A stretch of 64,000 bases of DNA, taken from an uncultured Bacteroidia bacterium. Its GTDB lineage: Bacteria; Bacteroidota; Bacteroidia; Bacteroidales; Prolixibacteraceae. Position 1 is the first letter of the stretch, and the number at the start of each line of letters is the position of its first letter. Positions 1-64,000 of the stretch are shown here, one piece after another. Under the pieces are notes generated by a model. It made no database searches, had not been told where the DNA came from, and worked only from the letters and a program-made list of their open reading frames with translations. The stretch covers positions 62,001-126,000 of the forward strand of contig CAIVMQ010000001.1 of the NCBI GenBank assembly GCA_903907075.1, written 5' to 3'. A program made the translations under genes and the position numbers.

Positions 1-1039
1 TATTTTGCCATTCTGCCCGACCAACCTGAATATCATCAGCATCTCCTTTACACCGGACGTGAATAACCTCTCCCGCTATTTTAACGACAGTCCCAATTTT
101 TCCATTATAAAAAAGCTTATCACGTGAGATATCATTTTTCACAAACATCACCTGAGCTCCCTCTTTAAGGTGAAGATTAAACTCCGTAGGATAAGAATAC
201 TCCGGAAAATCCCCTTCAATAATTGCGGTAAATCGTTCCGTTTTGGCTGATAACTTGGTCAGCTTATTCTCATTTAATAATTGTGCCTGTGCATTATGTG
301 TTGTCAAGGTAATGTAACCATCTGTGTCGGCAGGGGCAAAACCGGGAATAAACCGTTTATTAAGAGCATCAAAAGTTTTTTGATCCCCATCATTATCCCT
401 GATTTTATTCAGTAACTGAATAAACTGTTCATCGCGTTGGCGAAAAATATGGGTTAGTTCAATAGTTATAAATTCGGTTTTTCTAAGTGCCAGGCTACTG
501 AAGAAATAAATCGATTCATAATGTTGTTTAAGTAAATTCCATTCATCATCCTTTGCTACCGGAGCAAGTTGTTGTAAGTCGCCGATCATAAGCAGCTGCA
601 CGCCACCAAACGGCTGATTCCTATCTTTATAACGACGCAGCACACTATCAATACCATCAAGCAGATCAGAGCGAACCATACTTATTTCGTCAATAACCAG
701 CAGATCAAGGCTTTTAAGGATGGAAATTTTTTCGCGATTAAATCGTTGGAAACGATCTATTGAATTGGGTGTACCACTCCCTTGTGCGGAATGATCGGCA
801 GCAATAAATGGTCCAAAAGGTAATTGGAAAAAAGAGTGAATCGTAACGCCTCCGGCATTTATCGCTGCAACACCTGTTGGTGCAACAACGACCATTCTTT
901 TCGGAGATAATTTTTTAAGCTGATGTAGAAAGGTTGTTTTTCCTGTCCCGGCCTTTCCAGTAAGAAAAATATGTTTACCGGTATATTGAACAAAATCAAA
1001 AGCCAATTGCAACTGATCATTTCGAATAAACTCTACCAT
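1..1039 (-). CDS. Pif1/RecD-like AAA+ DNA helicase, 3' end outside window
   Basis: Reading the minus strand from an ATG at 1039 gives an open frame that runs off the window at base 1, so about 346 N-terminal residues are visible and the C-terminus is missing. The start reads MVEFIRNDQLQLAFDFV and is followed by a Walker A motif GKAGTGKTT (residues 28-36), then VVVAPTGVAAINAGG, a Walker B-like LLVIDEISMV, and GGVQLLMIGDLQQLAPV. These are the ordered helicase motifs I, Ia, II and III of the superfamily 1B Pif1/RecD group, which moves 5' to 3' on single-stranded DNA and resolves replication barriers and G-quadruplexes. Bacteroidota carry long versions with extra C-terminal domains, which cannot be checked here. 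It follows the rhamnose operon on the same strand, but a hairpin lies between them, so co-transcription is doubtful. Family assignment is firm; the exact cellular role is inferred. Confidence 0.88.
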   Translation of the reverse strand, partial: MVEFIRNDQLQLAFDFVQYTGKHIFLTGKAGTGKTTFLHQLKKLSPKRMVVVAPTGVAAINAGGVTIHSFFQLPFGPFIAADHSAQGSGTPNSIDRFQRFNREKISILKSLDLLVIDEISMVRSDLLDGIDSVLRRYKDRNQPFGGVQLLMIGDLQQLAPVAKDDEWNLLKQHYESIYFFSSLALRKTEFITIELTHIFRQRDEQFIQLLNKIRDNDGDQKTFDALNKRFIPGFAPADTDGYITLTTHNAQAQLLNENKLTKLSAKTERFTAIIEGDFPEYSYPTEFNLHLKEGAQVMFVKNDISRDKLFYNGKIGTVVKIAGEVIHVRCKGDADDIQVGRAEWQN

Positions 1040-1112
1040 TACTATGCCAGGATATTTTTCATAAAGCTAATGAAATTTCAGGTGAATTTGGAAACAAAGT
1101 TGATGAAATACA

Positions 1113-1149
1113 ATGGTCCTGCCAGAACAAGTTGCTCCGACAGGACCAT
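1113..1149 (-). terminator. Hairpin after rhaA, probable terminator
   Basis: Perfect 9-bp inverted repeat ATGGTCCTG (1113-1121) and CAGGACCAT (1141-1149), 14 bases past the rhaA stop codon on the minus strand. The following T-run is weak (TTGTATTT), so termination is plausible but not certain. It would also lie just upstream of the helicase start at 1039. Confidence 0.55.
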
Positions 1150-1162
1150 CCTGAATTTCAAA

Positions 1163-2428
1163 CTATCTTTTGCTTAACACATCAGACTCATACTGCTGAA
1201 TTTCTGATATATAATCGATACCTGCAGGGACTTGATTTTCTAAACAATAGTAATCATACACAGCGCCAAAAGGCATCGTTTTCATCCCTTCCAGGTATGC
1301 TAAACGCTCGAAGTTTTTACCCCTCTCTTCATAACTTTTCAATTTCTCAGTTGGTTCAAGTAGGGCAAACAAAAAAGCTTGCTGAGCAGCGCGTGTGCCA
1401 ACCACATAAGCACCGATACGGTTTAAACTGCCATCGAAATAATCAAGCCCAATATTAACCCGGTCCAAAGCCTTACAACGGATAACCTCCTGAGCAATTA
1501 AAATAATTTCTTCGTTAAAGGTGACTACATGATCACTATCCCAACGGACCCCTCTGGTAAGATGCAATAAGAGCTCGTCAAGATAAAGCAAACAAGATGA
1601 AATTTTATCCCCTATTTGTTCGGTTGGATGGAAATGGCCGTTATCGAGACAAAGAAGAATATTATTTTTAAGTGCATATCCGAGATAAAATTCGTGCGAA
1701 CCAACAACCATGGCCTCAGAACCAATACCGAAAAGCTTACATTCAACAGCATCTTTGAGGAATTCTTTGGGATAGCTCACCTCCATAATTTCGTCGAGCG
1801 ACTTTTTAAGAATGGCGCGATGGCCACCTCTATCGACAGGCATATCTTTTGACCCATCCGGAATCCACAGATTATGAACGCAAGGGGTACCTAACTGCTT
1901 ACCCATTTCTGCAGCAATTAGTCTGCATCTCTTAACATGATCCACCCAAAACTTACGAATCGATTCATCCTTGCTTGATAAGGTAAAGCCATCATTAGCT
2001 TTAGAATGGGAGAAACAACTTGCATTAAAGTCTAACCCTATTCCTAAGTTCTTTGCCCATTGGATCCAACCTTCAAAATGATTGAGTTCAATCTGATCAC
2101 GATCTACAAGTTCACCGTTAAACTCTCCGTAGATTGCATGAAGATTCAGCCGCTGTTTACCAGGTAATAGGGACATTACCTTTTCCAGGTCGCGGCGCAT
2201 TTCGGCAATTGATCTTGCTTTACCGGGATAATTACCTGTTACCTGAATACCTCCTCCGCCAAGTGTTGAATCAGGACGCTCAAATCCACCAACATCATCG
2301 GTTTGCCAGCAATGAAGGCTAATATTTACACTTTTCATTTGAGCGATAGCCTTGTCGGTATCTATACCAATAGCGGCATACTGTTCTTTGGCCAACTCAT
2401 AAGCACGCTGAATAAATTCCTTTTTCAT
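1163..2428 (-). CDS. rhaA: L-rhamnose isomerase
   Basis: A 421-residue cytoplasmic enzyme that converts L-rhamnose to L-rhamnulose, the first step of rhamnose catabolism; it needs a divalent metal. The N-terminus MKKEFIQRAYELAKEQYAAIGID aligns with the start of E. coli RhaA, and the diagnostic stretches SLHCWQTDDVGGFE, GGGGIQVTGNYPGKAR and RLNLHAIYGEF are present, followed by HFHPTEQIGDK in the C-terminal half. The frame extends back to a TTG at 2458, but that start would overlap rhaM and add ten residues absent from the family, so ATG at 2428 is chosen. It is the last gene of rhaT-rhaM-rhaA, 22 bp after rhaM. No rhamnulokinase or rhamnulose-1-phosphate aldolase gene is visible in this window, so the next steps are encoded elsewhere or use another route. 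Assignment is very secure. Confidence 0.96.
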   Translation of the reverse strand: MKKEFIQRAYELAKEQYAAIGIDTDKAIAQMKSVNISLHCWQTDDVGGFERPDSTLGGGGIQVTGNYPGKARSIAEMRRDLEKVMSLLPGKQRLNLHAIYGEFNGELVDRDQIELNHFEGWIQWAKNLGIGLDFNASCFSHSKANDGFTLSSKDESIRKFWVDHVKRCRLIAAEMGKQLGTPCVHNLWIPDGSKDMPVDRGGHRAILKKSLDEIMEVSYPKEFLKDAVECKLFGIGSEAMVVGSHEFYLGYALKNNILLCLDNGHFHPTEQIGDKISSCLLYLDELLLHLTRGVRWDSDHVVTFNEEIILIAQEVIRCKALDRVNIGLDYFDGSLNRIGAYVVGTRAAQQAFLFALLEPTEKLKSYEERGKNFERLAYLEGMKTMPFGAVYDYYCLENQVPAGIDYISEIQQYESDVLSKR

Positions 2429-2450
2429 CTTTAATATAGTATAAATCTGT

Positions 2451-2765
2451 TTATTCAAGGTAAAAAACCTCTTCTAAGGTTGTCATCACAGGTGAATTGT
2501 CTGGGTTTGTCTCCATCAGATCAGCCATGAATTCCCACCATCTCTTGACAATCAGATTAAGCCCCAAATCCTGAGATGATTCATCACCCGATTGTTTCTG
2601 AACTCCGAAGAGTGTATTGGTCGACTCATCTAAAAAGATTGCATAATCCGAAATCCCTTTCGACTGTATTAAGGCTGCCAATTCAGGCCAGATTTGGTCG
2701 TGCCGTTTTCGATACTCCTCTTTGCATCCGGCTTTAAGCTGCATCTTAAAAGCGAATCTTTTCAC
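2451..2765 (-). CDS. rhaM: L-rhamnose mutarotase, GTG start
   Basis: Interconverts the alpha and beta anomers of L-rhamnose so that the isomerase receives the form it uses. The protein reads [29 protein letters not shown] at its start and ends [29 protein letters not shown], both close to E. coli RhaM. The open frame continues to a TTG at 2801, but that start lies inside rhaT. GTG at 2765 gives exactly 104 residues, the usual family length, and places the start 7 bp after the rhaT stop, so GTG is preferred. It is the middle gene of the rhamnose operon. Assignment is secure; the start is well supported by length and context. Confidence 0.95.
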   Translation of the reverse strand: [104 protein letters not shown]

Positions 2766-2772
2766 GCTTGAT

Positions 2773-3849
2773 TTATAAGATTGAATTTCCGATTCCCACA
2801 ATTACAACAGACAAAAGAATAACAGCTATTCCAATGGAAATAGTCCGGAACGTTTTTGTCGAGACACCTTTCCATTCACGATTATACAGGCCCCACATAT
2901 TCGCAGTAAGAATAATTGTTGACATATGAAGGATCCATGAACTGGCGCCATTTCCAAGTTTACTCTCACCCATGCCATAAAAGAAAAACTGTAAAAACCA
3001 CGCTGTTCCAGCTAATGCAGCAAAGAAGTAGTTCGAGGTAAGTGGAGTAGCTTTATTGATATAATCACCAAAGGTACGATTCCGATAATTAAGGATCATA
3101 CACCAAATAAAATTAGTCGTTAACCCGCCCCAAAGCAGAACAACGAAGGTAACATTATTCTGGAATAGGAACTCTCCCTGATTGGGATTTAACGCTTTCC
3201 AGGCTTCATTAGCCACCAATGCCATAGGCTTACCGGCTTCAATACCAAAGTTAAAGAATGAACTTAGTATTCCAGAAATAACGGCGATTATCAATCCTTT
3301 TGTGAGGCTAAATTCCTTTACACTCTCTTTACTCGCTTCCGGTGAGAGCTCTTTCTCCTTGAGCATCCCTGCCCTACCAGAAATTGCGATTCCCGTAAGG
3401 CAAACAAAGACGCCAAAAAGAACTAGCTGTCCTCCCGAATGAGTGATCATATGAGTAAAGGAGATCTTTCCTGCAGTTTCAACAAAGCTATAATAAATCG
3501 AAGGGACCAAGGCACCGAAGGCAGAACAAAATCCCAATACAATAGAATTTCCCAGGGACATCCCCAAATAGCGTACTCCCAAACCGTAGGTAAGTCCGCC
3601 AATTCCCCAAATCAAACCCATTGAAAAGGTAACAGCTAGAACATTAAAGGAGGTAGCATGAATGATTGCTCCAAATTCAGGAACAGTCAGCCAGGCAGCC
3701 AGAGGTGGAACGATCAACCATGAGAACAATCCTCCTATGATCCAATAACTCTCCCAAGCCCAATTCCTTACCTTCTTGAAAGGCATATAAAAACTCCCGG
3801 AGGCAAATCCTCCGATAGAATGAAAAAAGATCCCTAATAATACTTGCAT
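2773..3849 (-). CDS. rhaT: L-rhamnose/proton symporter
   Basis: A 358-residue inner-membrane protein with about ten hydrophobic segments that imports L-rhamnose with protons. The sequence opens MQVLLGIFFHSIGGFASGSFYMPFKKVRNWAWESYWIIGGLFSWLIVPPLAAWLTVPEF, which is the typical RhaT N-terminus (F-Y-P-x-K-x-V-x-x-W-x-W-E-x-x-W). Length matches the family (about 344). It is the first gene of the minus-strand operon with rhaM and rhaA, so uptake, anomer exchange and isomerisation are co-expressed. Two inverted repeats lie 33 to 81 bases upstream of its ATG and may be regulatory. No rhamnose regulator gene (AraC or GntR type) is adjacent. Assignment is secure. Confidence 0.95.
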   Translation of the reverse strand: MQVLLGIFFHSIGGFASGSFYMPFKKVRNWAWESYWIIGGLFSWLIVPPLAAWLTVPEFGAIIHATSFNVLAVTFSMGLIWGIGGLTYGLGVRYLGMSLGNSIVLGFCSAFGALVPSIYYSFVETAGKISFTHMITHSGGQLVLFGVFVCLTGIAISGRAGMLKEKELSPEASKESVKEFSLTKGLIIAVISGILSSFFNFGIEAGKPMALVANEAWKALNPNQGEFLFQNNVTFVVLLWGGLTTNFIWCMILNYRNRTFGDYINKATPLTSNYFFAALAGTAWFLQFFFYGMGESKLGNGASSWILHMSTIILTANMWGLYNREWKGVSTKTFRTISIGIAVILLSVVIVGIGNSIL

Positions 3850-3881
3850 AATAAAATCGTTAATTAATTTGGTTTAAAATG

Positions 3882-3930
3882 GTTCTTAATGAAGAACTAA
3901 ACAGCTCTAAATATTTCGCCCGATTTAGAG
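3882..3930 (-). promoter_or_regulatory. Two inverted repeats upstream of rhaT
   Basis: In the 304-bp gap between rhaT and the GH172 gene there are two perfect inverted repeats: GTTCTT-AATG-AAGAAC at 3882-3897 and CTCTAAAT-N10-ATTTAGAG at 3905-3930. They sit 33 and 56 bases upstream of the rhaT ATG. They could be operators for a rhamnose regulator or form a leader hairpin. Nothing else was recognised in the rest of this gap. Confidence 0.4.
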
Positions 3931-4153
3931 TTGGCAATATACAAAATCATTACTGATTTACCCCCATCAAGTCTAGGGAAAGCTAGAAAATTTAATCCAA
4001 TCAGCTACTATTAAAACGACAGTTATTCTTCCGCAACAGAAGGAGTATAGCATAGGTCAAAAAGCTAATATTGAATAGCTTAAACTATATTTAAAGAGCG
4101 TTTATCAAACCAGGCTAGAGATAAATGCTCTTTTGAAATCGTTATTATATGCA

Positions 4154-5299
4154 CTAATTAACTTCCAACTCATCTTTTGAAGGTAATGCCGGAAATGGAT
4201 GGTGAGGTTCTGTCTGATACCAGAAAGCCACAGATGCAATATCGTCTTGCAAAGGGAGATAACGACCTTCACTACGCCATCCTAATGCTTGAATAGTTAC
4301 CTTCAGATCTTTCTCAAAGCGTATAGGATCAGCAAGGTGCCAACGGTATAAGCCAAATCGAAGACTTGGATGATAAGCCTCATCGGGCAGAATTACCTGA
4401 TGTAATCCGGAATAGGGAGAACAAAATTCAGTATAATGCCCATTCCGGTCAAAGTTATATGAGCCACAAAAGTAATCTTCAAGACCAGTACCACAGATTG
4501 TAGGAAACGTCTGATCACCATCCATATAAAACTTAATCTCCCCTTCGCCCCACCAACCATTATTTTTGGCTTGCCATGCTAAATAGGTACCAACATAGTG
4601 TCCTTTTCCTTTTATCTGATCAATGATAGTATATATATCTTTATATTTCAATGGATTAGTACGATTAAACCGGGCATGGAAATAGGAGGCATTCGAAGGA
4701 ACTTCTGTGAGACAATAATCTACCTGATAGTAAAGACTCATCTTTTTCTCATCTATATTCTCCATGGTTATTTTACACTTCTTATGAAAAGGCATGGGCC
4801 AATAGCAATTAAATGCACTTCCAGGATTTACACATACGGCGAGCGACTGAAGCGGAGAATATACGCCCCATCCCATTCCGAAAAAGTCCCCTACCGGACA
4901 TTCAACAGATGGTTCTTGTTCTCCGTCCCAGTAAATCCGAAGAATTGAATAGCGCCAATTTCCGGTTGGGGTCATCCAGATATGCTCTATAGATCCCTCA
5001 CCTTCAATCTCGGCTAAGGTAAAGGTCTCCCCTTTGCCAATCTCTATGAACGGATTTAATTTCCATCCCTGTCCCAGATCGCGAGCCGCATGAGAAGCTG
5101 AACCTTCACCCACCTTAGCCATACCACCTTTACCTTTTTCACCCGTAAAATTCTCAGGACTTATCGAACGGCTCTTCGCATTGGAAAGTAGATACAGATT
5201 ACTCAGATTATTTTGTATCCCATTATAGGATCCACTCTGGCTAAACACGTTAGAGACAAATAAAACTGAAAGAAATATAAAGAAAAGAAATTTTTTCAT
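4154..5299 (-). CDS. Secreted GH172 (DUF2961) glycoside hydrolase
   Basis: A 381-residue protein with an N-terminal signal peptide (MKKFLFFIFLSVLFVSNVFSQ) and a DUF2961 domain, now glycoside hydrolase family GH172. Visible family features are the N-terminal SNLYLLSNAKSRSISPENFTGEKGKGG, then GSIEHIWMT near residue 110, DGEQEPSVECPVGDFFG, and GTGLEDYFCGSYNF, which carries the conserved acidic residues near the active site. Characterised members act on difructose anhydrides or on D-arabinofuranosyl linkages and are double-jelly-roll trimers. The substrate of this copy cannot be read from the sequence. It precedes the rhamnose operon on the same strand but is separated from it by about 300 bp. 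The family call is firm; the specificity is open. Confidence 0.9.
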   Translation of the reverse strand: MKKFLFFIFLSVLFVSNVFSQSGSYNGIQNNLSNLYLLSNAKSRSISPENFTGEKGKGGMAKVGEGSASHAARDLGQGWKLNPFIEIGKGETFTLAEIEGEGSIEHIWMTPTGNWRYSILRIYWDGEQEPSVECPVGDFFGMGWGVYSPLQSLAVCVNPGSAFNCYWPMPFHKKCKITMENIDEKKMSLYYQVDYCLTEVPSNASYFHARFNRTNPLKYKDIYTIIDQIKGKGHYVGTYLAWQAKNNGWWGEGEIKFYMDGDQTFPTICGTGLEDYFCGSYNFDRNGHYTEFCSPYSGLHQVILPDEAYHPSLRFGLYRWHLADPIRFEKDLKVTIQALGWRSEGRYLPLQDDIASVAFWYQTEPHHPFPALPSKDELEVN

Positions 5300-5454
5300 A
5301 AAATAAGGTCGTTTAAGTTTGGATAAAGCTACTACCTTTTTTGTTTATCGGCAAGCTTCGTGGCAATGCAATAGTTCTTTTGATTGTCCTAAATTTAATT
5401 TTTCAGAATAAAAAAATTTAAAATTGGTTATCCATGTATTAGATCCACGATTTT

Positions 5455-5528
5455 CGGGGTGTAGCGCAGTTTGGTAGCGTGCGTCGTTCGGGACGACGAT
5501 GTCGTCGGTTCCAATCAGGCCACGCTGA
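5455..5528 (+). tRNA. tRNA-Pro (CGG), degenerate, possibly a pseudogene
   Basis: A 74-base cloverleaf can be drawn. The acceptor 5' strand CGGGGTG pairs with CACGCTG with one G-G mismatch and one G-U. The D arm has GCGC/GCGT. The anticodon stem CGTCG/CGACG is perfect around the loop TTCGGGA (anticodon CGG). The T arm GTCGG/CAGGC contains a G-A mismatch, and its loop TTCCAAT has C instead of the usual purine at position 57. CCA is not encoded. The 5' half is canonical for tRNA-Pro while the 3' half has accumulated several changes, so it may be decaying or non-functional. The rest of the 307-bp gap 5300-5606 holds nothing else recognised. Confidence 0.65.
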
Positions 5529-5606
5529 CAGAATAATAAAAGGCTAAATTTAGGAATACGAAAGTTGGTAATATTCTAAATCAATGAACGAATTAGCCGA
5601 TTTGGA

Positions 5607-6836
5607 TCAATCGAATTTACGCGGAATAAACCACCGTTCCCAGAGGCAAAAACTGACATTTAGTTTGGCGTAATTTTCTTGAATAAGCTGGTTCTCAAGC
5701 GTGCCTTGTTTACCAATCTCAAGAGATAAGTTAACCGAATTACGATCGCGCCTTATTGGCAAAGAAACCCCCACAGTAGCAGCATAACTATGAATCTGGA
5801 CCCCGTAAACATTCAAGTAACCTGTTTGATAAAGTGCCCCCATTCGGTACCTTACCGTATACCCTAATCGTTGAGCATCAAACTTCGGAATATACTCAAC
5901 ACCCAAATTATAACTCTCGTTCAATGCCAGCCCTTTGCTATCCATATTCAACACCGCGGTTCGATAATCGCTGCGATTATAATCTGCGGTAAAAATATAT
6001 TTATTCTTAAAATCAATTGCCATACCTATACCCGATTTGGAGGGAAGCTTAAGCTGATCCTGATTATTCAGTTCACTCAACACTGTAGCACCGCCTGAGG
6101 TGATCGTAAGATTAGATGAGCCATTAAGATAACTACTTAACTCTGCAGTACCACCAATGGTAACCATTGTTTTACTATTCAATCTGGACTGGTATTGAAA
6201 TCCTGGTTTTACAGTAGCTCCCAAATAATTGATGTTATCGATTCTAGATATTGAGGAACCCATCGGAGGTAAATCGATACTGCTTGTAACCATATTTCCC
6301 CAAACCACCGAACTTCGGAATCCAAGTGACAATTTTTTTAACACTAGCACCCCTATTGAACCCGAAGCTTCTGTTAATCCACCCTCCCCACTGTAAGTTA
6401 CAGGATAACTCATCGTTGTTCCATCAAGACTTTTGGTCCCATAAATCTTATAGCCTACATTGCTTTTGGGATTAAGAGCAAATCCAATTCCAATTTTGCG
6501 ATTAACAGGGAAGGCGATTGCAGCCCAACTGATATTTCCATTTAACACATTTACCGAATTGATCTGATTCTTAAGGTTTGAATATTTAAAATTAATCCCG
6601 GCATCAGTCGCCATGCTTTGAGGTGGTAGAGCGGTTAAAGAGGCAGGATTGGCCAAGTTTAAGAAAACATCTGATCTTAAAGCATTTCCAGCACCCCCCA
6701 TTCCCATATTTCGCCCTCCAGACGTACTCTCAAGCTCCCCGATACCAAAGATTGAATAGGGAGAATTTGTGTTATTCTGACCTGCAGACACAAAAACCAG
6801 AAGGGAAAATATAACTAACAATGCTAACCGTCTCAT
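5607..6836 (-). CDS. Outer-membrane beta-barrel protein (OmpP1/FadL-like)
   Basis: A 409-residue protein with a signal peptide (MRRLALLVIFSLLVFVSAGQ) followed by the NSPYSIFGIGELESTSGGRNMGMGGAG motif that opens a large Bacteroidota barrel family related to OmpP1/FadL and PorV. The body alternates hydrophobic and polar residues in short strands rich in G, N and S and ends near an aromatic residue (WFIPRKFD), as outer-membrane barrels do. The family has no assigned substrate. It lies 56 bp after the DUF4270 lipoprotein gene on the same strand, so the two are probably co-transcribed and both act in the outer membrane. The call is a structural class, not a function. Confidence 0.75.
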   Translation of the reverse strand: MRRLALLVIFSLLVFVSAGQNNTNSPYSIFGIGELESTSGGRNMGMGGAGNALRSDVFLNLANPASLTALPPQSMATDAGINFKYSNLKNQINSVNVLNGNISWAAIAFPVNRKIGIGFALNPKSNVGYKIYGTKSLDGTTMSYPVTYSGEGGLTEASGSIGVLVLKKLSLGFRSSVVWGNMVTSSIDLPPMGSSISRIDNINYLGATVKPGFQYQSRLNSKTMVTIGGTAELSSYLNGSSNLTITSGGATVLSELNNQDQLKLPSKSGIGMAIDFKNKYIFTADYNRSDYRTAVLNMDSKGLALNESYNLGVEYIPKFDAQRLGYTVRYRMGALYQTGYLNVYGVQIHSYAATVGVSLPIRRDRNSVNLSLEIGKQGTLENQLIQENYAKLNVSFCLWERWFIPRKFD

Positions 6837-6892
6837 TCCAAGGTGTTATTAAAATTTTGTTGTATTGAAGGAAGCTTACTTAAAAAAGATAT

Positions 6893-8290
6893 CTATCTGT
6901 TATTCTTATCAATATAACAGTAAACAGTCATTTTAAAGATATTGCTGTCTAAAGTATTCTTTGTAAATGAAAGATAATTAACTGATTGACCTACCTTATT
7001 TCCAAGAACTCCCAACATAAGCGAATTCCCAGATAAGGAGCGAGTCGCAATCTCAGAAGTCAAAAATTGAGTTGCATCTAATGAATAATAAGGGAGCTGA
7101 TCAATAGCTGACGGGGTAACCTTAAGAGCATAAATATTGCCGCCTAAGGAACTAGCATATTGACTAGTGATAATATTTCGAATATCAACCAAATATACCG
7201 CCAAGCTATCAGGTAAAGGATTAATAATCGAATACGAGGAAGATTTAGGAATTAAATCAATCCTTGCGCTTAACAAGACTAAGTTTTTACCATAACCTTT
7301 CAATAGTTGAGATCCAGGAATTCTGATTTTTGTATATACACCACTTCCTGCCTGAATCATCGTCTGATTTGATGTTGCACTGCTTGGTAGTTCATTATAG
7401 GCTAAAATCGAACTGTTATCCTGACTGATATCACCAAGAATACTTCCTTGTGAATTATATAAAATTTGATTATACCAAATCCCATTGCCATCAACAGGAA
7501 AATCATAAAATACGGTATTTAAATTCTCAACATAATTAACTCTGGCATGATAATAAATTCTCATGGAGATAGAACTTTGTAATATACCTGCAGCCGAAAG
7601 GTTATTGCCAGGAACACAGACAAAAGCCATCCCAGGTAAAAAGACTTTAAAATCATGGGCGTTACTCATTGAGTCATTCTTAGTCAGAATACTATTAAAT
7701 AAAGAGCGACCATAATCATCAGATAATTTAAAATAAAAATCTTTTTTTGTACGAGGGCGAGGCAATAAATTAACTTCACCTAAAATTTCATCAGAGAGTT
7801 GAAATTTAGAGGTATTGTATAAACCTCCATCCATATTAAGCTTGAATGATGAAATATCGTACAATGTTCCATTGGAATTATACCCTTTGGCCGGCACTAA
7901 TTTCTTAACCGAAAAAGAAATTCGCTTTGTAGTATCGCCCCAATAATATCCGTCATAATTAAACTTAACCACAATGGAATCATAGACTAAATCAGAAGGG
8001 AAATTAGATGGAAAGACTCCGCTATGCAATTGGAAATAGGATGAAGAAGTTACCATTCCAGTATAATCATTTTGGCAACCTCCTATTAGCAAACGGCTAG
8101 ATTTACTCGTCACAATAGAATCTAAATGAACAGTCGATGAAACAATTTTCATCGTATCAATAAGCACTACACCGGAAGTTGAGGAAACAAAATCTTTACC
8201 TAATTGGAAATCTTCAATTTTTGAGAAATTGCAAGAAAAAAGAGAAGCCGCAAACAAAAACCCAGCTACAACCCGAAAACTTCTTTCCAT
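6893..8290 (-). CDS. DUF4270 lipoprotein
   Basis: A 465-residue lipoprotein with signal MERSFRVVAGFLFAASLFSC, where Cys20 follows a lipobox-like LFS. The DUF4270 signature follows: LGKDFVSSTSGVVLIDTMKIVSSTVHLDSIVTS, then LLIGGCQNDYTGMVTSSSYFQL. Members occur widely in Bacteroidota and have no established role; they are secreted beta-rich proteins. The gene starts with ATG at 8290 and a promoter-like TACTTTCG sits 10-17 bases upstream, near the Bacteroidota -7 consensus TAnnTTTG. The barrel gene follows on the same strand, and the Kelch lipoprotein gene is divergent. The family call is good; the function is unknown. Confidence 0.82.
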   Translation of the reverse strand: MERSFRVVAGFLFAASLFSCNFSKIEDFQLGKDFVSSTSGVVLIDTMKIVSSTVHLDSIVTSKSSRLLIGGCQNDYTGMVTSSSYFQLHSGVFPSNFPSDLVYDSIVVKFNYDGYYWGDTTKRISFSVKKLVPAKGYNSNGTLYDISSFKLNMDGGLYNTSKFQLSDEILGEVNLLPRPRTKKDFYFKLSDDYGRSLFNSILTKNDSMSNAHDFKVFLPGMAFVCVPGNNLSAAGILQSSISMRIYYHARVNYVENLNTVFYDFPVDGNGIWYNQILYNSQGSILGDISQDNSSILAYNELPSSATSNQTMIQAGSGVYTKIRIPGSQLLKGYGKNLVLLSARIDLIPKSSSYSIINPLPDSLAVYLVDIRNIITSQYASSLGGNIYALKVTPSAIDQLPYYSLDATQFLTSEIATRSLSGNSLMLGVLGNKVGQSVNYLSFTKNTLDSNIFKMTVYCYIDKNNR

Positions 8291-8669
8291 ATTTTTTGAT
8301 GCGAAAGTATTTGAAGTTTTTATTTGACCCTAAATTATTATACCAAAAACCATTTATAAACGACGAATAAAAATTCAAAAATAACAAATTAAAACACATA
8401 ACACTATATATCAATTATATAAATAGCAAAATAAGCATGAATTCAAAATTCAAAATTAAAACAAATAGATTAAAATGCCATAATAGCCTTTATATCGATT
8501 ATAAATGGCTTTTTATCCTGTTTCGTTTTTAAAGCTCTTAAGCCTGTAATAGCTTTGATGCTGCTTTAAATACAGGCAGGTCGAATTATTTAATGCTTGC
8601 ATTGTAAATGACATATCAGAAATCTGGTTGTTGAATTTAAAAAATTGAAATTTATAAAATTGTAAATTG
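8291..8669. other. 379-bp divergent intergenic region with two hairpins
   Basis: AT-rich spacer between the DUF4270 gene (minus) and the Kelch gene (plus). On the plus strand it contains AGCC-TTTATA-N5-TATAAA-T-GGCT followed by TTTTT (8485-8514), which is terminator-like, and a longer-range repeat GCCTGTA (8542-8548) with TACAGGC (8571-8577). Neither is explained by a gene ending here. They could form a structured leader of the Kelch mRNA. No coding frame in this gap looks real. Confidence 0.4.
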
Positions 8670-9686
8670 ATGAAAAAATTATTTTTGGTAATGTTTGCGC
8701 TTGTTCTTTTTATGGGGTGTAAAAAAAGTAGTACTGCGGTTTATGTAGGAAACTGGACTGCTGCATCATCGTTTGAAGGAATATCTAGAGGTAATGCGAT
8801 TTCGTTTGTTATAGGTGACAAAGTTTACTTGGGATTGGGATTCAATAGTGCACAAACCAATACTGCCCTAAATTATTACTTGTCAGATTTTTGGATGTGG
8901 GATACTGCGAAAGACTTCTGGACAAAATTGCCAGATTTCCCAGGCTCACCAAGAAGAGATGCAATTTCTTTTGTAATTAATGGAAAAGGATATGTTGGTT
9001 GTGGATATAACGGCAGCACTAAACTAAAAGATTTTTGGGAATTCAATCCTGCTAATAATAGTTGGACACAAAAAGGGGACTTTGCGCATGAAACCTCTTC
9101 AATGGACAAATCACGCTTTGGTGCGGTTGCATTTAACCTAGGAAATTACGGGTATGTTGGTACAGGAAAAGGAAATGATGATAATAATATGAGAGACTTT
9201 TACAAATACGATCCTTCCGATGACTCATGGACTCAAATTGCTAGTATGGGTGGAGATGGCCGTATGAGTGCTGTCGCATTTACTTATGATGGTAAAGCAT
9301 ATGTTACTACCGGCGCAAACAACGGAATCAGCTTGATTGATATGTGGATGTATGATCCTGCCTCTTCAACATGGTCACAAAAAGCAAAACTTAATATAAA
9401 TACTGCTTGGACTATCCCTCGCTCAAACGGCTCTGCTTTCGTGCTTGGATCAAAAGCTTATTTAAGTCTAGGATATAATTCAGGCGTTCGCAATGATTGT
9501 TGGGAATATAATTTTGCGGAGGACAATTGGACGAAAAAAACGGACTTTGAAGGAAGCGCAAGACAAGATGCTGTAGCTATCGTTGTTAAGGAAAAGGCTT
9601 ATATTGCCACCGGAAGAAATGGCAACTCCTATTTCAACGACATTTGGGAATTCAGACCTTTTGATGCTGTAGTTATTGGTGACTAA
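8670..9686 (+). CDS. Kelch-repeat lipoprotein (beta-propeller)
   Basis: A 338-residue protein beginning at ATG 8670 (an in-frame TTG one codon earlier is not needed). The signal MKKLFLVMFALVLFMGCKKSS suggests lipidation at Cys17. Five to six Kelch-type blades follow, each with the pattern G-hydrophobic-G near the start and a D/N-x-W-x-(Y/W)-(D/N)-P segment near the end: FWMWDTAKDFWTKL, FWEFNPANNSWTQK, FYKYDPSDDSWTQI, MWMYDPASSTWSQK, CWEYNFAEDNWTKK, IWEFRPFD. Such propellers bind glycans or proteins; some are N-acetylneuraminate epimerases, but nothing here shows that activity. A strong terminator follows at 9718. The fold is confident; the role is unknown. Confidence 0.85.
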   Translation: MKKLFLVMFALVLFMGCKKSSTAVYVGNWTAASSFEGISRGNAISFVIGDKVYLGLGFNSAQTNTALNYYLSDFWMWDTAKDFWTKLPDFPGSPRRDAISFVINGKGYVGCGYNGSTKLKDFWEFNPANNSWTQKGDFAHETSSMDKSRFGAVAFNLGNYGYVGTGKGNDDNNMRDFYKYDPSDDSWTQIASMGGDGRMSAVAFTYDGKAYVTTGANNGISLIDMWMYDPASSTWSQKAKLNINTAWTIPRSNGSAFVLGSKAYLSLGYNSGVRNDCWEYNFAEDNWTKKTDFEGSARQDAVAIVVKEKAYIATGRNGNSYFNDIWEFRPFDAVVIGD

Positions 9687-9717
9687 TTAAAAATTCACTA
9701 CACATTCTGAAACTTTT

Positions 9718-9764
9718 AAAAGCCATCAGTTTTTATCGAATATCGATAAAAACTGATGGCTTTT
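9718..9764 (+). terminator. Long perfect hairpin terminator after the Kelch gene
   Basis: Arms 9718-9739 and 9743-9764 are exact reverse complements (22 bp) around a 3-base loop. The hairpin is preceded by A's and ends in a T-run, so it could stop transcription on either strand. It lies 31 bases after the Kelch stop codon. The rest of the 277-bp gap before the LytTR gene contains a short open frame (9767-9967) that does not look like a gene. Confidence 0.85.
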
Positions 9765-9963
9765 TCATGATCAATCCGAACCCAAATTGCAACTCATTGA
9801 TTAGCGAACCTAGCTACTCAATAAAAAGGTCAGATCTTTTATCCGGAATCAACAACTATCCACAATACAAACTATTATATCTCAATTCAGTCCAATTGCA
9901 GATAATTAAACATCTCTCTTTTTTAATTACTTTTGACAATAAATTATTTAAACAGATCGAATC

Positions 9964-10674
9964 GTGAACTGCATAATTATTGATGACGAGAAAGCTGCTG
10001 TTGATATATTAAAAGAGATGGTAAGTCGATTACCGTTCTTGAATATATTAAAATGCTTTACCAATCCATTTGAAGGCCTTGAGTTTATTCAGGCTCATCC
10101 GGTAGATTTAGTTTTTCTCGATGTTGAGATGCCAGTCATTACGGGTATCGAGCTAATGAAAAGCCTACGAAATAAACCTCAAGTAATCTTTACCGCTATC
10201 GATGGCCAGCAAGCCATTGCAGGATACGACCTCGATGCAACAGATTTCCTCTTGAAGCCATTGACCTTTGATCGCCTCCTAAAAGGGGTTAATAAAGCGA
10301 GCCAAATTCACCGCTACGCTGAATTATCGGGCAGCAATACGAACAATCATGAGAAAAACTCAAATCTTGATTTTATCCTGGTCAAAACAGGATACAATAC
10401 AATCCGAATAGATCTTGATGATATTCTTTATTGTGAAGGCTTAAAAGATTACATAAAAGTTCATATTACCAATAAAACCATTGTAACGCTCAACAGCCTG
10501 AAGAAATTTGAAGAGCTCCTTCCTGATGACCGTTTTGTGCGGGTTCACAAATCATTTATTATCTCACTGGCTAAAATTGACTCCATTCAAAATAACCGAA
10601 TTGTTATCGGCAAGTCTATAATTCCAATCGGAGACAACTACAAGACTAAGTTTAACAACAAGATACGGCAATAA
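9964..10674 (+). CDS. LytTR-family response regulator
   Basis: A 236-residue two-component regulator starting at GTG 9964, since MNCIIIDDE is the normal family beginning and no upstream ATG fits. The receiver domain (residues 1-115) has the acidic pair D7-D8, phospho-acceptor D53 in VFLDVEMP, T77 in IFTAID and K98 in LLKPL. The LytTR DNA-binding domain (about 135-235) contains ILYCEGLKDYIKVHI and FVRVHKSFIISLAKID. Partners of such regulators are usually LytS/YehU-type histidine kinases, but no kinase gene is adjacent, so it is an orphan in this window. It converges with the dnaE-like gene 20 bp downstream. Its target genes cannot be inferred. Confidence 0.93.
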   Translation: MNCIIIDDEKAAVDILKEMVSRLPFLNILKCFTNPFEGLEFIQAHPVDLVFLDVEMPVITGIELMKSLRNKPQVIFTAIDGQQAIAGYDLDATDFLLKPLTFDRLLKGVNKASQIHRYAELSGSNTNNHEKNSNLDFILVKTGYNTIRIDLDDILYCEGLKDYIKVHITNKTIVTLNSLKKFEELLPDDRFVRVHKSFIISLAKIDSIQNNRIVIGKSIIPIGDNYKTKFNNKIRQ

Positions 10675-10694
10675 AATTCATTAATTCTCTCTTT

Positions 10695-13628
10695 TTATCG
10701 TCGGGGATCTCCCTTTACGGGTAACTTAGCCAGCTTCTCAACCTCCACCGACGGATGCCCAAATTCACTGACCACCTTTCCCTGAATAAGATAAACACCA
10801 TTGCCTGAAAATGGCCAGTTCTTCAGAGTCGATGGAAAGTGAACTGTCTCGAAGAACTCGCCGTAGAAATCAAGAAAACTCCCAAAATTCATCACCTCAC
10901 GCTTCGACGTGCTCACATATTTTATCGTTACCAATAAACCTACCATGCGGACTGTCTTACCCACATAACCCGATAGATCATTGGCAAAAACATCTCCGCG
11001 AAAACTAGTCTGCAGCAGGTCAAACCAACTCATCGAAACAGGAAAACCGAGTAGTTCAATCTCATCGTAGGCCGACTCAACCTGCGATTGCTCCTTCACA
11101 GGGAGTTCCCATTTCTTTGACGGGGTATCAAATAGCCGGTTGGAACTATTTTTAACCCCCTTATTGAGCAGCATATGTGCTTCCCAAAGCAATTGCATCT
11201 TGGGCTTTAAAATAAAGCGCATCGCACCCAGCCGAATCAGAAGAACCAGATGCTCAATGCCAATAGAGATTCGGTGCAAAAAATCTTCCAATGACGCAAA
11301 CTCTCCGCCACGTATCCGCTCTCGAATCATGCGGCTCTGAAAATCATGTTCCAGATTTGCCACCAGATTAAATCCCAAATAGATCCGATCGTGGTAAATC
11401 GTTGTTTCGTCGAGACTCTTATTCACACAAGGGAGCTCAATAACGGCACCGCACCGTCGCGCTTCGTTCACATAAACCCATGTATGGTAAAAACCCCCGA
11501 AGTTATTAATCACAGCCACCATAAACTCCAGCGGATAGTGCGCCTTAAGGTAAAGGCTCTGGAAACTCTCTACCGCATACGAGGCGGAGTGAGCCTTCGA
11601 AAAGGAGTACCCTGCAAAACTCTCAATCTGTCGCCACACCTCACGTGCGATCTCATCGGGACGACCCAGGGTGCGGCAATTTTCAAAAAAACGGTCAATA
11701 ATTCGCTGAAACTCACTCTTCGAACGAAACTTTCCACTCATCGCCCGACGAAGCACATCGGCATCGGCCAGATCAAGCCCCGCAAAATGGTGACACACTT
11801 TGAGTACATCCTCCTGAAAGACCATCACGCCATAGGTCTCTTCAAGCTGCTCCTTCATCACCGGATGGAGGTAAGTGAAGCTCTGCGGACGGTGAAATCG
11901 GTTAATATACTCCCGCATCATACCACTTTTAGCTACCCCTGGGCGGATAATCGAGCTGGCAGCAACTAACGAAATATAGTTATCGCAGTGCAACTTCTTC
12001 AATAGACCACGCATAGCAGGACTCTCGATATAAAAACAACCGATAGTCTCGCCAATCCTCAACTGATGCTTCACCTTTGGATCGTTTTTTAGCTCTTGTA
12101 CACGGTGAATATCAACCTTTGCTTTGCGGTTACGCTCAATAATCCCGATACTGTCGTTAATATGACCTATCCCCCGCTGACTCAGGATATCGAGCTTCTC
12201 AAAACCAAGATCTTCGGCCACATACATATCCCACTGTGTGGTTTGAAACCCCTTCGGAGGAAGATCGAGTGCCGTGTAACAGGCGATTGGCTCCTCCGAG
12301 ATAAGGACACCGCCAGAATGAATGGTACGCAGATTAGGAAAATCCTGCATCAGTGAACCCACCGCGAAGAGCTGGCGATACAATTCACTCTCCGTAGCGG
12401 TGGCCACAGGATCATCAGCTAAGCGGTCAATCTCATCCTTGGGTAATCCGTACACCTTACCCAGCTCACGAAGAATAGACTTTCCCTGAAATGTATTCAT
12501 AGCCCCCAGCAGAGCAGTGTGTTTATGGCCATAACGCTTAAAAATATATTCATGGATATCGTCGCGATCACGCCACGAGAAATCGAGATCAAAATCGGGT
12601 GGCGAGGTGCGCTTGGGATTTAAAAACCGTTCAAAATAAAGATTCAGCTCGATGGGGTCGACATCGGTAATCTTCAAACAGTAGGCAACTATCGAGTTGG
12701 CCCCTGAGCCCCGACCTACATGATAAAACCCCCGGCTCATCGAATAGCGGATAATATCCCACGTGATTAAAAAATAGGCTGAAAAACCGAGCTTGTCGAT
12801 AATCGCTAGTTCGTGATGCACCCGTTTTAAGGCCTCCGGATCGTTGCCATAACGGTATCTCCATCCGTCAAGAGCAAGTTTCTCGAGCAATAACTTATCA
12901 TCATAGCGACTTGCACTAAAACACTGTTTATTTTTAATCGTCTTAAAATCAAAATTTATAGTGCAATCGTCAATAAGTTTTTTGGTGGTGTGGAGTATTT
13001 CGGGAAAATCAGCAAACGCGACGAGCAGCTCATCGAACGTACGGAAGAGATCAGACTCGCACCCTATCTGCACAGGGGTAATCTTACTCAGCAGCGTATT
13101 ATGATCAATCGCACGCAGATGTTTGTGGAGTAAGAAATCGTATTTTCCGCTGAATGTAACCGGCTGACAAACGACCAATTTATGGAAATATTTTTTTGCC
13201 GTGATGTAACGCAGTCTGTTAATATCAGATGGCTGCACCCCCACAAATTCATTGTCGCGCAGCTCATTGAGATCCTTCTCTCCAAAAGGATAAATGACAT
13301 AAGCCTGATTAAAGCGAGGGGCGATATTAGGCAAGGGGGATTTCTGCATCAGGTGAAGGGTCAGAAACTCGTTTAGCTCGCGAAAACCGGCGTTATTTCG
13401 GGCTACACCGGTATAGAGATGGTGATCGCCATTGCGAAAGTCGATTCCGGCAATGGGCTTAACCCCCTGCTTGGAAGCCTCTTTAACAAAATCGATGATA
13501 CCGGTTGTATTGTTGATATCGGCCATCATCACCACAGGAAGATGATTCTTTACCGCCTCCAACAGTAATGTCTCGGGATTCATAACCCCGTAACGCAAAC
13601 TATAATAAGTATGACAAGAGAATAACAT
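10695..13628 (-). CDS. DnaE-type DNA polymerase III alpha subunit, probably error-prone (DnaE2/ImuC-like)
   Basis: A 977-residue C-family polymerase, shorter than replicative DnaE (about 1160). The polymerase aspartates are kept in PPDFDLDFSWRDRDD and FEKLDILSQRGIGHI, and the palm/fingers motifs GRGSGANSIVAYCLKITDVDP and FNLVANLEHDF are present. The N-terminal PHP domain is degenerate: the usual HxH-S motif reads SCHTYYS and the T-D-H motif reads ADINNTTG, so metal-dependent proofreading is unlikely. It follows dinB by 47 bp on the same strand and faces an XRE-S24 repressor, an arrangement that matches damage-inducible translesion cassettes. I infer a DnaE2/ImuC-like role in lesion bypass. 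An alternative is a secondary DnaE without a mutagenic function. Confidence 0.88.
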   Translation of the reverse strand: MLFSCHTYYSLRYGVMNPETLLLEAVKNHLPVVMMADINNTTGIIDFVKEASKQGVKPIAGIDFRNGDHHLYTGVARNNAGFRELNEFLTLHLMQKSPLPNIAPRFNQAYVIYPFGEKDLNELRDNEFVGVQPSDINRLRYITAKKYFHKLVVCQPVTFSGKYDFLLHKHLRAIDHNTLLSKITPVQIGCESDLFRTFDELLVAFADFPEILHTTKKLIDDCTINFDFKTIKNKQCFSASRYDDKLLLEKLALDGWRYRYGNDPEALKRVHHELAIIDKLGFSAYFLITWDIIRYSMSRGFYHVGRGSGANSIVAYCLKITDVDPIELNLYFERFLNPKRTSPPDFDLDFSWRDRDDIHEYIFKRYGHKHTALLGAMNTFQGKSILRELGKVYGLPKDEIDRLADDPVATATESELYRQLFAVGSLMQDFPNLRTIHSGGVLISEEPIACYTALDLPPKGFQTTQWDMYVAEDLGFEKLDILSQRGIGHINDSIGIIERNRKAKVDIHRVQELKNDPKVKHQLRIGETIGCFYIESPAMRGLLKKLHCDNYISLVAASSIIRPGVAKSGMMREYINRFHRPQSFTYLHPVMKEQLEETYGVMVFQEDVLKVCHHFAGLDLADADVLRRAMSGKFRSKSEFQRIIDRFFENCRTLGRPDEIAREVWRQIESFAGYSFSKAHSASYAVESFQSLYLKAHYPLEFMVAVINNFGGFYHTWVYVNEARRCGAVIELPCVNKSLDETTIYHDRIYLGFNLVANLEHDFQSRMIRERIRGGEFASLEDFLHRISIGIEHLVLLIRLGAMRFILKPKMQLLWEAHMLLNKGVKNSSNRLFDTPSKKWELPVKEQSQVESAYDEIELLGFPVSMSWFDLLQTSFRGDVFANDLSGYVGKTVRMVGLLVTIKYVSTSKREVMNFGSFLDFYGEFFETVHFPSTLKNWPFSGNGVYLIQGKVVSEFGHPSVEVEKLAKLPVKGDPRR

Positions 13629-13675
13629 TTAACTAACGATAATTGAAAGACTAAAAACCATCGGCGCAGCAGCCA

Positions 13676-14920
13676 TTAATAATACCCCCGTTTGATTATT
13701 AATTGTCCGGGGGGAATCGGCGGAGCAACCATTTTCATCTCATCGATCGCCTTACGGACAGCGAGTCCCGATGCCCTGCGGATCGCCGATGAGCCAAATC
13801 GGTTCCGGATCTGATCCATACTCTGATAGAGACTTACCCGCTCTGAAGTATCTTCAAAGAGATCGAGTTGCTGGGTACCACTCACAAGATGACTAAACCG
13901 CACACCGATCAGCCGGATTAACATACGTCGTTGATAAAGCTTTCGGAAAAGATCTTTCGCCGTTTGAAGCAGTGTATGATCGAACTGAGTATACGGAATC
14001 CGCAGTTGTTGACTATGGGTATCAAAATTCGAATACTTGATCTTCACCGTAACACAAGAGGTCATCTTCTGCTGTTTTCGGAGCTGAAAAGCGAGTTTCT
14101 CTGTCATTCCCACAAGGAGCTGCTCCAGGAAATAGATATCGGTCGTATCCTGCTCAAACGTCCGCTCGGTACTAATCGATTTCTGCTCCGAATAAGGTTT
14201 GACCGGGGTATTATCAATCCCATGTGCCTTTTTCCACATAACAACACCGTTCTCACCCAGTACCTGCTGCATCATCTCCATCGGAATACAGGCAAGGGAG
14301 TGGATCGTGTCGATCCCCATCGAGCGGAGCAGGTGATAAGTCTTGGCTCCAATCATGGGAATCTTACGGATCGAGAGGGGATCGAGGAATGGCTGAACAG
14401 CCTGTCGCTGAACCTCCTTCTCTCCATTGGGCTTGGCTTCTCCTGTAGCAATTTTTGAGACGGTCTTATTCACAGACAACCCAAAAGAGATGGGCAGACC
14501 ACTCTCCCGAATAATGGTATGACGCAATTCATGAGCCCATTTCAAACAGCCAAAGAAACGATCCATCCCTGTAATATCAAGATAATGCTCATCAATCGAC
14601 GCCTTCTCGTAAACAGGAGCGCGCTCAGCAATAATCTGCGTAACAACATCCGAATAACGGCTATAGCTCTCCATATCGCCCCGGATCAGAAACGACTCAG
14701 GACAGAGCCTGCGGGCAAGCTTCATGGGCATCCCGGAACGGACACCAAACAGTCGCGATTCGTAGCTACAACTCGCAACCACCCCCCGATCGGAAGTGCC
14801 TCCAATAATCACCGGCTTCCCAATTAATTTACTGTTTTGCAGCCGCTCTACGGAGACAAAAAAGGTATCAAGATCGTAATGAACGACTGTCTTATTCGAT
14901 AACGGACTGATCTCCTGCAT
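13676..14920 (-). CDS. dinB: Y-family DNA polymerase IV
   Basis: A 414-residue translesion polymerase beginning at ATG 14920 (the frame also has a GTG at 14947, which would add nine residues not seen in the family). Catalytic residues are D16 in HYDLDTFFVSVE and D110-E111 in SIDEHYLDIT. The little finger and helix-hairpin-helix region includes IRKIPMIGAKTYHLLRSMGIDTIHSL, and the C-terminal part is QLDLFED-like, resembling a beta-clamp-binding motif (QQLDLFED). It is the first gene of the dinB-dnaE operon and is divergent from the XRE-S24 repressor gene, so it is probably damage-regulated. Presence of both acidic catalytic positions suggests an active enzyme rather than the inactive ImuB type. 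Confidence 0.94.
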   Translation of the reverse strand: MQEISPLSNKTVVHYDLDTFFVSVERLQNSKLIGKPVIIGGTSDRGVVASCSYESRLFGVRSGMPMKLARRLCPESFLIRGDMESYSRYSDVVTQIIAERAPVYEKASIDEHYLDITGMDRFFGCLKWAHELRHTIIRESGLPISFGLSVNKTVSKIATGEAKPNGEKEVQRQAVQPFLDPLSIRKIPMIGAKTYHLLRSMGIDTIHSLACIPMEMMQQVLGENGVVMWKKAHGIDNTPVKPYSEQKSISTERTFEQDTTDIYFLEQLLVGMTEKLAFQLRKQQKMTSCVTVKIKYSNFDTHSQQLRIPYTQFDHTLLQTAKDLFRKLYQRRMLIRLIGVRFSHLVSGTQQLDLFEDTSERVSLYQSMDQIRNRFGSSAIRRASGLAVRKAIDEMKMVAPPIPPGQLIIKRGYY

Positions 14921-14979
14921 GACGGATATTTTATTTTTATTCCTCACTATTTTTATTTCTCAACAAAATAGCTTAATTT

Positions 14980-15036
14980 TGATTAGTATTTAATCATATT
15001 AACGGTTATAATATAATCATTAATTAATAAGATTAT
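14980..15036. promoter_or_regulatory. Candidate operators between dinB and the S24 repressor
   Basis: The divergent promoter region contains TGATTA-N5-TAATCA (14980-14996) and ATAATC-N12-GATTAT (15013-15018 with 15031-15036). All four half-sites share the core TAATC/GATTA. Their position between dinB (start 14920) and the repressor gene (start 15084) fits autoregulation and control of the polymerase operon by the XRE-S24 protein. The region is AT-rich, so chance repeats cannot be excluded. Confidence 0.5.
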
Positions 15037-15083
15037 TCTTCAGAGAGAAAAATCAGTACGATTTTGCTAAAATAAATTAGATC

Positions 15084-15893
15084 ATGTATTTCGACTCAAA
15101 TATCAAACTGCTGCGTAAACGGCGTGGCCGAACCCAAGACGAAGTAGCTTTTGTGCTACAGATGAAACGGCCCACGCTGAGTGGTTACGAGAATGGGGTA
15201 GCACAACCGGGTATCCAACAGATGATCGCCTTCTCGGAATACTTTGGAATCGCTATCGACACGCTTATCAAGGTCGATTTCTCAAAACTCAGAGAGAGTG
15301 AATTGCGTCAGCTCGAGAGCGGGTTTGATGTATTTGTAAAGGGATCTAAATTAAGGGTGCTCACCACCACAGTCGACAGTGCTAACAACGAGAATATCGA
15401 GCTGGTACCCGAAAAGGCAAAAGCGGGTTATACGCGCGGCTTTGCAGATCCGGAATTTGTAAAAAACCTCTCGGTGTTTCAACTCCCTTTTCTCTCCAAA
15501 GAGCGAAAATACCGAACCTTTCAGATTAGCGGGGATTCGATGTTGCCTATTCCCGAGGGGGCATGGATAACCGGCGAATTTATTCAGGACTGGAGCACAC
15601 TCAAAAGTGGTGAGGCCTATATCATACTCACCCTTGATGAGGGGATTGTTTTTAAACTGGTGGAAAACAAGATCCGCGAGGAGGGTAAGGTGAGGCTGAT
15701 CTCATTAAATCAAATCTATAAACCCTACGAACTTGCCGTGAATGAGATCCGTGAAATCTGGAGGTTTATTCACTACATCAGCGATGAATTACCTTCCGGA
15801 GAAATCTCATCGGCCCAGATGGCCAATACCCTCAACCAACTCAAGGAGGATATGGCGCTAATTAAGAGAAGAATAGTTACAAATGGAGGATAG
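15084..15893 (+). CDS. XRE-family repressor with S24 LexA/CI-like peptidase domain
   Basis: A 269-residue regulator with an N-terminal Xre helix-turn-helix (residues 5-60, RGRTQDEVAFVLQMKRPTLS) and a C-terminal S24 serine peptidase domain. The nucleophile is S152 in SGDSM, and the general-base lysine is most likely K191 in GIVFKLVE. An Ala-Gly pair (A114-G115, in KAKAGYTRG) lies 38 residues before the serine, the same spacing as in phage lambda CI, so RecA-stimulated self-cleavage is plausible. Many Bacteroidota lack canonical LexA, and this protein may replace it locally for the divergent dinB-dnaE operon. The last 17 bp overlap the convergent TauE-like gene. Domain calls are firm; the regulatory role is inferred from position. 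Confidence 0.9.
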   Translation: MYFDSNIKLLRKRRGRTQDEVAFVLQMKRPTLSGYENGVAQPGIQQMIAFSEYFGIAIDTLIKVDFSKLRESELRQLESGFDVFVKGSKLRVLTTTVDSANNENIELVPEKAKAGYTRGFADPEFVKNLSVFQLPFLSKERKYRTFQISGDSMLPIPEGAWITGEFIQDWSTLKSGEAYIILTLDEGIVFKLVENKIREEGKVRLISLNQIYKPYELAVNEIREIWRFIHYISDELPSGEISSAQMANTLNQLKEDMALIKRRIVTNGG

Positions 15894-16692
15894 AAAAGAT
15901 TGGGCTATCCAATGAATTACGCAGGTGAACAATGATCATAACCATCCCAAGAATCAAATAGACACCACCCATAAGACGCGAGAGAGAGCGCTCGCTAATG
16001 CGGCTTGCAAATCTGGCACAATATACACCCGTAATAATTGCGCTAAAAGCAAGAGCGATACCCGTTAACAGATTCACATTTCCTAACGAGGCGTGGCCAA
16101 TAACTCCCGACAAGGCGGTAAAGGACATGATCAAAATTGAAGTGCCTAACGCCTGATGCATCGGAAACCTATTCACAAACAAGAGAATCAATAAGATATT
16201 AGTCCCTCCGCCGGCTCCAATAAAACCGGTCATAAAACCGCTTGCTCCCGCGAGCAAAACTGATAATGCAAGGCGCCACAGCGGCGATTTATGATCCGAC
16301 AGGTTAAAGGGTTCTGCAGGAACTTTGTCGCGTCTGATTCCTGTTTGCCAAATAACCAATGCCAGCACAATAAGGACAAAAGAGAATCCCGAATCGAGCC
16401 CCCTCTCAGGTATTCGGTCTGAAAACCGTGCACCAATCTGGGCCATAGCCACAGAAGAGAGTGCCACAAATGCGGCTGATTTAATCGCGATATTATGTGA
16501 TTTGAAATAGGTAACAGAGATCACCAAAGAGGTAAGCACATCAACGACAAGGCTGGTGCCAATCGCCTCATGAATTGGAAAATTAAATACGATCGTTATT
16601 AAGGGGACCAAAACCATAACACCCGAAGCTCCCGTTAAACCGGTTACCAGCCCTGAGAAACATCCGATAAGAAGAATCAGAAAGATCTCCAT
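15877..16692 (-). CDS. TauE/SafE-family membrane permease
   Basis: A 271-residue inner-membrane protein with about eight hydrophobic segments in two similar halves. Each half begins with a glycine-rich signature: IGCFSGLVTGLTGASGVMVLVPL near the N-terminus and LAGASGFMTGFIGAGGGTNILLIL near residue 150. This repeat is diagnostic of the TauE/SafE (DUF81) family of putative exporters of sulfite, sulfoacetate or related anions. The substrate is not predictable here. Its 3' end overlaps the convergent S24 repressor gene, and 196 bp without recognisable signals separate it from msrA. Confidence 0.9.
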   Translation of the reverse strand: MEIFLILLIGCFSGLVTGLTGASGVMVLVPLITIVFNFPIHEAIGTSLVVDVLTSLVISVTYFKSHNIAIKSAAFVALSSVAMAQIGARFSDRIPERGLDSGFSFVLIVLALVIWQTGIRRDKVPAEPFNLSDHKSPLWRLALSVLLAGASGFMTGFIGAGGGTNILLILLFVNRFPMHQALGTSILIMSFTALSGVIGHASLGNVNLLTGIALAFSAIITGVYCARFASRISERSLSRLMGGVYLILGMVMIIVHLRNSLDSPIFSILHL

Positions 16693-16888
16693 TTATTTAG
16701 AATGACCGTTAATTTATTTTACAAAAATAGGGAATAGAAACGGAGAAATAAAGGATACGTCCCAATAGAATAAGATATTTACTAAAAGAAGTGTGATTTT
16801 ACGAAATACCAAGAGGGAGATAACCCATAACAGTTAACTAAGTAGCTGAAATTAGAATTATTCGATCGGCAAATAGCAAACGACGATC

Positions 16889-17530
16889 CTATTTTTTGGT
16901 CTTTAGCTTATTGGCAAATATCTTTTTAAATTTCTCAACTTTAGGGGTAATTACGATCCTGCAATAGCCTTGGTTGGTATTGTTAATATAATAAGACTGA
17001 TGATAGTCCTCCGCGGGATAAAACTTTTCGAACCGGGTAATTTCAGTTACGATAGGATCGCTCCAGATCTTGGCAACTTCAAGCTTTTTCTTATACGCTA
17101 TTGCCTCTTCCTTTTGGGCCTCATCGGTAAAAAATATTGCAGAGCGATATTGGGTTCCGCTATCTGCACCCTGACGATTTAGGGTAGTTGGATCGTGAGT
17201 CGCCCAAAAAACTTCGAGTAGTTCTGAAAAAGCAACCTGATGGGGATCATAGGTAATTAAAGTACACTCGGCATGACCGGTAGTTCCGGTGCACACATCT
17301 TTATAGGTAGGGTTAACCACTGTGCCTCCGGTATAACCCGAAACAACAGTTTTAACGCCCTTAAGCTGGCTGAAAACTGCCTCTATACACCAAAAACACC
17401 CCCCTGCAAAAACTGCACTCTTTGTTATTTCATCATTGCTCTCCATAACGATCGTATTTCGTATTGAACCATTTAATTCGGAATTAAACAAACCTAACAT
17501 TCCAATCATAAAAATTAATGCTCGTCTCAT
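16889..17530 (-). CDS. msrA: Peptide methionine-S-sulfoxide reductase MsrA, exported form
   Basis: A 213-residue enzyme that reduces methionine-S-sulfoxide in proteins. The active-site motif is GGCFWC with catalytic C45, followed by EAVF and VVSGYTGG; the remaining family blocks are HAECTLITYDP, FWATHDPTTLNRQGADSGTQYRSAIFF and YHQSYYINNT. An N-terminal hydrophobic stretch (ALIFMIGMLGLFNSEL) suggests export or membrane attachment, so it likely repairs envelope proteins. No msrB gene is adjacent. The family call is secure; the location is inferred. Confidence 0.95.
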   Translation of the reverse strand: MRRALIFMIGMLGLFNSELNGSIRNTIVMESNDEITKSAVFAGGCFWCIEAVFSQLKGVKTVVSGYTGGTVVNPTYKDVCTGTTGHAECTLITYDPHQVAFSELLEVFWATHDPTTLNRQGADSGTQYRSAIFFTDEAQKEEAIAYKKKLEVAKIWSDPIVTEITRFEKFYPAEDYHQSYYINNTNQGYCRIVITPKVEKFKKIFANKLKTKK

Positions 17531-17907
17531 AGTTTATCTATCATGATATAAACAATAACGATTCAGTTAAAAATTTGTTCCGAATGAAATCGATTTTCTT
17601 AGATATTAAATTGGCTTTGCCAAAAAAAGAGCTGAAAAAATTTGGATTCCGGACATTAATAAAGTATATTTAGAGTATCCAATCCTAATGAAATAAGGAA
17701 TTTTGCTCTGATGCAATGCTATTTTTAAAGTATGATTTTTTATGTTAAAAACATAGAATGGAGTTAATATCCTATTAAAGAATAGAATATAAGTTTTGGT
17801 TTAGGAACTGTTTAAGTTTAGAATCACATAATTTCCAAAGAAATCTATTTTTAATTTAAACTATTTCCTTGAAATTAGTTTCTTTAAAAACGGTTAAAAA
17901 TTCAGCA

Positions 17908-18603
17908 ATGAGAGACGCCATTGATAGTTTCAATTTATCTCAGATTACTTTTCTGGCAGATAAAATTTTAGCCAAATACAAGCAGGACAAATCATACTTC
18001 GAACACTATTCACCAAAATTTAACCAAGAATTCCTTAAGCAATTTGAGGAAAATCTAAATCTACTTAACCATCAATTGCCTTCAAAAACAGTTCAGGAAC
18101 ATATTTTTCAGTTGAATAATAGCATAGAACGGGCAATTCTAAATTTCGACCCCTTGATTAAGCTGACAGAAATTTTTATCCGAAGAAATTACCCCATTAC
18201 CGGGCTTAGAATTGTCGATTTACCTATTACTGATGTTAAGGAAGCTCTAACTAAAAAATGCATTTGGGAAATCAGGCGCAACTCTATACGATTACTAAGT
18301 CAATTAGAATCAAAGCTGGACGATTTTATTGACCATGGGTTTTTATCTATTCTAATCGAAGATTTCCAAAATTTGATTAAGATTTTAAATAGTCTCGAGG
18401 CAGATCTTGCTGAATCAACACACCAGTTGGGAATGCTTTCCGATGAATACCGACAACTAGACATATGGATAACCGACCTTATCAATACAATCATTGAATC
18501 AACACCTGCGGTATTTGGTGACGATGACTCAGGAAAAAAGGAGGAATATTCGATTGAAAAATTAATAACACAGGCTCAATTCAATCGAAGCGAACCACAA
18601 TAA
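17908..18603 (+). CDS. Uncharacterised helical protein
   Basis: No family was recognised. The frame opens at TTG 17869, but the first ATG (17908) gives a 231-residue protein and is preferred with moderate confidence. The sequence is rich in charged and leucine residues with long predicted helices (for example LLNHQLPSKTVQEHIFQLNN and LEADLAESTHQLGMLSDEYR) and has no signal peptide or membrane segment. It ends in a convergent terminator shared with the GH2 gene. Codon usage resembles its neighbours. The 377-bp stretch upstream (17531-17907) holds no recognisable gene, only AT-rich sequence and a TATCATGATA palindrome at 17539-17548. Confidence 0.6.
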   Translation: MRDAIDSFNLSQITFLADKILAKYKQDKSYFEHYSPKFNQEFLKQFEENLNLLNHQLPSKTVQEHIFQLNNSIERAILNFDPLIKLTEIFIRRNYPITGLRIVDLPITDVKEALTKKCIWEIRRNSIRLLSQLESKLDDFIDHGFLSILIEDFQNLIKILNSLEADLAESTHQLGMLSDEYRQLDIWITDLINTIIESTPAVFGDDDSGKKEEYSIEKLITQAQFNRSEPQ

Positions 18604-18633
18604 ATTAACGATGTAATTTTGAGCCTAAATTAA

Positions 18634-18664
18634 GAAGGTCCGGCTCTTAAATTACCAGACCTTC
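18634..18664. terminator. Convergent hairpin between unknown gene and GH2 gene
   Basis: GAAGGTC (18634-18640) and GACCTTC (18658-18664) form a 7-bp stem with a 17-base loop, in the 84-bp gap between two genes that converge. T-runs are poor on both sides, so strength is uncertain. Confidence 0.5.
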
Positions 18665-18687
18665 CTAATATTCACTTAGAATGTCTG

Positions 18688-21906
<3,219 letters not shown>

Positions 21907-22096
21907 TTAAATTTATACCCTTACTGGTAGGTACTGATAGGAAGTAAATTTAAAAACTTTTTGGTAATTCAAAAAACAGAGAATCCACAGAAATAAATCT
22001 CCATTATTTCTGAATAAGAATAACTACCTAACCGGTAACACCTGAATTGGGAACGTAAAAAGAAGTCTAATTAGCACTTAAACTTACCGTTACGGA

Positions 22097-23671
22097 TTAA
22101 AATTCGGAAGTAAAATGGAACTTGATTTTTGGAAAATCGCGCTGTGCCATATCGAGGATAAAGGAAGAATCGGCCATAAAAACATCGCGTCCGTGATTAT
22201 CAATCGACATCTTATTGTACTTGCGTTTTTTAAAATCCTCTAACACCGCTTTCTCATCACATTGAATCCAGCAAGCCTTATAAAGCGATAACGATTCCCA
22301 CCTGCATTTTGCATTGTATTCATGCTCCAGACGATATTCAATGACTTCAAACTGCAGAGCACCCACTGTACCAATTATTTTTCGACCATTCAACTGGCTA
22401 ATAAATAACTGTGCCACACCCTCATCCATCAACTGATCAACGCCTTTGGCAAGTTGTTTTGATTTCATAGGGTCTGCATTTTCAATATACCTGAAAATTT
22501 CGGGTGAAAATGAAGGGATTCCTTTGTAATGTAAAATTTCTCCCTCAGTAAGTGTATCCCCAATCACAAAGTTACCGGTATCTGGAATACCAATAATATC
22601 ACCCGGAAAAGCCTCATCTATAACCTCTTTCTTATCGGCCATAAAAGCGGTTGGGCTCGAATATTTAAAGGTTTTTGCAAGGCGGATATGACGGTAATTC
22701 TTATTCCGCTCGAACTTTCCCGAGCAGATCTTCACAAAAGCTATTCTACTCCGATGATTAGGATCTATATTCGCATGTATCTTAAAAACAAAACCGGTAA
22801 AGGTCTCTTCATCAACCATCACCAGTCGTTCTTCAGCCTTTTTAGGTCTGGGAGAGGGAGCAATACGGACGAACGTATCGAGAAGCTCTTTGACACCAAA
22901 ATTATAGAGTGCACTACCAAAGAATACCGGAGCCAAATCACCGGCAAGATATTGTTCAATATCAAACTCCGGATATACTTCCTCAAGAATCTCAAGTTCT
23001 TCACGCAACACCACTGCATCTTTACCAATAATGGTATCGAGTTCGGGGTTATTGGTATCGGTAAAACTTATCCCGGGTCTGATATCGGTGATGCTAGGAT
23101 CAAAGAGAACAAGGTTTTTATCGTAAATATTGTAAACTCCTTTGAAATCAGGACCATTATTGATAGGCCAACTCAACGGACGCACTTTAATAAGCAATTG
23201 TTTTTCAATGTCATCCAAGAGATCAAATGTATCATCAGCCGGACGGTCCATCTTGTTCACAAAAACGATCACGGGTGTTTTACGACTACGGCAGACACTC
23301 ATGAGCTTTTCCGTTTGTGGCTCCACCCCTTTTGCAGCATCAATAACGATAATTACGCTATCAACAGCGGTGAGGGTGCGGAATGTATCTTCCTGAAAAT
23401 CCTGATGACCAGGGGTATCGAGAATATTAACCTTATAACCGTTGAATTCGAAACCCATCACCGAGGTAGCCACAGAGATTCCACGCTGACGCTCTATCTC
23501 CATAAAGTCGGAGGTTGCCCCTTTTTTTATCTTATTACTCTTAACAGCACCTGCCACATGAATGGCGCCACCAAAAAGTAGTAGTTTTTCTGTTAGCGTA
23601 GTCTTCCCTGCATCAGGATGACTAACAATGCCGAAAGTTCTCCGTCGTAGTATTTCTTCTTTAAAGCCCAT
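22097..23671 (-). CDS. prfC: Peptide chain release factor 3
   Basis: A 524-residue GTPase that recycles release factors RF1/RF2 from the ribosome after translation termination. GTP-binding motifs are G1 [10 protein letters not shown]2 region [12 protein letters not shown]3 DTPGHQDF and G4 VNKMDR. The C-terminal part contains [21 protein letters not shown], characteristic of RF3 and distinct from EF-G. Length is normal. The gene starts at ATG 23671 and faces a long divergent spacer before the glycan-degradation genes. No special feature was noted. Confidence 0.97.
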
Positions 23672-24126
23672 GTCAAATATTGAGGGTGCAAACTTAACTC
23701 AAAATAATGAAAAGAGCGTAATCGTATGTTCACCTTTCACTAAACCATTTATTTAAGAGCCGTTATCCCAATATCATCTCTGCCTATCAAATTTCACCTA
23801 TCTTTAACAGTAGAAAATTGCAGCTTTGAATTCATAAAATAGAACATAAAATTACAGCTTTTAAAAATCCATTACATAAAATCAAGATTAGTTCTCTAAT
23901 TAACTCAGAGATTCTTATCTTGCATCTTCAATTAAACCATACAGTTCGCATACAACAAACTCTATTACAATACAATCTATAAAACCTGATAAATAACTAT
24001 TCGCATTGAATACTGTTGTATAACCTTTTGAATAACTCCCTAACTAGTATCATTCGAGGATCACCACTACCAGCGATTCGTTAAAAAATTGGTCTATGCT
24101 TTTTCGGAAAAACTAAACTTAATAAG
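23672..24126. other. 455-bp divergent spacer upstream of the glycan gene run
   Basis: AT-rich sequence between prfC (minus) and the GH99-like gene (plus) that should contain the promoter for the enzyme run beginning at 24127. A separated inverted repeat ATACAACA (23950-23957) and TGTTGTAT (24014-24021) and two copies of TTCGCAT (23945-23951, 24000-24006) were seen. No gene, riboswitch or clear -33/-7 promoter was recognised. Confidence 0.35.
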
Positions 24127-25362
24127 ATGATTAAATCGGGACTTAATGTAATTTTCAAAATCACTGTATATCTCTTAATACTTACTCTCATCCCTTACAA
24201 TCAATTAGATGGACAAAATCTTACGATTAAAAAAAGTGATGAACCAATTACTGTGGCTGCCTATTATTTCCCAAATTATCACACCAATGATCCGCGTAAT
24301 GTTAAAAACAAAGGTGAAAATTGGTCAGAATGGGAGTTAATAAAAGCTGCCAGGCCTCGTTTTCCGGGGCAGGAGCAGCCAAAGACACCGTTGTGGGGAT
24401 ACACCGACGAGAAAGATCCGCGGGTTATGGCTCAGAAAATTGCAGCTGCCTCAAAATATGGCATTGACTGCCTGATCTTCGACTGGTATATGTACCAAGA
24501 CGGACCATTTTTAAACCGGTGTCTTGACGAAGGATTCCTAAAGGCCCCGAATGTAAATAAAGTTAAGTTTGCGTTGATGTGGGCCAATCACGACTGGGAA
24601 GATATTCATCCCTATACCAAAGACACACCTCATAAGCTGCTTTACCCTGGGAAAGTTTCGGCACAACGGTTTGATGAAATTGGTGATCTTTTAATCAGAC
24701 AATATTTTACGCAATCCAACTACTGGAAAATAGACGGAAAAGCCTATTTTTCGATTTACGATATCCAAAAATTTTTGGATGGATTTGGGAGTATCGAAGC
24801 CACAAAAGCTGCAATGAACCGATTGAATGCTAAGGCTGTTGCAGCTGGCATTAAAGGAGTTCATTGGAATATCGTAGCCTGGGGTAGGCCTATTCTTCCC
24901 GCAGAAAAGGTTCCAGCTAATTATCCTGAATTGATTAAACTACTGGGGTTTGATTCTGCGACATCTTATGTATGGGTTCATCATGTTGGCTTACCTGACC
25001 AGCAAACCGATTTCAACAAGGTTCGTGATGACTATTTCGCCTATTGGGAAGAGGCAAAAAGGGATTATAAGGTTCCCTATTATCCTAATGTATCGATGGG
25101 TTGGGATCCGACACCTCGTTGTGATCTAAAATCGGAGTGGGGAAATTTTGGCTATCCCTTTACGAATACCATCGGAAACAATACCCCTGAAAATTTCAAA
25201 AAAGCATTACAAATAACCCGCGACAAAATGCTCGCAGATGCAGATGGGCCGCGAATAATGAATATAAACTCTTGGAACGAATGGACCGAGGGGAGCTATC
25301 TTGAGCCTGACACAAAGAATAAATTCAGATACCTTGAGGCGATAAAAAGTATTTTTAAATAA
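24127..25362 (+). CDS. Secreted GH99-like (WbsX-type) glycoside hydrolase
   Basis: A 411-residue protein with an N-terminal hydrophobic signal. The mature part starts ITVAAYYFPNYHTNDPRN and continues GENWSEWELIKAARPRFPGQEQPKTPLWGYTDEKDPRVMAQKI, the characteristic opening of the GH99-like/WbsX barrel family. Later blocks are CLIFDWYMYQDGP, FALMWANHDWEDIHPY, NVSMGWDPTPRCD and MNINSWNEWTEGSYLEPD, the last of which carries the conserved W-N-E-W-x-E motif. Related proteins act on alpha-mannose or other envelope and plant glycans. It heads the plus-strand enzyme run, 9 bp before an SGNH hydrolase gene, so it is probably the first gene of an operon. Family call is firm; the linkage cleaved is unknown. 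Confidence 0.85.
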   Translation: MIKSGLNVIFKITVYLLILTLIPYNQLDGQNLTIKKSDEPITVAAYYFPNYHTNDPRNVKNKGENWSEWELIKAARPRFPGQEQPKTPLWGYTDEKDPRVMAQKIAAASKYGIDCLIFDWYMYQDGPFLNRCLDEGFLKAPNVNKVKFALMWANHDWEDIHPYTKDTPHKLLYPGKVSAQRFDEIGDLLIRQYFTQSNYWKIDGKAYFSIYDIQKFLDGFGSIEATKAAMNRLNAKAVAAGIKGVHWNIVAWGRPILPAEKVPANYPELIKLLGFDSATSYVWVHHVGLPDQQTDFNKVRDDYFAYWEEAKRDYKVPYYPNVSMGWDPTPRCDLKSEWGNFGYPFTNTIGNNTPENFKKALQITRDKMLADADGPRIMNINSWNEWTEGSYLEPDTKNKFRYLEAIKSIFK

Positions 25363-25371
25363 GTATAATTT

Positions 25372-26088
25372 ATGAGATTAACCTTTCTGCTCATTCTTGC
25401 TTTTTGTACGTTTACCTCTTTTGGTCAAAATCTTAATTCTCGAATTGCTGATCCGGCAACTTATTTAAGTGATTTGAAAACAGAACTTCAAAAGGAATGG
25501 CCAAAGAACAGAACAATCAATATTGTATTTCACGGACATAGTGTACCGGCAGGATATTTTAAAACACCGCAGGTTAATACCCTTGGAGCCTATCCCCAAT
25601 TACTGTTAACGCGACTTAAAACCCTTTATCCATATGCCCAACTGAATATTATCGTTACCGCCATTGGAGGTGAAAACTCCATTAATGGGGCAAAACGATT
25701 TAAACGCGATGTGCTAACCCATAAACCTGATATTTTATTTATCGATTATGCACTTAATGATCGTGCCATAGGGGCTGATAAAGCCTACGAAGCTTGGAAT
25801 AAAATGATTAAAATGGCCAAAGTGCGTGGAATAAAAGTTATTCTCCTTACACCATCTCCCGACCAGAATGTAGATTATTCAGACGATAAGAATGCATTAA
25901 AAATACATTCCGATCAGATTTTAAAGCTAGCCGCAGAGAATCATGTTGGTCTGGCAGACAGTTATGCGGCTTTTGAGCCATTTTATTCCAATAAAGAGAA
26001 GCTCAGCAAAATGATGGCTCAGGTTAACCACCCCAACGAAAAGGGGCATGAACTAATTACCAATGAGCTAATAAAATGGTTTCATTAA
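25372..26088 (+). CDS. Secreted SGNH/GDSL-type hydrolase
   Basis: A 238-residue protein with a signal peptide (MRLTFLLILAFCTFTSFGQ). The family blocks are degenerate but present: block I reads IVFHGHSVPAGYF, where GDS is replaced by GHS but the serine stays, block II-like GGENSING supplies a glycine, block III LFIDYALNDRAIG has the ND pair, and block V NHPNEKGHELI has the catalytic His within N-H-P-N-x-x-G-H. Members of this fold remove acetyl or other ester groups from carbohydrates. Embedded between the GH99-like and GH106 genes, it likely de-esterifies the same glycan. The fold call is good; the specificity is inferred. Confidence 0.8.
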   Translation: MRLTFLLILAFCTFTSFGQNLNSRIADPATYLSDLKTELQKEWPKNRTINIVFHGHSVPAGYFKTPQVNTLGAYPQLLLTRLKTLYPYAQLNIIVTAIGGENSINGAKRFKRDVLTHKPDILFIDYALNDRAIGADKAYEAWNKMIKMAKVRGIKVILLTPSPDQNVDYSDDKNALKIHSDQILKLAAENHVGLADSYAAFEPFYSNKEKLSKMMAQVNHPNEKGHELITNELIKWFH

Positions 26089-26111
26089 CACATAAACTAA
26101 CAATAGTCACT

Positions 26112-29100
26112 ATGAAAATTAAATTATCTCTCGTTGTTCTGTTGATCACCTCATCAATAGGGTATTGTGATCCTACAGGTGACAATGAGCCATTAGCACT
26201 TCTGCATAAAGGTTTTATAAATCCGCCCGAAACTGCCAGGCCCGGTGTTTACTGGTATTTTATGGATGGAAATATTTCAAAAGAGGCCATGACAGCCGAT
26301 CTGGAGTCAATGAAGAGAGCAGGTATAGGAAATGTTCTTTTCCTTGAGGTCAACGTAGGTATTCCGCGTGGCACTGTCGATTTTCTCAGTGAGCCATGGC
26401 AGGACGATTTTGCCCATGCGATACGTGAGGCAGAACGTTTGGGGATTACTGTTTCGTTGGGCGTTGGTCCAGGGTGGTCGGGCAGCGGAGGCCCTTGGGT
26501 GAATGGGGAAGAATCGATGCAGCATTTAGTTTCTGCTTCAGTACAAGTGAACAGCTCCGCAAAGAAACCGATATTGCTGCCTAAGCCATCACCGAAGCCA
26601 CCCTATTTTGGTGAAGGTGCATTTACTCCGGAACTTAAAAAACGGTGGAATGATTTTTACAAAGACGTTGCGGTTTTGGCATTTCCCACCCCTTCACCAG
26701 GATATAAGATTGCGGATATTGACGAAAAAGCACTTTATTATCGCGCTCCTTATACCTCAACACCCGGGACTAAGCAGTTCCTGCCAACCCAAATCGATTA
26801 CAAGCAACTCCCCAGAAAAGCTGTCATCAAGCAAACAACACTACTAGACATCACACAATACCTTTCTGCGGATGGTACCATCAATTGGAAAGTACCACCC
26901 GGAGAGTGGACGATTATGCGACTTGGCAGCCGAAATAACGGTGCCGTTACCAGGCCTGCGCCCCTTCCAGGTGTTGGTTTTGAAGCTGACAAATTTGACA
27001 CTGCGGCCATAAATGCCCACATGGAAAATTTCACAGCAAAACTATTTAAGAAAATCGGGATGCCCGATAAGAATAAGCAAGGGGGGTTAAAAATGCTTCA
27101 CATGGATAGTTGGGAGATGGGGTCTCAAAATTGGAGTCCCAAATTCAGAGAAGAGTTCACTAAACGCAGAGGGTACGATCCCCTACCCTATTATCCGGTC
27201 TACGCGGGATTAGTCGTTGAAAGTCTGGAGGAGAGCGAACGGTTTTTATGGGATTTACGTCAGACCGGACAAGAACTGGTGATCGAAAATCATGCCATGC
27301 ATCTCAAGAAATATGGAAAGAAATACAACCTCGGTTTCTCTATTGAGCCGTATGATATGAACCCCGCTGCCGACATGGAGCTGGGAGCTGTGGCCGACGT
27401 TCCCATGTGTGAATTCTGGAGCAAAGGATTTGGGTTTAACTCATCCTTTAGTTGTATACAGGCGGCTTCTATAGCGCATATAAACGGATCGCCCGTTGTG
27501 GCTGCCGAAGCTTTTACGGCGGACCACGATGCCTGGAAACAATATCCGGGCTCCATGAAGAACCAGGGTGACTGGGCTTTTGCCACCGGAATAAACAAAC
27601 TGGTCTATCACACCTTTCAGCATCAGTTCTTAGGCGATAGCCTTAAACCCGGCATGACAATGGGACCTTACGGAGTCCATTGGGACAGGAGTCAAACCTG
27701 GTGGCCGATGGCTGATGGTTATCACGGATACATAACCAGATGTCAGTATATTCTTCAGCAAGGAAAAACAGAAGCTGACATCCTCTACCTTACCCCTGAG
27801 GGGGCGCCCCATGTTTTCAGAGCCCCTGCATCGGCTTTAACTGACGATGCGCTACTTCCTGATCGCAAGAGCTATAATTTCGACGGATGTTCACCATCTC
27901 AACTCCTCACGGCAAGTGTAAAAGAAAACCGCATAATATTTCCGGGAGGTGCCTCCTACCGTGTATTGGTAATGCCTGCTTTGGAAACGATGACTCCTGC
28001 ATTACTCCATAAAATCGAATCTTTGGTAAATCAAGGAGCCATAGTAATTGGAAATCCGCCTCGCAAATCGCCAAGTTTAGTAAATTATCCCGCTTGCGAC
28101 CAGGATGTTGCCTTCACAGCGTTGATGATGTGGAAAAAATTTATACCTCCCACAGAGGTGACTGAGATTCCTATAGGAAAAGGCAAAATCTATTGGGGAG
28201 GAGTATTCTCTTCCCTTAAGCTACCTGAGCTTTACCCTGACTATGAAGCCACCACAAAAGTATTAAAGGAGTTGGGTGTTGCTCCCGATTTTACCTCCAC
28301 CGGTTCTATTCGATATACACACCATACCCGCGAAGGGGCTGAAATCTATTTTGTCTCTAATAAATCGGAAAGCACCATCGATCCGGTTTCAACCTTTCGG
28401 GCTGAAGATGGAACACCCGAATTATGGGACCCCATGACCGGAGAGTTTCGTCAATTGACAGATTTCAACCAATCGAATGGTCAGACAACCATACCGCTGC
28501 ATTTTGAACCCTATCAAAGCTTCTTTATTGTTTTTAATAAAGAGGGTAAAAAAGGAGCTGGAAACTTAAAGAATTTTATTAAACCCCTCGCTATCGCAGA
28601 GTTAAAAGGGCCATGGAATTTATCCTTTGATCCCAAGTGGGGCGGTCCAAAAAACAGTATTTTTCCAACGTTGGAGGACTGGACAAAAAATCCATTGCCA
28701 GGAATTAAATATTATTCAGGAATCGTCAACTATCACAATACCATAGAGCTGCCTGCGTCAGCATTTAGCAGCCAAGAATCTGATCTCTTTATTGATTTGG
28801 GCGAAGTTAACAATATGGCACGGGTTAAGATAAATGGCAAAGATATGGGTGTGGTGTGGACTCCCCCTTTTCAACTCAATATTAGTGATGCCGCCGTTGT
28901 GGGTCTTAATCAGATCGACATCGAAGTTGCCAACTTATGGCCCAACCGGCTGATCGGTGATGAACAGTTCCCTGATGACGGTGTCAAAGATAACAAATGG
29001 CCTGAGTGGCTTGAGAAAAAGCAACCTCGCACATCGGGACGGATCACTTTCACAACATTAAAATATTACAAGAAAGATTCCCCGTTGATCAAATCGGGAC

Positions 29101-29132
29101 TAATTGGTCCGGTAAGGGTCTTGAAAAAATAA
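26112..29132 (+). CDS. GH106 alpha-L-rhamnosidase
   Basis: A 1006-residue secreted enzyme starting at ATG 26112 (signal MKIKLSLVVLLITSSIGYC; an upstream TTG at 26076 overlaps the previous gene and is rejected). GH106 features are KGFINPPETARPGVYWYFMDGNISKEAMTADLESMKRAGIGNVLFLEV near the N-terminus, VSLGVGPGWSGSGGPWV, KMLHMDSWEMGSQNW, VAAEAFTADHDAWKQYPG and TFQHQFLGDSLKPGMTMGPYGVHWDRSQTWWP, and a C-terminal jelly-roll with LFIDLGEVNNMARVKINGKDMGVVWTPPFQ. GH106 enzymes are inverting, calcium-dependent exo-rhamnosidases that act on pectic and algal glycans. It lies 23 bp after the SGNH gene. Family membership is secure; linkage is not known. Confidence 0.92.
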   Translation: MKIKLSLVVLLITSSIGYCDPTGDNEPLALLHKGFINPPETARPGVYWYFMDGNISKEAMTADLESMKRAGIGNVLFLEVNVGIPRGTVDFLSEPWQDDFAHAIREAERLGITVSLGVGPGWSGSGGPWVNGEESMQHLVSASVQVNSSAKKPILLPKPSPKPPYFGEGAFTPELKKRWNDFYKDVAVLAFPTPSPGYKIADIDEKALYYRAPYTSTPGTKQFLPTQIDYKQLPRKAVIKQTTLLDITQYLSADGTINWKVPPGEWTIMRLGSRNNGAVTRPAPLPGVGFEADKFDTAAINAHMENFTAKLFKKIGMPDKNKQGGLKMLHMDSWEMGSQNWSPKFREEFTKRRGYDPLPYYPVYAGLVVESLEESERFLWDLRQTGQELVIENHAMHLKKYGKKYNLGFSIEPYDMNPAADMELGAVADVPMCEFWSKGFGFNSSFSCIQAASIAHINGSPVVAAEAFTADHDAWKQYPGSMKNQGDWAFATGINKLVYHTFQHQFLGDSLKPGMTMGPYGVHWDRSQTWWPMADGYHGYITRCQYILQQGKTEADILYLTPEGAPHVFRAPASALTDDALLPDRKSYNFDGCSPSQLLTASVKENRIIFPGGASYRVLVMPALETMTPALLHKIESLVNQGAIVIGNPPRKSPSLVNYPACDQDVAFTALMMWKKFIPPTEVTEIPIGKGKIYWGGVFSSLKLPELYPDYEATTKVLKELGVAPDFTSTGSIRYTHHTREGAEIYFVSNKSESTIDPVSTFRAEDGTPELWDPMTGEFRQLTDFNQSNGQTTIPLHFEPYQSFFIVFNKEGKKGAGNLKNFIKPLAIAELKGPWNLSFDPKWGGPKNSIFPTLEDWTKNPLPGIKYYSGIVNYHNTIELPASAFSSQESDLFIDLGEVNNMARVKINGKDMGVVWTPPFQLNISDAAVVGLNQIDIEVANLWPNRLIGDEQFPDDGVKDNKWPEWLEKKQPRTSGRITFTTLKYYKKDSPLIKSGLIGPVRVLKK

Positions 29133-29170
29133 AGAGCATAATCAACTAACTAGATATAAAACAACTATTT

Positions 29171-30661
29171 ATGAACATTAAATCAACCCTTTTATTTCTC
29201 TTTTTACTTATCAGTACGATCGGCAACATAATCGCCCAAACTGAAAATGAAAAAACGGCACCACAAAAAGACGATCCGTTAGCCGTAAAATTAACTCAGA
29301 ATTTATCTGAAACCGACACCTATGTATGGCCTAAGGATCCCAAGGTTATGCAAAATCTCAAGAAGTGGCAGGGATATAAATTTGGACTTTTAATTCACAT
29401 GGGATTATATTCTGAACTAGGAATTGTTGAATCGTGGGCATTGTGCCCCGAAGATTGGATTACCCGAGATGGATACGAAGATTATTATACCTTTTGTAAG
29501 GAGTATAGAAATACAAAATCGAAATTTAATCCGGTAAATTTTGATCCACAAAAGTGGGCGTTAATGTTTAAAGGATCAGGAGCAAAGTATATGATTTATT
29601 CTTCGAAGCATCACGACGGGTTCTGCCTTTACGACACTAAATACACTGATTTTAAAGTTACAGATAAGGGTTGTCCTTTCTCGGTAAATCCCAAATCAAA
29701 TGTGTTAAAAGAGGTCCTTGATGCCACCCGAAAAGAGGGATTAGCAACCGGAGTTTATTTTTCGAAACCAGACTGGAACACTCCCTATTTCTGGTGGTCC
29801 TATTATCCTCCGAAGGACCGTAACCCATCATACGATATTACTAAACATCCTGACCGGTGGAAGAAGTTTGTGGAATTCACGCAAAATCAGCTAAATGAAT
29901 TAACCACAGAATATGGCAAAGTCGATATCCTATGGCTTGACGGATGCTGGGTTCGCCCATTATCAACTATCAATAAAAATGTTGAAGAGTTTTGCAAATA
30001 TCCCTACGACATGGATATCAACATGAAATTAATAACGGATAAAGCGCGAGCGAAACAGCCGGGAATGCTTGTTGTCGACCGCTGGGTAAATGGAGAATAT
30101 GAGGATTATCTGACACCGGAACAGAAAACGCCCGCAAAAGCTTTACCCGTGCCATGGGAAAGCTGCATAACTATGGGCGGCGCATGGGGTTGGGTGAAAA
30201 ATGATACATATAAATCCTCCAAAGAAATTGTGCAATTGCTGGTTAATATTGTTGCCAAAGGGGGTAACTTATTGCTGGGTATAGGTCCAAATGGGAAGGG
30301 TGACTTCGAACCTAAAGTCTATGAAAATCTTGCTTTGCTGGGCAAATGGCTTAATACAAATGGCGAAGCTATATACGAAACAACCCCCGTAGAACCATTT
30401 TCGGAAGGTCAAATTGCCTATACGGCAAAAGGAGGAAATACCATTTATGCCATTTATATGCCGGCTAAAGATGAAACAGCATTACCTGCTCAAATTAGTA
30501 TCAAGACACCTTTAACAGGGAAGCTTAAAGTTACCCTGTTTGAATCGAATCAACGATTAAGTTCGCATACTACTGAGCAGGGGATTACAGTTACAATACC
30601 TGGAAATTTAAGGTTAAAGTTGGCAACACAAGAGGCCGTGGTACTAAAGATAACTAATTAA
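29171..30661 (+). CDS. Secreted GH29 alpha-L-fucosidase
   Basis: A 496-residue enzyme with signal MNIKSTLLFLFLLISTIGNIIAQ. GH29 motifs are KFGLLIHMGLYSELGIVESW, GAKYMIYSSKHHDGFCLYDTKYTDF and KVDILWLDGCWV, in which D257 is the probable nucleophile (the usual reading is W-F/L-D-G). The C-terminal region is a small beta-sandwich beginning around residue 400 (TTPVEPFSEGQIAYTAKGGNTIYAIYM). It releases terminal L-fucose by a retaining mechanism. Position between two GH106-type genes (38 and 23 bp gaps) shows one transcription unit acting on a glycan with both rhamnose and fucose. The family is secure; some GH29 members act on alpha-L-galactose instead. Confidence 0.93.
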   Translation: MNIKSTLLFLFLLISTIGNIIAQTENEKTAPQKDDPLAVKLTQNLSETDTYVWPKDPKVMQNLKKWQGYKFGLLIHMGLYSELGIVESWALCPEDWITRDGYEDYYTFCKEYRNTKSKFNPVNFDPQKWALMFKGSGAKYMIYSSKHHDGFCLYDTKYTDFKVTDKGCPFSVNPKSNVLKEVLDATRKEGLATGVYFSKPDWNTPYFWWSYYPPKDRNPSYDITKHPDRWKKFVEFTQNQLNELTTEYGKVDILWLDGCWVRPLSTINKNVEEFCKYPYDMDINMKLITDKARAKQPGMLVVDRWVNGEYEDYLTPEQKTPAKALPVPWESCITMGGAWGWVKNDTYKSSKEIVQLLVNIVAKGGNLLLGIGPNGKGDFEPKVYENLALLGKWLNTNGEAIYETTPVEPFSEGQIAYTAKGGNTIYAIYMPAKDETALPAQISIKTPLTGKLKVTLFESNQRLSSHTTEQGITVTIPGNLRLKLATQEAVVLKITN

Positions 30662-30684
30662 TCATCGTAGCTAATTAAAATAAG

Positions 30685-33612
30685 ATGACTTGGTGGAAAT
30701 TAAAAGTTGTTTTGTATTTGGTTTTAGTGCTCTTAACCGGATTATCTGTCTTTGGGGAATCTCGTGATTTATTGCAAAAATCTTTTATTTCGCCTCCCGA
30801 TTCGGCAAAACCACGTGTCTATTGGTGGTGGCTCTTTAACCGTGTCGATAAGGCGGGCATCACACGAGATATTGAGGAGTTCAGGGCTAAGGGAATCATC
30901 GGAGTCAATCTTATTTGCACAGGAGGGTATGCTGGGATGACACCTCTTCCTGGGGTGAAATATCTAAGCCCGGAATGGCGCGAGCTATTCCGACACGCTG
31001 TTAAAGAAGCCAACAGACTCAATATAGAGCTGGGCTTTAACCTTTCTGCGGGTGGCTGGACAATGGAAGGTCCATGGGTTCAAAAAGATAACGCAATGAA
31101 AAAAGTTGTTTCATCTGAATTAAAAGTCGTTGGCCCATCCAAATTCTCCGGAAAACTTCCTCAACCCGAAACGGTGGACCAATATTACCATGATATTTGG
31201 GTACAAGCATTCCGGGTACAAGAAGACACAAAGAAAGTTGATATTACCTCGATCATTGAACTTTCAGACCGATTGAAGCCCGATGGTCAGCTCGAATGGG
31301 AAGTTCCAGAGGGAGAATGGGTGATCTTACGCAGTGGATATACCTTAACCGGACATATGTGGAGCAAGTGGTTCGCCTATCCCGGTCCTCCTCAGGCTGA
31401 CACCTTTGAAGGAGGAGAAGGCTATGAGATTGATTATCTAAAAACTGCTGCATTAGACGATCATTTCGAACACTTGGGCAAAACGATATTGGAAGAGGCA
31501 AAAAATGCAGGTGGCCATATAGCCTATTTCTGGTCAGATAGCTGGGAATGTGGCAAGCTAACCTGGACACAGGACTTCCCCAATCAATTTAAAAGGTTTC
31601 GCGGTTATGATTTAATGCCATATTTACCCGCTCTTGCAGGTTATACATTAGGCGACTCAGCCGTTACTGCACGTTTTCAGAATGATTTTGAGCTTACAAT
31701 TCAAGATTGCATCGCAGAGAATTTCTATGGTCATTTCTCCGATTTATGTCATAAAAATGGACTAAATGTGGGCAATGAAGCCGGAGGACCCAATGACATT
31801 CCTCCCCAGGATGCGCTGAAAAACCTGGGGCGAAGCGACATTCCAGCCGGTGAATTTTGGGTAAATGGTCATTATCGTTCTGCTGCCGGATACAATCAGG
31901 ACCGAAACCTTCGTCTTAATCTGAAGCAAACGGCAACAGCATCACATATTTATGGCAAAAAGGAGGCCATGGCAGAGTCCTTCACACAACAAGAACAAGA
32001 TCTAACACACTGGTCTCTGGGTCCATCTGACTTAAAGCCGTATGCCAATGATGCCTTTTGCGAAGGAATTAACCGTATTATGCTGCATCAGGCTACCTGC
32101 CAGCCCCCATCGGATGGCAAGCCGGGATACGAATTCTGTGCCGGTCAGCATTGGACACCAAATATAACCTGGTGGGAAGAGTCAAAGCCATTCTTTAGCT
32201 TTCTATCCCGCTGTCAGTATATGTTACAGCAAGGAAAATTTGTTGGTGATGTGTGCTTTTATCTGGGTGAGCGATCCCCTACCCTTGCACCCCCGAAATA
32301 TATAATTCCGTCACTGGGTGCTGGATATGATTGTGATTATAGTAATGCCGAGGTTTTGCTCACACGAATGTCTGTCAAAAACGGCAAAATCGTCCTTCCC
32401 GATGGGATGAATTATCGTCTATTGGTGTTACAGAATTGCACGTCACCGGTAACTGAAATATGTCAGCAGGTAAGTCGGTATCAAAAGCTAAAAGTTTCGC
32501 CTGTACCATCCCACGAAATGTCGTTGAATGTAATAGAGAAACTCAGACAGCTAATCCTCGATGGGGCAACAGTAATAGGTCCTCCGCCTCAAAATGCTAT
32601 CGGACTGAAAGGCTATCCGGACCAAGACAAACAGGTTTTAAAGATTGCCTCCGAAATCTGGGGAACTCTCGACGGCAAAACACAAACGGAACGCAAGCTG
32701 GGCAAGGGAAGAATTATCTGGGGTAAAACTCCCCGTGAAGTTCTTTTAGCTGATGGAGTGAATACCGATTTTAGCTACCCCTCACAGGATGCAGAACCTG
32801 AGAAATTCGACTTTATTCACCGGACAGACGGAGCAACTGAAATTTATTTTGTAATCAATCGAACAAAAAATCCTGAATCAATCGATTTCACTTTTCGTGT
32901 ACATGGGAAACAACCGGAGATCTGGAATCCTGTTTCAGGTGAAATGCATACTATTAAAAACTTCCGTCAAACTAAAGAAGGTACTTCATTAAACCTAAAC
33001 CTTGATCGTTTTGAATCCTTGTTTATCGTTTTCAGAGATCCAATAAGTGCAAATAACAGGGATAAGACGGAACAAGATTTCCCAAAATTCAACAGGTTAA
33101 TTGATCTGAATGACTCTTGGAAAGTTACTTTTGACCCGCAATGGAATGGACCAGGAGAAACTGAATTCGACACACTTTACAACTGGATTACTAGTTCAGA
33201 AGAGAGAATAAAGCACTATTCGGGCAAAGCGATTTACCGCAAAACATTCGATCTTTCTACCATAGCAAATAGAACCATAAAAACAGAAAAAGCTAAGGAT
33301 CGAGTATTTCTTGATCTTGGCAATGTAAAAAACGTTGCTGAGATCCGTTTAAACGGTAAAAATCTTGGAATTCTATGGTGCGCACCTTGGCGTGTAGAAA
33401 TAACAAATACGGTCAAATCCAAAGACAATAAATTGGAAGTAGACATTATAAATCTTTGGGCTAACCGCGTTGTTGGTGATCTTAACCTGCCAAAGGAACA
33501 GCGGGTTACCAAAACACATGATAAATTTAGATTCGACATGTTAAAATCCGATTCCCCATTGCTTGACTCTGGATTACTCGGGCCGGTGCAGATCATGACA
33601 ACAAGCTATTAA
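30685..33612 (+). CDS. GH106-type alpha-L-rhamnosidase, second copy
   Basis: A 975-residue protein with a short signal (MTWWKLKVVLYLVLVLLTGLSVFG). It is a diverged relative of the 26112-29132 enzyme: the opening QKSFISPPDSAKPRVYWWWLFNRVDKAGITRDIEEFRAKGI and the C-terminal VFLDLGNVKNVAEIRLNGKNLGILWCAPWRVEI correspond block by block. The barrel part carries IAYFWSDSWECGKLTWT and AMAESFTQQEQDLTHW, matching the region of GH106 acidic residues. The middle includes RCQYMLQQGKFVGDVCFYLGERSP, which is typical of the family. It probably removes a rhamnose (or related) residue in a different linkage from its neighbour. Family assignment is good; substrate inferred. Confidence 0.85.
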   Translation: MTWWKLKVVLYLVLVLLTGLSVFGESRDLLQKSFISPPDSAKPRVYWWWLFNRVDKAGITRDIEEFRAKGIIGVNLICTGGYAGMTPLPGVKYLSPEWRELFRHAVKEANRLNIELGFNLSAGGWTMEGPWVQKDNAMKKVVSSELKVVGPSKFSGKLPQPETVDQYYHDIWVQAFRVQEDTKKVDITSIIELSDRLKPDGQLEWEVPEGEWVILRSGYTLTGHMWSKWFAYPGPPQADTFEGGEGYEIDYLKTAALDDHFEHLGKTILEEAKNAGGHIAYFWSDSWECGKLTWTQDFPNQFKRFRGYDLMPYLPALAGYTLGDSAVTARFQNDFELTIQDCIAENFYGHFSDLCHKNGLNVGNEAGGPNDIPPQDALKNLGRSDIPAGEFWVNGHYRSAAGYNQDRNLRLNLKQTATASHIYGKKEAMAESFTQQEQDLTHWSLGPSDLKPYANDAFCEGINRIMLHQATCQPPSDGKPGYEFCAGQHWTPNITWWEESKPFFSFLSRCQYMLQQGKFVGDVCFYLGERSPTLAPPKYIIPSLGAGYDCDYSNAEVLLTRMSVKNGKIVLPDGMNYRLLVLQNCTSPVTEICQQVSRYQKLKVSPVPSHEMSLNVIEKLRQLILDGATVIGPPPQNAIGLKGYPDQDKQVLKIASEIWGTLDGKTQTERKLGKGRIIWGKTPREVLLADGVNTDFSYPSQDAEPEKFDFIHRTDGATEIYFVINRTKNPESIDFTFRVHGKQPEIWNPVSGEMHTIKNFRQTKEGTSLNLNLDRFESLFIVFRDPISANNRDKTEQDFPKFNRLIDLNDSWKVTFDPQWNGPGETEFDTLYNWITSSEERIKHYSGKAIYRKTFDLSTIANRTIKTEKAKDRVFLDLGNVKNVAEIRLNGKNLGILWCAPWRVEITNTVKSKDNKLEVDIINLWANRVVGDLNLPKEQRVTKTHDKFRFDMLKSDSPLLDSGLLGPVQIMTTSY

Positions 33613-33703
33613 TTGATTAATGATTAAAAGATTACCTATAAAAGCTATTTTAACAGAAAAATAAGATTCAAGTTTAATAAGACAAAAAATAAATCAGAAC
33701 CAG

Positions 33704-35119
33704 ATGCAAACTAAAGTTGGATTATTTGGCATTGGCCTCGACACCTACTGGCCTCAATTTGAGGGGTTATTTGAAAAGCTGCAAAAATACCAGGAGCAGA
33801 TTAAAACCGAAATCAGTCAATTTGGAGTTGAGGTAATTGACGCAGGAATGGTTGATACTCCAATAAAAGCTCAGGAGGCAGCCGACTTTCTAAAGAGTAA
33901 AGATATTGAGATTGTATTTCTTTATGTCTCTACGTATGCTCTCTCTTCAACAGTACTACCTATTGCCCGAAGATTAAAAATACCTGTTGTCATCTTAAAT
34001 CTTCAGCCGGTTGCGCAGCTCGATTATAGCGCATTCAACAACCTTCGAGACCGAGGTAAGATGACCGGAATATGGCTTGAACACTGCCAGGCTTGTTCGG
34101 TACCTGAGATAGCGAGTATCTTTAATCGATCAGGCATTAACTACGATATTGTTACCGGATACCTGAACGACACCGAGGCTTGGAACGAAATTAAAGCATG
34201 GACAGAAGCAGCGCAAGTGGCAGCAGCTATGCGCATCAATAGGCTGGGTGTTTTAGGCCATTACTATGGTGGCATGCTTGATGTCTATACAGATATGACC
34301 AAACAATCGGTTGTTTTTGGAAATCACATCGAGATTATGGAGATGTGCGAACTAAAAAAATACCGTGATCAAGCGACTTCGGATGAGGTTAATGCAAAGA
34401 TAGAGGAGTTCAAAGATGCATTTGATGTATCTTCTGAATGCGATGCTATCGAAATAGAACGAGCTGCCCTTACATCAGTCGCTCTGGATAAATTAGTAAA
34501 GAATCACAATATCGGATCACTGGCATACTACTACGAAGGAGAGCCTGGAAACGACTATGAAAATATCGTCACATCAGTGATTGCAGGAAATACGTTGCTT
34601 ACAGGAAAAAATATCCCTGTTGCGGGTGAGTGTGAAATAAAAAATGCACAAGCGATGAAGATCATGGCTGAATTTGGTGCCGGTGGTTCATTTTCAGAAT
34701 TCTATTTAATGGACTTCAAAGACGATATAGTGATGCTAGGACATGATGGTCCAGCCCACTTCGCGATCGCCCAAGGACGTGTAAAACTAGTCCCACTGCC
34801 GGTTTATCACGGCAAACCGGGAAAGGGTCTTTCTATTCAGATGAGCGTAAGGCATGGTGCGGTAACCTTACTGTCAGTTGTAGAAGGGAAAGATGGCCTA
34901 TTTCTGCTTGTCGCAGAAGGGAATTCCGTTGCCGGCCCGATTCTTGAAATCGGCAATACGAATAGCAGGTATCAATTTTCTATTGGTGCCCGACGGTTTA
35001 TGAATGAGTGGTCGAAGCAAGGACCGGCACACCATTGCGCCATTGGCATTGGGCACATTGCTCATAAAATTGAAAAACTTGGTCAGATTTTGGGAATTGA
35101 TGTTGTTAAGATCTGTTAA
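33704..35119 (+). CDS. L-arabinose/L-fucose isomerase-family protein (AraA-like)
   Basis: A 471-residue cytoplasmic protein without a signal peptide, resembling L-arabinose isomerase in length and order of motifs. Metal and catalytic positions of AraA (E306, E333, H350, H450 in E. coli) correspond to E309 (AGECEI), E332 (GSFSEFYLMD), H347 (LGHDGPAH) and H443 or H444 (GPAHHCAIGIGH). The start MQTKVGLFGIGLDTYWPQFEGL matches the family pattern. It would interconvert an aldose and ketose released by the surrounding hydrolases; which sugar (arabinose, fucose, rhamnose or galactose derivative) is not decided by sequence. The only cytoplasmic enzyme among secreted hydrolases, it sits 91 bp after the GH106-like gene. 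Confidence 0.8.
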   Translation: MQTKVGLFGIGLDTYWPQFEGLFEKLQKYQEQIKTEISQFGVEVIDAGMVDTPIKAQEAADFLKSKDIEIVFLYVSTYALSSTVLPIARRLKIPVVILNLQPVAQLDYSAFNNLRDRGKMTGIWLEHCQACSVPEIASIFNRSGINYDIVTGYLNDTEAWNEIKAWTEAAQVAAAMRINRLGVLGHYYGGMLDVYTDMTKQSVVFGNHIEIMEMCELKKYRDQATSDEVNAKIEEFKDAFDVSSECDAIEIERAALTSVALDKLVKNHNIGSLAYYYEGEPGNDYENIVTSVIAGNTLLTGKNIPVAGECEIKNAQAMKIMAEFGAGGSFSEFYLMDFKDDIVMLGHDGPAHFAIAQGRVKLVPLPVYHGKPGKGLSIQMSVRHGAVTLLSVVEGKDGLFLLVAEGNSVAGPILEIGNTNSRYQFSIGARRFMNEWSKQGPAHHCAIGIGHIAHKIEKLGQILGIDVVKIC

Positions 35120-35289
35120 GACAATCATTCCTCATCATTCGAAATTTTTAATTCTGTAAAACGCCCGGCTACAACATCAAAAACACAAGCTATAGATTTT
35201 ACTTCTTAGATATTTCAGGTTGAATTTATCCTATCTTTACCCAACGATAAACAGATCCCAAACACAGATTTTATTAAAACCCTTAAATA

Positions 35290-38200
35290 ATGAAGATGAA
35301 ATATCCTCTCAATTCTATAGCAATCTTGCTAGTATTGGCCTTTACTTCTGGGTGTACAACTAAACCGAAATCAGATGGGATACAAACCTATGCTGAGCTC
35401 AAAAAATTAATAGCCGATCCACCATCTGAATACCGCTCTGCCCCCTTATGGGACTGGAATGATATAATTTCGGAAGATGGGATTGATTTTCATATGAAGA
35501 AATTCAAAGAAGGAGGTTTAGGTGGCGTATTTATCCATCCACGCCCGGGATTATTAACAGAATATATATCGGAAGATTGGCACCACCTTTTTGACTATAC
35601 CGTACGAAAAGGGAAAGAGTTAGGGATGAAGGTTTGGATATACGACGAAAATTCGTATCCAAGTGGTTTTGCGGGTGGGCATGTTCCAGCTCAAATGCCT
35701 GAATCATATAATCATGGTACAGGTTTAAGCTGCGATTCAACGAATACGTTAAGAGCTGACACAACAAAATACGAAACAATATTAAAAGTTGAAAATAATA
35801 GCTTCATTGATATTACTGCTACAAAAGAATCATATATCGGGAAAAAAGGAACTTATTACTTATTCAAGAAGACTTACAGTTCAAAATCATATTGGTATGG
35901 CAACTTTCCCTATGTCGATCTGCTTCAAAAGGGTGTCACCCAGAAATTCATCGAGATTACGATGAAGGGTTATGAAAAGTACGACAAGGATGAATTTGGA
36001 AAAACTATGATGGGGATTTTCTCCGATGAGCCAAATCTGGAGGCTGCAATGGGCGAAAAAACTGTAATCAGATGGACCTCAGACCTATTTACTGAGTTTG
36101 AAAAACGGTGGGGATATAATTTAAAACTCAATCTACCTTCCATTGTGTACCAGGTTGGGAATTGGAAAAAAGTGAGACACGATTACTACCTTTTGCTGTG
36201 TGAGATGTTTGTTGATAGATGGACAAAGCCATACAGCCAATATTGCAGTGCACAAGGGATAAGCTTAACGGGTCACTATTGGGAACACGGATGGCCTATG
36301 CCTACTGATGGCTTTGATGAAGCGGCGAACTACTTATACCAACAGCAGCCTGGTGTTGATATGTTAGGCAATGAATATATACACAACGGCCTAGGAGGTC
36401 AATTTGGAAATACACGTGCCATTCGTGAAGTGCAAAGCACAGCAAATCAAGCCGGACATCGTCGTACGTTAAGTGAAACATATGGTGGCGCCGGATGGGA
36501 AGTTCCATTTGCAAATCTTAAAAAACTTGTCGACTGGCAAGTTGTTCTGGGTGTAAACTTTGTAAATCAGCACCTTGCTTATTACACCATCAAGGGGGTA
36601 CGTAAATTTGATTATCCGCCATCCTTTACCTATCATGAGCCGTGGTGGGATAACTACAAATTAATGGGCGATTATATCGGACGTATCTCCATGGCCACAG
36701 CCGCTGGAGAGCAAATTAATAAGACACTTGTTCTTCAGCCAAATACTACTTCATGGATGTATTTCTCGCGCACAGACAAGAATACAATTCCGGAATCTAT
36801 CAAAGAAAGCTTCAAATCGTTTGTATACCAACTTGAACGAAACCATTTTGAGTACGATCTTGGTTCAGAATATGTTATTAAAGCCATTGGTTCGGTAAAA
36901 GAGGGTAAACTGATCGTTGGGAAACGGTCCTACGAATTAGTTGTTATCCCCGAGTCGATGAAAAATATTGATCAAAATACCTATACCATGCTCAAGGATT
37001 ACCTGGTACAAGGGGGTAAGGTATTGTCGTTTACTACTGATATTCCTTTCCTTGATGGTAATGAATCGCAAGCTATAAATGATTTAAAAACGGCCTATCC
37101 TAAACAATGGAACCTCGCGGAAAAAGTAAATGACGAAAAGGTCAAAAATCTTTTTGCCACTACTGATTTTTCGTTGCAAGAGAAAACACCAATCCAGGGA
37201 GAGCTTTATTATCAACGCAGGATAATGGAAGATGGTCAACTTCTCTTTGTCGTTAATTCTGATTCCGCACAAAATGTACTTGCAAAAGTCAATGCGAAAG
37301 GAAAGAGCCTGATTAAGATGGACCTATCAACAGGAGACTGTTCCCAAATACCTGTAAATGAATTAAATGGAAAACTGTCATTTGAGATCTCCTTACCACC
37401 GGTTGGAAGCGCATTGTACTATCTTACCGATACAGAAATCAAGGAAACACCGATTGCAATACCACTGCCGAATCAACAGATGATTAACCCTATGGACACT
37501 ATAACAGTGCATCCAACAAGTGAAAATGTCTTGGTTCTGGACTTTCTCGACCTTAAGACTCCCAAACTTGATCTTAAGGAGATCTATTTCATGAAGGCTA
37601 TGCATAAGCTATTCGACACCAATGGGTTTGCAATGGGGAATCCGTGGCAACACAAGATACAATACAAAAAAGAATACCTAGCTTTAGATACATTCAAGAT
37701 CAATTCAGCCTTTGAAGTAAATTATCATTTCACAATTGGTGAAAATGCCAATGCCGAAACATTAACTAAATTATCGGCCGTTGTGGAACATCCTGAATTA
37801 TGGGACCTTTTTATCAACGGAAAAAAAGTTGATAAAAGTGATCAGTGGTGGATAGATCGTGAATTTTATAAATACCCTATCGGAGACAAGGTAAAAAAAG
37901 GATCTAATCTACTTACCTTAAAAGCACCAAAAATGTCAGTATTTGCTGAACTGATGCCTGCCTATATCGTCGGTGATTTCACCTTAAATCCACTCAAACA
38001 AGGTTTTGAAATTTCGTCCGGAACGATCTCTAAACCAGGCTCCTGGAAAACAATGGGGTATCCATTTTATGCTCAAAAAGTAGCTTATACCGAACACTTT
38101 GAGGTGACTAATACAAGTGAACAATACAAGGTAAAGCTCAATAAATGGAATGGCATTCTAACCGAAGTATTTGTTAACAATACCAAAGCCGGGACTATAG

Positions 38201-38439
38201 CTTATCCACCTTATGAACTATCGATTAGTAAATTTATGATTCAAGGTAAGAATGAGATTACGGTTAACGTGATTGGAAGTCTTAAAAATACCTTTGGATA
38301 TTTTTACAAAGACAATCAACGCTGGATCAACGGCCCGGGAGACTGGGATACGGCTCCAGAGAAAACAGCACGAATGGATCAGTATTTCTTTATGGACTAC
38401 GGCTTATTTGAACCATTTAGTCTGATTAAAACGAATTAA
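35290..38439 (+). CDS. Lipoprotein glycoside hydrolase related to GH106
   Basis: A 1049-residue protein with a lipoprotein-like signal (MKMKYPLNSIAILLVLAFTSGC, Cys22). The N-terminal PPSEYRSAPLWDWNDIISEDGIDFHMKKFKEGGLGGVFIHPRPGL and KVWIYDENSYPSGFAGG correspond to the first strands of the GH106-type barrel, and MMGIFSDEPNLEAAMG, SLTGHYWEHGWPMP and TLSETYGGAGWEVPF supply conserved acidic residues. Two beta-sandwich sugar-binding-like domains follow, ending near YFFMDYGLFEPFSLI. It belongs to a broad group of uncharacterised, GH106/GH2-like hydrolases in Bacteroidota. A 170-bp gap before it and the different signal type suggest its own promoter. Family relationship is fairly clear; activity is unproven. 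Confidence 0.72.
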   Translation: MKMKYPLNSIAILLVLAFTSGCTTKPKSDGIQTYAELKKLIADPPSEYRSAPLWDWNDIISEDGIDFHMKKFKEGGLGGVFIHPRPGLLTEYISEDWHHLFDYTVRKGKELGMKVWIYDENSYPSGFAGGHVPAQMPESYNHGTGLSCDSTNTLRADTTKYETILKVENNSFIDITATKESYIGKKGTYYLFKKTYSSKSYWYGNFPYVDLLQKGVTQKFIEITMKGYEKYDKDEFGKTMMGIFSDEPNLEAAMGEKTVIRWTSDLFTEFEKRWGYNLKLNLPSIVYQVGNWKKVRHDYYLLLCEMFVDRWTKPYSQYCSAQGISLTGHYWEHGWPMPTDGFDEAANYLYQQQPGVDMLGNEYIHNGLGGQFGNTRAIREVQSTANQAGHRRTLSETYGGAGWEVPFANLKKLVDWQVVLGVNFVNQHLAYYTIKGVRKFDYPPSFTYHEPWWDNYKLMGDYIGRISMATAAGEQINKTLVLQPNTTSWMYFSRTDKNTIPESIKESFKSFVYQLERNHFEYDLGSEYVIKAIGSVKEGKLIVGKRSYELVVIPESMKNIDQNTYTMLKDYLVQGGKVLSFTTDIPFLDGNESQAINDLKTAYPKQWNLAEKVNDEKVKNLFATTDFSLQEKTPIQGELYYQRRIMEDGQLLFVVNSDSAQNVLAKVNAKGKSLIKMDLSTGDCSQIPVNELNGKLSFEISLPPVGSALYYLTDTEIKETPIAIPLPNQQMINPMDTITVHPTSENVLVLDFLDLKTPKLDLKEIYFMKAMHKLFDTNGFAMGNPWQHKIQYKKEYLALDTFKINSAFEVNYHFTIGENANAETLTKLSAVVEHPELWDLFINGKKVDKSDQWWIDREFYKYPIGDKVKKGSNLLTLKAPKMSVFAELMPAYIVGDFTLNPLKQGFEISSGTISKPGSWKTMGYPFYAQKVAYTEHFEVTNTSEQYKVKLNKWNGILTEVFVNNTKAGTIAYPPYELSISKFMIQGKNEITVNVIGSLKNTFGYFYKDNQRWINGPGDWDTAPEKTARMDQYFFMDYGLFEPFSLIKTN

Positions 38440-38474
38440 CCAATTATCAATATATAAATCACTAAAAATTAAAA

Positions 38475-39398
38475 ATGAAAACAATGAAATCAAAAATCTG
38501 TTCTTTAGTTACAAAGGCGCTTGCGATCACTTTTTTTGCCGTAATCACCATTCAGGGTTCACTTTTTGCCTCTGGGAATAAGGGATCAAAAATAGGCGGT
38601 GTTCAAGTGGGAACCATTACCTATAGCTTTAGAAGTATGCCTGATCAAACAATTACAGGTGTACTTAACGATGCGACCAATGCCGGATTAAGCTCAATCG
38701 AATTAATGGGTGGTGCAGTGGAGCAGTATGCCGGAATTCCTCAGAGCAATGATGCTCAAGCTATTCGTCAATGGCGCGCTTCGGTTTCTATGGATAAGTT
38801 TAAGGAGATCCGTAAGATGTTTAATAAAAAAGGGATCAAGATTAACATCTTAAAATTAGGCGATTCGAAATGGTCTGACGAAGAGATTGACTACGCCTTT
38901 AACGTAAGCAATGTATTAGGCGCTAAAGGTATAACTATGGAGATCTCGGAAGAGGCTGCTGCCCGGATGGAGCCATTTGCCGAAAAACACCATTCGTTGG
39001 CTATTTTCCATAACCATAGTCAACCCGGCGATCCAAATTTCAGCTTCGATAAAGTACTCGCTATTGGTCCGAAAATAATGTTAAACCTCGACTGTGGTCA
39101 CTATTTTGGTGCAACAGGACTAAATCCATGCATCATAATTGAAAGACTTCATAACCGGATTGTTAGTTTTCATTTAAAAGATAAAACCGGTCCTAAAGCT
39201 GCTGCACCAAACAAGAATCAAGTATGGGGTCAGGGCGAAACACCACTTGCTGAAATCCTACAGTTTGTGCAGAAAAAAGGTTATCCAATTACCTGCGATA
39301 TAGAACTTGAATATACCGTTCCAGAAGGTTCAGATGCCGTAAAAGAGGTGGCTAAATGCCTGGACTACTGCCGTAACGCATTAACGGTAAAGAAATAA
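38475..39398 (+). CDS. Secreted sugar isomerase/epimerase-like TIM barrel
   Basis: A 307-residue protein with a signal-like N-terminus (MKTMKSKICSLVTKALAITFFAVITIQGSLFA). The barrel is of the xylose-isomerase-like/AP endonuclease 2 type: VGTITYSFRSMPDQTITGVLNDATNAGLSSIELMGG opens it, FHNHSQPGDP contains a metal-type histidine, MLNLDCGHYFGATG carries D and H, and VSFHLKDKTG follows with WGQGETPLAEIL. Members isomerise or epimerise sugars or keto acids, and several exported forms act in oxidative sugar pathways. It is 35 bp after the hydrolase gene and ends in a strong terminator, so it closes this transcription unit. The fold is confident; the reaction is unknown. Confidence 0.82.
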   Translation: MKTMKSKICSLVTKALAITFFAVITIQGSLFASGNKGSKIGGVQVGTITYSFRSMPDQTITGVLNDATNAGLSSIELMGGAVEQYAGIPQSNDAQAIRQWRASVSMDKFKEIRKMFNKKGIKINILKLGDSKWSDEEIDYAFNVSNVLGAKGITMEISEEAAARMEPFAEKHHSLAIFHNHSQPGDPNFSFDKVLAIGPKIMLNLDCGHYFGATGLNPCIIIERLHNRIVSFHLKDKTGPKAAAPNKNQVWGQGETPLAEILQFVQKKGYPITCDIELEYTVPEGSDAVKEVAKCLDYCRNALTVKK

Positions 39399-39413
39399 GA
39401 ATTATCATTTTAG

Positions 39414-39457
39414 AGAAGGTCGCAAGGAGTTTTTTAATTGCTCAGCGACCTTCTTTT
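39414..39457 (+). terminator. Rho-independent terminator after the first enzyme run
   Basis: AGAAGGTCGC (39414-39423) and GCGACCTTCT (39445-39454) form a perfect 10-bp stem with a 21-base loop, directly followed by a T-run. It lies 15 bases after the stop codon of the TIM-barrel gene and marks the end of the unit that starts at 24127 or 35290. Confidence 0.88.
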
Positions 39458-39560
39458 TAGTACGCTTTATTTTAGTTAGCACCATCTAAAAACCCAGCTG
39501 TGGAATTCAATTCCAACGCTAAAGACAATACAAAATTCAATCTATCAATTGTTTAACAAG

Positions 39561-42221
39561 ATGAAAAGTCCGGCAAGAATTTTTATTCTATTTACCAAAA
39601 TCGTTAACAGCGAAGTTAAGTGGCTTTTAGTTTCAGTGTTAGCGCTAATGCTATTAATATCCAATCAGTTAATGGCTACTGAATATTCAACCGTTATTAT
39701 TCAACATAGCGCAACAGCTGAAAAAATAGAATTAAATATTGTCAATCTCCTTGCCGAAAGACTTAAGGAGAGTGGATTAAAAAATGTTCAGGTCGTGAAT
39801 GGAGAAACACAATCAAAGAACGAAAAGAATGTGCTTGTTATTTTACTAGGAATTCAAAAGAGCCACGAACAGATCAGTGAATGGTTCAAGTTAAACCACA
39901 TTCCGAAACTAAGCGATTTGGAACCGGGTCAAGAAGGATTCTTGCTTAAGAAAACTGAGAATCAGAATATCGTTATAGCTGCAGGGGTGGATTTAAGAGG
40001 ATCTCTATATGCCGTTGGGGAATTGCTCCGACAGGCAAATATCAGAAATGGAATGCTAACCCTACCTGATAATATTGACATTCGTACTGCGCCTGCATTC
40101 GAAATCAGAGGAACTCAGGTACAGCAAAGTCATATTGCCCTTGAGTTAGCTAAGGTTCGACCATATACCGACAAAGAGTACCACCGCATTATTTTGGATT
40201 ACGCCCTGGCTGGCGCAAATATTTTCTCGATCGGCACAGGTCCAATGTACGATTTCATAAAGTCATATGGTCTTATGACACAAGGGGAATTTGGACCGAA
40301 TACGGCATTAGGCGAGATACCTAAAGAGTGGGAAGCAAAAGAATCTATTGGTCGACCGGGCTATGTCTGTCTTTCGGTTCCTGAAGGAAACCAATATATG
40401 CTCGATCAGTGTGAGAAATTTTTTAAAGGGCGCCCAGCTTTTGATTTAGTGAAATTTTGGGGCGGCGATGGTGGCGGATGTGAGTGCGATAAATGCAAAC
40501 CTTATGGACTGATATTTATAAAAACAATTGAGAAAATGGCCGCTATTGTCCATAAATATCACCCGGAGACAAAGGTCTATTTCACGAATCAAAAATTTCA
40601 GAATGATGATGACAATGCCATCTTCACATACCTTCAAAATAACCCTTGTGATTGGCTGTGGGCATGGGGGTACGGACCGGGATCGGATGCCACCTCATGG
40701 CAACCCGGCCATCGGCAGACACACCGCATGGACCTTTTCAGATATCCGGGTTACGGACCTTACAGCCTATACCCCAAGGAGATCCTTCACCAATTGCCAC
40801 CCAACATCAAACTGCTATACTACAATGAGATAACCCACTGGAAATATGCCCAGCATGCTTTTATTCAAATGTATCCTCGGTCAGATAAAGAGGGTAATCT
40901 GCCACCTCACTGGAGTCATGAAATTTACGAGCGTCGTCCTGATCAGTTTCTAACAATGGTTTACAACAGACTATCGTTTTATGCCTGTCCGAAAAATTAT
41001 TTTCGAATATTTAATGATCTTCTGCCGTATGGCGTCGGAGATATTACACATTCAAGCGGTCATCACGACCATTTTAATCAGTGGATGTGGCAACGGCTAT
41101 TGTGGTCTCCACGAACAAATCTGGATGCGGTAGTTAATGAATATTGCAATACCTGGTTTGGTTCAGAAGCCGCCCCATTAATGGCTAAAGCTCTTTACAT
41201 CCTTGAAGAGAACCTTGAGGAACAACCGGCAACACCCATGCCCGAAAAAAGTGGAATTAAGAGGTATTACGACTTGGTTAAACAAGCGGGCAAACTAATT
41301 CCTAAAGAGATTATGGATCAGGATTGGCTCTGGAGAATGTACATGCAAAAAGGGGCGCTCGACAGATATACGCAACTCAGCGTTTCGCAGCAGATGCAGT
41401 TTCAATCACGGATCGAGAAAGAAATTGCCGAAGCAATTAAAAGTGGTGAAACGAAAAAAGCGATCACTGATGCACTCGCCTCTTTCGAATTTAATGAATC
41501 TGATGAGATGAAGACACTCAAGGAGGAGGCACGCATTCTGAGTGATGAGAGTAACCGTCTTTTCGGGGAGCGAAGTGAAGGGTTATTTAATTTAAAACAC
41601 GATTTTATTGGATTAGGATGGCTTAAACGGCAGCTGGAACGGGCAAAAATTGCGGATGCTAAAAAAAGAGATGAACTGCTCGATATGATTGTTAATTATG
41701 ATAACCCTGGAGAGGGCGGTTTTTATGATAACCTTGGAACGTATAATATTGCGCCTCATGTTGTCGCCGGATCACCTTACGATCATGGGCAACCCTACGT
41801 ATCACAGATGCTTTCCGAGGGAAACCGGATTTCTCAACGCTCTATGTCCTTCACATCCAGTGAAGACCAGGGGCTAACCTTACATTATAGCGACTTAGAT
41901 TCCAAGGCATCCTATAAGATTCGGTTTACCCTCGTTCGCCCCTGGTTTCAAGAACGTTATGCCATGCGGATGAATCAAAAATCTGAAACCATCTATGCTG
42001 ACGATATTCCAATTGCAAAAAATATTGAACTCCCGTTACAAATGAGCGATTTCTTCACCTACGACATCCCGTTACAAGCTACTGCCGATGGCGAATTAAC
42101 AATCAGACTTGAACGGGCTGCTGATGTGGGATATGGAGATCGGGTAAGTGTTGAACAATGGAGAAATTCGGGAGGATGGGGCACCCTTGCCTCTGAGGTG
42201 TGGCTGATCAAAAAACATTAA
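39561..42221 (+). CDS. Large glycoside hydrolase-like protein with alpha-glucuronidase/GH20-type N-domain
   Basis: An 886-residue protein starting at ATG 39561 (a TTG four codons upstream is not needed). A hydrophobic segment at about 23-40 (VKWLLVSVLALMLLISNQLMA) is a signal or anchor. Residues about 45-180 resemble the small N-terminal domain of GH67/GH20 enzymes (VIAAGVDLRGSLYAVGELLR, with DIRTAPAFEIRGTQ at the barrel entry). The barrel contains WGGDGGGCECDKCKPYG with C307, C309 and C312, reminiscent of DUF4838-type proteins, and SSGHHDHFNQWMWQRLLWSP. A C-terminal beta-domain follows. No catalytic pair can be named safely. It converges with truA and sits after the terminator, so it has its own promoter in the 39458-39560 gap. 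Function is uncertain; uronic-acid or amino-sugar removal is a guess. Confidence 0.65.
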   Translation: MKSPARIFILFTKIVNSEVKWLLVSVLALMLLISNQLMATEYSTVIIQHSATAEKIELNIVNLLAERLKESGLKNVQVVNGETQSKNEKNVLVILLGIQKSHEQISEWFKLNHIPKLSDLEPGQEGFLLKKTENQNIVIAAGVDLRGSLYAVGELLRQANIRNGMLTLPDNIDIRTAPAFEIRGTQVQQSHIALELAKVRPYTDKEYHRIILDYALAGANIFSIGTGPMYDFIKSYGLMTQGEFGPNTALGEIPKEWEAKESIGRPGYVCLSVPEGNQYMLDQCEKFFKGRPAFDLVKFWGGDGGGCECDKCKPYGLIFIKTIEKMAAIVHKYHPETKVYFTNQKFQNDDDNAIFTYLQNNPCDWLWAWGYGPGSDATSWQPGHRQTHRMDLFRYPGYGPYSLYPKEILHQLPPNIKLLYYNEITHWKYAQHAFIQMYPRSDKEGNLPPHWSHEIYERRPDQFLTMVYNRLSFYACPKNYFRIFNDLLPYGVGDITHSSGHHDHFNQWMWQRLLWSPRTNLDAVVNEYCNTWFGSEAAPLMAKALYILEENLEEQPATPMPEKSGIKRYYDLVKQAGKLIPKEIMDQDWLWRMYMQKGALDRYTQLSVSQQMQFQSRIEKEIAEAIKSGETKKAITDALASFEFNESDEMKTLKEEARILSDESNRLFGERSEGLFNLKHDFIGLGWLKRQLERAKIADAKKRDELLDMIVNYDNPGEGGFYDNLGTYNIAPHVVAGSPYDHGQPYVSQMLSEGNRISQRSMSFTSSEDQGLTLHYSDLDSKASYKIRFTLVRPWFQERYAMRMNQKSETIYADDIPIAKNIELPLQMSDFFTYDIPLQATADGELTIRLERAADVGYGDRVSVEQWRNSGGWGTLASEVWLIKKH

Positions 42222-42248
42222 CTATTCATAGAATTTTTAGTTCAAAAG

Positions 42249-43046
42249 TTAAATTGCTTCTAAATCATTAAAAAGCATTTTCTGAAAAAGCGGCCTTGGT
42301 TTAAGGTCAAGATAAGGATAAGTAACCTTAGACAAATAAAGTCCTTGAGCATAAACTGGCACAATGGTTTTAGGAGTTATTCGGGACTTCAGATATCCTT
42401 CAAAATCTGACACAGAAAGTTCCCCGTATCCGATTTCAAGAAGTTTACCCACAATAATGCGAATCATCCCTGCCAAAAAACGATTCGAAGAGATATGAAA
42501 CCGAAAGCGGGTTTGAGTAGAGTCAATAAAAAGCTCAGCTTTTGAGACATTGCATATCGTATGTTCGTATTTGAGTGGCGACTTACAGAAACATCCATAG
42601 TCGCTATAATTGGCCAATACCTCAACGGCACGTCGCATCTGGTCAACATCCGGATTTTTCAAGGGGTAATAGGAGCTCAATCCAATAAGAAAGGGATCTT
42701 TTTGGGTGTGAATGAAATAATCGTAGGTGCGTTGAATCGCATCAAAACGGGCATGAGGCTTCCCTTCCATAGGTAATACATCAAAAACAGTTATGTCGTG
42801 CGGAAGTGATTTATTCAACCGAAAAAGCAAATCAAAATCGATCTGATTCTCAATATCAAAATGAAAATAAAACTGACTGGCATGTACCTGGGCATCAGTC
42901 CGCCCACAACCGATAACCGCAATCTTTTCTTTTAGAATCTGGGTAAGAACAGTTTCAATAATCTTTTGAACACTAATAATTCCCGGAAGCTTTTGCCATC
43001 CGCGATAGTTGGATCCATTATAGGCAATATGAAGAAAATAGCGCAA
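42249..43046 (-). CDS. truA: tRNA pseudouridine synthase A, TTG start
   Basis: A 265-residue enzyme that forms pseudouridine at positions 38-40 of the tRNA anticodon arm. The N-terminus MRYFLHIAYNGSNYRGWQKL and the catalytic CGRTDAQVHASQFYFHFD (D51) are diagnostic, and FLAGMIRIIVGKLLEIGYG is the C-terminal family block. The start is a TTG at 43046: an in-frame TAA lies five codons upstream and no ATG occurs before the conserved region, so TTG is the only start that keeps the family N-terminus. It converges with the large hydrolase-like gene 27 bp away and is unrelated in function to its neighbours. Confidence 0.95.
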   Translation of the reverse strand: MRYFLHIAYNGSNYRGWQKLPGIISVQKIIETVLTQILKEKIAVIGCGRTDAQVHASQFYFHFDIENQIDFDLLFRLNKSLPHDITVFDVLPMEGKPHARFDAIQRTYDYFIHTQKDPFLIGLSSYYPLKNPDVDQMRRAVEVLANYSDYGCFCKSPLKYEHTICNVSKAELFIDSTQTRFRFHISSNRFLAGMIRIIVGKLLEIGYGELSVSDFEGYLKSRITPKTIVPVYAQGLYLSKVTYPYLDLKPRPLFQKMLFNDLEAI

Positions 43047-43149
43047 TGGGAAAAAATTTTAAATATCTAATTCACAAATATAGCTCTTTCGTCAAGCAGC
43101 AGAGTTTTTGTCGATGAATAGAATTAAATTTGGATAAAAAATCTATCCA

Positions 43150-44511
43150 ATGCAGTCTGTAAATCCGTTTTCTGGAGAGATAATCTCAAACTTTCAGCGA
43201 CATACACTCGAAGAGGTCAATCAGATAATAAATCAGGTTGATGAGGCATTTCACCAATGGAAGGCTTCCGAGTTTGAACAAAGGTCTCAACTGATGCGAA
43301 ACCTGGAACAGAAATTAATTGAGCAAAAAAAAGAACTCGCCCAGCTAATAGTTGCAGAGATGGGCAAAGTTTATCGTGAAGCGTTAGCAGAGATTGAGAA
43401 ATGTGCTTTGGCTTGCCGCTATTATGCCGATCATGGACCACAATTTTTACAGGACGAAATGATTGCAACTGAATCATCCCAATCCTATATATCCTTTCAG
43501 CCTATCGGCACGATCCTGGCTGTCATGCCTTGGAACTTTCCTTTCTGGCAGGTATTCCGATTTTTAGCGCCAACACTTATGGCTGGAAATACGGCAATCC
43601 TAAAACATGCATCAAATGTCTCGGGATGTGCATTAGCTATTGAAAAGCTCATAGTAGAGTCAGGATTTCCTCTCGATATTTTCAGAACACTTCTCATTAG
43701 CTCCTCTGATGTAAAGGATATTATCTTAAATCCCAAAATAAAAGCGGTTACGCTAACCGGAAGTACACCCGCAGGTAAGGCTGTAGCGTCAACAGCCGGG
43801 CTAGCACTGAAAAAATCAGTTCTGGAGTTGGGTGGTAGCGACCCCTATCTAATTCTTGAAGATGCCGATATTCAAATATCCGCCCAATTGTGTGTTACCA
43901 GCCGATTACTCAATGCTGGTCAAAGTTGCATCGGCGCCAAACGATTTATTGTGGCAGATAAAATTTATGAGGCGTTCACTGCAGAATTTGTAAGGTTAAT
44001 GAACGAGGCCACTTATGGCGATCCTCTCGAAGTCTCCACAACCATTGGACCACTGGCACGAAAAGATTTGCGACATGAATTGCATCAACAAGTAGAAAAA
44101 AGCCGCGAGATGGGAGCCACTGTTTTACTTGGAGGATTTATTCCGAAGGAGAACTCGGCCTTTTATCCTCCCACCGTCCTTGGTGATGTTGTTTCCGGAA
44201 TGCCTGCATACAATGAAGAGTTATTCGGTCCCGTGGCTGTACTATTCAGAGTAAAAACGGAGGAAGAGGCGATAAGAATTGCAAATGATACCGTATTTGG
44301 ATTAGGAGCAGGAATATTTACTGCTGATATTGAAAAAGGGAAAAAATTGGCAGAAAAAGGGTTGGAAGCAGGATGCGTATTTATAAATGATTTTGTAAAA
44401 TCTGATCCGCGCCTTCCATTTGGAGGGGTCAAAGAAAGTGGCTATGGTCGTGAATTATCGATGATTGGGATTCGGGAATTTGTAAATATCAAAACTATAG
44501 TGGTTAAATAG
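43150..44511 (+). CDS. NAD(P)-dependent aldehyde dehydrogenase
   Basis: A 453-residue cytoplasmic enzyme of the aldehyde dehydrogenase family. The nucleophile is C260 in NAGQSCIGAKRF and the general base is E226 in LELGGSDPYLI. Cofactor-binding blocks include MPWNFPFWQVFRFLAPTLMAGN and LTGSTPAGKAV; the end is PFGGVKESGYGRELSMIGIREFVN. It is most like succinate-semialdehyde dehydrogenases of the short type (about 455 residues). Rhamnose and fucose breakdown yields L-lactaldehyde, so an aldehyde dehydrogenase near these genes could oxidise it, but this is only context. It is divergent from truA by 103 bp. Confidence 0.9.
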   Translation: MQSVNPFSGEIISNFQRHTLEEVNQIINQVDEAFHQWKASEFEQRSQLMRNLEQKLIEQKKELAQLIVAEMGKVYREALAEIEKCALACRYYADHGPQFLQDEMIATESSQSYISFQPIGTILAVMPWNFPFWQVFRFLAPTLMAGNTAILKHASNVSGCALAIEKLIVESGFPLDIFRTLLISSSDVKDIILNPKIKAVTLTGSTPAGKAVASTAGLALKKSVLELGGSDPYLILEDADIQISAQLCVTSRLLNAGQSCIGAKRFIVADKIYEAFTAEFVRLMNEATYGDPLEVSTTIGPLARKDLRHELHQQVEKSREMGATVLLGGFIPKENSAFYPPTVLGDVVSGMPAYNEELFGPVAVLFRVKTEEEAIRIANDTVFGLGAGIFTADIEKGKKLAEKGLEAGCVFINDFVKSDPRLPFGGVKESGYGRELSMIGIREFVNIKTIVVK

Positions 44512-44602
44512 AAACGGTTGTTAGTGTTAAATCAGAAGCTAAATCATATCCCTATTTTTATGTATTTTCGGACTAATTTTCAACTGTATTTTAAAAATTC
44601 GC

Positions 44603-45532
44603 ATGAGATATCTCTTTTTTCTCTTCACCCTCCTATACCTGCAAACAAACGCACAAAAGCAAACCTATCTTTTCTCCTATTTTACAGATAATGGACAGGA
44701 TGGACTCCATCTTGCTTCAAGTAAAGACGGACTAAAATGGGAAACCTTAAAAGGGGGTAAATCATTCCTTACTCCGACAGCGGGAGATGATAAGCTCATG
44801 CGAGATCCATGCATTATCTTTGGTGCTGATGGTCTCTTTCACATGGTCTGGACCTGCAGCTGGAAAGAGCACCAGATCGGCTATGCCTACTCAAAAGATC
44901 TTATAAACTGGTCGCAGCAACAGACACTACCAGTGATGGCTCACGAGGCTGAGGCAAAAAACTGCTGGGCACCTGAATTAGTCTATGATGCAGCAAATAA
45001 AAATTATATTATCTATTGGGCCACTACGATTCCCGGTCGTCACTCCCAGGTAGCTACTTCTGAAACTGAGAAGGATTTTAATCATCGCATCTATTGCACA
45101 ACGACATCCGATTTTAAAACTTTTAGCCCTACTAAATTATTCTTTAATCCAGAGTTTAGCGTTATTGATGCCACAATTTTATCCAAAGATGGTACGAGCT
45201 ATATGTTTCTGAAAAATGAAAATTCAAACCCACCCGAAAAAAATATACGAATAACAAAAGCTCAGTCGGTTGCCGGCCCCTATCCTACAAAAGTTTCGGA
45301 ACCAATAACAGGAAAATATTGGGCAGAAGGACCTACTGCACTTCAAATTGGTAAATATGTCTATGTTTATTTTGATCAATATACCGAAGATAAATATGGA
45401 GCAATACGTTCAAAAGATATGATTGACTGGGAAGATGTATCTGATAAAATATCTTTTCCAAAAGGTTTACGCCACGGCACCGCTTTTAAAGTATCCCGGA
45501 AAATATCTAACCAACTTAACCAAATCAAATGA
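44603..45532 (+). CDS. Secreted GH43-like five-bladed propeller hydrolase
   Basis: A 309-residue protein with a signal peptide (MRYLFFLFTLLYLQTNAQ). Features of the GH43/GH32-type five-bladed propeller are LASSKDGLKWE, LMRDPCIIFGADGLFHMVWTCSW with the conserved R-D-P, YSKDLINW, NCWAPELVYDAANKNYIIYWA and WAEGPTALQIGKYVYVYFDQY, where the E of AEGP is the usual acid. The general-base Asp is not in its usual N-terminal place (SYFTDNGQDG), so activity needs care. GH43 members remove arabinose, xylose or galactose. The stop codon overlaps the ATG of the GH78 gene (ATGA), so the two are translationally coupled. It opens the second enzyme run. Confidence 0.8.
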   Translation: MRYLFFLFTLLYLQTNAQKQTYLFSYFTDNGQDGLHLASSKDGLKWETLKGGKSFLTPTAGDDKLMRDPCIIFGADGLFHMVWTCSWKEHQIGYAYSKDLINWSQQQTLPVMAHEAEAKNCWAPELVYDAANKNYIIYWATTIPGRHSQVATSETEKDFNHRIYCTTTSDFKTFSPTKLFFNPEFSVIDATILSKDGTSYMFLKNENSNPPEKNIRITKAQSVAGPYPTKVSEPITGKYWAEGPTALQIGKYVYVYFDQYTEDKYGAIRSKDMIDWEDVSDKISFPKGLRHGTAFKVSRKISNQLNQIK

Positions 45533-48291
45533 ACAGATTCAAATATACAATCTCCGTACTGGCAATTTTAATAACCTGCGGAACTTTTGCTCAAAACACG
45601 TTAATTGTAAGCAATTTAAAATGTGATTCAAAAACCAATCCTATGGGAATTGGAGTAATTAAACCACACCTCAGCTGGGAGATTCATTCGACAGAACGTA
45701 ATGTCAGTCAATCGGCTTTTCAGATTCTGGTATCAGACTCACCAGAGAATCTGAAAAATAACACAGGAAATATCTGGGATTCAAAAATTGTAAATGTCGA
45801 CCGGTCAAGTCAGGTTGAATATGCTGGGACTCCCTTGATTTCAGAGAAAAAATATTTCTGGAAAGTTAAAATCGTGAATCAATCGGGCAAAGTAAGTGAA
45901 TGGAGTCCGATCTCATCGTGGCAGATGGGACTACTATCGCAAAAAGATTGGGCTGGAGCAATCTGGATCAGTTACGATATCCTTCCCGATTCAATGAAAG
46001 TAATTCCGGGAGTGCATGGGGATGGTAATGAACTGGGAAATAGAGCCATTAAACGGAGTATTGTCCCAATCTTCAGAAAAGAATTTAAGGCAGACAAGAA
46101 AATTAAAAATGCAAGATTAACCATCAGTGGTCTGGGGCATTATGAGGCTACAATCAATGGCAAAAAGGTAGGCAAAAGTTTTCTGGCGCCAGGTTGGACC
46201 AATTATGATAAGGTCTCACTATACAATACCTATGATGTCACCTCACAATTAGTCCAAGGACAAAATGCACTTGCAGTGCTTGTTGGAAATGGCTTCTACA
46301 ATATTAACCGTGAAAGGTACCGTAAACTCGTTATTGCTTACGATTATCCCAAGATGATCAGCAAACTAAAAATAGACTATACCGATGGCACTTCATCAGT
46401 CGTAGTTTCGGGAAACGACTGGAAATGCGCCCCCTCTCCTATTCAATTCTCAAGCATCTATGGAGGTGAAGATTATGATGCAACCCTGGAACAAAAGGGA
46501 TGGAATATGCCTGGGTTTAATGATGCGAACTGGAATAAAGCACTAATAGCCAGGGTATCTTCAGAAAATCTGATCGCAGAAACCGATAATCCGGTAACAG
46601 TGCGGGAAGAGATAAGGATAAAAAAAACAGAAAAACCTAATCCGGGCCAATATCTTATCGATTTCGGACAGAACTGTTCCGGAATTATCGAGCTTAAAGT
46701 TAGTGGTAAAAAAGGGTCTGTGATCAAATTTACTCCGGGAGAACTTATCACTAAAGACAATCAAATAAACCAAAAAGCATCAGGAGGACCCTATTTTTAT
46801 ACCTACACCCTCAAAGGAGATGGAGTGGAAACCTGGAGACCCCGCTTTACCTATTATGGCTTTAGGTATCTTATGGTGGAAGGTGCTGCTCCCTCATCGG
46901 AAAAAGTTTCAGATAAGCCACAATTCAGTGATCTGAAGATGCTCCACACCTGTAATTCAGCAGAAAAAAATGGTGAATTTAAAAGTTCCAATGAGCTTTT
47001 CAATCAGATTTACACCCTTATCGATTGGGCAATACGAAGCAACACTCAAAGTGTAATCACCGATTGCCCTCATCGCGAAAAGCTGGGATGGCTGGAGCAA
47101 ACCTATCTCATGGGAGCATCGATGTTTTACAACTACGATTATTATTCTATTTACCGCAAGGCCATACGCGACATGATCGTAGATCAGACACCCGAAGGAC
47201 TGGTCCCCGATATTGCCCCGGAGTATGTCCCTTTTCAGGGTGGCTTCCGCGACTCACCCGAATGGGGAAGTGCTGGGGTTATCCTACCTTGGATGGTGTG
47301 GCAATGGTATGGAGATCTTTCTGTCGTTGAAGAAGCCTTACCCATGATGACAAGGTACGTCAACTATCTAGGAACAAAAGCTGAAAATCATATCCTTTCA
47401 CATGGACTGGGAGACTGGTTTGATTATGGCCCCAATACTCCCGGAGAGGCACAACTGACTCCTAATTCACTTACCGCAACAGCTATCTGGTATTATGACA
47501 TCGTACTTCTTTCAAAAATGATGGAACTGACCAATCATAAGGAAGATGCCGCGCAGATGAATACCCTGGCCGCAGAGGTAAAAAAATCCTTTAATTCGAA
47601 ATTCTATAACCCAAATACCAAGGTTTACTCCACAGGAAGCCAAACTGCTATGTCAATGCCACTTGTGGTGGGATTGGTTGATAAGGAGAATCGAAAAGCG
47701 GTATTTAAAAATCTCGTAGATTCGATAACGACATCAGGTAAAGCCTTAACTGCTGGAGATATCGGATTCCATTTTCTTGTAAAGGCGCTTGAAGAGGGGG
47801 GAGGATCACAACTGTTGTTCGATATGAATTTCAGGAATGATGTTCCTGGTTATGGTTTTCAACTTAAAAAAGGGGCAACAGCTTTAACCGAATCGTGGCC
47901 CGCACTTGAAGAAGTTTCAAACAACCATCTTATGTTAGGTCATCTGATGGAGTGGTTTTATACTGGTTTAGGGGGTATTAAGCAAGGTGAAAACAGTGTG
48001 GGATTCAAAAATATTATCATCCGTCCCGAAATCGTTGGTGATCTCAAGTGGGTAAAATCAAGCTATCTATCACCTTATGGAATAATCCGTAGTGAATGGA
48101 AGAAGGAGAATAATATTTTAGAGATGAAGGTTCAGATTCCTGCAAATACAAGTGCAATAGTCTTTCTTGCCACATCGAAAGAAAAATCTGTTCGAGAAAG
48201 TGGAAAACAGCTGCCTGTGTTTAAAACTGAAGATGGCCAATACTTTTGCAAGGTCGGTTCAGGAACTTACAATTTCACCATGGAGCATTAA
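45529..48291 (+). CDS. Secreted GH78 alpha-L-rhamnosidase
   Basis: A 920-residue enzyme with signal MNRFKYTISVLAILITCGTFAQ. Domain order is an N-terminal Ig-like domain (LIVSNLKCDSKTNPMGIG, WQILVSDS-like), a Bac_rhamnosid_N sandwich (RLTISGLGHYEATINGKKVGKSFLAPGWTNY), a concanavalin-like domain, and an (alpha/alpha)6 barrel with ITDCPHREKLGWLEQTYLMG, in which E523 is the probable general acid. DSPEWGSAGVILPW and GATALTESWPALEEVSNNHLMLGHLMEWFY are further family blocks. GH78 enzymes are inverting exo-alpha-L-rhamnosidases. It is coupled to the GH43-like gene by a 4-bp overlap and followed 25 bp later by a Gfo/Idh gene. Family assignment is very secure. Confidence 0.96.
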   Translation: MNRFKYTISVLAILITCGTFAQNTLIVSNLKCDSKTNPMGIGVIKPHLSWEIHSTERNVSQSAFQILVSDSPENLKNNTGNIWDSKIVNVDRSSQVEYAGTPLISEKKYFWKVKIVNQSGKVSEWSPISSWQMGLLSQKDWAGAIWISYDILPDSMKVIPGVHGDGNELGNRAIKRSIVPIFRKEFKADKKIKNARLTISGLGHYEATINGKKVGKSFLAPGWTNYDKVSLYNTYDVTSQLVQGQNALAVLVGNGFYNINRERYRKLVIAYDYPKMISKLKIDYTDGTSSVVVSGNDWKCAPSPIQFSSIYGGEDYDATLEQKGWNMPGFNDANWNKALIARVSSENLIAETDNPVTVREEIRIKKTEKPNPGQYLIDFGQNCSGIIELKVSGKKGSVIKFTPGELITKDNQINQKASGGPYFYTYTLKGDGVETWRPRFTYYGFRYLMVEGAAPSSEKVSDKPQFSDLKMLHTCNSAEKNGEFKSSNELFNQIYTLIDWAIRSNTQSVITDCPHREKLGWLEQTYLMGASMFYNYDYYSIYRKAIRDMIVDQTPEGLVPDIAPEYVPFQGGFRDSPEWGSAGVILPWMVWQWYGDLSVVEEALPMMTRYVNYLGTKAENHILSHGLGDWFDYGPNTPGEAQLTPNSLTATAIWYYDIVLLSKMMELTNHKEDAAQMNTLAAEVKKSFNSKFYNPNTKVYSTGSQTAMSMPLVVGLVDKENRKAVFKNLVDSITTSGKALTAGDIGFHFLVKALEEGGGSQLLFDMNFRNDVPGYGFQLKKGATALTESWPALEEVSNNHLMLGHLMEWFYTGLGGIKQGENSVGFKNIIIRPEIVGDLKWVKSSYLSPYGIIRSEWKKENNILEMKVQIPANTSAIVFLATSKEKSVRESGKQLPVFKTEDGQYFCKVGSGTYNFTMEH

Positions 48292-48316
48292 TTTATATTG
48301 TAATTAATTAAACAAA

Positions 48317-49546
48317 ATGGATAAAAACACAAATATCACAAAATCAGATCGCAGAAAATTCATTGGAAATGCAGGGATGGGCATTGCAGCACTTGCTGTT
48401 GTACCAAATTTTGGGCTTGCAAATCAACAAACTAAATCATCAAAAATCAGAATTGGCATTGTTGGTGGCCGCTTTGGTGCAGGATTTCAGTTTCATGAAC
48501 ATCCTGACTGTATTGTAGAAGCAGTGAGTGATTTGCGAACAGATCGTCGCCAGACGCTAATGAAAACCTACAAGTGCTCCAAAAGTTATGAGTCACTCGA
48601 GAAGCTAATCCTCGATCCAAAGATTGATGCAGTTTTTATCGCTACTCCTGCCCCTGATCATGTGCGCCATGCGGTAATGACCCTTAAAGCAGGCAAACAT
48701 GTATTATCGGCAGTTCCCGCGGCAATGACTATTGACGAATGCTATCTTTTACGAGATACGGTAAAGAGTACCGGACTTACCTATATGATGGCAGAGACCA
48801 GTTATTATCGACAAAATACGATATCGGCACGTAAATTTTATCAGCAAGGTCAATTTGGAGAGATGTTTAGTGCGGCAGCTGAATATAATCATCCTGGATT
48901 AGATGCACTTTGGTTTGAGGATGGGAAAGCTACATGGCGCCAAGGTCTGCCACCACTGCTTTACCCCACCCATTGTAGCGCGTTTCTCCTTTCTGTAACA
49001 GGCGAAAGATTAACCAATGTTAGTGGTCTGGGTTGGGGAGATCAAAGTCCGTTACTCAAAAATAACCCCTATAACAACCCATTCTGGAATGAAACGGCAT
49101 TTTTCAAGACAAACAAAGGAAAGCCTTTCAGAGTAGAGGTGAACTGGAAAGGGGCTTTACGAAATAGCGAGCGTGCAGAGTGGAGAGGTGATAAGATGTC
49201 CTTCTTCTCTGCTTTAGAAGATGGGAAGGAACACACTATTGTACGTATTGCAGAAGATACAGGGAAGGATGATGCTGGTTTTCAACATAAAGCAAATATT
49301 ACTGAGACTTACAAACAACCTTTATGGTGGCAGAGTGACCTATTACCTGAACCGTTAAGACATAACTCCGGTCACGACGGATCACATTCCTTTATTACGC
49401 ATGAGTTTATTGATGCACTAATCCATAATCGTCAACCTACCGTTAATGTCTATGAAGCCATTGCCTATACCGCTCCTGGTATTATAGCCCATCAGTCGGC
49501 GCTTAAAGATGGAGAGTATATGGGAATTCCAAATTTTGATAACTGA
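48317..49546 (+). CDS. Tat-exported Gfo/Idh/MocA oxidoreductase lacking the EKP motif
   Basis: A 409-residue protein with a Tat signal (SDRRKFIGNAGMGIAALAVVPNFGLA, arginines 12-13). The Rossmann domain starts KIRIGIVGGRFGAGFQF and contains VFIATPAPDHVRHAVMTLKAGKHV. The catalytic EKP motif of the family is replaced by A132-V133-P134 in HVLSAVPAAM, so the usual proton-relay lysine is missing. Family members use bound NAD(P) to oxidise or rearrange sugars, and GH109 and related enzymes cleave glycosides through this chemistry. It lies between GH78 and SGNH genes and may act on a periplasmic sugar intermediate. Fold and export are clear; catalysis is uncertain because of the missing lysine. Confidence 0.85.
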   Translation: MDKNTNITKSDRRKFIGNAGMGIAALAVVPNFGLANQQTKSSKIRIGIVGGRFGAGFQFHEHPDCIVEAVSDLRTDRRQTLMKTYKCSKSYESLEKLILDPKIDAVFIATPAPDHVRHAVMTLKAGKHVLSAVPAAMTIDECYLLRDTVKSTGLTYMMAETSYYRQNTISARKFYQQGQFGEMFSAAAEYNHPGLDALWFEDGKATWRQGLPPLLYPTHCSAFLLSVTGERLTNVSGLGWGDQSPLLKNNPYNNPFWNETAFFKTNKGKPFRVEVNWKGALRNSERAEWRGDKMSFFSALEDGKEHTIVRIAEDTGKDDAGFQHKANITETYKQPLWWQSDLLPEPLRHNSGHDGSHSFITHEFIDALIHNRQPTVNVYEAIAYTAPGIIAHQSALKDGEYMGIPNFDN

Positions 49547-49639
49547 TTTTAAAATTGCAAATTGCAATCCGTTAGCTAAATGTGATATTTTAAATTAATG
49601 AGATCCTAAATCAATACTAATTTCATCAACGATTAAACC

Positions 49640-50452
49640 ATGAGAAATTCACGCAGAGACTTTATTAAAACAGCAGCTTTAACAGCTTCAGGTGCTGCAC
49701 TTATTCCTACTCTAGCCATTGGTTCAGCAAAAAAGAAACCTGCTGCAGGGAAACATCCAATAAACCTCAAAGAAAATTCAATTATACTTTTTCAAGGCGA
49801 TTCAATTACTGACGCTGGACGGGATAGAAAAAATTCATCCCCGAATAATACAAATGCTCTTGGCCAAGGTTACGCTCTATTTGCAACGGGTCATCTGCTC
49901 GAAAAATTTGCTGAGAAAAAACTGAGTATCTATAATCGTGGCGTAAGCGGAAATAAAGTATATCAGCTTCGTGAGCGTTGGGACGAAGATTGTATTTCAC
50001 TAAAACCAGATGTTTTAAGCATTCTTGTCGGGGTAAACGATTACTGGCATACCCTTGACGGCGGATACAAAGGAACCTTAGAGAAATTTCTTGCCGATTA
50101 CAGAGAGCTGCTCAACTATACCAAGCAAAAGCTTCCTAATGTGCAATTAATTATCTGTGAGCCATATACACTCAAAGGAGGAGGAGCTATAAAACCGGAA
50201 CAATGGTATCCGATGTTTGATGCCTATCGCAGTGGAGCGAAACAGTTGGCTGAGGAATTCAAAGCCATTTATGTCCCTTTTCAAGCTGTTTATGATAAAA
50301 ATTTAAAACGGGCTTCTGAACACTACTGGGCCTCAGATGGTGTGCACCCTGATCTTCCCGGTGCCATGTTGATGGCCAGTGCCTGGCTTAAAGAAACCGG
50401 ACTGAAGAAAAAGAAGGATAAAAAGAAAGAAAAAGAGGACAAACAGGGGTGA
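49640..50452 (+). CDS. Tat-exported SGNH/GDSL esterase
   Basis: A 270-residue protein with a twin-arginine signal (MRNSRRDFIKTAALTASGAALIPTLA). All SGNH blocks are present: block I LFQGDSITDAGRD with the serine nucleophile, block II GVSGNKV with glycine, block III ILVGVNDYW with the Asn, and block V WASDGVHPDLPGAMLMA with Asp and His. The closest characterised relatives are rhamnogalacturonan and other sugar acetylesterases. The C-terminus is a lysine-rich tail (KKKDKKKEKEDK). Its last bases overlap the GTG start of the following GH78 gene (GTGA), indicating translational coupling. The enzyme probably deacetylates the glycan attacked by GH78. Confidence 0.9.
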   Translation: MRNSRRDFIKTAALTASGAALIPTLAIGSAKKKPAAGKHPINLKENSIILFQGDSITDAGRDRKNSSPNNTNALGQGYALFATGHLLEKFAEKKLSIYNRGVSGNKVYQLRERWDEDCISLKPDVLSILVGVNDYWHTLDGGYKGTLEKFLADYRELLNYTKQKLPNVQLIICEPYTLKGGGAIKPEQWYPMFDAYRSGAKQLAEEFKAIYVPFQAVYDKNLKRASEHYWASDGVHPDLPGAMLMASAWLKETGLKKKKDKKKEKEDKQG

Positions 50453-52866
50453 GATACAGCAGGTTAATTTTTGTTTTTCTGATCTGCTTGTCCACCGCAC
50501 TGACAAGTATTGGCGCCCAAATATTTAAACCACACTTGGCATTAAACGAATTAAAAGGGGCATCGTGGATTGGTGACAATAAACTACAACCTGCATCAGA
50601 TTCACTGATGTATGGTGATGATCCGGCACCTCTGTTTCGAAAAGCATTCAAGGTCAAGAAAAGCGTGAAATCAGCTAGGCTTTTTATTACTGCTGCAGGA
50701 TATTATAGTGCCTCTGTAAATGGGGAGAAGATAGGCCGTAATTTTCTTGACCCGGCGTGGACAAGTTACGCAAAACGTATCTATTATTCACAATACGATA
50801 TTACCTCTCAACTAAAAACGGGAGAAAATTGCCTGGGTGTTTCTCTTGGTAACGGATTCTATAACCCACTCCCATTAAAAATGTGGGGGACCTATAACCT
50901 GCGAAAATTGCTTACTGTTGGCCGTCCTAAGTTTATCGCAAAGTTACAAATCACCTATCAAGATGGCACTACCGAGATCTTTAACACAGATAAGAGCTGG
51001 AAATATGCCTATGGTCCAATAATCCGAAATAGTGTCTATATTGGAGAAAAATATGATGCGCGCCTGGAGATAAAAGATTGGAATAAGCCTAAATTCAATG
51101 ACTTAAGATGGTCCAACGTACTAGTTGACACTGGGCCTGGTGGTGAATTACAGAAATCATTTTTCCCTGCAATACAACAGGTTGACATCCAAAAAAGTAT
51201 CGCCATTAAATTTATTTGTGACAATACGTATCTGATAGATATGGGTGTTAATTTCACCGGACTTTATAAGGTAAGATTGCATGGAATAAAAGGAGACAAA
51301 ATCACCTTCCGGTTTGGTGAGCGTAAGTATGATGATGGCGAATTAAATCCAATGACCCAAACTTGCGGACAAATTAAAAGTACTGGACAAGGGGGCCCCG
51401 GAGCACCAGAGATAGCATGGCAAACTGATGAATATACATTTGGAGAAGAGACATCGGTCTGGTATACCCCGGAATTCACTTTTCATATTTTTCGGTATAT
51501 GGAGATATCCGGTCTGACCAAAGCTCCTGAACCGGAAGATATTCAGGGACTGGTTTTACATACCAACGTAAGAGAGAATGGTACATTTTCGACATCTTCC
51601 GAGTTACTCAATAAGATTCAAGTTATTACAAAGCGAACTTTCGTGAATAACCTTATGAGCGTTCAATCAGATTGCCCGGGGAGAGAACGCTTTGGTTATG
51701 GAGGAGACCTTAATGCCACCAGCGAATCGTATATCTGTAATTACGATATGCAAGACTTTTACCGCAAGACGATTTATGATTGGAAAGATGCAACACTCGA
51801 TTCTGTATTTATCGATATTGCACCATTTATCATGAAATATTGTGGTATAAGTTGGGAATCAGCAGTTGTTACAACTCAAAATAACCTCTTAACCTACTAT
51901 AACGATACCTCTATTGTACGTGAAATGTATTCCTATGATTTAAAATGGATGGAAAAAGTAGCACGATTACACCCCGAAGGGATAGTTAATAAAGGTTTGG
52001 GAGATCATGAATCAATGATCCCAGTGACAGTAGAATTAATCGGAACTACCCACTACCTTAAATGTGCTGAGATTATGAAAAATTTCGCCATTCTCATGAA
52101 TGACAAAGTAAACTTTGAGAAATTTTCTACATTGCAGAAATATCTATCCTCGATTTTAGTAACCAAATTCTGGAAACAGCAAGTTCCAAATCCAATAAAC
52201 AGACAAACACTTTATGCCACGTTGCTTTACTACAACCTAATCCCGAAATCAGAAAAACAAGCAGCCGCAGATTCGTTGTTAGTGGCGGTAAAAAATGGCG
52301 TTAACGGCCATTTTACTACCGGTATTTTTGGGACTAAATATATTCTTGAAGCGCTATCTCAAGCAGGATATGCAACTAAAGTTTATGAAATTGTCAACAG
52401 TCGTGAATATCCCGGATGGGGTTTTATGATCGACAGAGGTGCTACAACACTTTGGGAAACCTGGAAAGAGAGCGATAATACCTTTTCCAATTGTCACCCG
52501 ATGTTTGGAACTATCTCAGAATGGTTTTACCGTTGGATGGGGGGCATTAGGGGAATTCCAGAAAATCCAGGATACAAAAAATTTCTAATAGCTCCATTTA
52601 TTCCCAATGACTTAACCCATGTTAACTGCACCTATAATTCACCCCGCGGATTAATAACGTCAAGTTGGTTAAAGAAAAGTGATGGCTCTTTTGTATTTGA
52701 CTTCAAGGTACCTTTAGGATCAGAAGGGATAATTAAATTGCCATTTAAAAACTTTAAACGAATTATTAAAACAACGTTTACAGAGATGACTCAAAGTATT
52801 TCAAATATGACCTCAACAGATTTCACACTTAATGGTGGAAGCTATCAAGTTGTCGTGATCCCCTAA
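50449..52866 (+). CDS. Secreted GH78-family alpha-L-rhamnosidase, GTG start
   Basis: An 805-residue enzyme beginning with GTG at 50449, whose TGA overlap with the SGNH stop decides the start; the signal MRYSRLIFVFLICLSTALTSIGAQ follows at once. It has the Bac_rhamnosid_N block (ARLFITAAGYYSASVNGEKIGRNFLDPAWTSY) and a six-helical-hairpin barrel with VQSDCPGRERFGYGGDLNAT, where D420 takes the position of the GH78 general acid. The C-terminal blocks GWGFMIDRGATTLWETWKESD and HPMFGTISEWFYRWMGGI match GH78. It lacks the N-terminal Ig-like domain of the 45529 enzyme. The two GH78 copies probably cleave different rhamnosyl linkages. It is the last gene of the second enzyme run. Confidence 0.93.
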   Translation: MRYSRLIFVFLICLSTALTSIGAQIFKPHLALNELKGASWIGDNKLQPASDSLMYGDDPAPLFRKAFKVKKSVKSARLFITAAGYYSASVNGEKIGRNFLDPAWTSYAKRIYYSQYDITSQLKTGENCLGVSLGNGFYNPLPLKMWGTYNLRKLLTVGRPKFIAKLQITYQDGTTEIFNTDKSWKYAYGPIIRNSVYIGEKYDARLEIKDWNKPKFNDLRWSNVLVDTGPGGELQKSFFPAIQQVDIQKSIAIKFICDNTYLIDMGVNFTGLYKVRLHGIKGDKITFRFGERKYDDGELNPMTQTCGQIKSTGQGGPGAPEIAWQTDEYTFGEETSVWYTPEFTFHIFRYMEISGLTKAPEPEDIQGLVLHTNVRENGTFSTSSELLNKIQVITKRTFVNNLMSVQSDCPGRERFGYGGDLNATSESYICNYDMQDFYRKTIYDWKDATLDSVFIDIAPFIMKYCGISWESAVVTTQNNLLTYYNDTSIVREMYSYDLKWMEKVARLHPEGIVNKGLGDHESMIPVTVELIGTTHYLKCAEIMKNFAILMNDKVNFEKFSTLQKYLSSILVTKFWKQQVPNPINRQTLYATLLYYNLIPKSEKQAAADSLLVAVKNGVNGHFTTGIFGTKYILEALSQAGYATKVYEIVNSREYPGWGFMIDRGATTLWETWKESDNTFSNCHPMFGTISEWFYRWMGGIRGIPENPGYKKFLIAPFIPNDLTHVNCTYNSPRGLITSSWLKKSDGSFVFDFKVPLGSEGIIKLPFKNFKRIIKTTFTEMTQSISNMTSTDFTLNGGSYQVVVIP

Positions 52867-53015
52867 TTCGAAAAGAGACTATACTGAATAGGCAGCTAAG
52901 AAACGTCTGATCTGTACTTCAAAACCTCTGATTTTGAAATTAGTTTAAAAAAAATCGTAATCCACTCCCCTCTTTTCCGAAATTCAAAGAATAACGCAGC
53001 CTGTTAATCTGAATT

Positions 53016-53053
53016 GTGTTGAATTTTGCAACACGTGTATAGATTCAATACAC
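53016..53053 (+). promoter_or_regulatory. Two abutting GTGT-N11-ACAC palindromes, candidate NtrC-type enhancer
   Basis: GTGTTG-N7-CAACAC (53016-53034) is followed without a gap by GTGTAT-N7-ATACAC (53035-53053). Both are 19 bp long and share GTGT-N11-ACAC, so they look like two copies of one dimer site with centres 19 bp apart. They lie about 200 and 180 bases upstream of the transcription start expected from the sigma-54 element at 53197, the normal place for an NtrC-family activator. Confidence 0.65.
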
Positions 53054-53095
53054 AAGATACAATACCTTATAAACCAATAAGATAAACCAGCACCA

Positions 53096-53130
53096 CATAA
53101 TAAGTGATGAATAATTCATCACTTATTATG
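53096..53130. terminator. Perfect AT-rich hairpin, terminator or regulatory
   Basis: Arms 53096-53111 and 53115-53130 are exact reverse complements (16 bp) with loop TAA. It lies 229 bp after the GH78 stop codon and between the palindromes and the -24/-12 element. It lacks a T-run, so it may be a late terminator of the enzyme run or another protein-binding site. The rest of the 379-bp gap 52867-53245 is described in the neighbouring entries. Confidence 0.45.
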
Positions 53131-53196
53131 TATAGAATGTCAACACACAGAATCGTATCTTACTAAACTACTGATTCTTAGCTCCGAAATTTTTAT

Positions 53197-53213
53197 CTGG
53201 CATTAAATTTGGA
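53197..53213 (+). promoter_or_regulatory. Sigma-54 (-24/-12) promoter of the electron-transfer operon
   Basis: CTGGCATTAAATTTGGA matches the consensus YTGGCACGRNNNTTGCW at all invariant positions except the -12 C, which is G. The spacing from the -24 GG to the -12 G is the required 12 bases. The start would be near 53224, with a 22-base leader containing AAAAGGG before ATG 53246. An NtrC-type activator with a GAFTGA loop is encoded in the same locus. Confidence 0.65.
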
Positions 53214-53245
53214 TATCCTGAATTATCACTTAAAAGGGAAAAGCC

Positions 53246-54943
53246 ATGAAAATCAGGACCATTTTAATCATTCTAATTTTACTGTTTAGCGGTATTAGCG
53301 TAATAAGCAAAGAACCGGCAATAGCAAAAGAGCAATCCCAAACGAGTACCATAAAGCTCTTCACTTCACCCGATTTAGTTCCATTGACAAAGCAATGGAT
53401 CACACAGTACAAAAAACTAAATCCCCAAGTAAGAATCGAGTTAAAGCAAGCTGAAGGGATTGATCTTACGGTACAACTCAAAGAGAAGTCATCTTTAGGA
53501 ATCCTCTCTGAGGAGCTACTCTCCACAATCAAAACAAAGGAAATTTGGAATATGGCGGTTGGTCGTGATGTGATTGTACCGATCATGAATCAATGTAATC
53601 CATTTTCAACAGAGCTAAGTGAAAAAGGGATAACCAAAGATAGGATACTGCGATTGGTAATCAGTAGTGAAAAGCAAAAGTGGGAAGTATTAACAGGAAA
53701 TACACAACCAATTACAAATATATTAGTTAATCATTATTATTTAAATGATAAATTAATACAACAAGGGCTTGAAAACTATACTGGGCTCAAACAGATACAG
53801 ATCGCCGGAACTCAAGTATCAGGAGTAGCAGAGTTAGTCGATGCCATACAGAAGGATCCCAACGGCATCGGATTTTGTCGTTTAATATCGATAGCCAACC
53901 AAGAATCACAAACTCTACCGGAATCGATAAAATTGATTCCAATCGATAAAAATGGGAATGGTAAGATTGATTATTCTGAAGCCATTTACACCAATTTACC
54001 TGAGTTTATGCGAGGAGTTTGGATCGGTAAATATCCGTTGGCATTAAGTCGAAAGATTTATACCGTCGCGATAGATAAGCCTGAAAACGAAGCTGAACAA
54101 TCCTTTTTAAAATGGATCCTCACCGATGGACAGCAATACCTTGCCTTCAATGGTTTTAATAACCTGGTTATTCCAGAAAGGCAAGCACAACTGGATAAAA
54201 TTAATGAACCCTTCAACTATACCACAACAATCCCTGAGAGAAGCCCCATCTTATTCATTAAATTTCTTATTCTTCTTGTCGCGGGCTTAATGGTTATTAT
54301 TCTGGAACCCGTGGTGGCATGGATTAGGGTGAAACAAACTATTCAGAAGCCTCAGCCTGTTAACCTCATGAATATTTTTAATCAAACGGCTACAGAAATA
54401 CCCAAAGGTCTCTATTTTGACAAGACCCATACCTGGGCATTTATGAAAAAAGATGGAGAGGTCAAACTAGGAATCGATGATTTTTTGCAACATGTAACAG
54501 GACCGATAACCCGGGTATCCCTATTAAATACTGGAGATCGGATACAAAAAGGGGGTCGATTGGTTACGATCATCCAAAAAGGGAAACAACTCACGATCTA
54601 CTCCCCTCTTACAGGAACAATTAAACAACACAACAAGAATCTTGAAATACATTCATCCTTATTAAATAGCGCACCTTTTACAGAAGGTTGGATCTATGCC
54701 ATTGAACCAACAAATTGGTCACTCGAGATTCAGTTTATGGATATGGCCGAAAAATACAAAAACTGGTTAAAAACAGAGTATTCAAGACTCAAAGATTTCT
54801 TTGCCAATGCAGTAAGAATTCATGCACCGGCATTTGTGATGGTTTTGCAAGACGGTGGAGTATTGAGAGATGGGATCCTTTCCGATCTTGGTCCTGAAGT
54901 ATGGGAAGATTTTCAACTAAAATTTATTGACAAATCGGTATAA
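53246..54943 (+). CDS. Membrane-anchored PstS-like domain fused to a GcvH-like domain
   Basis: A 565-residue two-domain protein. After a signal or anchor (residues 1-22) comes a periplasmic type-2 solute-binding domain resembling PstS (about 37-325), with an EF-hand-type loop DKNGNGKIDYSE at residues 234-245 that is common in Bacteroidota PstS relatives. A transmembrane segment (FIKFLILLVAGLMVIILEPVVAW, about 338-360) leads to a GcvH-like barrel (about 385-480: KGLYFDKTHTWAFMKKDGEVKLGIDDFLQHVTGPI). The lipoyl-lysine position is G446 (QKGKQLTIYSP), so it is probably not lipoylated. With one TM after an N-terminal signal, the GcvH-like part would be cytoplasmic. It is the first gene of the sigma-54 operon. 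The domain calls are good; the function is unknown. Confidence 0.78.
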   Translation: MKIRTILIILILLFSGISVISKEPAIAKEQSQTSTIKLFTSPDLVPLTKQWITQYKKLNPQVRIELKQAEGIDLTVQLKEKSSLGILSEELLSTIKTKEIWNMAVGRDVIVPIMNQCNPFSTELSEKGITKDRILRLVISSEKQKWEVLTGNTQPITNILVNHYYLNDKLIQQGLENYTGLKQIQIAGTQVSGVAELVDAIQKDPNGIGFCRLISIANQESQTLPESIKLIPIDKNGNGKIDYSEAIYTNLPEFMRGVWIGKYPLALSRKIYTVAIDKPENEAEQSFLKWILTDGQQYLAFNGFNNLVIPERQAQLDKINEPFNYTTTIPERSPILFIKFLILLVAGLMVIILEPVVAWIRVKQTIQKPQPVNLMNIFNQTATEIPKGLYFDKTHTWAFMKKDGEVKLGIDDFLQHVTGPITRVSLLNTGDRIQKGGRLVTIIQKGKQLTIYSPLTGTIKQHNKNLEIHSSLLNSAPFTEGWIYAIEPTNWSLEIQFMDMAEKYKNWLKTEYSRLKDFFANAVRIHAPAFVMVLQDGGVLRDGILSDLGPEVWEDFQLKFIDKSV

Positions 54944-54993
54944 AAACATTAAAAAGCTCTAAATCTATCGGTTAACCTTTCAAAATATCCGTC

Positions 54994-55860
54994 ATGGGAC
55001 TACAACGAAGAAGCTTTTTAAAGCTGCTGGGTGTTACGGGAATAACACTTGCAATTGGAGAAAATATGGTGGCCGCAACAGTTCCTGAGAATGATCCCGA
55101 GTTTAATGGGATACTCTTTGATGCAACACGTTGCAAAGGTTGTCGAGGGTGCGAATTTGATTGTGCAGAGGCACATAACCTTCCAGAGCCCCCAAAGAAT
55201 AAAGATATTGCGGCGGTTCGCAAAACGGACGAAACCTGCAATACGGTGGTCAACACCTATAAGACAGAAAAGGGTGAGTTATTTATTAAACGACAATGTA
55301 TGCACTGCAATGAACCGGCGTGCGCCGCAGCATGCCTAACAAAAGCGATGCGTAAGAGTAAAACCGGTCCCGTGACCTGGGATGGTGATAAATGTATGGG
55401 ATGTCGTTATTGCATGGTTTCATGCCCTTTCGACAGTCCTAAGTTTGAATATCACAGTGCAAATCCGAAGATTCAGAAATGTGACCTATGTGCAGAAAGG
55501 ATGAAAACGGAAGATAGCCCCGCCTGTGCCTACAACTGTCCAAACGAAGCGTTGCTCTATGGAAAGCGGCGCGATCTGATCAAAGAGGCACGCAGAAGAA
55601 TTTATGAAAAACCAGATGTCTATATCGACCATATCTATGGTGAACATGAGGCAGGCGGCACAAGTTGGCTCTATCTCTCCCCGGTACCATTTGAGCAGCT
55701 CGGAATGAACACTACACTGCAACAATCATCTTATCCTGAATTAACTAAAGGATTTCTCTATAGTGTCCCTTCGGTATTTGTTTTAGTGCCGACCTTATTA
55801 CTCGGAATTCACCAGGCTACAAAAAATAATCACCTTAATGAAGATAAAGATGACAAATAG
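54994..55860 (+). CDS. Tat-exported 4x[4Fe-4S] ferredoxin subunit (HybA-like)
   Basis: A 288-residue electron-transfer protein with a Tat signal (LQRRSFLKLLGVTGITLAIG). Sixteen cysteines in four groups can hold four [4Fe-4S] clusters: CKGCRGCEFDC, CMHCNEPACAAAC, CMGCRYCMVSC, and CDLC with CAYNC. A C-terminal hydrophobic segment (SVPSVFVLVPTLLLGI, about 254-269) anchors it in the membrane. This is the architecture of HybA, which passes electrons between a periplasmic enzyme and an NrfD/HybB quinone protein, and the next gene encodes such a partner with a 23-bp overlap. No hydrogenase, molybdopterin enzyme or cytochrome gene lies next to it, so its redox partner is unknown. The family is secure. 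Confidence 0.93.
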   Translation: MGLQRRSFLKLLGVTGITLAIGENMVAATVPENDPEFNGILFDATRCKGCRGCEFDCAEAHNLPEPPKNKDIAAVRKTDETCNTVVNTYKTEKGELFIKRQCMHCNEPACAAACLTKAMRKSKTGPVTWDGDKCMGCRYCMVSCPFDSPKFEYHSANPKIQKCDLCAERMKTEDSPACAYNCPNEALLYGKRRDLIKEARRRIYEKPDVYIDHIYGEHEAGGTSWLYLSPVPFEQLGMNTTLQQSSYPELTKGFLYSVPSVFVLVPTLLLGIHQATKNNHLNEDKDDK

Positions 55861-57091
55861 TACAAAGCCACTATTGGCTCTTCCGCTGGAGCAGTCAACC
55901 TGGAAATTCCTGATTAGTGAGATGAAACCTAAAGGAAAATTCCTTACCCCTTTTAACCTGATCTCGATACCAATCATGGTTATAGGATTAGTGTTGATTA
56001 TTATCCGATTTTGGAAAGGGATCGGAGCCATTACCAATCTGACACAAGATACACCATGGGGATTATGGATCGGATTCGACGTAGTTACCGGAGTGGCCTT
56101 TGCCGGTGGAGCTTATGTACTAACCTTTATGGTTTACGTTCTGAATTTAAAAGAGTACCATTCTATTGTGCGGGTCACGGTATTAAATGGCTTTCTTGCC
56201 TACTTGTTTTATGCAGGAGCGTTACTGCTTGACCTTGGGAGGCCTTGGCATGTGATTAATCCTGTTATAGGAAACAGCTTTGGAACTAGCTCTGTACTGT
56301 TTCTGGTGGCATGGCATTTTCTATTGTATATGCTCGCCGAGCTTATCGAATTTTCACCCGCAATAGCAGAATGGTTAGGAGCCCGAAGAGCACATAAAAT
56401 TCTTTCATCGATGACAATAGCTGCCGTAATCTTCGGAATAACACTATCAATCTTACATCAGTCGGGATTAGGAGCCCTATTTTTGATGGCAAAAGGTAAA
56501 ATTCATCCACTCTGGTACTCTGAATTTATTCCGGTTATGTTCATGATATCCAGCATTTTTGCAGGGTTGTCGATGGTAATTCTTGAAGGGTCAATCAGTC
56601 ACAAGGTATTTTCTAACCAAATCAGCAAAAAAAACCACGAGGCTCACCATGGAATCATCCATGGGTTATCAAAAATCTGTGCCGCCACTATGTTTGCCTA
56701 TCTCTTTCTTCAGGTACTTGTATTTATTCATGAACAACATTGGGCACTTTTGAACACACCAATGGGATACTGGTATCTGCTAGAGATGATTGGATTTGTG
56801 TTAATTCCCATGGTGCTCTTCGTTGTGAGCTACAGGAAATTTAATAGCACCCTAACAAAGGTGGCGGCCATACTAACGATGCTGGGTGTAATACTAAATA
56901 GGCTTAACGTCACTGTAATAGGTTTTAAATGGGAGATGGCAATACGATATATCCCCTCATGGATGGAATTTAGTGTAACACTGGCAGTAATATTTACTGA
57001 AATATGGATATTCCGATGGGTTATCAACCGGATGCCTGTATTACGTGACTCCCCATCCTGGGCAAGTGAAACAACTAAAATTAACCCGTAA
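55838..57091 (+). CDS. NrfD/PsrC/HybB-type membrane quinone oxidoreductase subunit
   Basis: A 417-residue inner-membrane protein with ten hydrophobic segments. Segment pairs include LWIGFDVVTGVAFAGGAYVLTFMVYVL, SIVRVTVLNGFLAYLFYAGALLLDL and ILSSMTIAAVIFGITLSILHQSGLGALFLM; the HQSGLGALF motif matches HybB, where it lies near the quinol site. It exchanges electrons between the quinone pool and the HybA-like ferredoxin encoded just upstream. ATG 55838 overlaps that gene by 23 bp; ATG 55850 is an alternative start four codons later. A short hairpin follows at 57090. The family call is secure; the direction of electron flow is unknown. Confidence 0.93.
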   Translation: MKIKMTNSTKPLLALPLEQSTWKFLISEMKPKGKFLTPFNLISIPIMVIGLVLIIIRFWKGIGAITNLTQDTPWGLWIGFDVVTGVAFAGGAYVLTFMVYVLNLKEYHSIVRVTVLNGFLAYLFYAGALLLDLGRPWHVINPVIGNSFGTSSVLFLVAWHFLLYMLAELIEFSPAIAEWLGARRAHKILSSMTIAAVIFGITLSILHQSGLGALFLMAKGKIHPLWYSEFIPVMFMISSIFAGLSMVILEGSISHKVFSNQISKKNHEAHHGIIHGLSKICAATMFAYLFLQVLVFIHEQHWALLNTPMGYWYLLEMIGFVLIPMVLFVVSYRKFNSTLTKVAAILTMLGVILNRLNVTVIGFKWEMAIRYIPSWMEFSVTLAVIFTEIWIFRWVINRMPVLRDSPSWASETTKINP

Positions 57092-57109
57092 CTACTCCTT
57101 TGAGTAGTT
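57090..57109 (+). other. Small intergenic hairpin
   Basis: AACTACTC-CTTT-GAGTAGTT is a perfect 8-bp stem overlapping the NrfD stop codon and 16 bases before the ATG of the GcvH-like gene. No T-run follows, so it may stabilise an mRNA end or tune translation of the next gene. Confidence 0.45.
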
Positions 57110-57125
57110 GCACAAAAACAGACAA

Positions 57126-57848
57126 ATGGAAGGATTTAGTTATTCGGATATTTTTGCAACAAAGGGAATTGAATACCTGGTAGTTATCACTTTCCTTGTA
57201 CTTCTGATTCCGTTTTGGCGTATTTTGAATAAACCGATTGAGTTAGTACGGAAGTTCAGAATGCCACTTGGAAAACTAACGTTTAAGGAGTTAGAAATTC
57301 CGCAGGGGTTATATTATGGTCCTAACCACACCTGGCTGCACCTCGAGAAGAGTGGAGTTGCCAAAGTTGGATTAGACGATCTGCTGTTACATCTTACGGG
57401 TAGGGTAAGTTGCAGTTTACTTAAACAGAGTGGTGAAAAAATCACCAAAGGAGAAACAATTGCATTTATTTATCAAGAGGATAAAAAGCTACAAATACTT
57501 TCACCGGTAACAGGCATAATAGCACAAACAAACTCAACACAGTTTCAAAATCCAACATGGATCAACGAAGACCCCTATGGAAATGGGTGGCTCTATAAAA
57601 TTAAACCTGACAACTGGATATTAGATTCGCAAAAATGCTATTTTGCCAACGATGCGATCGTATGGGCTGGCAAAGAGCTCAGTAAAATAAAAGATTTCCT
57701 CGCTGAATCACAGAAAAAATATTCCCATGAATCGTCATTGGTAATCTTACAAGATGGAGGTGAACTATCTGATTATACCTTAGCTTCCTTATCAAAACAA
57801 ATATGGAACGATTTTGAAACAAAATTTATGATGTTTCCAAAACCATAA
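57126..57848 (+). CDS. Membrane-anchored GcvH-like protein without the lipoyl lysine
   Basis: A 240-residue protein starting at ATG 57126; a TTG six codons upstream lies in the hairpin and is not preferred. One N-terminal transmembrane helix (YLVVITFLVLLIPFWRIL) is followed by a GcvH-like barrel (about 60-140): GLYYGPNHTWLHLEKSGVAKVGLDDLLLHLTGRVSCSLL and QILSPVTGIIAQTN. The position of the lipoyl lysine is D119 (EDKKLQILSP). The C-terminal region (LVILQDGGELSDYTLASLSKQIWNDFETKF) repeats a segment of the first operon gene (VMVLQDGGVLRDGILSDLGPEVWEDFQLKF), so the two share two domains. It probably forms part of the same membrane complex. Function unknown. Confidence 0.78.
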   Translation: MEGFSYSDIFATKGIEYLVVITFLVLLIPFWRILNKPIELVRKFRMPLGKLTFKELEIPQGLYYGPNHTWLHLEKSGVAKVGLDDLLLHLTGRVSCSLLKQSGEKITKGETIAFIYQEDKKLQILSPVTGIIAQTNSTQFQNPTWINEDPYGNGWLYKIKPDNWILDSQKCYFANDAIVWAGKELSKIKDFLAESQKKYSHESSLVILQDGGELSDYTLASLSKQIWNDFETKFMMFPKP

Positions 57849-57922
57849 TCGATTAAAAGACTATATGATAACGCTTTATTGCTGCGGTAAAAATTTATTG
57901 CACTATAATATTAATTAAATTT

Positions 57923-57953
57923 AAAAACTGTTGCTTAAACAACGGTTTTTTTT
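57923..57953 (+). terminator. Rho-independent terminator after the electron-transfer operon
   Basis: AAAAACTGTTG (57923-57933) pairs with CAACGGTTTTT (57940-57950) through 11 pairs, one of them G-T, around a 6-base loop, and is followed by T's. It lies 75 bases after the GcvH-like stop codon and separates that operon from the sensor kinase. Confidence 0.82.
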
Positions 57954-57998
57954 CGTAATTTGCAGAGTAATAGTACTCTCTACCAACTAGAGAATCAG

Positions 57999-59666
57999 AT
58001 GTTTTTGAGAAAAAAACATACCACCACTAAGGAAAATGCAATTCTGAGGAATTACGTTAAATTCAGGACCTCCATCTACGGCCGGGTCGTTTTAATTATC
58101 ACCTATCTTTCAATTTTTCTTTTCGTGTCCTTTACACTAATCTTTAGATCTGTGAACGAACAGTATCTAAATACACTTATTCGACAAAGTGGAAATAACA
58201 TAGGATCAATTGTTGAAGGTGCATTATATCATTCAATGCTTGAGAATGATAAAAGTTCATTGCGCAATACTTTAGACATCATAAACACCCTTCCCGGAAT
58301 CGATGAAGTGAACATGTACGACAGCAACGAAGAGCTGGTCTACTCATCTTTTGCGTTAGACAATGATCATAAACACAGCGATCCCGATTGTAAAAGTTGT
58401 CATCCTCACATAAAAGAGATGTTCTCACAAAAGGAGAAATCGTACAAAATAATCAATGTCAATAGCGATTGTGAGATGAATGTAAATGACAATGGGAGTC
58501 GCCATCTGTTAATTAAATCACCTATTTTAAATGAGAAGTCCTGTTCGGTCAGTTCATGTCATGCTCATAACCAGAGTGAAGTGGTACTAGGCTCTTTGGT
58601 TATAAAAATACCGCTTGAGGCTCAAGATGCAGCAATTAAAAAATCGTCGATTGAATTCTTTCTGCTCGCCATTTTTGCAACTGCCCTCTTCGTTATGGTA
58701 CTTTTAATCTTTACCCGAAAAAAGATTAAAGAACCGCTTAATGCATTAATTAAGGCGAGCATAGCTGTATCAAACGGGGACAAAAGCACGCGTGTAGAGA
58801 TTCAACCCCATCAGCTTGATGATATGAGAATGGTTTCTGAGGCTTTTAACGATATGCTGGACAACTTACATTCTGCGACACTAGAGTTAGAGAATTGGTC
58901 GCAACAGCTCGAATACAAGGTTCAAAAAAAATCTGAGGAGTTGGGTGCTGCACAGCATGAGTTAATTCATGTGGAGAGGCTGGCATCGCTAGGTAAACTC
59001 TCTTCGTCTGTTGCTCATGAAATTAATAATCCGTTGTCAGGAATATTAATATATACCAAGCTATTATACAAGCAGGTAAGCAATCCAGAAGTATACGCCT
59101 CCAAGCGAGAGTCGATGCTTAAGCATTTAAAATTAATTGAGAATGAGACTAAGCGGTGTGGAGATATCGTGAAGGGGCTGCTCGATTTTTCAAGAAAGGA
59201 CCAGGATAATTTTGAGCCGAAACATCTTCATGAGACCTTAAAGGAGACTTATGAATTGATGAGCCATCCGATAAAAATAGCCAATATCGCCTTTAGTACT
59301 CAATTTTCAGCTGCATCAGATCTTATTTATTGCAATCCCAATCAGATTAAACAAGCTTGTGTAGCCTTGTTAGTAAACGCTTCAGAAGCGATAATTGAAA
59401 ACGGTGAGATCCTAATTAAAACAAGCAATCCGGACGATGAGCACATAATAGTTGAGATCATCGATAACGGTGTTGGAATTAATCCTGTTGATTTACCCCA
59501 TATCTTCGAACCATTCTTTTCAACGAAGTCAAATGTTAGTGGAACTGGTTTAGGACTAGCTATAGTTCATGGAATTATACAAAATCACAAAGGTAAGACT
59601 GAGGTTAAGTCAGAACCTGGTAATGGAACTACACTGACTATAATCTTACCATTAATTACAAGTTAA
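57999..59666 (+). CDS. Sensor histidine kinase with periplasmic c-type haem motifs
   Basis: A 555-residue kinase starting at ATG 57999 (an in-frame TTG at 57960 is less likely). TM1 lies at about 28-50 and TM2 at about 216-236; between them is a periplasmic sensor with C131-K-S-C134-H135 (CxxCH) and C182-x4-C187-H188 (CX4CH), both typical of covalent haem attachment. A HAMP region, a coiled coil and a HisKA domain follow with phospho-acceptor H340 in SVAHEINNPLSG. The HATPase domain has N-box VNASEAI, DNGVGI and GTGLGLAIVHGI. It phosphorylates the regulator encoded 10 bp downstream. The signal may be redox state or a gas or ligand at the haem. Kinase call is secure; haem binding is inferred. 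Confidence 0.93.
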   Translation: MFLRKKHTTTKENAILRNYVKFRTSIYGRVVLIITYLSIFLFVSFTLIFRSVNEQYLNTLIRQSGNNIGSIVEGALYHSMLENDKSSLRNTLDIINTLPGIDEVNMYDSNEELVYSSFALDNDHKHSDPDCKSCHPHIKEMFSQKEKSYKIINVNSDCEMNVNDNGSRHLLIKSPILNEKSCSVSSCHAHNQSEVVLGSLVIKIPLEAQDAAIKKSSIEFFLLAIFATALFVMVLLIFTRKKIKEPLNALIKASIAVSNGDKSTRVEIQPHQLDDMRMVSEAFNDMLDNLHSATLELENWSQQLEYKVQKKSEELGAAQHELIHVERLASLGKLSSSVAHEINNPLSGILIYTKLLYKQVSNPEVYASKRESMLKHLKLIENETKRCGDIVKGLLDFSRKDQDNFEPKHLHETLKETYELMSHPIKIANIAFSTQFSAASDLIYCNPNQIKQACVALLVNASEAIIENGEILIKTSNPDDEHIIVEIIDNGVGINPVDLPHIFEPFFSTKSNVSGTGLGLAIVHGIIQNHKGKTEVKSEPGNGTTLTIILPLITS

Positions 59667-59676
59667 GGATAGAATC

Positions 59677-61017
59677 ATGGCAAAAAAAATTTCAATCCTA
59701 ATTGTTGATGATGAGGAGTCTGTAAGAGATTCCCTCTACAACTGGTTTATCGAAGATGGTTATCGGGTGGCGTGTGCTGAAGATGCCCGTAAGGCATTTA
59801 TGCTACTTGAAAATGATCTATTTGACATTATTCTGGCAGATATTAAAATGCCGGGGATGGATGGTCTGGAGATGCTACGAAGGATCAAGGCAATCAAACC
59901 AGAAGCCATAGTTATTATTATGACGGCATTTGCAACTGTAGACACAGCGGTAAAGGCCCTTAAAGACGGCGCATATGACTATGTCACCAAACCATTCGAT
60001 CCCGATGATTTAACACATCTGATAAGAAATGCAACCAGAGAAATCTCCCTTGTAGACGAAAATGAGAACCTTAAAAAAAAGGTGATAACCTTAGAAAATG
60101 TGCAGGACATTATCGGGACAAGCGAAGCAATGAAGGATATGCTACGCGAAGTTGAAAGTGTAGCACAGACAAATTCGTCTGTAATCATAACGGGGGAAAG
60201 CGGAACAGGCAAGGAGCTCGTAGCCCGGGCAATACATACTAACTCGCCTCGAAGATTCTTCCCTTTTGTGAGTGTTCATTGCGGAGCGTTAACAGAGAGC
60301 CTACTGGAGAGTGAATTATTTGGCCACGAAAAAGGAGCATTTACCGGGGCGATGTATCACCGCAAAGGGAGATTCGAAATGGCCGATAGCGGATCTATAT
60401 TTCTCGACGAGATAGCAACAATATCACCAAAGATGCAGGTGGAACTACTAAGGGTTTTGGAATCAAAAACCTTTATTCGTGTTGGGGGAAACAAGGAGAT
60501 CAATTCAGATTTCAGGGTGATCTGCGCAACGAATAAGGATCTTAAAATAATGGTAGAACAAGGTACCTTCAGGGAAGATCTTTATTACCGTTTGAATGTA
60601 GTAACAATTCATATCCCACCACTGCGTGAACGAATTGCAGATATACCATTGCTAGTTGACTATTTCATCAAAAAATACTGTACTTCAATGAATAAGCCCC
60701 CTGCCTTAATTGATGCTACAGCCCTAAAGCGACTTCAGGAATTCAACTATCCCGGGAATATCCGTGAACTTGAGAATATGATCGAGAGAGCCATTGTCGT
60801 TGGTGATGGCCATAGAATTGCGCTTAAAGACCTCCCACTTGAAAAAACAATCGTAAATAATTCAACCGAGAGTCTCGATGATTTCGAACGAATCTTTATC
60901 CAACAGATCCTCCAAAAATATAGCTGGAATATCTCACGAACAGCAAAAGCACTAAAAGTTGACCGTGTGACCCTATACCACAAAATCAAAAAATACGACT
61001 TAAGACCAGTTGAATAA
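59677..61017 (+). CDS. NtrC-family sigma-54-dependent response regulator
   Basis: A 446-residue activator with three domains. The receiver (1-120) has D11-D12-like acids, phospho-acceptor D55 in ILADIKMPGMDG and K105 in VTKPFD. The AAA+ domain (about 140-375) has Walker A GESGTGKE, the sigma-54 contact loop GAFTGA at 220-225, and Walker B GSIFLDEI. The C-terminal Fis-type helix-turn-helix is NISRTAKALKVDRVTLYHKIKKY. It forms a two-gene signalling pair with the haem-type kinase and most likely binds the GTGT-N11-ACAC palindromes at 53016-53053 to activate the operon. Only the family and domains are seen directly; the target is inferred. Confidence 0.95.
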   Translation: MAKKISILIVDDEESVRDSLYNWFIEDGYRVACAEDARKAFMLLENDLFDIILADIKMPGMDGLEMLRRIKAIKPEAIVIIMTAFATVDTAVKALKDGAYDYVTKPFDPDDLTHLIRNATREISLVDENENLKKKVITLENVQDIIGTSEAMKDMLREVESVAQTNSSVIITGESGTGKELVARAIHTNSPRRFFPFVSVHCGALTESLLESELFGHEKGAFTGAMYHRKGRFEMADSGSIFLDEIATISPKMQVELLRVLESKTFIRVGGNKEINSDFRVICATNKDLKIMVEQGTFREDLYYRLNVVTIHIPPLRERIADIPLLVDYFIKKYCTSMNKPPALIDATALKRLQEFNYPGNIRELENMIERAIVVGDGHRIALKDLPLEKTIVNNSTESLDDFERIFIQQILQKYSWNISRTAKALKVDRVTLYHKIKKYDLRPVE

Positions 61018-61029
61018 TAAGCTTGAATA

Positions 61030-61590
61030 ATGAGTCTGCCAAATATAACCATACTCTCTTTTGGCATTTTCGAACAGGAGCTGCTTAAAAATTTAGCATT
61101 TGCAATCCAAGCTGAATTTGGCTATCCAGTAAATATTCAGGAGGCCCATCTTGATATCAGTGAATTTTATGACCCAGCACGAAGACAATATAACGGCAAT
61201 GCACTCTTAAAAATCATTGACACCTCAACTATTTCCGATTCGATAAAGATTGTGGGACTGTTCCAAGTTGACCTATTCATCCCTATTCTTACTTTTATTT
61301 TTGGCCAGGCCTTTTTAGATGGCAGGTCTGCCATAGCATCTGTTTACCGTCTCTGTAATGAACGATATGGAATGAATCAAAACAATCCTCTCTTAATGGA
61401 ACGGATAGAAAAAGAGTTAATTCATGAGCTTGGCCATACCTTTGGATTACTCCATTGTGATAATCCGATATGCGTTATGAGATCATCGACTTATTTAGAG
61501 GATGTCGATCAAAAAAGAAAAAATCTATGTCAAAGCTGTCAAACTAAACTAGCAATCAAAGGTGTAAAACCAATGAAAACAGACCAATAA
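61030..61590 (+). CDS. amzA: Archaemetzincin-type zinc metalloprotease
   Basis: A 186-residue protein with the complete archaemetzincin zinc signature: HELGHTFGLLHC (H132, E133, H136, H142, C143), then C148-x-M150, and C167-x-x-C170, which bind a catalytic zinc and a structural zinc. Length fits the family (about 180). There is no signal peptide, so it is cytoplasmic. The family is found in archaea, some bacteria and vertebrates, and its physiological substrate in bacteria is not known. The ATG follows the regulator stop by 12 bp, so it is transcribed with the kinase-regulator pair and may act in the same response. Confidence 0.93.
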   Translation: MSLPNITILSFGIFEQELLKNLAFAIQAEFGYPVNIQEAHLDISEFYDPARRQYNGNALLKIIDTSTISDSIKIVGLFQVDLFIPILTFIFGQAFLDGRSAIASVYRLCNERYGMNQNNPLLMERIEKELIHELGHTFGLLHCDNPICVMRSSTYLEDVDQKRKNLCQSCQTKLAIKGVKPMKTDQ

Positions 61591-61813
61591 AAACAACCTG
61601 TAATACCTGATGCGTGTTAAGCTATATTCTTGAACAAAATAAGATAAATATAATTATTAAATACCTTAATTACAACATCTTATAAATATTATTTTATTCT
61701 TATTTACTGCAATGTCCCATATGCGAATACTTAATATATCTTATTATTAATTACTATTCGCAATTCGTCTACAACGAATAAAAAGAGAAGAGACCTTAGG
61801 AAAGATCCTAAAA

Positions 61814-61844
61814 AAACCGCATCCGTCAAATGACGAACGCGGTT
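61814..61844 (-). terminator. Terminator of the Gfo/Idh gene
   Basis: AACCGC (61815-61820) pairs with GCGGTT (61839-61844), and inside it CGTCA pairs with TGACG around a tiny loop, with a 3x3 internal loop. On the minus strand the hairpin is followed by seven T's, 33 bases past the stop codon. The remaining gap 61591-61813 is AT-rich and shows only an ATTCGT-N5-ACGAAT repeat at 61763-61779. Confidence 0.82.
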
Positions 61845-61876
61845 AAGTATCTTCGTTTAAAAAAGCATTTCAGGAG

Positions 61877-63226
61877 CTAGTATTTAAAAACTTTTCCTCC
61901 TGCCATTACCTGTTGTGTCTTCTCATTAAACGTAGCTTTCTCTCCTGTACGAAGAGCAGCGGTAGTCATAATATTAGCAATTGAATGACTATACCCAGCC
62001 TCAACAGGAGCGTTAGTCTTTGGATTATTGGCACGGACACAGTCCATCCAATTCTTCATATGCGCATTAGTTAAACTGTCTGCACCAGTATTTGAGTTCG
62101 TTTCCACTTTCTCTTGTGGAAGCAAAAATTCTGCAAGCAAATTCTCTTTATAGCCCATATCCTTGGCATATTTTTCTTTTAATCCACCTTCAGAAGTAAC
62201 CTTGTTGGTATCTAAATCCAGCTTTCCTCCATTAGAGAAATACCACTCTTTAACACCACCAGCCTCATTGGTTTGACGAGACGAATAGATTACTTGAAAA
62301 CCCTCTTCTTGGTTATCTAATGGGCCGTAATCAAATACCGCACTCATGGTATCAAAGTTTCTACGTCCATCTTTCCAAACATAAATACTTCCATTAGCCG
62401 CAACTGAACGAGGATGAGGTAAGTGAGAGAACCAATGAACGGTATCAATCTGGTGCGACATCCATTGTCCGGGTATACCAGAAGAGTAAGGCCAGAACAA
62501 TCTGAATTCAAGATATTTTCTTGGATCCCATTTTTCAAATGGACGATTAAGTAAAAACCGTTTCCAGTCTGTATCGGATTCTTGAATTGAGGCGACCTCT
62601 TTGACACGTCTCCAACGACCCGGTTGATTTACATTCCAAGTCATTTCTACAGCACAAATCTTCCCAAACTTCCCCTCTTGAATATAGTCGTGCGCCGCTT
62701 GGTAATTTGGTCCTGAACGACGTTGAGATCCAATCTGAACAACCTTGCCACTATCTTTAACCGCTTTTTTCGCGTAGATGGCATCATCCATCGATTCAGC
62801 AAACGGTTTTTCACAATATACGTGCATGCCAGCGGTAACGGATTGGCCACATAACACAGCATGTTGAAAGTCGGCTGTTGAAATAATAACAGCATCCATT
62901 TTTTGGTTATAAAACTCATCGGTATTACGAGCTTCTAACGGAGTTGTATCGTTATGTTTTTTGACCCATTCGATCCCTTCTGAACGTCGCTTATTCCAGA
63001 TATCGCATACAGAGGCAAATTCAAAGTTCATCTCCTTCGCATATTTCTGAAAAGCTAATCCTAATGCCCCTTCAAATCGGCCTGAAAAGCCCAAGATTCC
63101 TACTTGGATACGATCATTTGCCCCAATAATTCGGCCATAACTCTTGGAGCTCATCCCAACTCCACCAATAGTTAATCCGGCAGCTCCAATAGCTGATTTC
63201 TGAATAAATTCTCTTCTGTTTGTCAT
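61877..63226 (-). CDS. Tat-exported Gfo/Idh/MocA-family oxidoreductase
   Basis: A 449-residue protein with a Tat signal (MTNRREFIQKSAIGAAGLTIGGVGMS). The Rossmann domain begins RIQVGILGFSGRFEGALGLAF; the catalytic motif E139-K140-P141 is present in HVYCEKPFAES, and the substrate domain contains VEMTWNVNQPGRWRR and SSGIPGQWMSHQIDTVHWF. Members are NAD(P)-dependent and act on sugars, inositols or glycosides; exported forms are abundant in polysaccharide-degrading Bacteroidota. A strong terminator follows. Unlike the copy at 48317, this one keeps the EKP lysine. Family call is secure; substrate unknown. Confidence 0.92.
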   Translation of the reverse strand: MTNRREFIQKSAIGAAGLTIGGVGMSSKSYGRIIGANDRIQVGILGFSGRFEGALGLAFQKYAKEMNFEFASVCDIWNKRRSEGIEWVKKHNDTTPLEARNTDEFYNQKMDAVIISTADFQHAVLCGQSVTAGMHVYCEKPFAESMDDAIYAKKAVKDSGKVVQIGSQRRSGPNYQAAHDYIQEGKFGKICAVEMTWNVNQPGRWRRVKEVASIQESDTDWKRFLLNRPFEKWDPRKYLEFRLFWPYSSGIPGQWMSHQIDTVHWFSHLPHPRSVAANGSIYVWKDGRRNFDTMSAVFDYGPLDNQEEGFQVIYSSRQTNEAGGVKEWYFSNGGKLDLDTNKVTSEGGLKEKYAKDMGYKENLLAEFLLPQEKVETNSNTGADSLTNAHMKNWMDCVRANNPKTNAPVEAGYSHSIANIMTTAALRTGEKATFNEKTQQVMAGGKVFKY

Positions 63227-63270
63227 GATGTAAGACTAAATAGTTTATTCGTTTAGTTAATAAATGCTTC

Positions 63271-63288
63271 TCCGTGTACGAACACGGA
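63271..63288 (-). promoter_or_regulatory. Hairpin upstream of the Gfo/Idh gene
   Basis: TCCGTGT-ACGA-ACACGGA is a perfect 7-bp inverted repeat 45 bases upstream of the Gfo/Idh ATG on the minus strand. A partial copy, CCGTGTGCGACAACG, follows at 63293-63307. It may be an operator or a leader hairpin. The 270-bp gap 63227-63496 otherwise holds the terminator listed next and no gene. Confidence 0.35.
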
Positions 63289-63397
63289 ACTGCCGTGTGC
63301 GACAACGCAACGAATGTAATTAAATTCTTTTAGATCCTAAAGATGTTTAAAAACATAGTTGCCAACTAGCAGGGAAAGGTCCGATGGGATGTAAATA

Positions 63398-63436
63398 AAA
63401 AAACCTTTAGCGTCAAAAGACTACCAAAGGTTTTTT
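63398..63436 (-). terminator. Terminator after the acyl-CoA dehydrogenase gene
   Basis: AAAAAACCTTT (63398-63408) and AAAGGTTTTTT (63426-63436) are exact complements, with an inner GTC-AAAA-GAC stem. It lies 60 bases past the acyl-CoA dehydrogenase stop codon on the minus strand and has T-runs on both strands. Confidence 0.82.
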
Positions 63437-63496
63437 CAATCAGAATCTGAGATCAATCAATTATGAGATATCAGAATAAGTAAAGTAACCGAGCAA

Positions 63497-64000
63497 TTAG
63501 AAATCGAGCCAGAAACTATTTTCATCATATTCAGCAACCACAACTGCAGTATTTGCGAAGTGGAAAGTGTTCATCATCGTTGAAATTTCTTGTTTCAATA
63601 CCAGTAATGCATTGTCAACCAGATCTTTTCTGAATCCCTTTTCCTCAAGATAAAGAACCATATCCAGCGACACAATTCGACTCATTACTTGTCCAAACTC
63701 AACTAATTTACGTTGTGCAAAAGGAGCTTCAATATCAAAACTCACTAACTCTTGAACACGGTCAGCAGCCCTTGCAGCATACCCTTTTAGAAATTGATAA
63801 AAACTTTTCTCTTTCGCCGTTTTCATCAACTTAAGAACCGATTCTGCAATTTGGTTGTAAAGAATATCATTTGATCCCTCAAAAATCTGGAATGGCCTAG
63901 TGTCTACAACTGAACGACCTGCTATATGATTAATCTTATATCCTTTAGCACCCACTAATTGAAGTAATGATTGAGCAGAATCTTGCATCATATCAGAAGT
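63497..64000 (-). CDS. Acyl-CoA dehydrogenase, C-terminal part (5' end outside window)
   Basis: The frame is open to the right edge of the window, so only the last 167 residues are seen; the internal ATG at 63991 is not a true start. The motif VVDTRPFQIFEGSNDILYNQIAESVL is the acyl-CoA dehydrogenase C-terminal block in which an E/R-x-Q-x-x-E/G-G region contacts FAD and the neighbouring subunit. The distal part (about residues 60-167) is an extra helical extension found in larger acyl-CoA dehydrogenases of Bacteroidota. The enzyme introduces a double bond in acyl-CoA and passes electrons to electron-transfer flavoprotein. Family call is good; chain-length specificity cannot be seen. Confidence 0.8.
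   Translation of the reverse strand, partial: TSDMMQDSAQSLLQLVGAKGYKINHIAGRSVVDTRPFQIFEGSNDILYNQIAESVLKLMKTAKEKSFYQFLKGYAARAADRVQELVSFDIEAPFAQRKLVEFGQVMSRIVSLDMVLYLEEKGFRKDLVDNALLVLKQEISTMMNTFHFANTAVVVAEYDENSFWLDF

Follow-up and report, generated by a model that had tools for sequence, protein, structure and literature searches.

A conserved bacterial gene set with a putative dihaem kinase, H-protein-like proteins and an archaemetzincin looks like a redox-sensing system

A seven-gene locus with an upstream promoter footprint

The window (the whole 64,000-nucleotide stretch of DNA that was analysed, from an uncultured Prolixibacteraceae bacterium) carries seven plus-strand open reading frames between 53246 and 61590, in the order U-B-C-D-K-R-M of the open-reading-frame list (Table 1). 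The first-pass annotation, made from the letters alone, had given the same gene content in the same order, and all seven frames lie where it placed them.

Table 1. Genes and putative regulatory elements of the locus, in window coordinates
Feature	Position	Strand	Description
Palindrome 1	53105..53121	+	17 bp, TGATGAATAATTCATCA; putative enhancer-like element; 76 bp 5' of the -24 element
Palindrome 2	53129..53145	+	17 bp, imperfect, TGTATAGAATGTCAACA; putative enhancer-like element; 52 bp 5' of the -24 element
Sigma-54-like promoter	53198..53211	+	TGGCAT-N5-TTG; 48 bp 5' of gene U
Gene U	53246..54943	+	signal peptide; PstS-like periplasmic domain; TM at about residue 335; H-protein-like domain 389-510; C-terminal QDGG tail
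Gene B	54994..55860	+	HmcB/HybA-like ferredoxin; Tat-type leader RRSFLK; C-terminal TM
Gene C	55838..57091	+	HmcC/HybB-like NrfD membrane protein; 10 hydrophobic segments (hydropathy)
Gene D	57108..57848	+	H-protein-like, TM-anchored; QDGG tail; Asp at lipoyl-lysine position
Terminator-like hairpin and T-run	57923..57950	+	between D and K; purpose-written script
Gene K	57960..59666	+	histidine kinase; periplasmic PAS-like sensor with dihaem motifs (CxxCH, CX4CH); HAMP, HisKA, HATPase
Gene R	59677..61017	+	NtrC-type response regulator: REC, sigma-54 AAA+, Fis-type HTH
Gene M	61030..61590	+	archaemetzincin, peptidase family M54; HELGHTFGLLHC and CxxC motifs intact

The upstream elements recur at related loci. 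Counted with a motif picked by eye on the same sequences, from loci that share ancestry, the sigma-54-like promoter is found in 31/45 upstream regions (shuffled mean 0.38) and the footprint is absent from the other 14/45; on the same footing, palindromes lie near gaps of 52, 76, 145 and 164 in 8, 11, 12 and 10 of 45 regions (shuffled mean 0.0). The second of these values corresponds to gaps of 74-78; the 8/45 count covers gaps of 50-53 and leaves out palindrome 2 of the window, which is too imperfect. A regulon pattern, TCAACA-N45..75-TGGYAY-N5-TTG, gave 83 matches in 25 genomes against 30 for the pattern read backwards, and 2 against 0 in the window's genome, one of them at the U operon and the other C39. 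Across these 25 genomes no target of R was established beyond its own operon, and we claim no wider regulon. The hairpin between D and K was found by our script in 15 of 46 long-U loci (the window included) and was not reported by a stock terminator scanner; given its position, the genes may form two transcription units.

A putative dihaem kinase, an NtrC-type regulator and an archaemetzincin

Pfam recognizes HAMP, HisKA and HATPase domains in K, and in R the receiver, sigma-54 AAA+ and Fis-type helix-turn-helix (HTH_8) parts of an NtrC-type activator; sigma-54 (rpoN) and a cytochrome c assembly protein are both encoded in the window's genome. The putative haem-attachment motifs of K are C144-H148 (CxxCH) and C195-H201 (CX4CH). 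In an alignment of 100 sequences, chosen with a profile that contains these motifs and including duplicate contigs, all four cysteines and H148 are kept throughout (100/100), and H201 in 99/100 with one gap. Foldseek relates the sensor to PAS/Cache-type domains, including the Geobacter periplasmic PAS-like chemotaxis sensors GSU0935 (3b42, E 8.8e-5) and GSU0582 (3b47, E 0.02), with low TM-scores of 0.34/0.50 and 0.31/0.49. These two presumably carry haem c; in contrast to them, the sensor here sits on a histidine kinase and combines CxxCH with CX4CH. Together with the promoter and its palindromes, the dihaem motifs support the haem-sensor and NtrC-type control put forward in the first-pass annotation.

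Gene M passes the NCBIfam archaemetzincin cut-off (161.6 bits, cut-off 145) with the extended zinc motif of the family intact, a motif that is invariant in 17/17 aligned proteins. Very little is known of the biological importance of archaemetzincins, according to PMC3427221; here M is encoded beside a two-component pair. Among 44 loci whose B is at least 284 aa long, the strongest correlations of distances (0.88-0.95) are those between K, R and M.

The gene set recurs across phyla

A search of genome contigs with an M54 alignment, from which we kept 80 loci, drew on entries whose titles span about ten phyla and are mostly metagenome-assembled; M54 was the bait, so its constancy in this set is built in. 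R lies directly upstream of M in 74 of the 80, and kinase-R-M is found in 69, of which 67 have the dihaem sensor. Where at least 4.5 kb of upstream sequence was present (66 loci), an NrfD gene occurs within seven genes in 45 and an H-like gene in 58; the 8 loci that lack the latter mean that the H-like link is not universal. In another phylum sample, whose 1.5 kb flanks are too short to judge NrfD, 13 of 30 short M54 loci have an H-like gene. Of 40 regions fetched around C- or H-like matches, 24 hold the full set of U, B, C, K, R and M, and many of the remainder are cut by contig ends. A single-protein search of genome contigs with gene D returned no match, whereas the M54 alignment search did recover loci. 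The unit is also present in Draconibacterium orientale, where all of U-B-C-D-K-R-M is found, and in D. mangrovi, Mariniphaga sediminis and Maribellus sp. CM-23. The first-pass annotation had proposed a distinct system, which would fall if its genes did not co-occur elsewhere; they do, both in the fetched regions and in many M54-seeded loci, and we reject a chance neighbourhood on this recurrence.

H-like proteins lack the lipoyl lysine

U and D both match GCV_H in Pfam (5.4e-20 and 5.8e-21), and the curated NCBIfam cut-off for GcvH is missed (71 bits against 117). The model of U combines a PstS-type fold with an H-protein fold (Foldseek 1onl, rmsd 1.5, TMt 0.93); H-protein structures are among the 50 matches listed, at 22-30% identity. 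Its PstS-like domain, which scores 3.7e-5 for PBP_like_2, under the Pfam cut-off, contains an EF-hand-like loop, DKNGNGKIDYSE, which the EF-hand model of Pfam recognizes at no better than E 0.059. Judged by length, this domain is confined to the long U of Bacteroidales-type loci; it is absent in L110, L113 and L126 by the same measure, and by Pfam too in L113.

We take the lysine column of 1onl to be that of the lipoylated lysine. Among 187 H-like proteins it holds lysine in only 6 and glycine in 117, and in our reading of the alignment D has Asp there. The column that follows has K in 111/187 and R in 27/187, so neither column keeps a strict lysine. A C-terminal D/E-G-G tail is present in 181/187, and in sister loci receiver domains are fused to the H-like domain. 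The H-protein fold of U would agree with carriers that are lipoylated like those of glycine cleavage or of sulfur oxidation (LbpA); on the lysine columns of the 187 sequences we reject lipoylation and regard the carrier reading as scarcely credible. The proteins are predicted to be unable to carry lipoate in the known way. Compared with the glycine cleavage H-protein and LbpA as described in PMC6067878, they lack a conserved lipoyl lysine, have the extra tail and are in many cases membrane-anchored or receiver-fused.

The tail shared by H-like proteins, the intact zinc motif of M, the adjacency of R and M54 (the bait of that search) and the H-like genes in the short-flank sample are all consistent with an assembly or quality-control role, in which M54 and the H-like proteins would mature or turn over membrane, haem or Fe-S proteins under haem-redox two-component control. 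No substrate is known, and we think this role improbable.

A ferredoxin/NrfD pair without a catalytic partner

B contains Fer4_11, and its closest equivalogs are HmcB (334 bits, cut-off 420) and then HybA (229, cut-off 263); C is an NrfD protein closest to HmcC (397 bits, cut-off 550), followed by the Ni/Fe-hydrogenase cytochrome b HybB (249, cut-off 450), and scores 73 bits against the QrcD model (cut-off 570). With the Desulfovibrio Hmc complex (HmcA-F) the locus shares a tail-anchored ferredoxin of the HmcB kind with a Tat-type leader and, after it, an NrfD protein resembling HmcC, but it is without the 16-haem cytochrome HmcA and without HmcD, HmcE and HmcF, and has H-like, K, R and M54 genes instead. 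HybA/HybB of [NiFe] hydrogenase-2 form a ferredoxin/NrfD pair of the same type, whereas here the locus has no hydrogenase or cytochrome gene. The nearest equivalogs would suit an ordinary Hmc- or hydrogenase-2-type module with neighbours by chance; the scores below every curated cut-off, the missing partner genes and the conservation of neighbours and gene order across phyla make this very improbable.

The Tat-type leader of B is recognized by Pfam TAT_signal at E 0.044 only. Under a crude topology rule, 56 B proteins have a long N-terminus, 51 of these with a clear C-terminal TM, against 1 with a TM among the other 21; it puts at least L064 and L070, both with short N-termini, in the wrong class, and its hydropathy cut may miss weak helices. 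One section of PMC10924467, on tail-anchored ferredoxin/HybB-like pairs with periplasmic cytochromes, describes a ferredoxin without a leader, which may hitchhike through Tat. For the ferredoxin/HybB-like/cytochrome module the section finds the flanking genes to follow no conserved pattern; a histidine kinase, a sigma-54 regulator and response regulators appear in it only among unrelated neighbours, and it mentions no GcvH-like protein or archaemetzincin; here, in contrast, the flanking genes are conserved and both of these proteins are present.

No catalytic subunit is encoded within the seven-gene locus. In the window's genome (92% complete) there is no match to the molybdopterin family PF00384 or the NiFe large subunit PF00374, which matched 11 and 5 of 14 control genomes, nor to NrfA (PF02335), which matched only 1 of 14; PF14589 matched 0 control genomes and is therefore uninformative. 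Apart from the kinase/regulator cluster, no neighbour family occurs in more than 6 of 115 loci, and no catalytic neighbour recurs. The pair is thus not always beside a known catalytic subunit, and the first-pass view of an NrfD/ferredoxin pair lacking one in the locus is supported. Ten neighbour-family representatives fell by Pfam into kinase/receiver, PQQ_2, GDSL, Gfo/Idh, glyoxalase, ECF sigma factor, symporter, multihaem cytochrome, phosphoesterase and thioredoxin-like families.

These results bear on a further explanation, in line with the first-pass annotation: that B-C makes up a quinone-coupled complex, respiratory or energy-conserving, whose redox partner is encoded elsewhere, with the H-like and PstS-like parts as structural or ligand-sensing subunits and K-R as its regulator. 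Its HybA/HybB and HmcB/HmcC type, the frequency of C near M54, the sigma-54 footprint ahead of U-B-C-D and the 13-haem or 8-haem cytochromes that accompany B-C in related loci argue for it; the lack of a recurring catalytic neighbour and the three unmatched families argue against it, as does the persistence of U-K-R-M without B-C-D described below. We consider it possible, if rather unlikely. In the many Bacteroidales-type and Ignavibacteria-type loci that have B-C, a respiratory complex under its own regulator is as good a fit as the signalling module proposed below.

Loci without the B-C-D arm, and the converse

Eight Bacteroidales-type loci, scattered on the tree, retain U-K-R-M without B-C-D, and in three deltaproteobacterial loci (L142, L159 and L162) the fetched stretch holds the kinase, R, M and an H-like gene but lacks NrfD. 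Among 79 loci that combine a kinase, a regulator and an H-like gene, 11 are without C; on the kinase tree its presence and absence require 11 changes, 10 of them forced by starred branches, with no clustering relative to shuffles. Searching the genomes of seven of the eight Bacteroidales-type loci (L100 left out) with the C profile gave no match in 5 and weak, partial ones in the other 2; the metagenome-assembled genomes among them may be incomplete, but those of D. mangrovi and M. sediminis come from isolates. In L100 the U-K interval retains some likeness to the end of D (tblastn residues 214-241, E 0.19), and in L129 a D-like end was read there by eye.

The tested motifs of K, R and M are kept in 8/8 of these loci, except for a receiver-motif variant in L127 and an ATP-lid variant in L129. 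With dS largely saturated, dN of K is 0.093-0.125 in four pairs without C against 0.092-0.111 in four pairs with it, and dN of R 0.060-0.077 against 0.049-0.089; U has a raised dN in two of the four no-C pairs (0.48 and 0.38; 0.23-0.32 in the other six pairs), a hint of relaxed constraint. On the eight loci we regard B-C-D as dispensable; its losses could be recent, with K-R-M not yet decayed.

Conversely, L067, L069, L083 and L086 have U-B-C without K-R-M in the fetched stretch, although each of their genomes has a dihaem kinase elsewhere. This speaks against shifting weight off the NrfD pair and is in keeping with a respiratory complex.

A possible redox-sensing module with an optional electron-transfer arm

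Of the first-pass reading as a whole, the haem/NtrC control, the pair without a catalytic subunit and the co-occurrence stand. The NrfD complex as heart of the system is not supported in the form proposed, in view of the eight U-K-R-M loci and of the three deltaproteobacterial ones, with H-like domains fused to receivers in sister loci. We tentatively prefer, at somewhat less than even confidence, to see in it an autoregulated, redox-sensing signalling module whose quinone-linked electron-transfer arm is optional, and not in the first place a respiratory enzyme. What the sequences show is a conserved gene content, the dihaem motifs, a footprint of promoter and palindromes, the absence of the lipoyl lysine, the D/E-G-G tail, loci that lack B-C-D and a protease motif that is intact. 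The periplasmic dihaem domain of K, if it binds haem, would alter with redox state or ligand; K would phosphorylate R, and R would bind the paired TGTTGA-N5-TCAACA-type palindromes and, through the sigma-54 promoter, switch on its own U(-B-C-D) operon. The H-like subunits may act as non-lipoylated cytoplasmic adaptors that pass membrane input to the kinase/regulator pair and to the predicted protease M, perhaps making contact through the D/E-G-G tail. B and C would form the optional arm, coupling the quinone pool to the K sensor or to another partner.

An electron-wired two-component system, in which the NrfD/ferredoxin pair links the quinone pool to the dihaem kinase, lipoyl-less H domains relay the signal cytoplasmically and the archaemetzincin is the proteolytic output, is in our estimate unlikely; if true, it would count as a respiratory-state sensor of a new kind and give bacterial archaemetzincins a first physiological context. 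Three items without a clear role meet in this one conserved unit: lipoyl-less H-like proteins, bacterial archaemetzincins and an NrfD/ferredoxin pair lacking a catalytic partner. The set looks like a redox-sensing system, and we found no description of it in the open-licence literature of PubMed Central. Its presence in the four named organisms makes it experimentally testable, and the loci without B-C-D offer a ready-made comparison between systems that have the electron-transfer arm and systems that lack it.

PADLOC gave no match for the six genes other than R, leaving a defence role unsupported; R had eight matches, all inside its receiver, AAA+ and HTH parts, the best three (at most 351 bits) being RtcR-type sigma-54 proteins.

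Architecture of the locus

The seven genes read by the first-pass annotation (U, B, C, D, K, R and M) are all found in window 53246-61590.

Features of the U-M locus and of the region upstream of U
Feature	Strand	Window position	Description
Gene U	+		PstS-like domain, one TM, H-protein-like domain
Gene B	+		HmcB/HybA-like ferredoxin
Gene C	+		HmcC/HybB-like NrfD protein
Gene D	+		TM and H-protein-like domain
Gene K	+		histidine kinase
Gene R	+		NtrC-type regulator
Gene M	+		archaemetzincin
TGGYAY-N5-TTG element		53198	upstream of U
Palindromes		53105 and 53129	upstream of U

Structure prediction for U (mean pLDDT 81) gives a model that resembles both PstS-type proteins (4jwo, E 3.6e-16) and H-proteins of glycine cleavage (1onl, TMt 0.93); an EF-hand-like loop is conserved in its periplasmic domain (Pfam EF-hand weak, E 0.059). 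HmcB and HmcC of the Hmc complex are the top-scoring models for B and C, with scores under the curated cut-offs, and M scores above its family cut-off with the zinc motif intact. In Bacteroidales-type loci the HmcB-like protein (window 54994-55860) carries a Tat-type leader; most Ignavibacteria-type loci (L061-L086) encode a form with a short N terminus.

For the sensor domain of K, the model (mean pLDDT 83) resembles PAS/Cache-type sensors, with a WalK model at the top (E 1.5e-5); against the chemotaxis sensor GSU0935 (E 8.8e-5) the TM-scores of 0.34 and 0.50 and rmsd of 13.9 are poor enough that the likeness is confined to the general fold. Its haem motifs (CxxCH and CX4CH, the putative sites of two haems) are kept in 100 of 100 sequences, collected with a profile of the same domain, except for one gap (H201).

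Conservation of the gene set

C is present in 16 of 41 genomes (that of the window plus 40 relatives), and up to 20 kb was retrieved around it in 14 of these. Nine of the 14 loci hold all of U, B, C, K, R and M; four others (L048, L051, L052, L054) are truncated by contig ends, and L056 is without R and M after K. D is broken into two frames in L052. The phylum's more distant loci were sampled by 26 cases (L061-L086), of which 15 hold all six genes, with a U that, judged by length, is short and without the PstS-like domain. The other 11 comprise two incomplete sets at contig ends (L063, L066); four U-B-C sets with K-R-M absent from the retrieved stretch (L067, L069, L083, L086) and a dihaem kinase elsewhere in each genome; four sister or partial sets (L079, L080, L084, L085); and L082, with H-like genes in a different context. 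Within the window's phylum, 42 of 296 genomes carry the dihaem sensor, one of them (G120) marginally. A tandem pair of dihaem kinases lies within one locus in L115 and L132.

B-C-D is an optional part of the system: eight Bacteroidales-type loci (L098, L100, L104, L113, L127, L128, L129, L136) carry U-K-R-M without it. Seven contain zero N bases; L100 contains four, and its U begins at a contig end. The C profile found nothing in five of the other seven genomes and weak partial matches in two. L098 sits in an Alphaproteobacteria-titled record, perhaps by mis-binning or transfer. A kinase tree covering 79 loci, built by a quick method and with some long branches, requires 11 changes in C presence or absence to place the 11 loci that lack C (the eight above plus L161-L163); starred branches force ten of these changes. 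Losses of B-C-D may be recent. The U-K interval holds a remnant resembling the end of D in L100 (E 0.19) and, read by eye, a D-like end in L129. Loci without C keep the tested motifs of K, R and M, bar two single exceptions; their dN values for K and R resemble those of loci with C, dS being mostly saturated.

Our tentatively preferred reading is a signalling module that senses redox state, regulates itself and has an optional electron-transfer arm; its steps would be binding of haem and of DNA, electron flow, phosphotransfer, an adaptor role and proteolysis. In the 44 loci whose B reaches 284 aa or more, distances between pairs of loci correlate at 0.88-0.95 among K, R and M, at 0.85-0.87 between B or C and K or R, and at 0.68-0.75 between U and the other genes, shared species history contributing to every value. 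A respiratory complex with its own regulator seems somewhat less likely than the signalling module.

Archaemetzincin-seeded loci

With M54 (archaemetzincin) as bait, an alignment scan confirmed 334 loci, the best 80 of which were used. Their record titles name Bacteroidota, Ignavibacteria, Zixibacteria, KSB1, Gemmatimonadota, Latescibacterota, Neomarinimicrobiota, deltaproteobacteria/Syntrophaceae, Wallbacteria, Holophagales and Bacillota, plus one Alphaproteobacteria title and untyped bacteria. R lies directly 5' of M in 74 of these best 80, and kinase-R-M in 69. Neighbour counts are based on the 66 whose upstream stretch reaches 4.5 kb or more: an H-like gene lies within seven genes in 58 and in none of the remaining eight, C is present in 45, the in-order gene pattern is matched by 39, and in 12 an H-like gene is accompanied by neither B nor C. 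Another phylum sample gave M54 matches in 49 of 118 genomes; counted manually in 30 short loci (1.5 kb flanks), R adjoins M in 17 (once across an antisense ORF), 13 have an H-like gene and four a 10-13-haem ORF; L236 and L241 yielded no distinct M54 ORF. The archaemetzincin gene adjoins a 10- to 13-haem ORF in L231, L233, L234 and L245. According to PMC3427221, the biological importance of archaemetzincins is very little known. An assembly or quality-control role for the system appears improbable.

H-like proteins and sister systems

In an alignment of 187 non-identical H-like sequences, receiver fusions excluded, the lipoyl-lysine column holds K in six and G in 117, and D/E-G-G falls within the final 110 residues in 181; gene D aligns an Asp opposite the lysine of T. 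thermophilus H-protein. Among the non-Bacteroidales loci listed, the H-like protein lacks a TM and begins with a cysteine-rich stretch in L061, L068, L074, L077, L081, L140, L142 and L162. The N-terminal motif C-(I/V)-W-x7-(Y/F)-(K/Q)-L-C-x5-C-x2-C-x-(F/I/L)-D occurs in L061, L068, L074, L077, L081, L142, L162 and L221; Pfam named no domain in this region of L142 and L221.

Sister loci fuse receiver domains to H-like domains near B-C and a dihaem kinase, with a 13-haem cytochrome near the fusions in L077-L080 and L085. Their order (L077 12435-19655, L078, L079, L080, L085) is HmcB-HmcC-13-haem cytochrome-dihaem kinase, then the fusions; in L077 and L078 this system adjoins a divergently oriented U-B-C-K-R-M set. 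A Zixibacteria record (L218, 3072-9766) has dihaem kinase, regulator, receiver::H-protein fusion, receiver protein, ferredoxin and NrfD in one run.

Catalytic partner and published comparisons

The proposal of a locus without catalytic subunit is supported: clustering of 712 ORFs around 115 loci gave no recurrent catalytic neighbour, and PF00384, PF00374 and PF02335 have no match in the window's genome (92% complete). The top cluster is kinase/receiver proteins (19 of 115 loci), the second the sister system's 13-haem cytochrome (six), and no other family recurs in more than five. Hydrogenase, formate dehydrogenase and nitrite reductase are absent among ten neighbour representatives named by Pfam.

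PMC10924467 describes the Hmc complex, pairs of a tail-anchored ferredoxin and a HybB-like protein that go with cytochromes, and a ferredoxin without leader adjoining an [FeFe] hydrogenase. NrfD-like subunits are surveyed in PMC8076601, where a word search of the main text found neither 'glycine' nor 'kinase'; lipoylated LbpA is treated in PMC6067878. We found no description of the gene set in open-licence PubMed Central literature.

Region upstream of U

The TGGYAY-N5-TTG element occurs in 31 of 45 regions 5' of long U, the Bacteroidales-type form with a PstS-like domain (shuffled mean 0.38, maximum 3 in 200), and palindromes at gaps 50-53, 74-78, 143-147 and 162-165 in 8, 11, 12 and 10 of the 45 (shuffled 0); since the motif was defined on the counted sequences and the loci are related, these counts gauge how strong the pattern is rather than testing it independently. 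The element is missing from 14 of the 45 regions; on inspection, the called start seems to exclude it in L052, L055 and L091. The window's genome encodes sigma-54.

Further upstream, two large alpha-L-rhamnosidase-like proteins (window 45529-48291 and 50449-52866) and GDSL-like and Gfo/Idh-like genes (48317-50452; Pfam named likely relatives of both) read as a sugar-use cluster.
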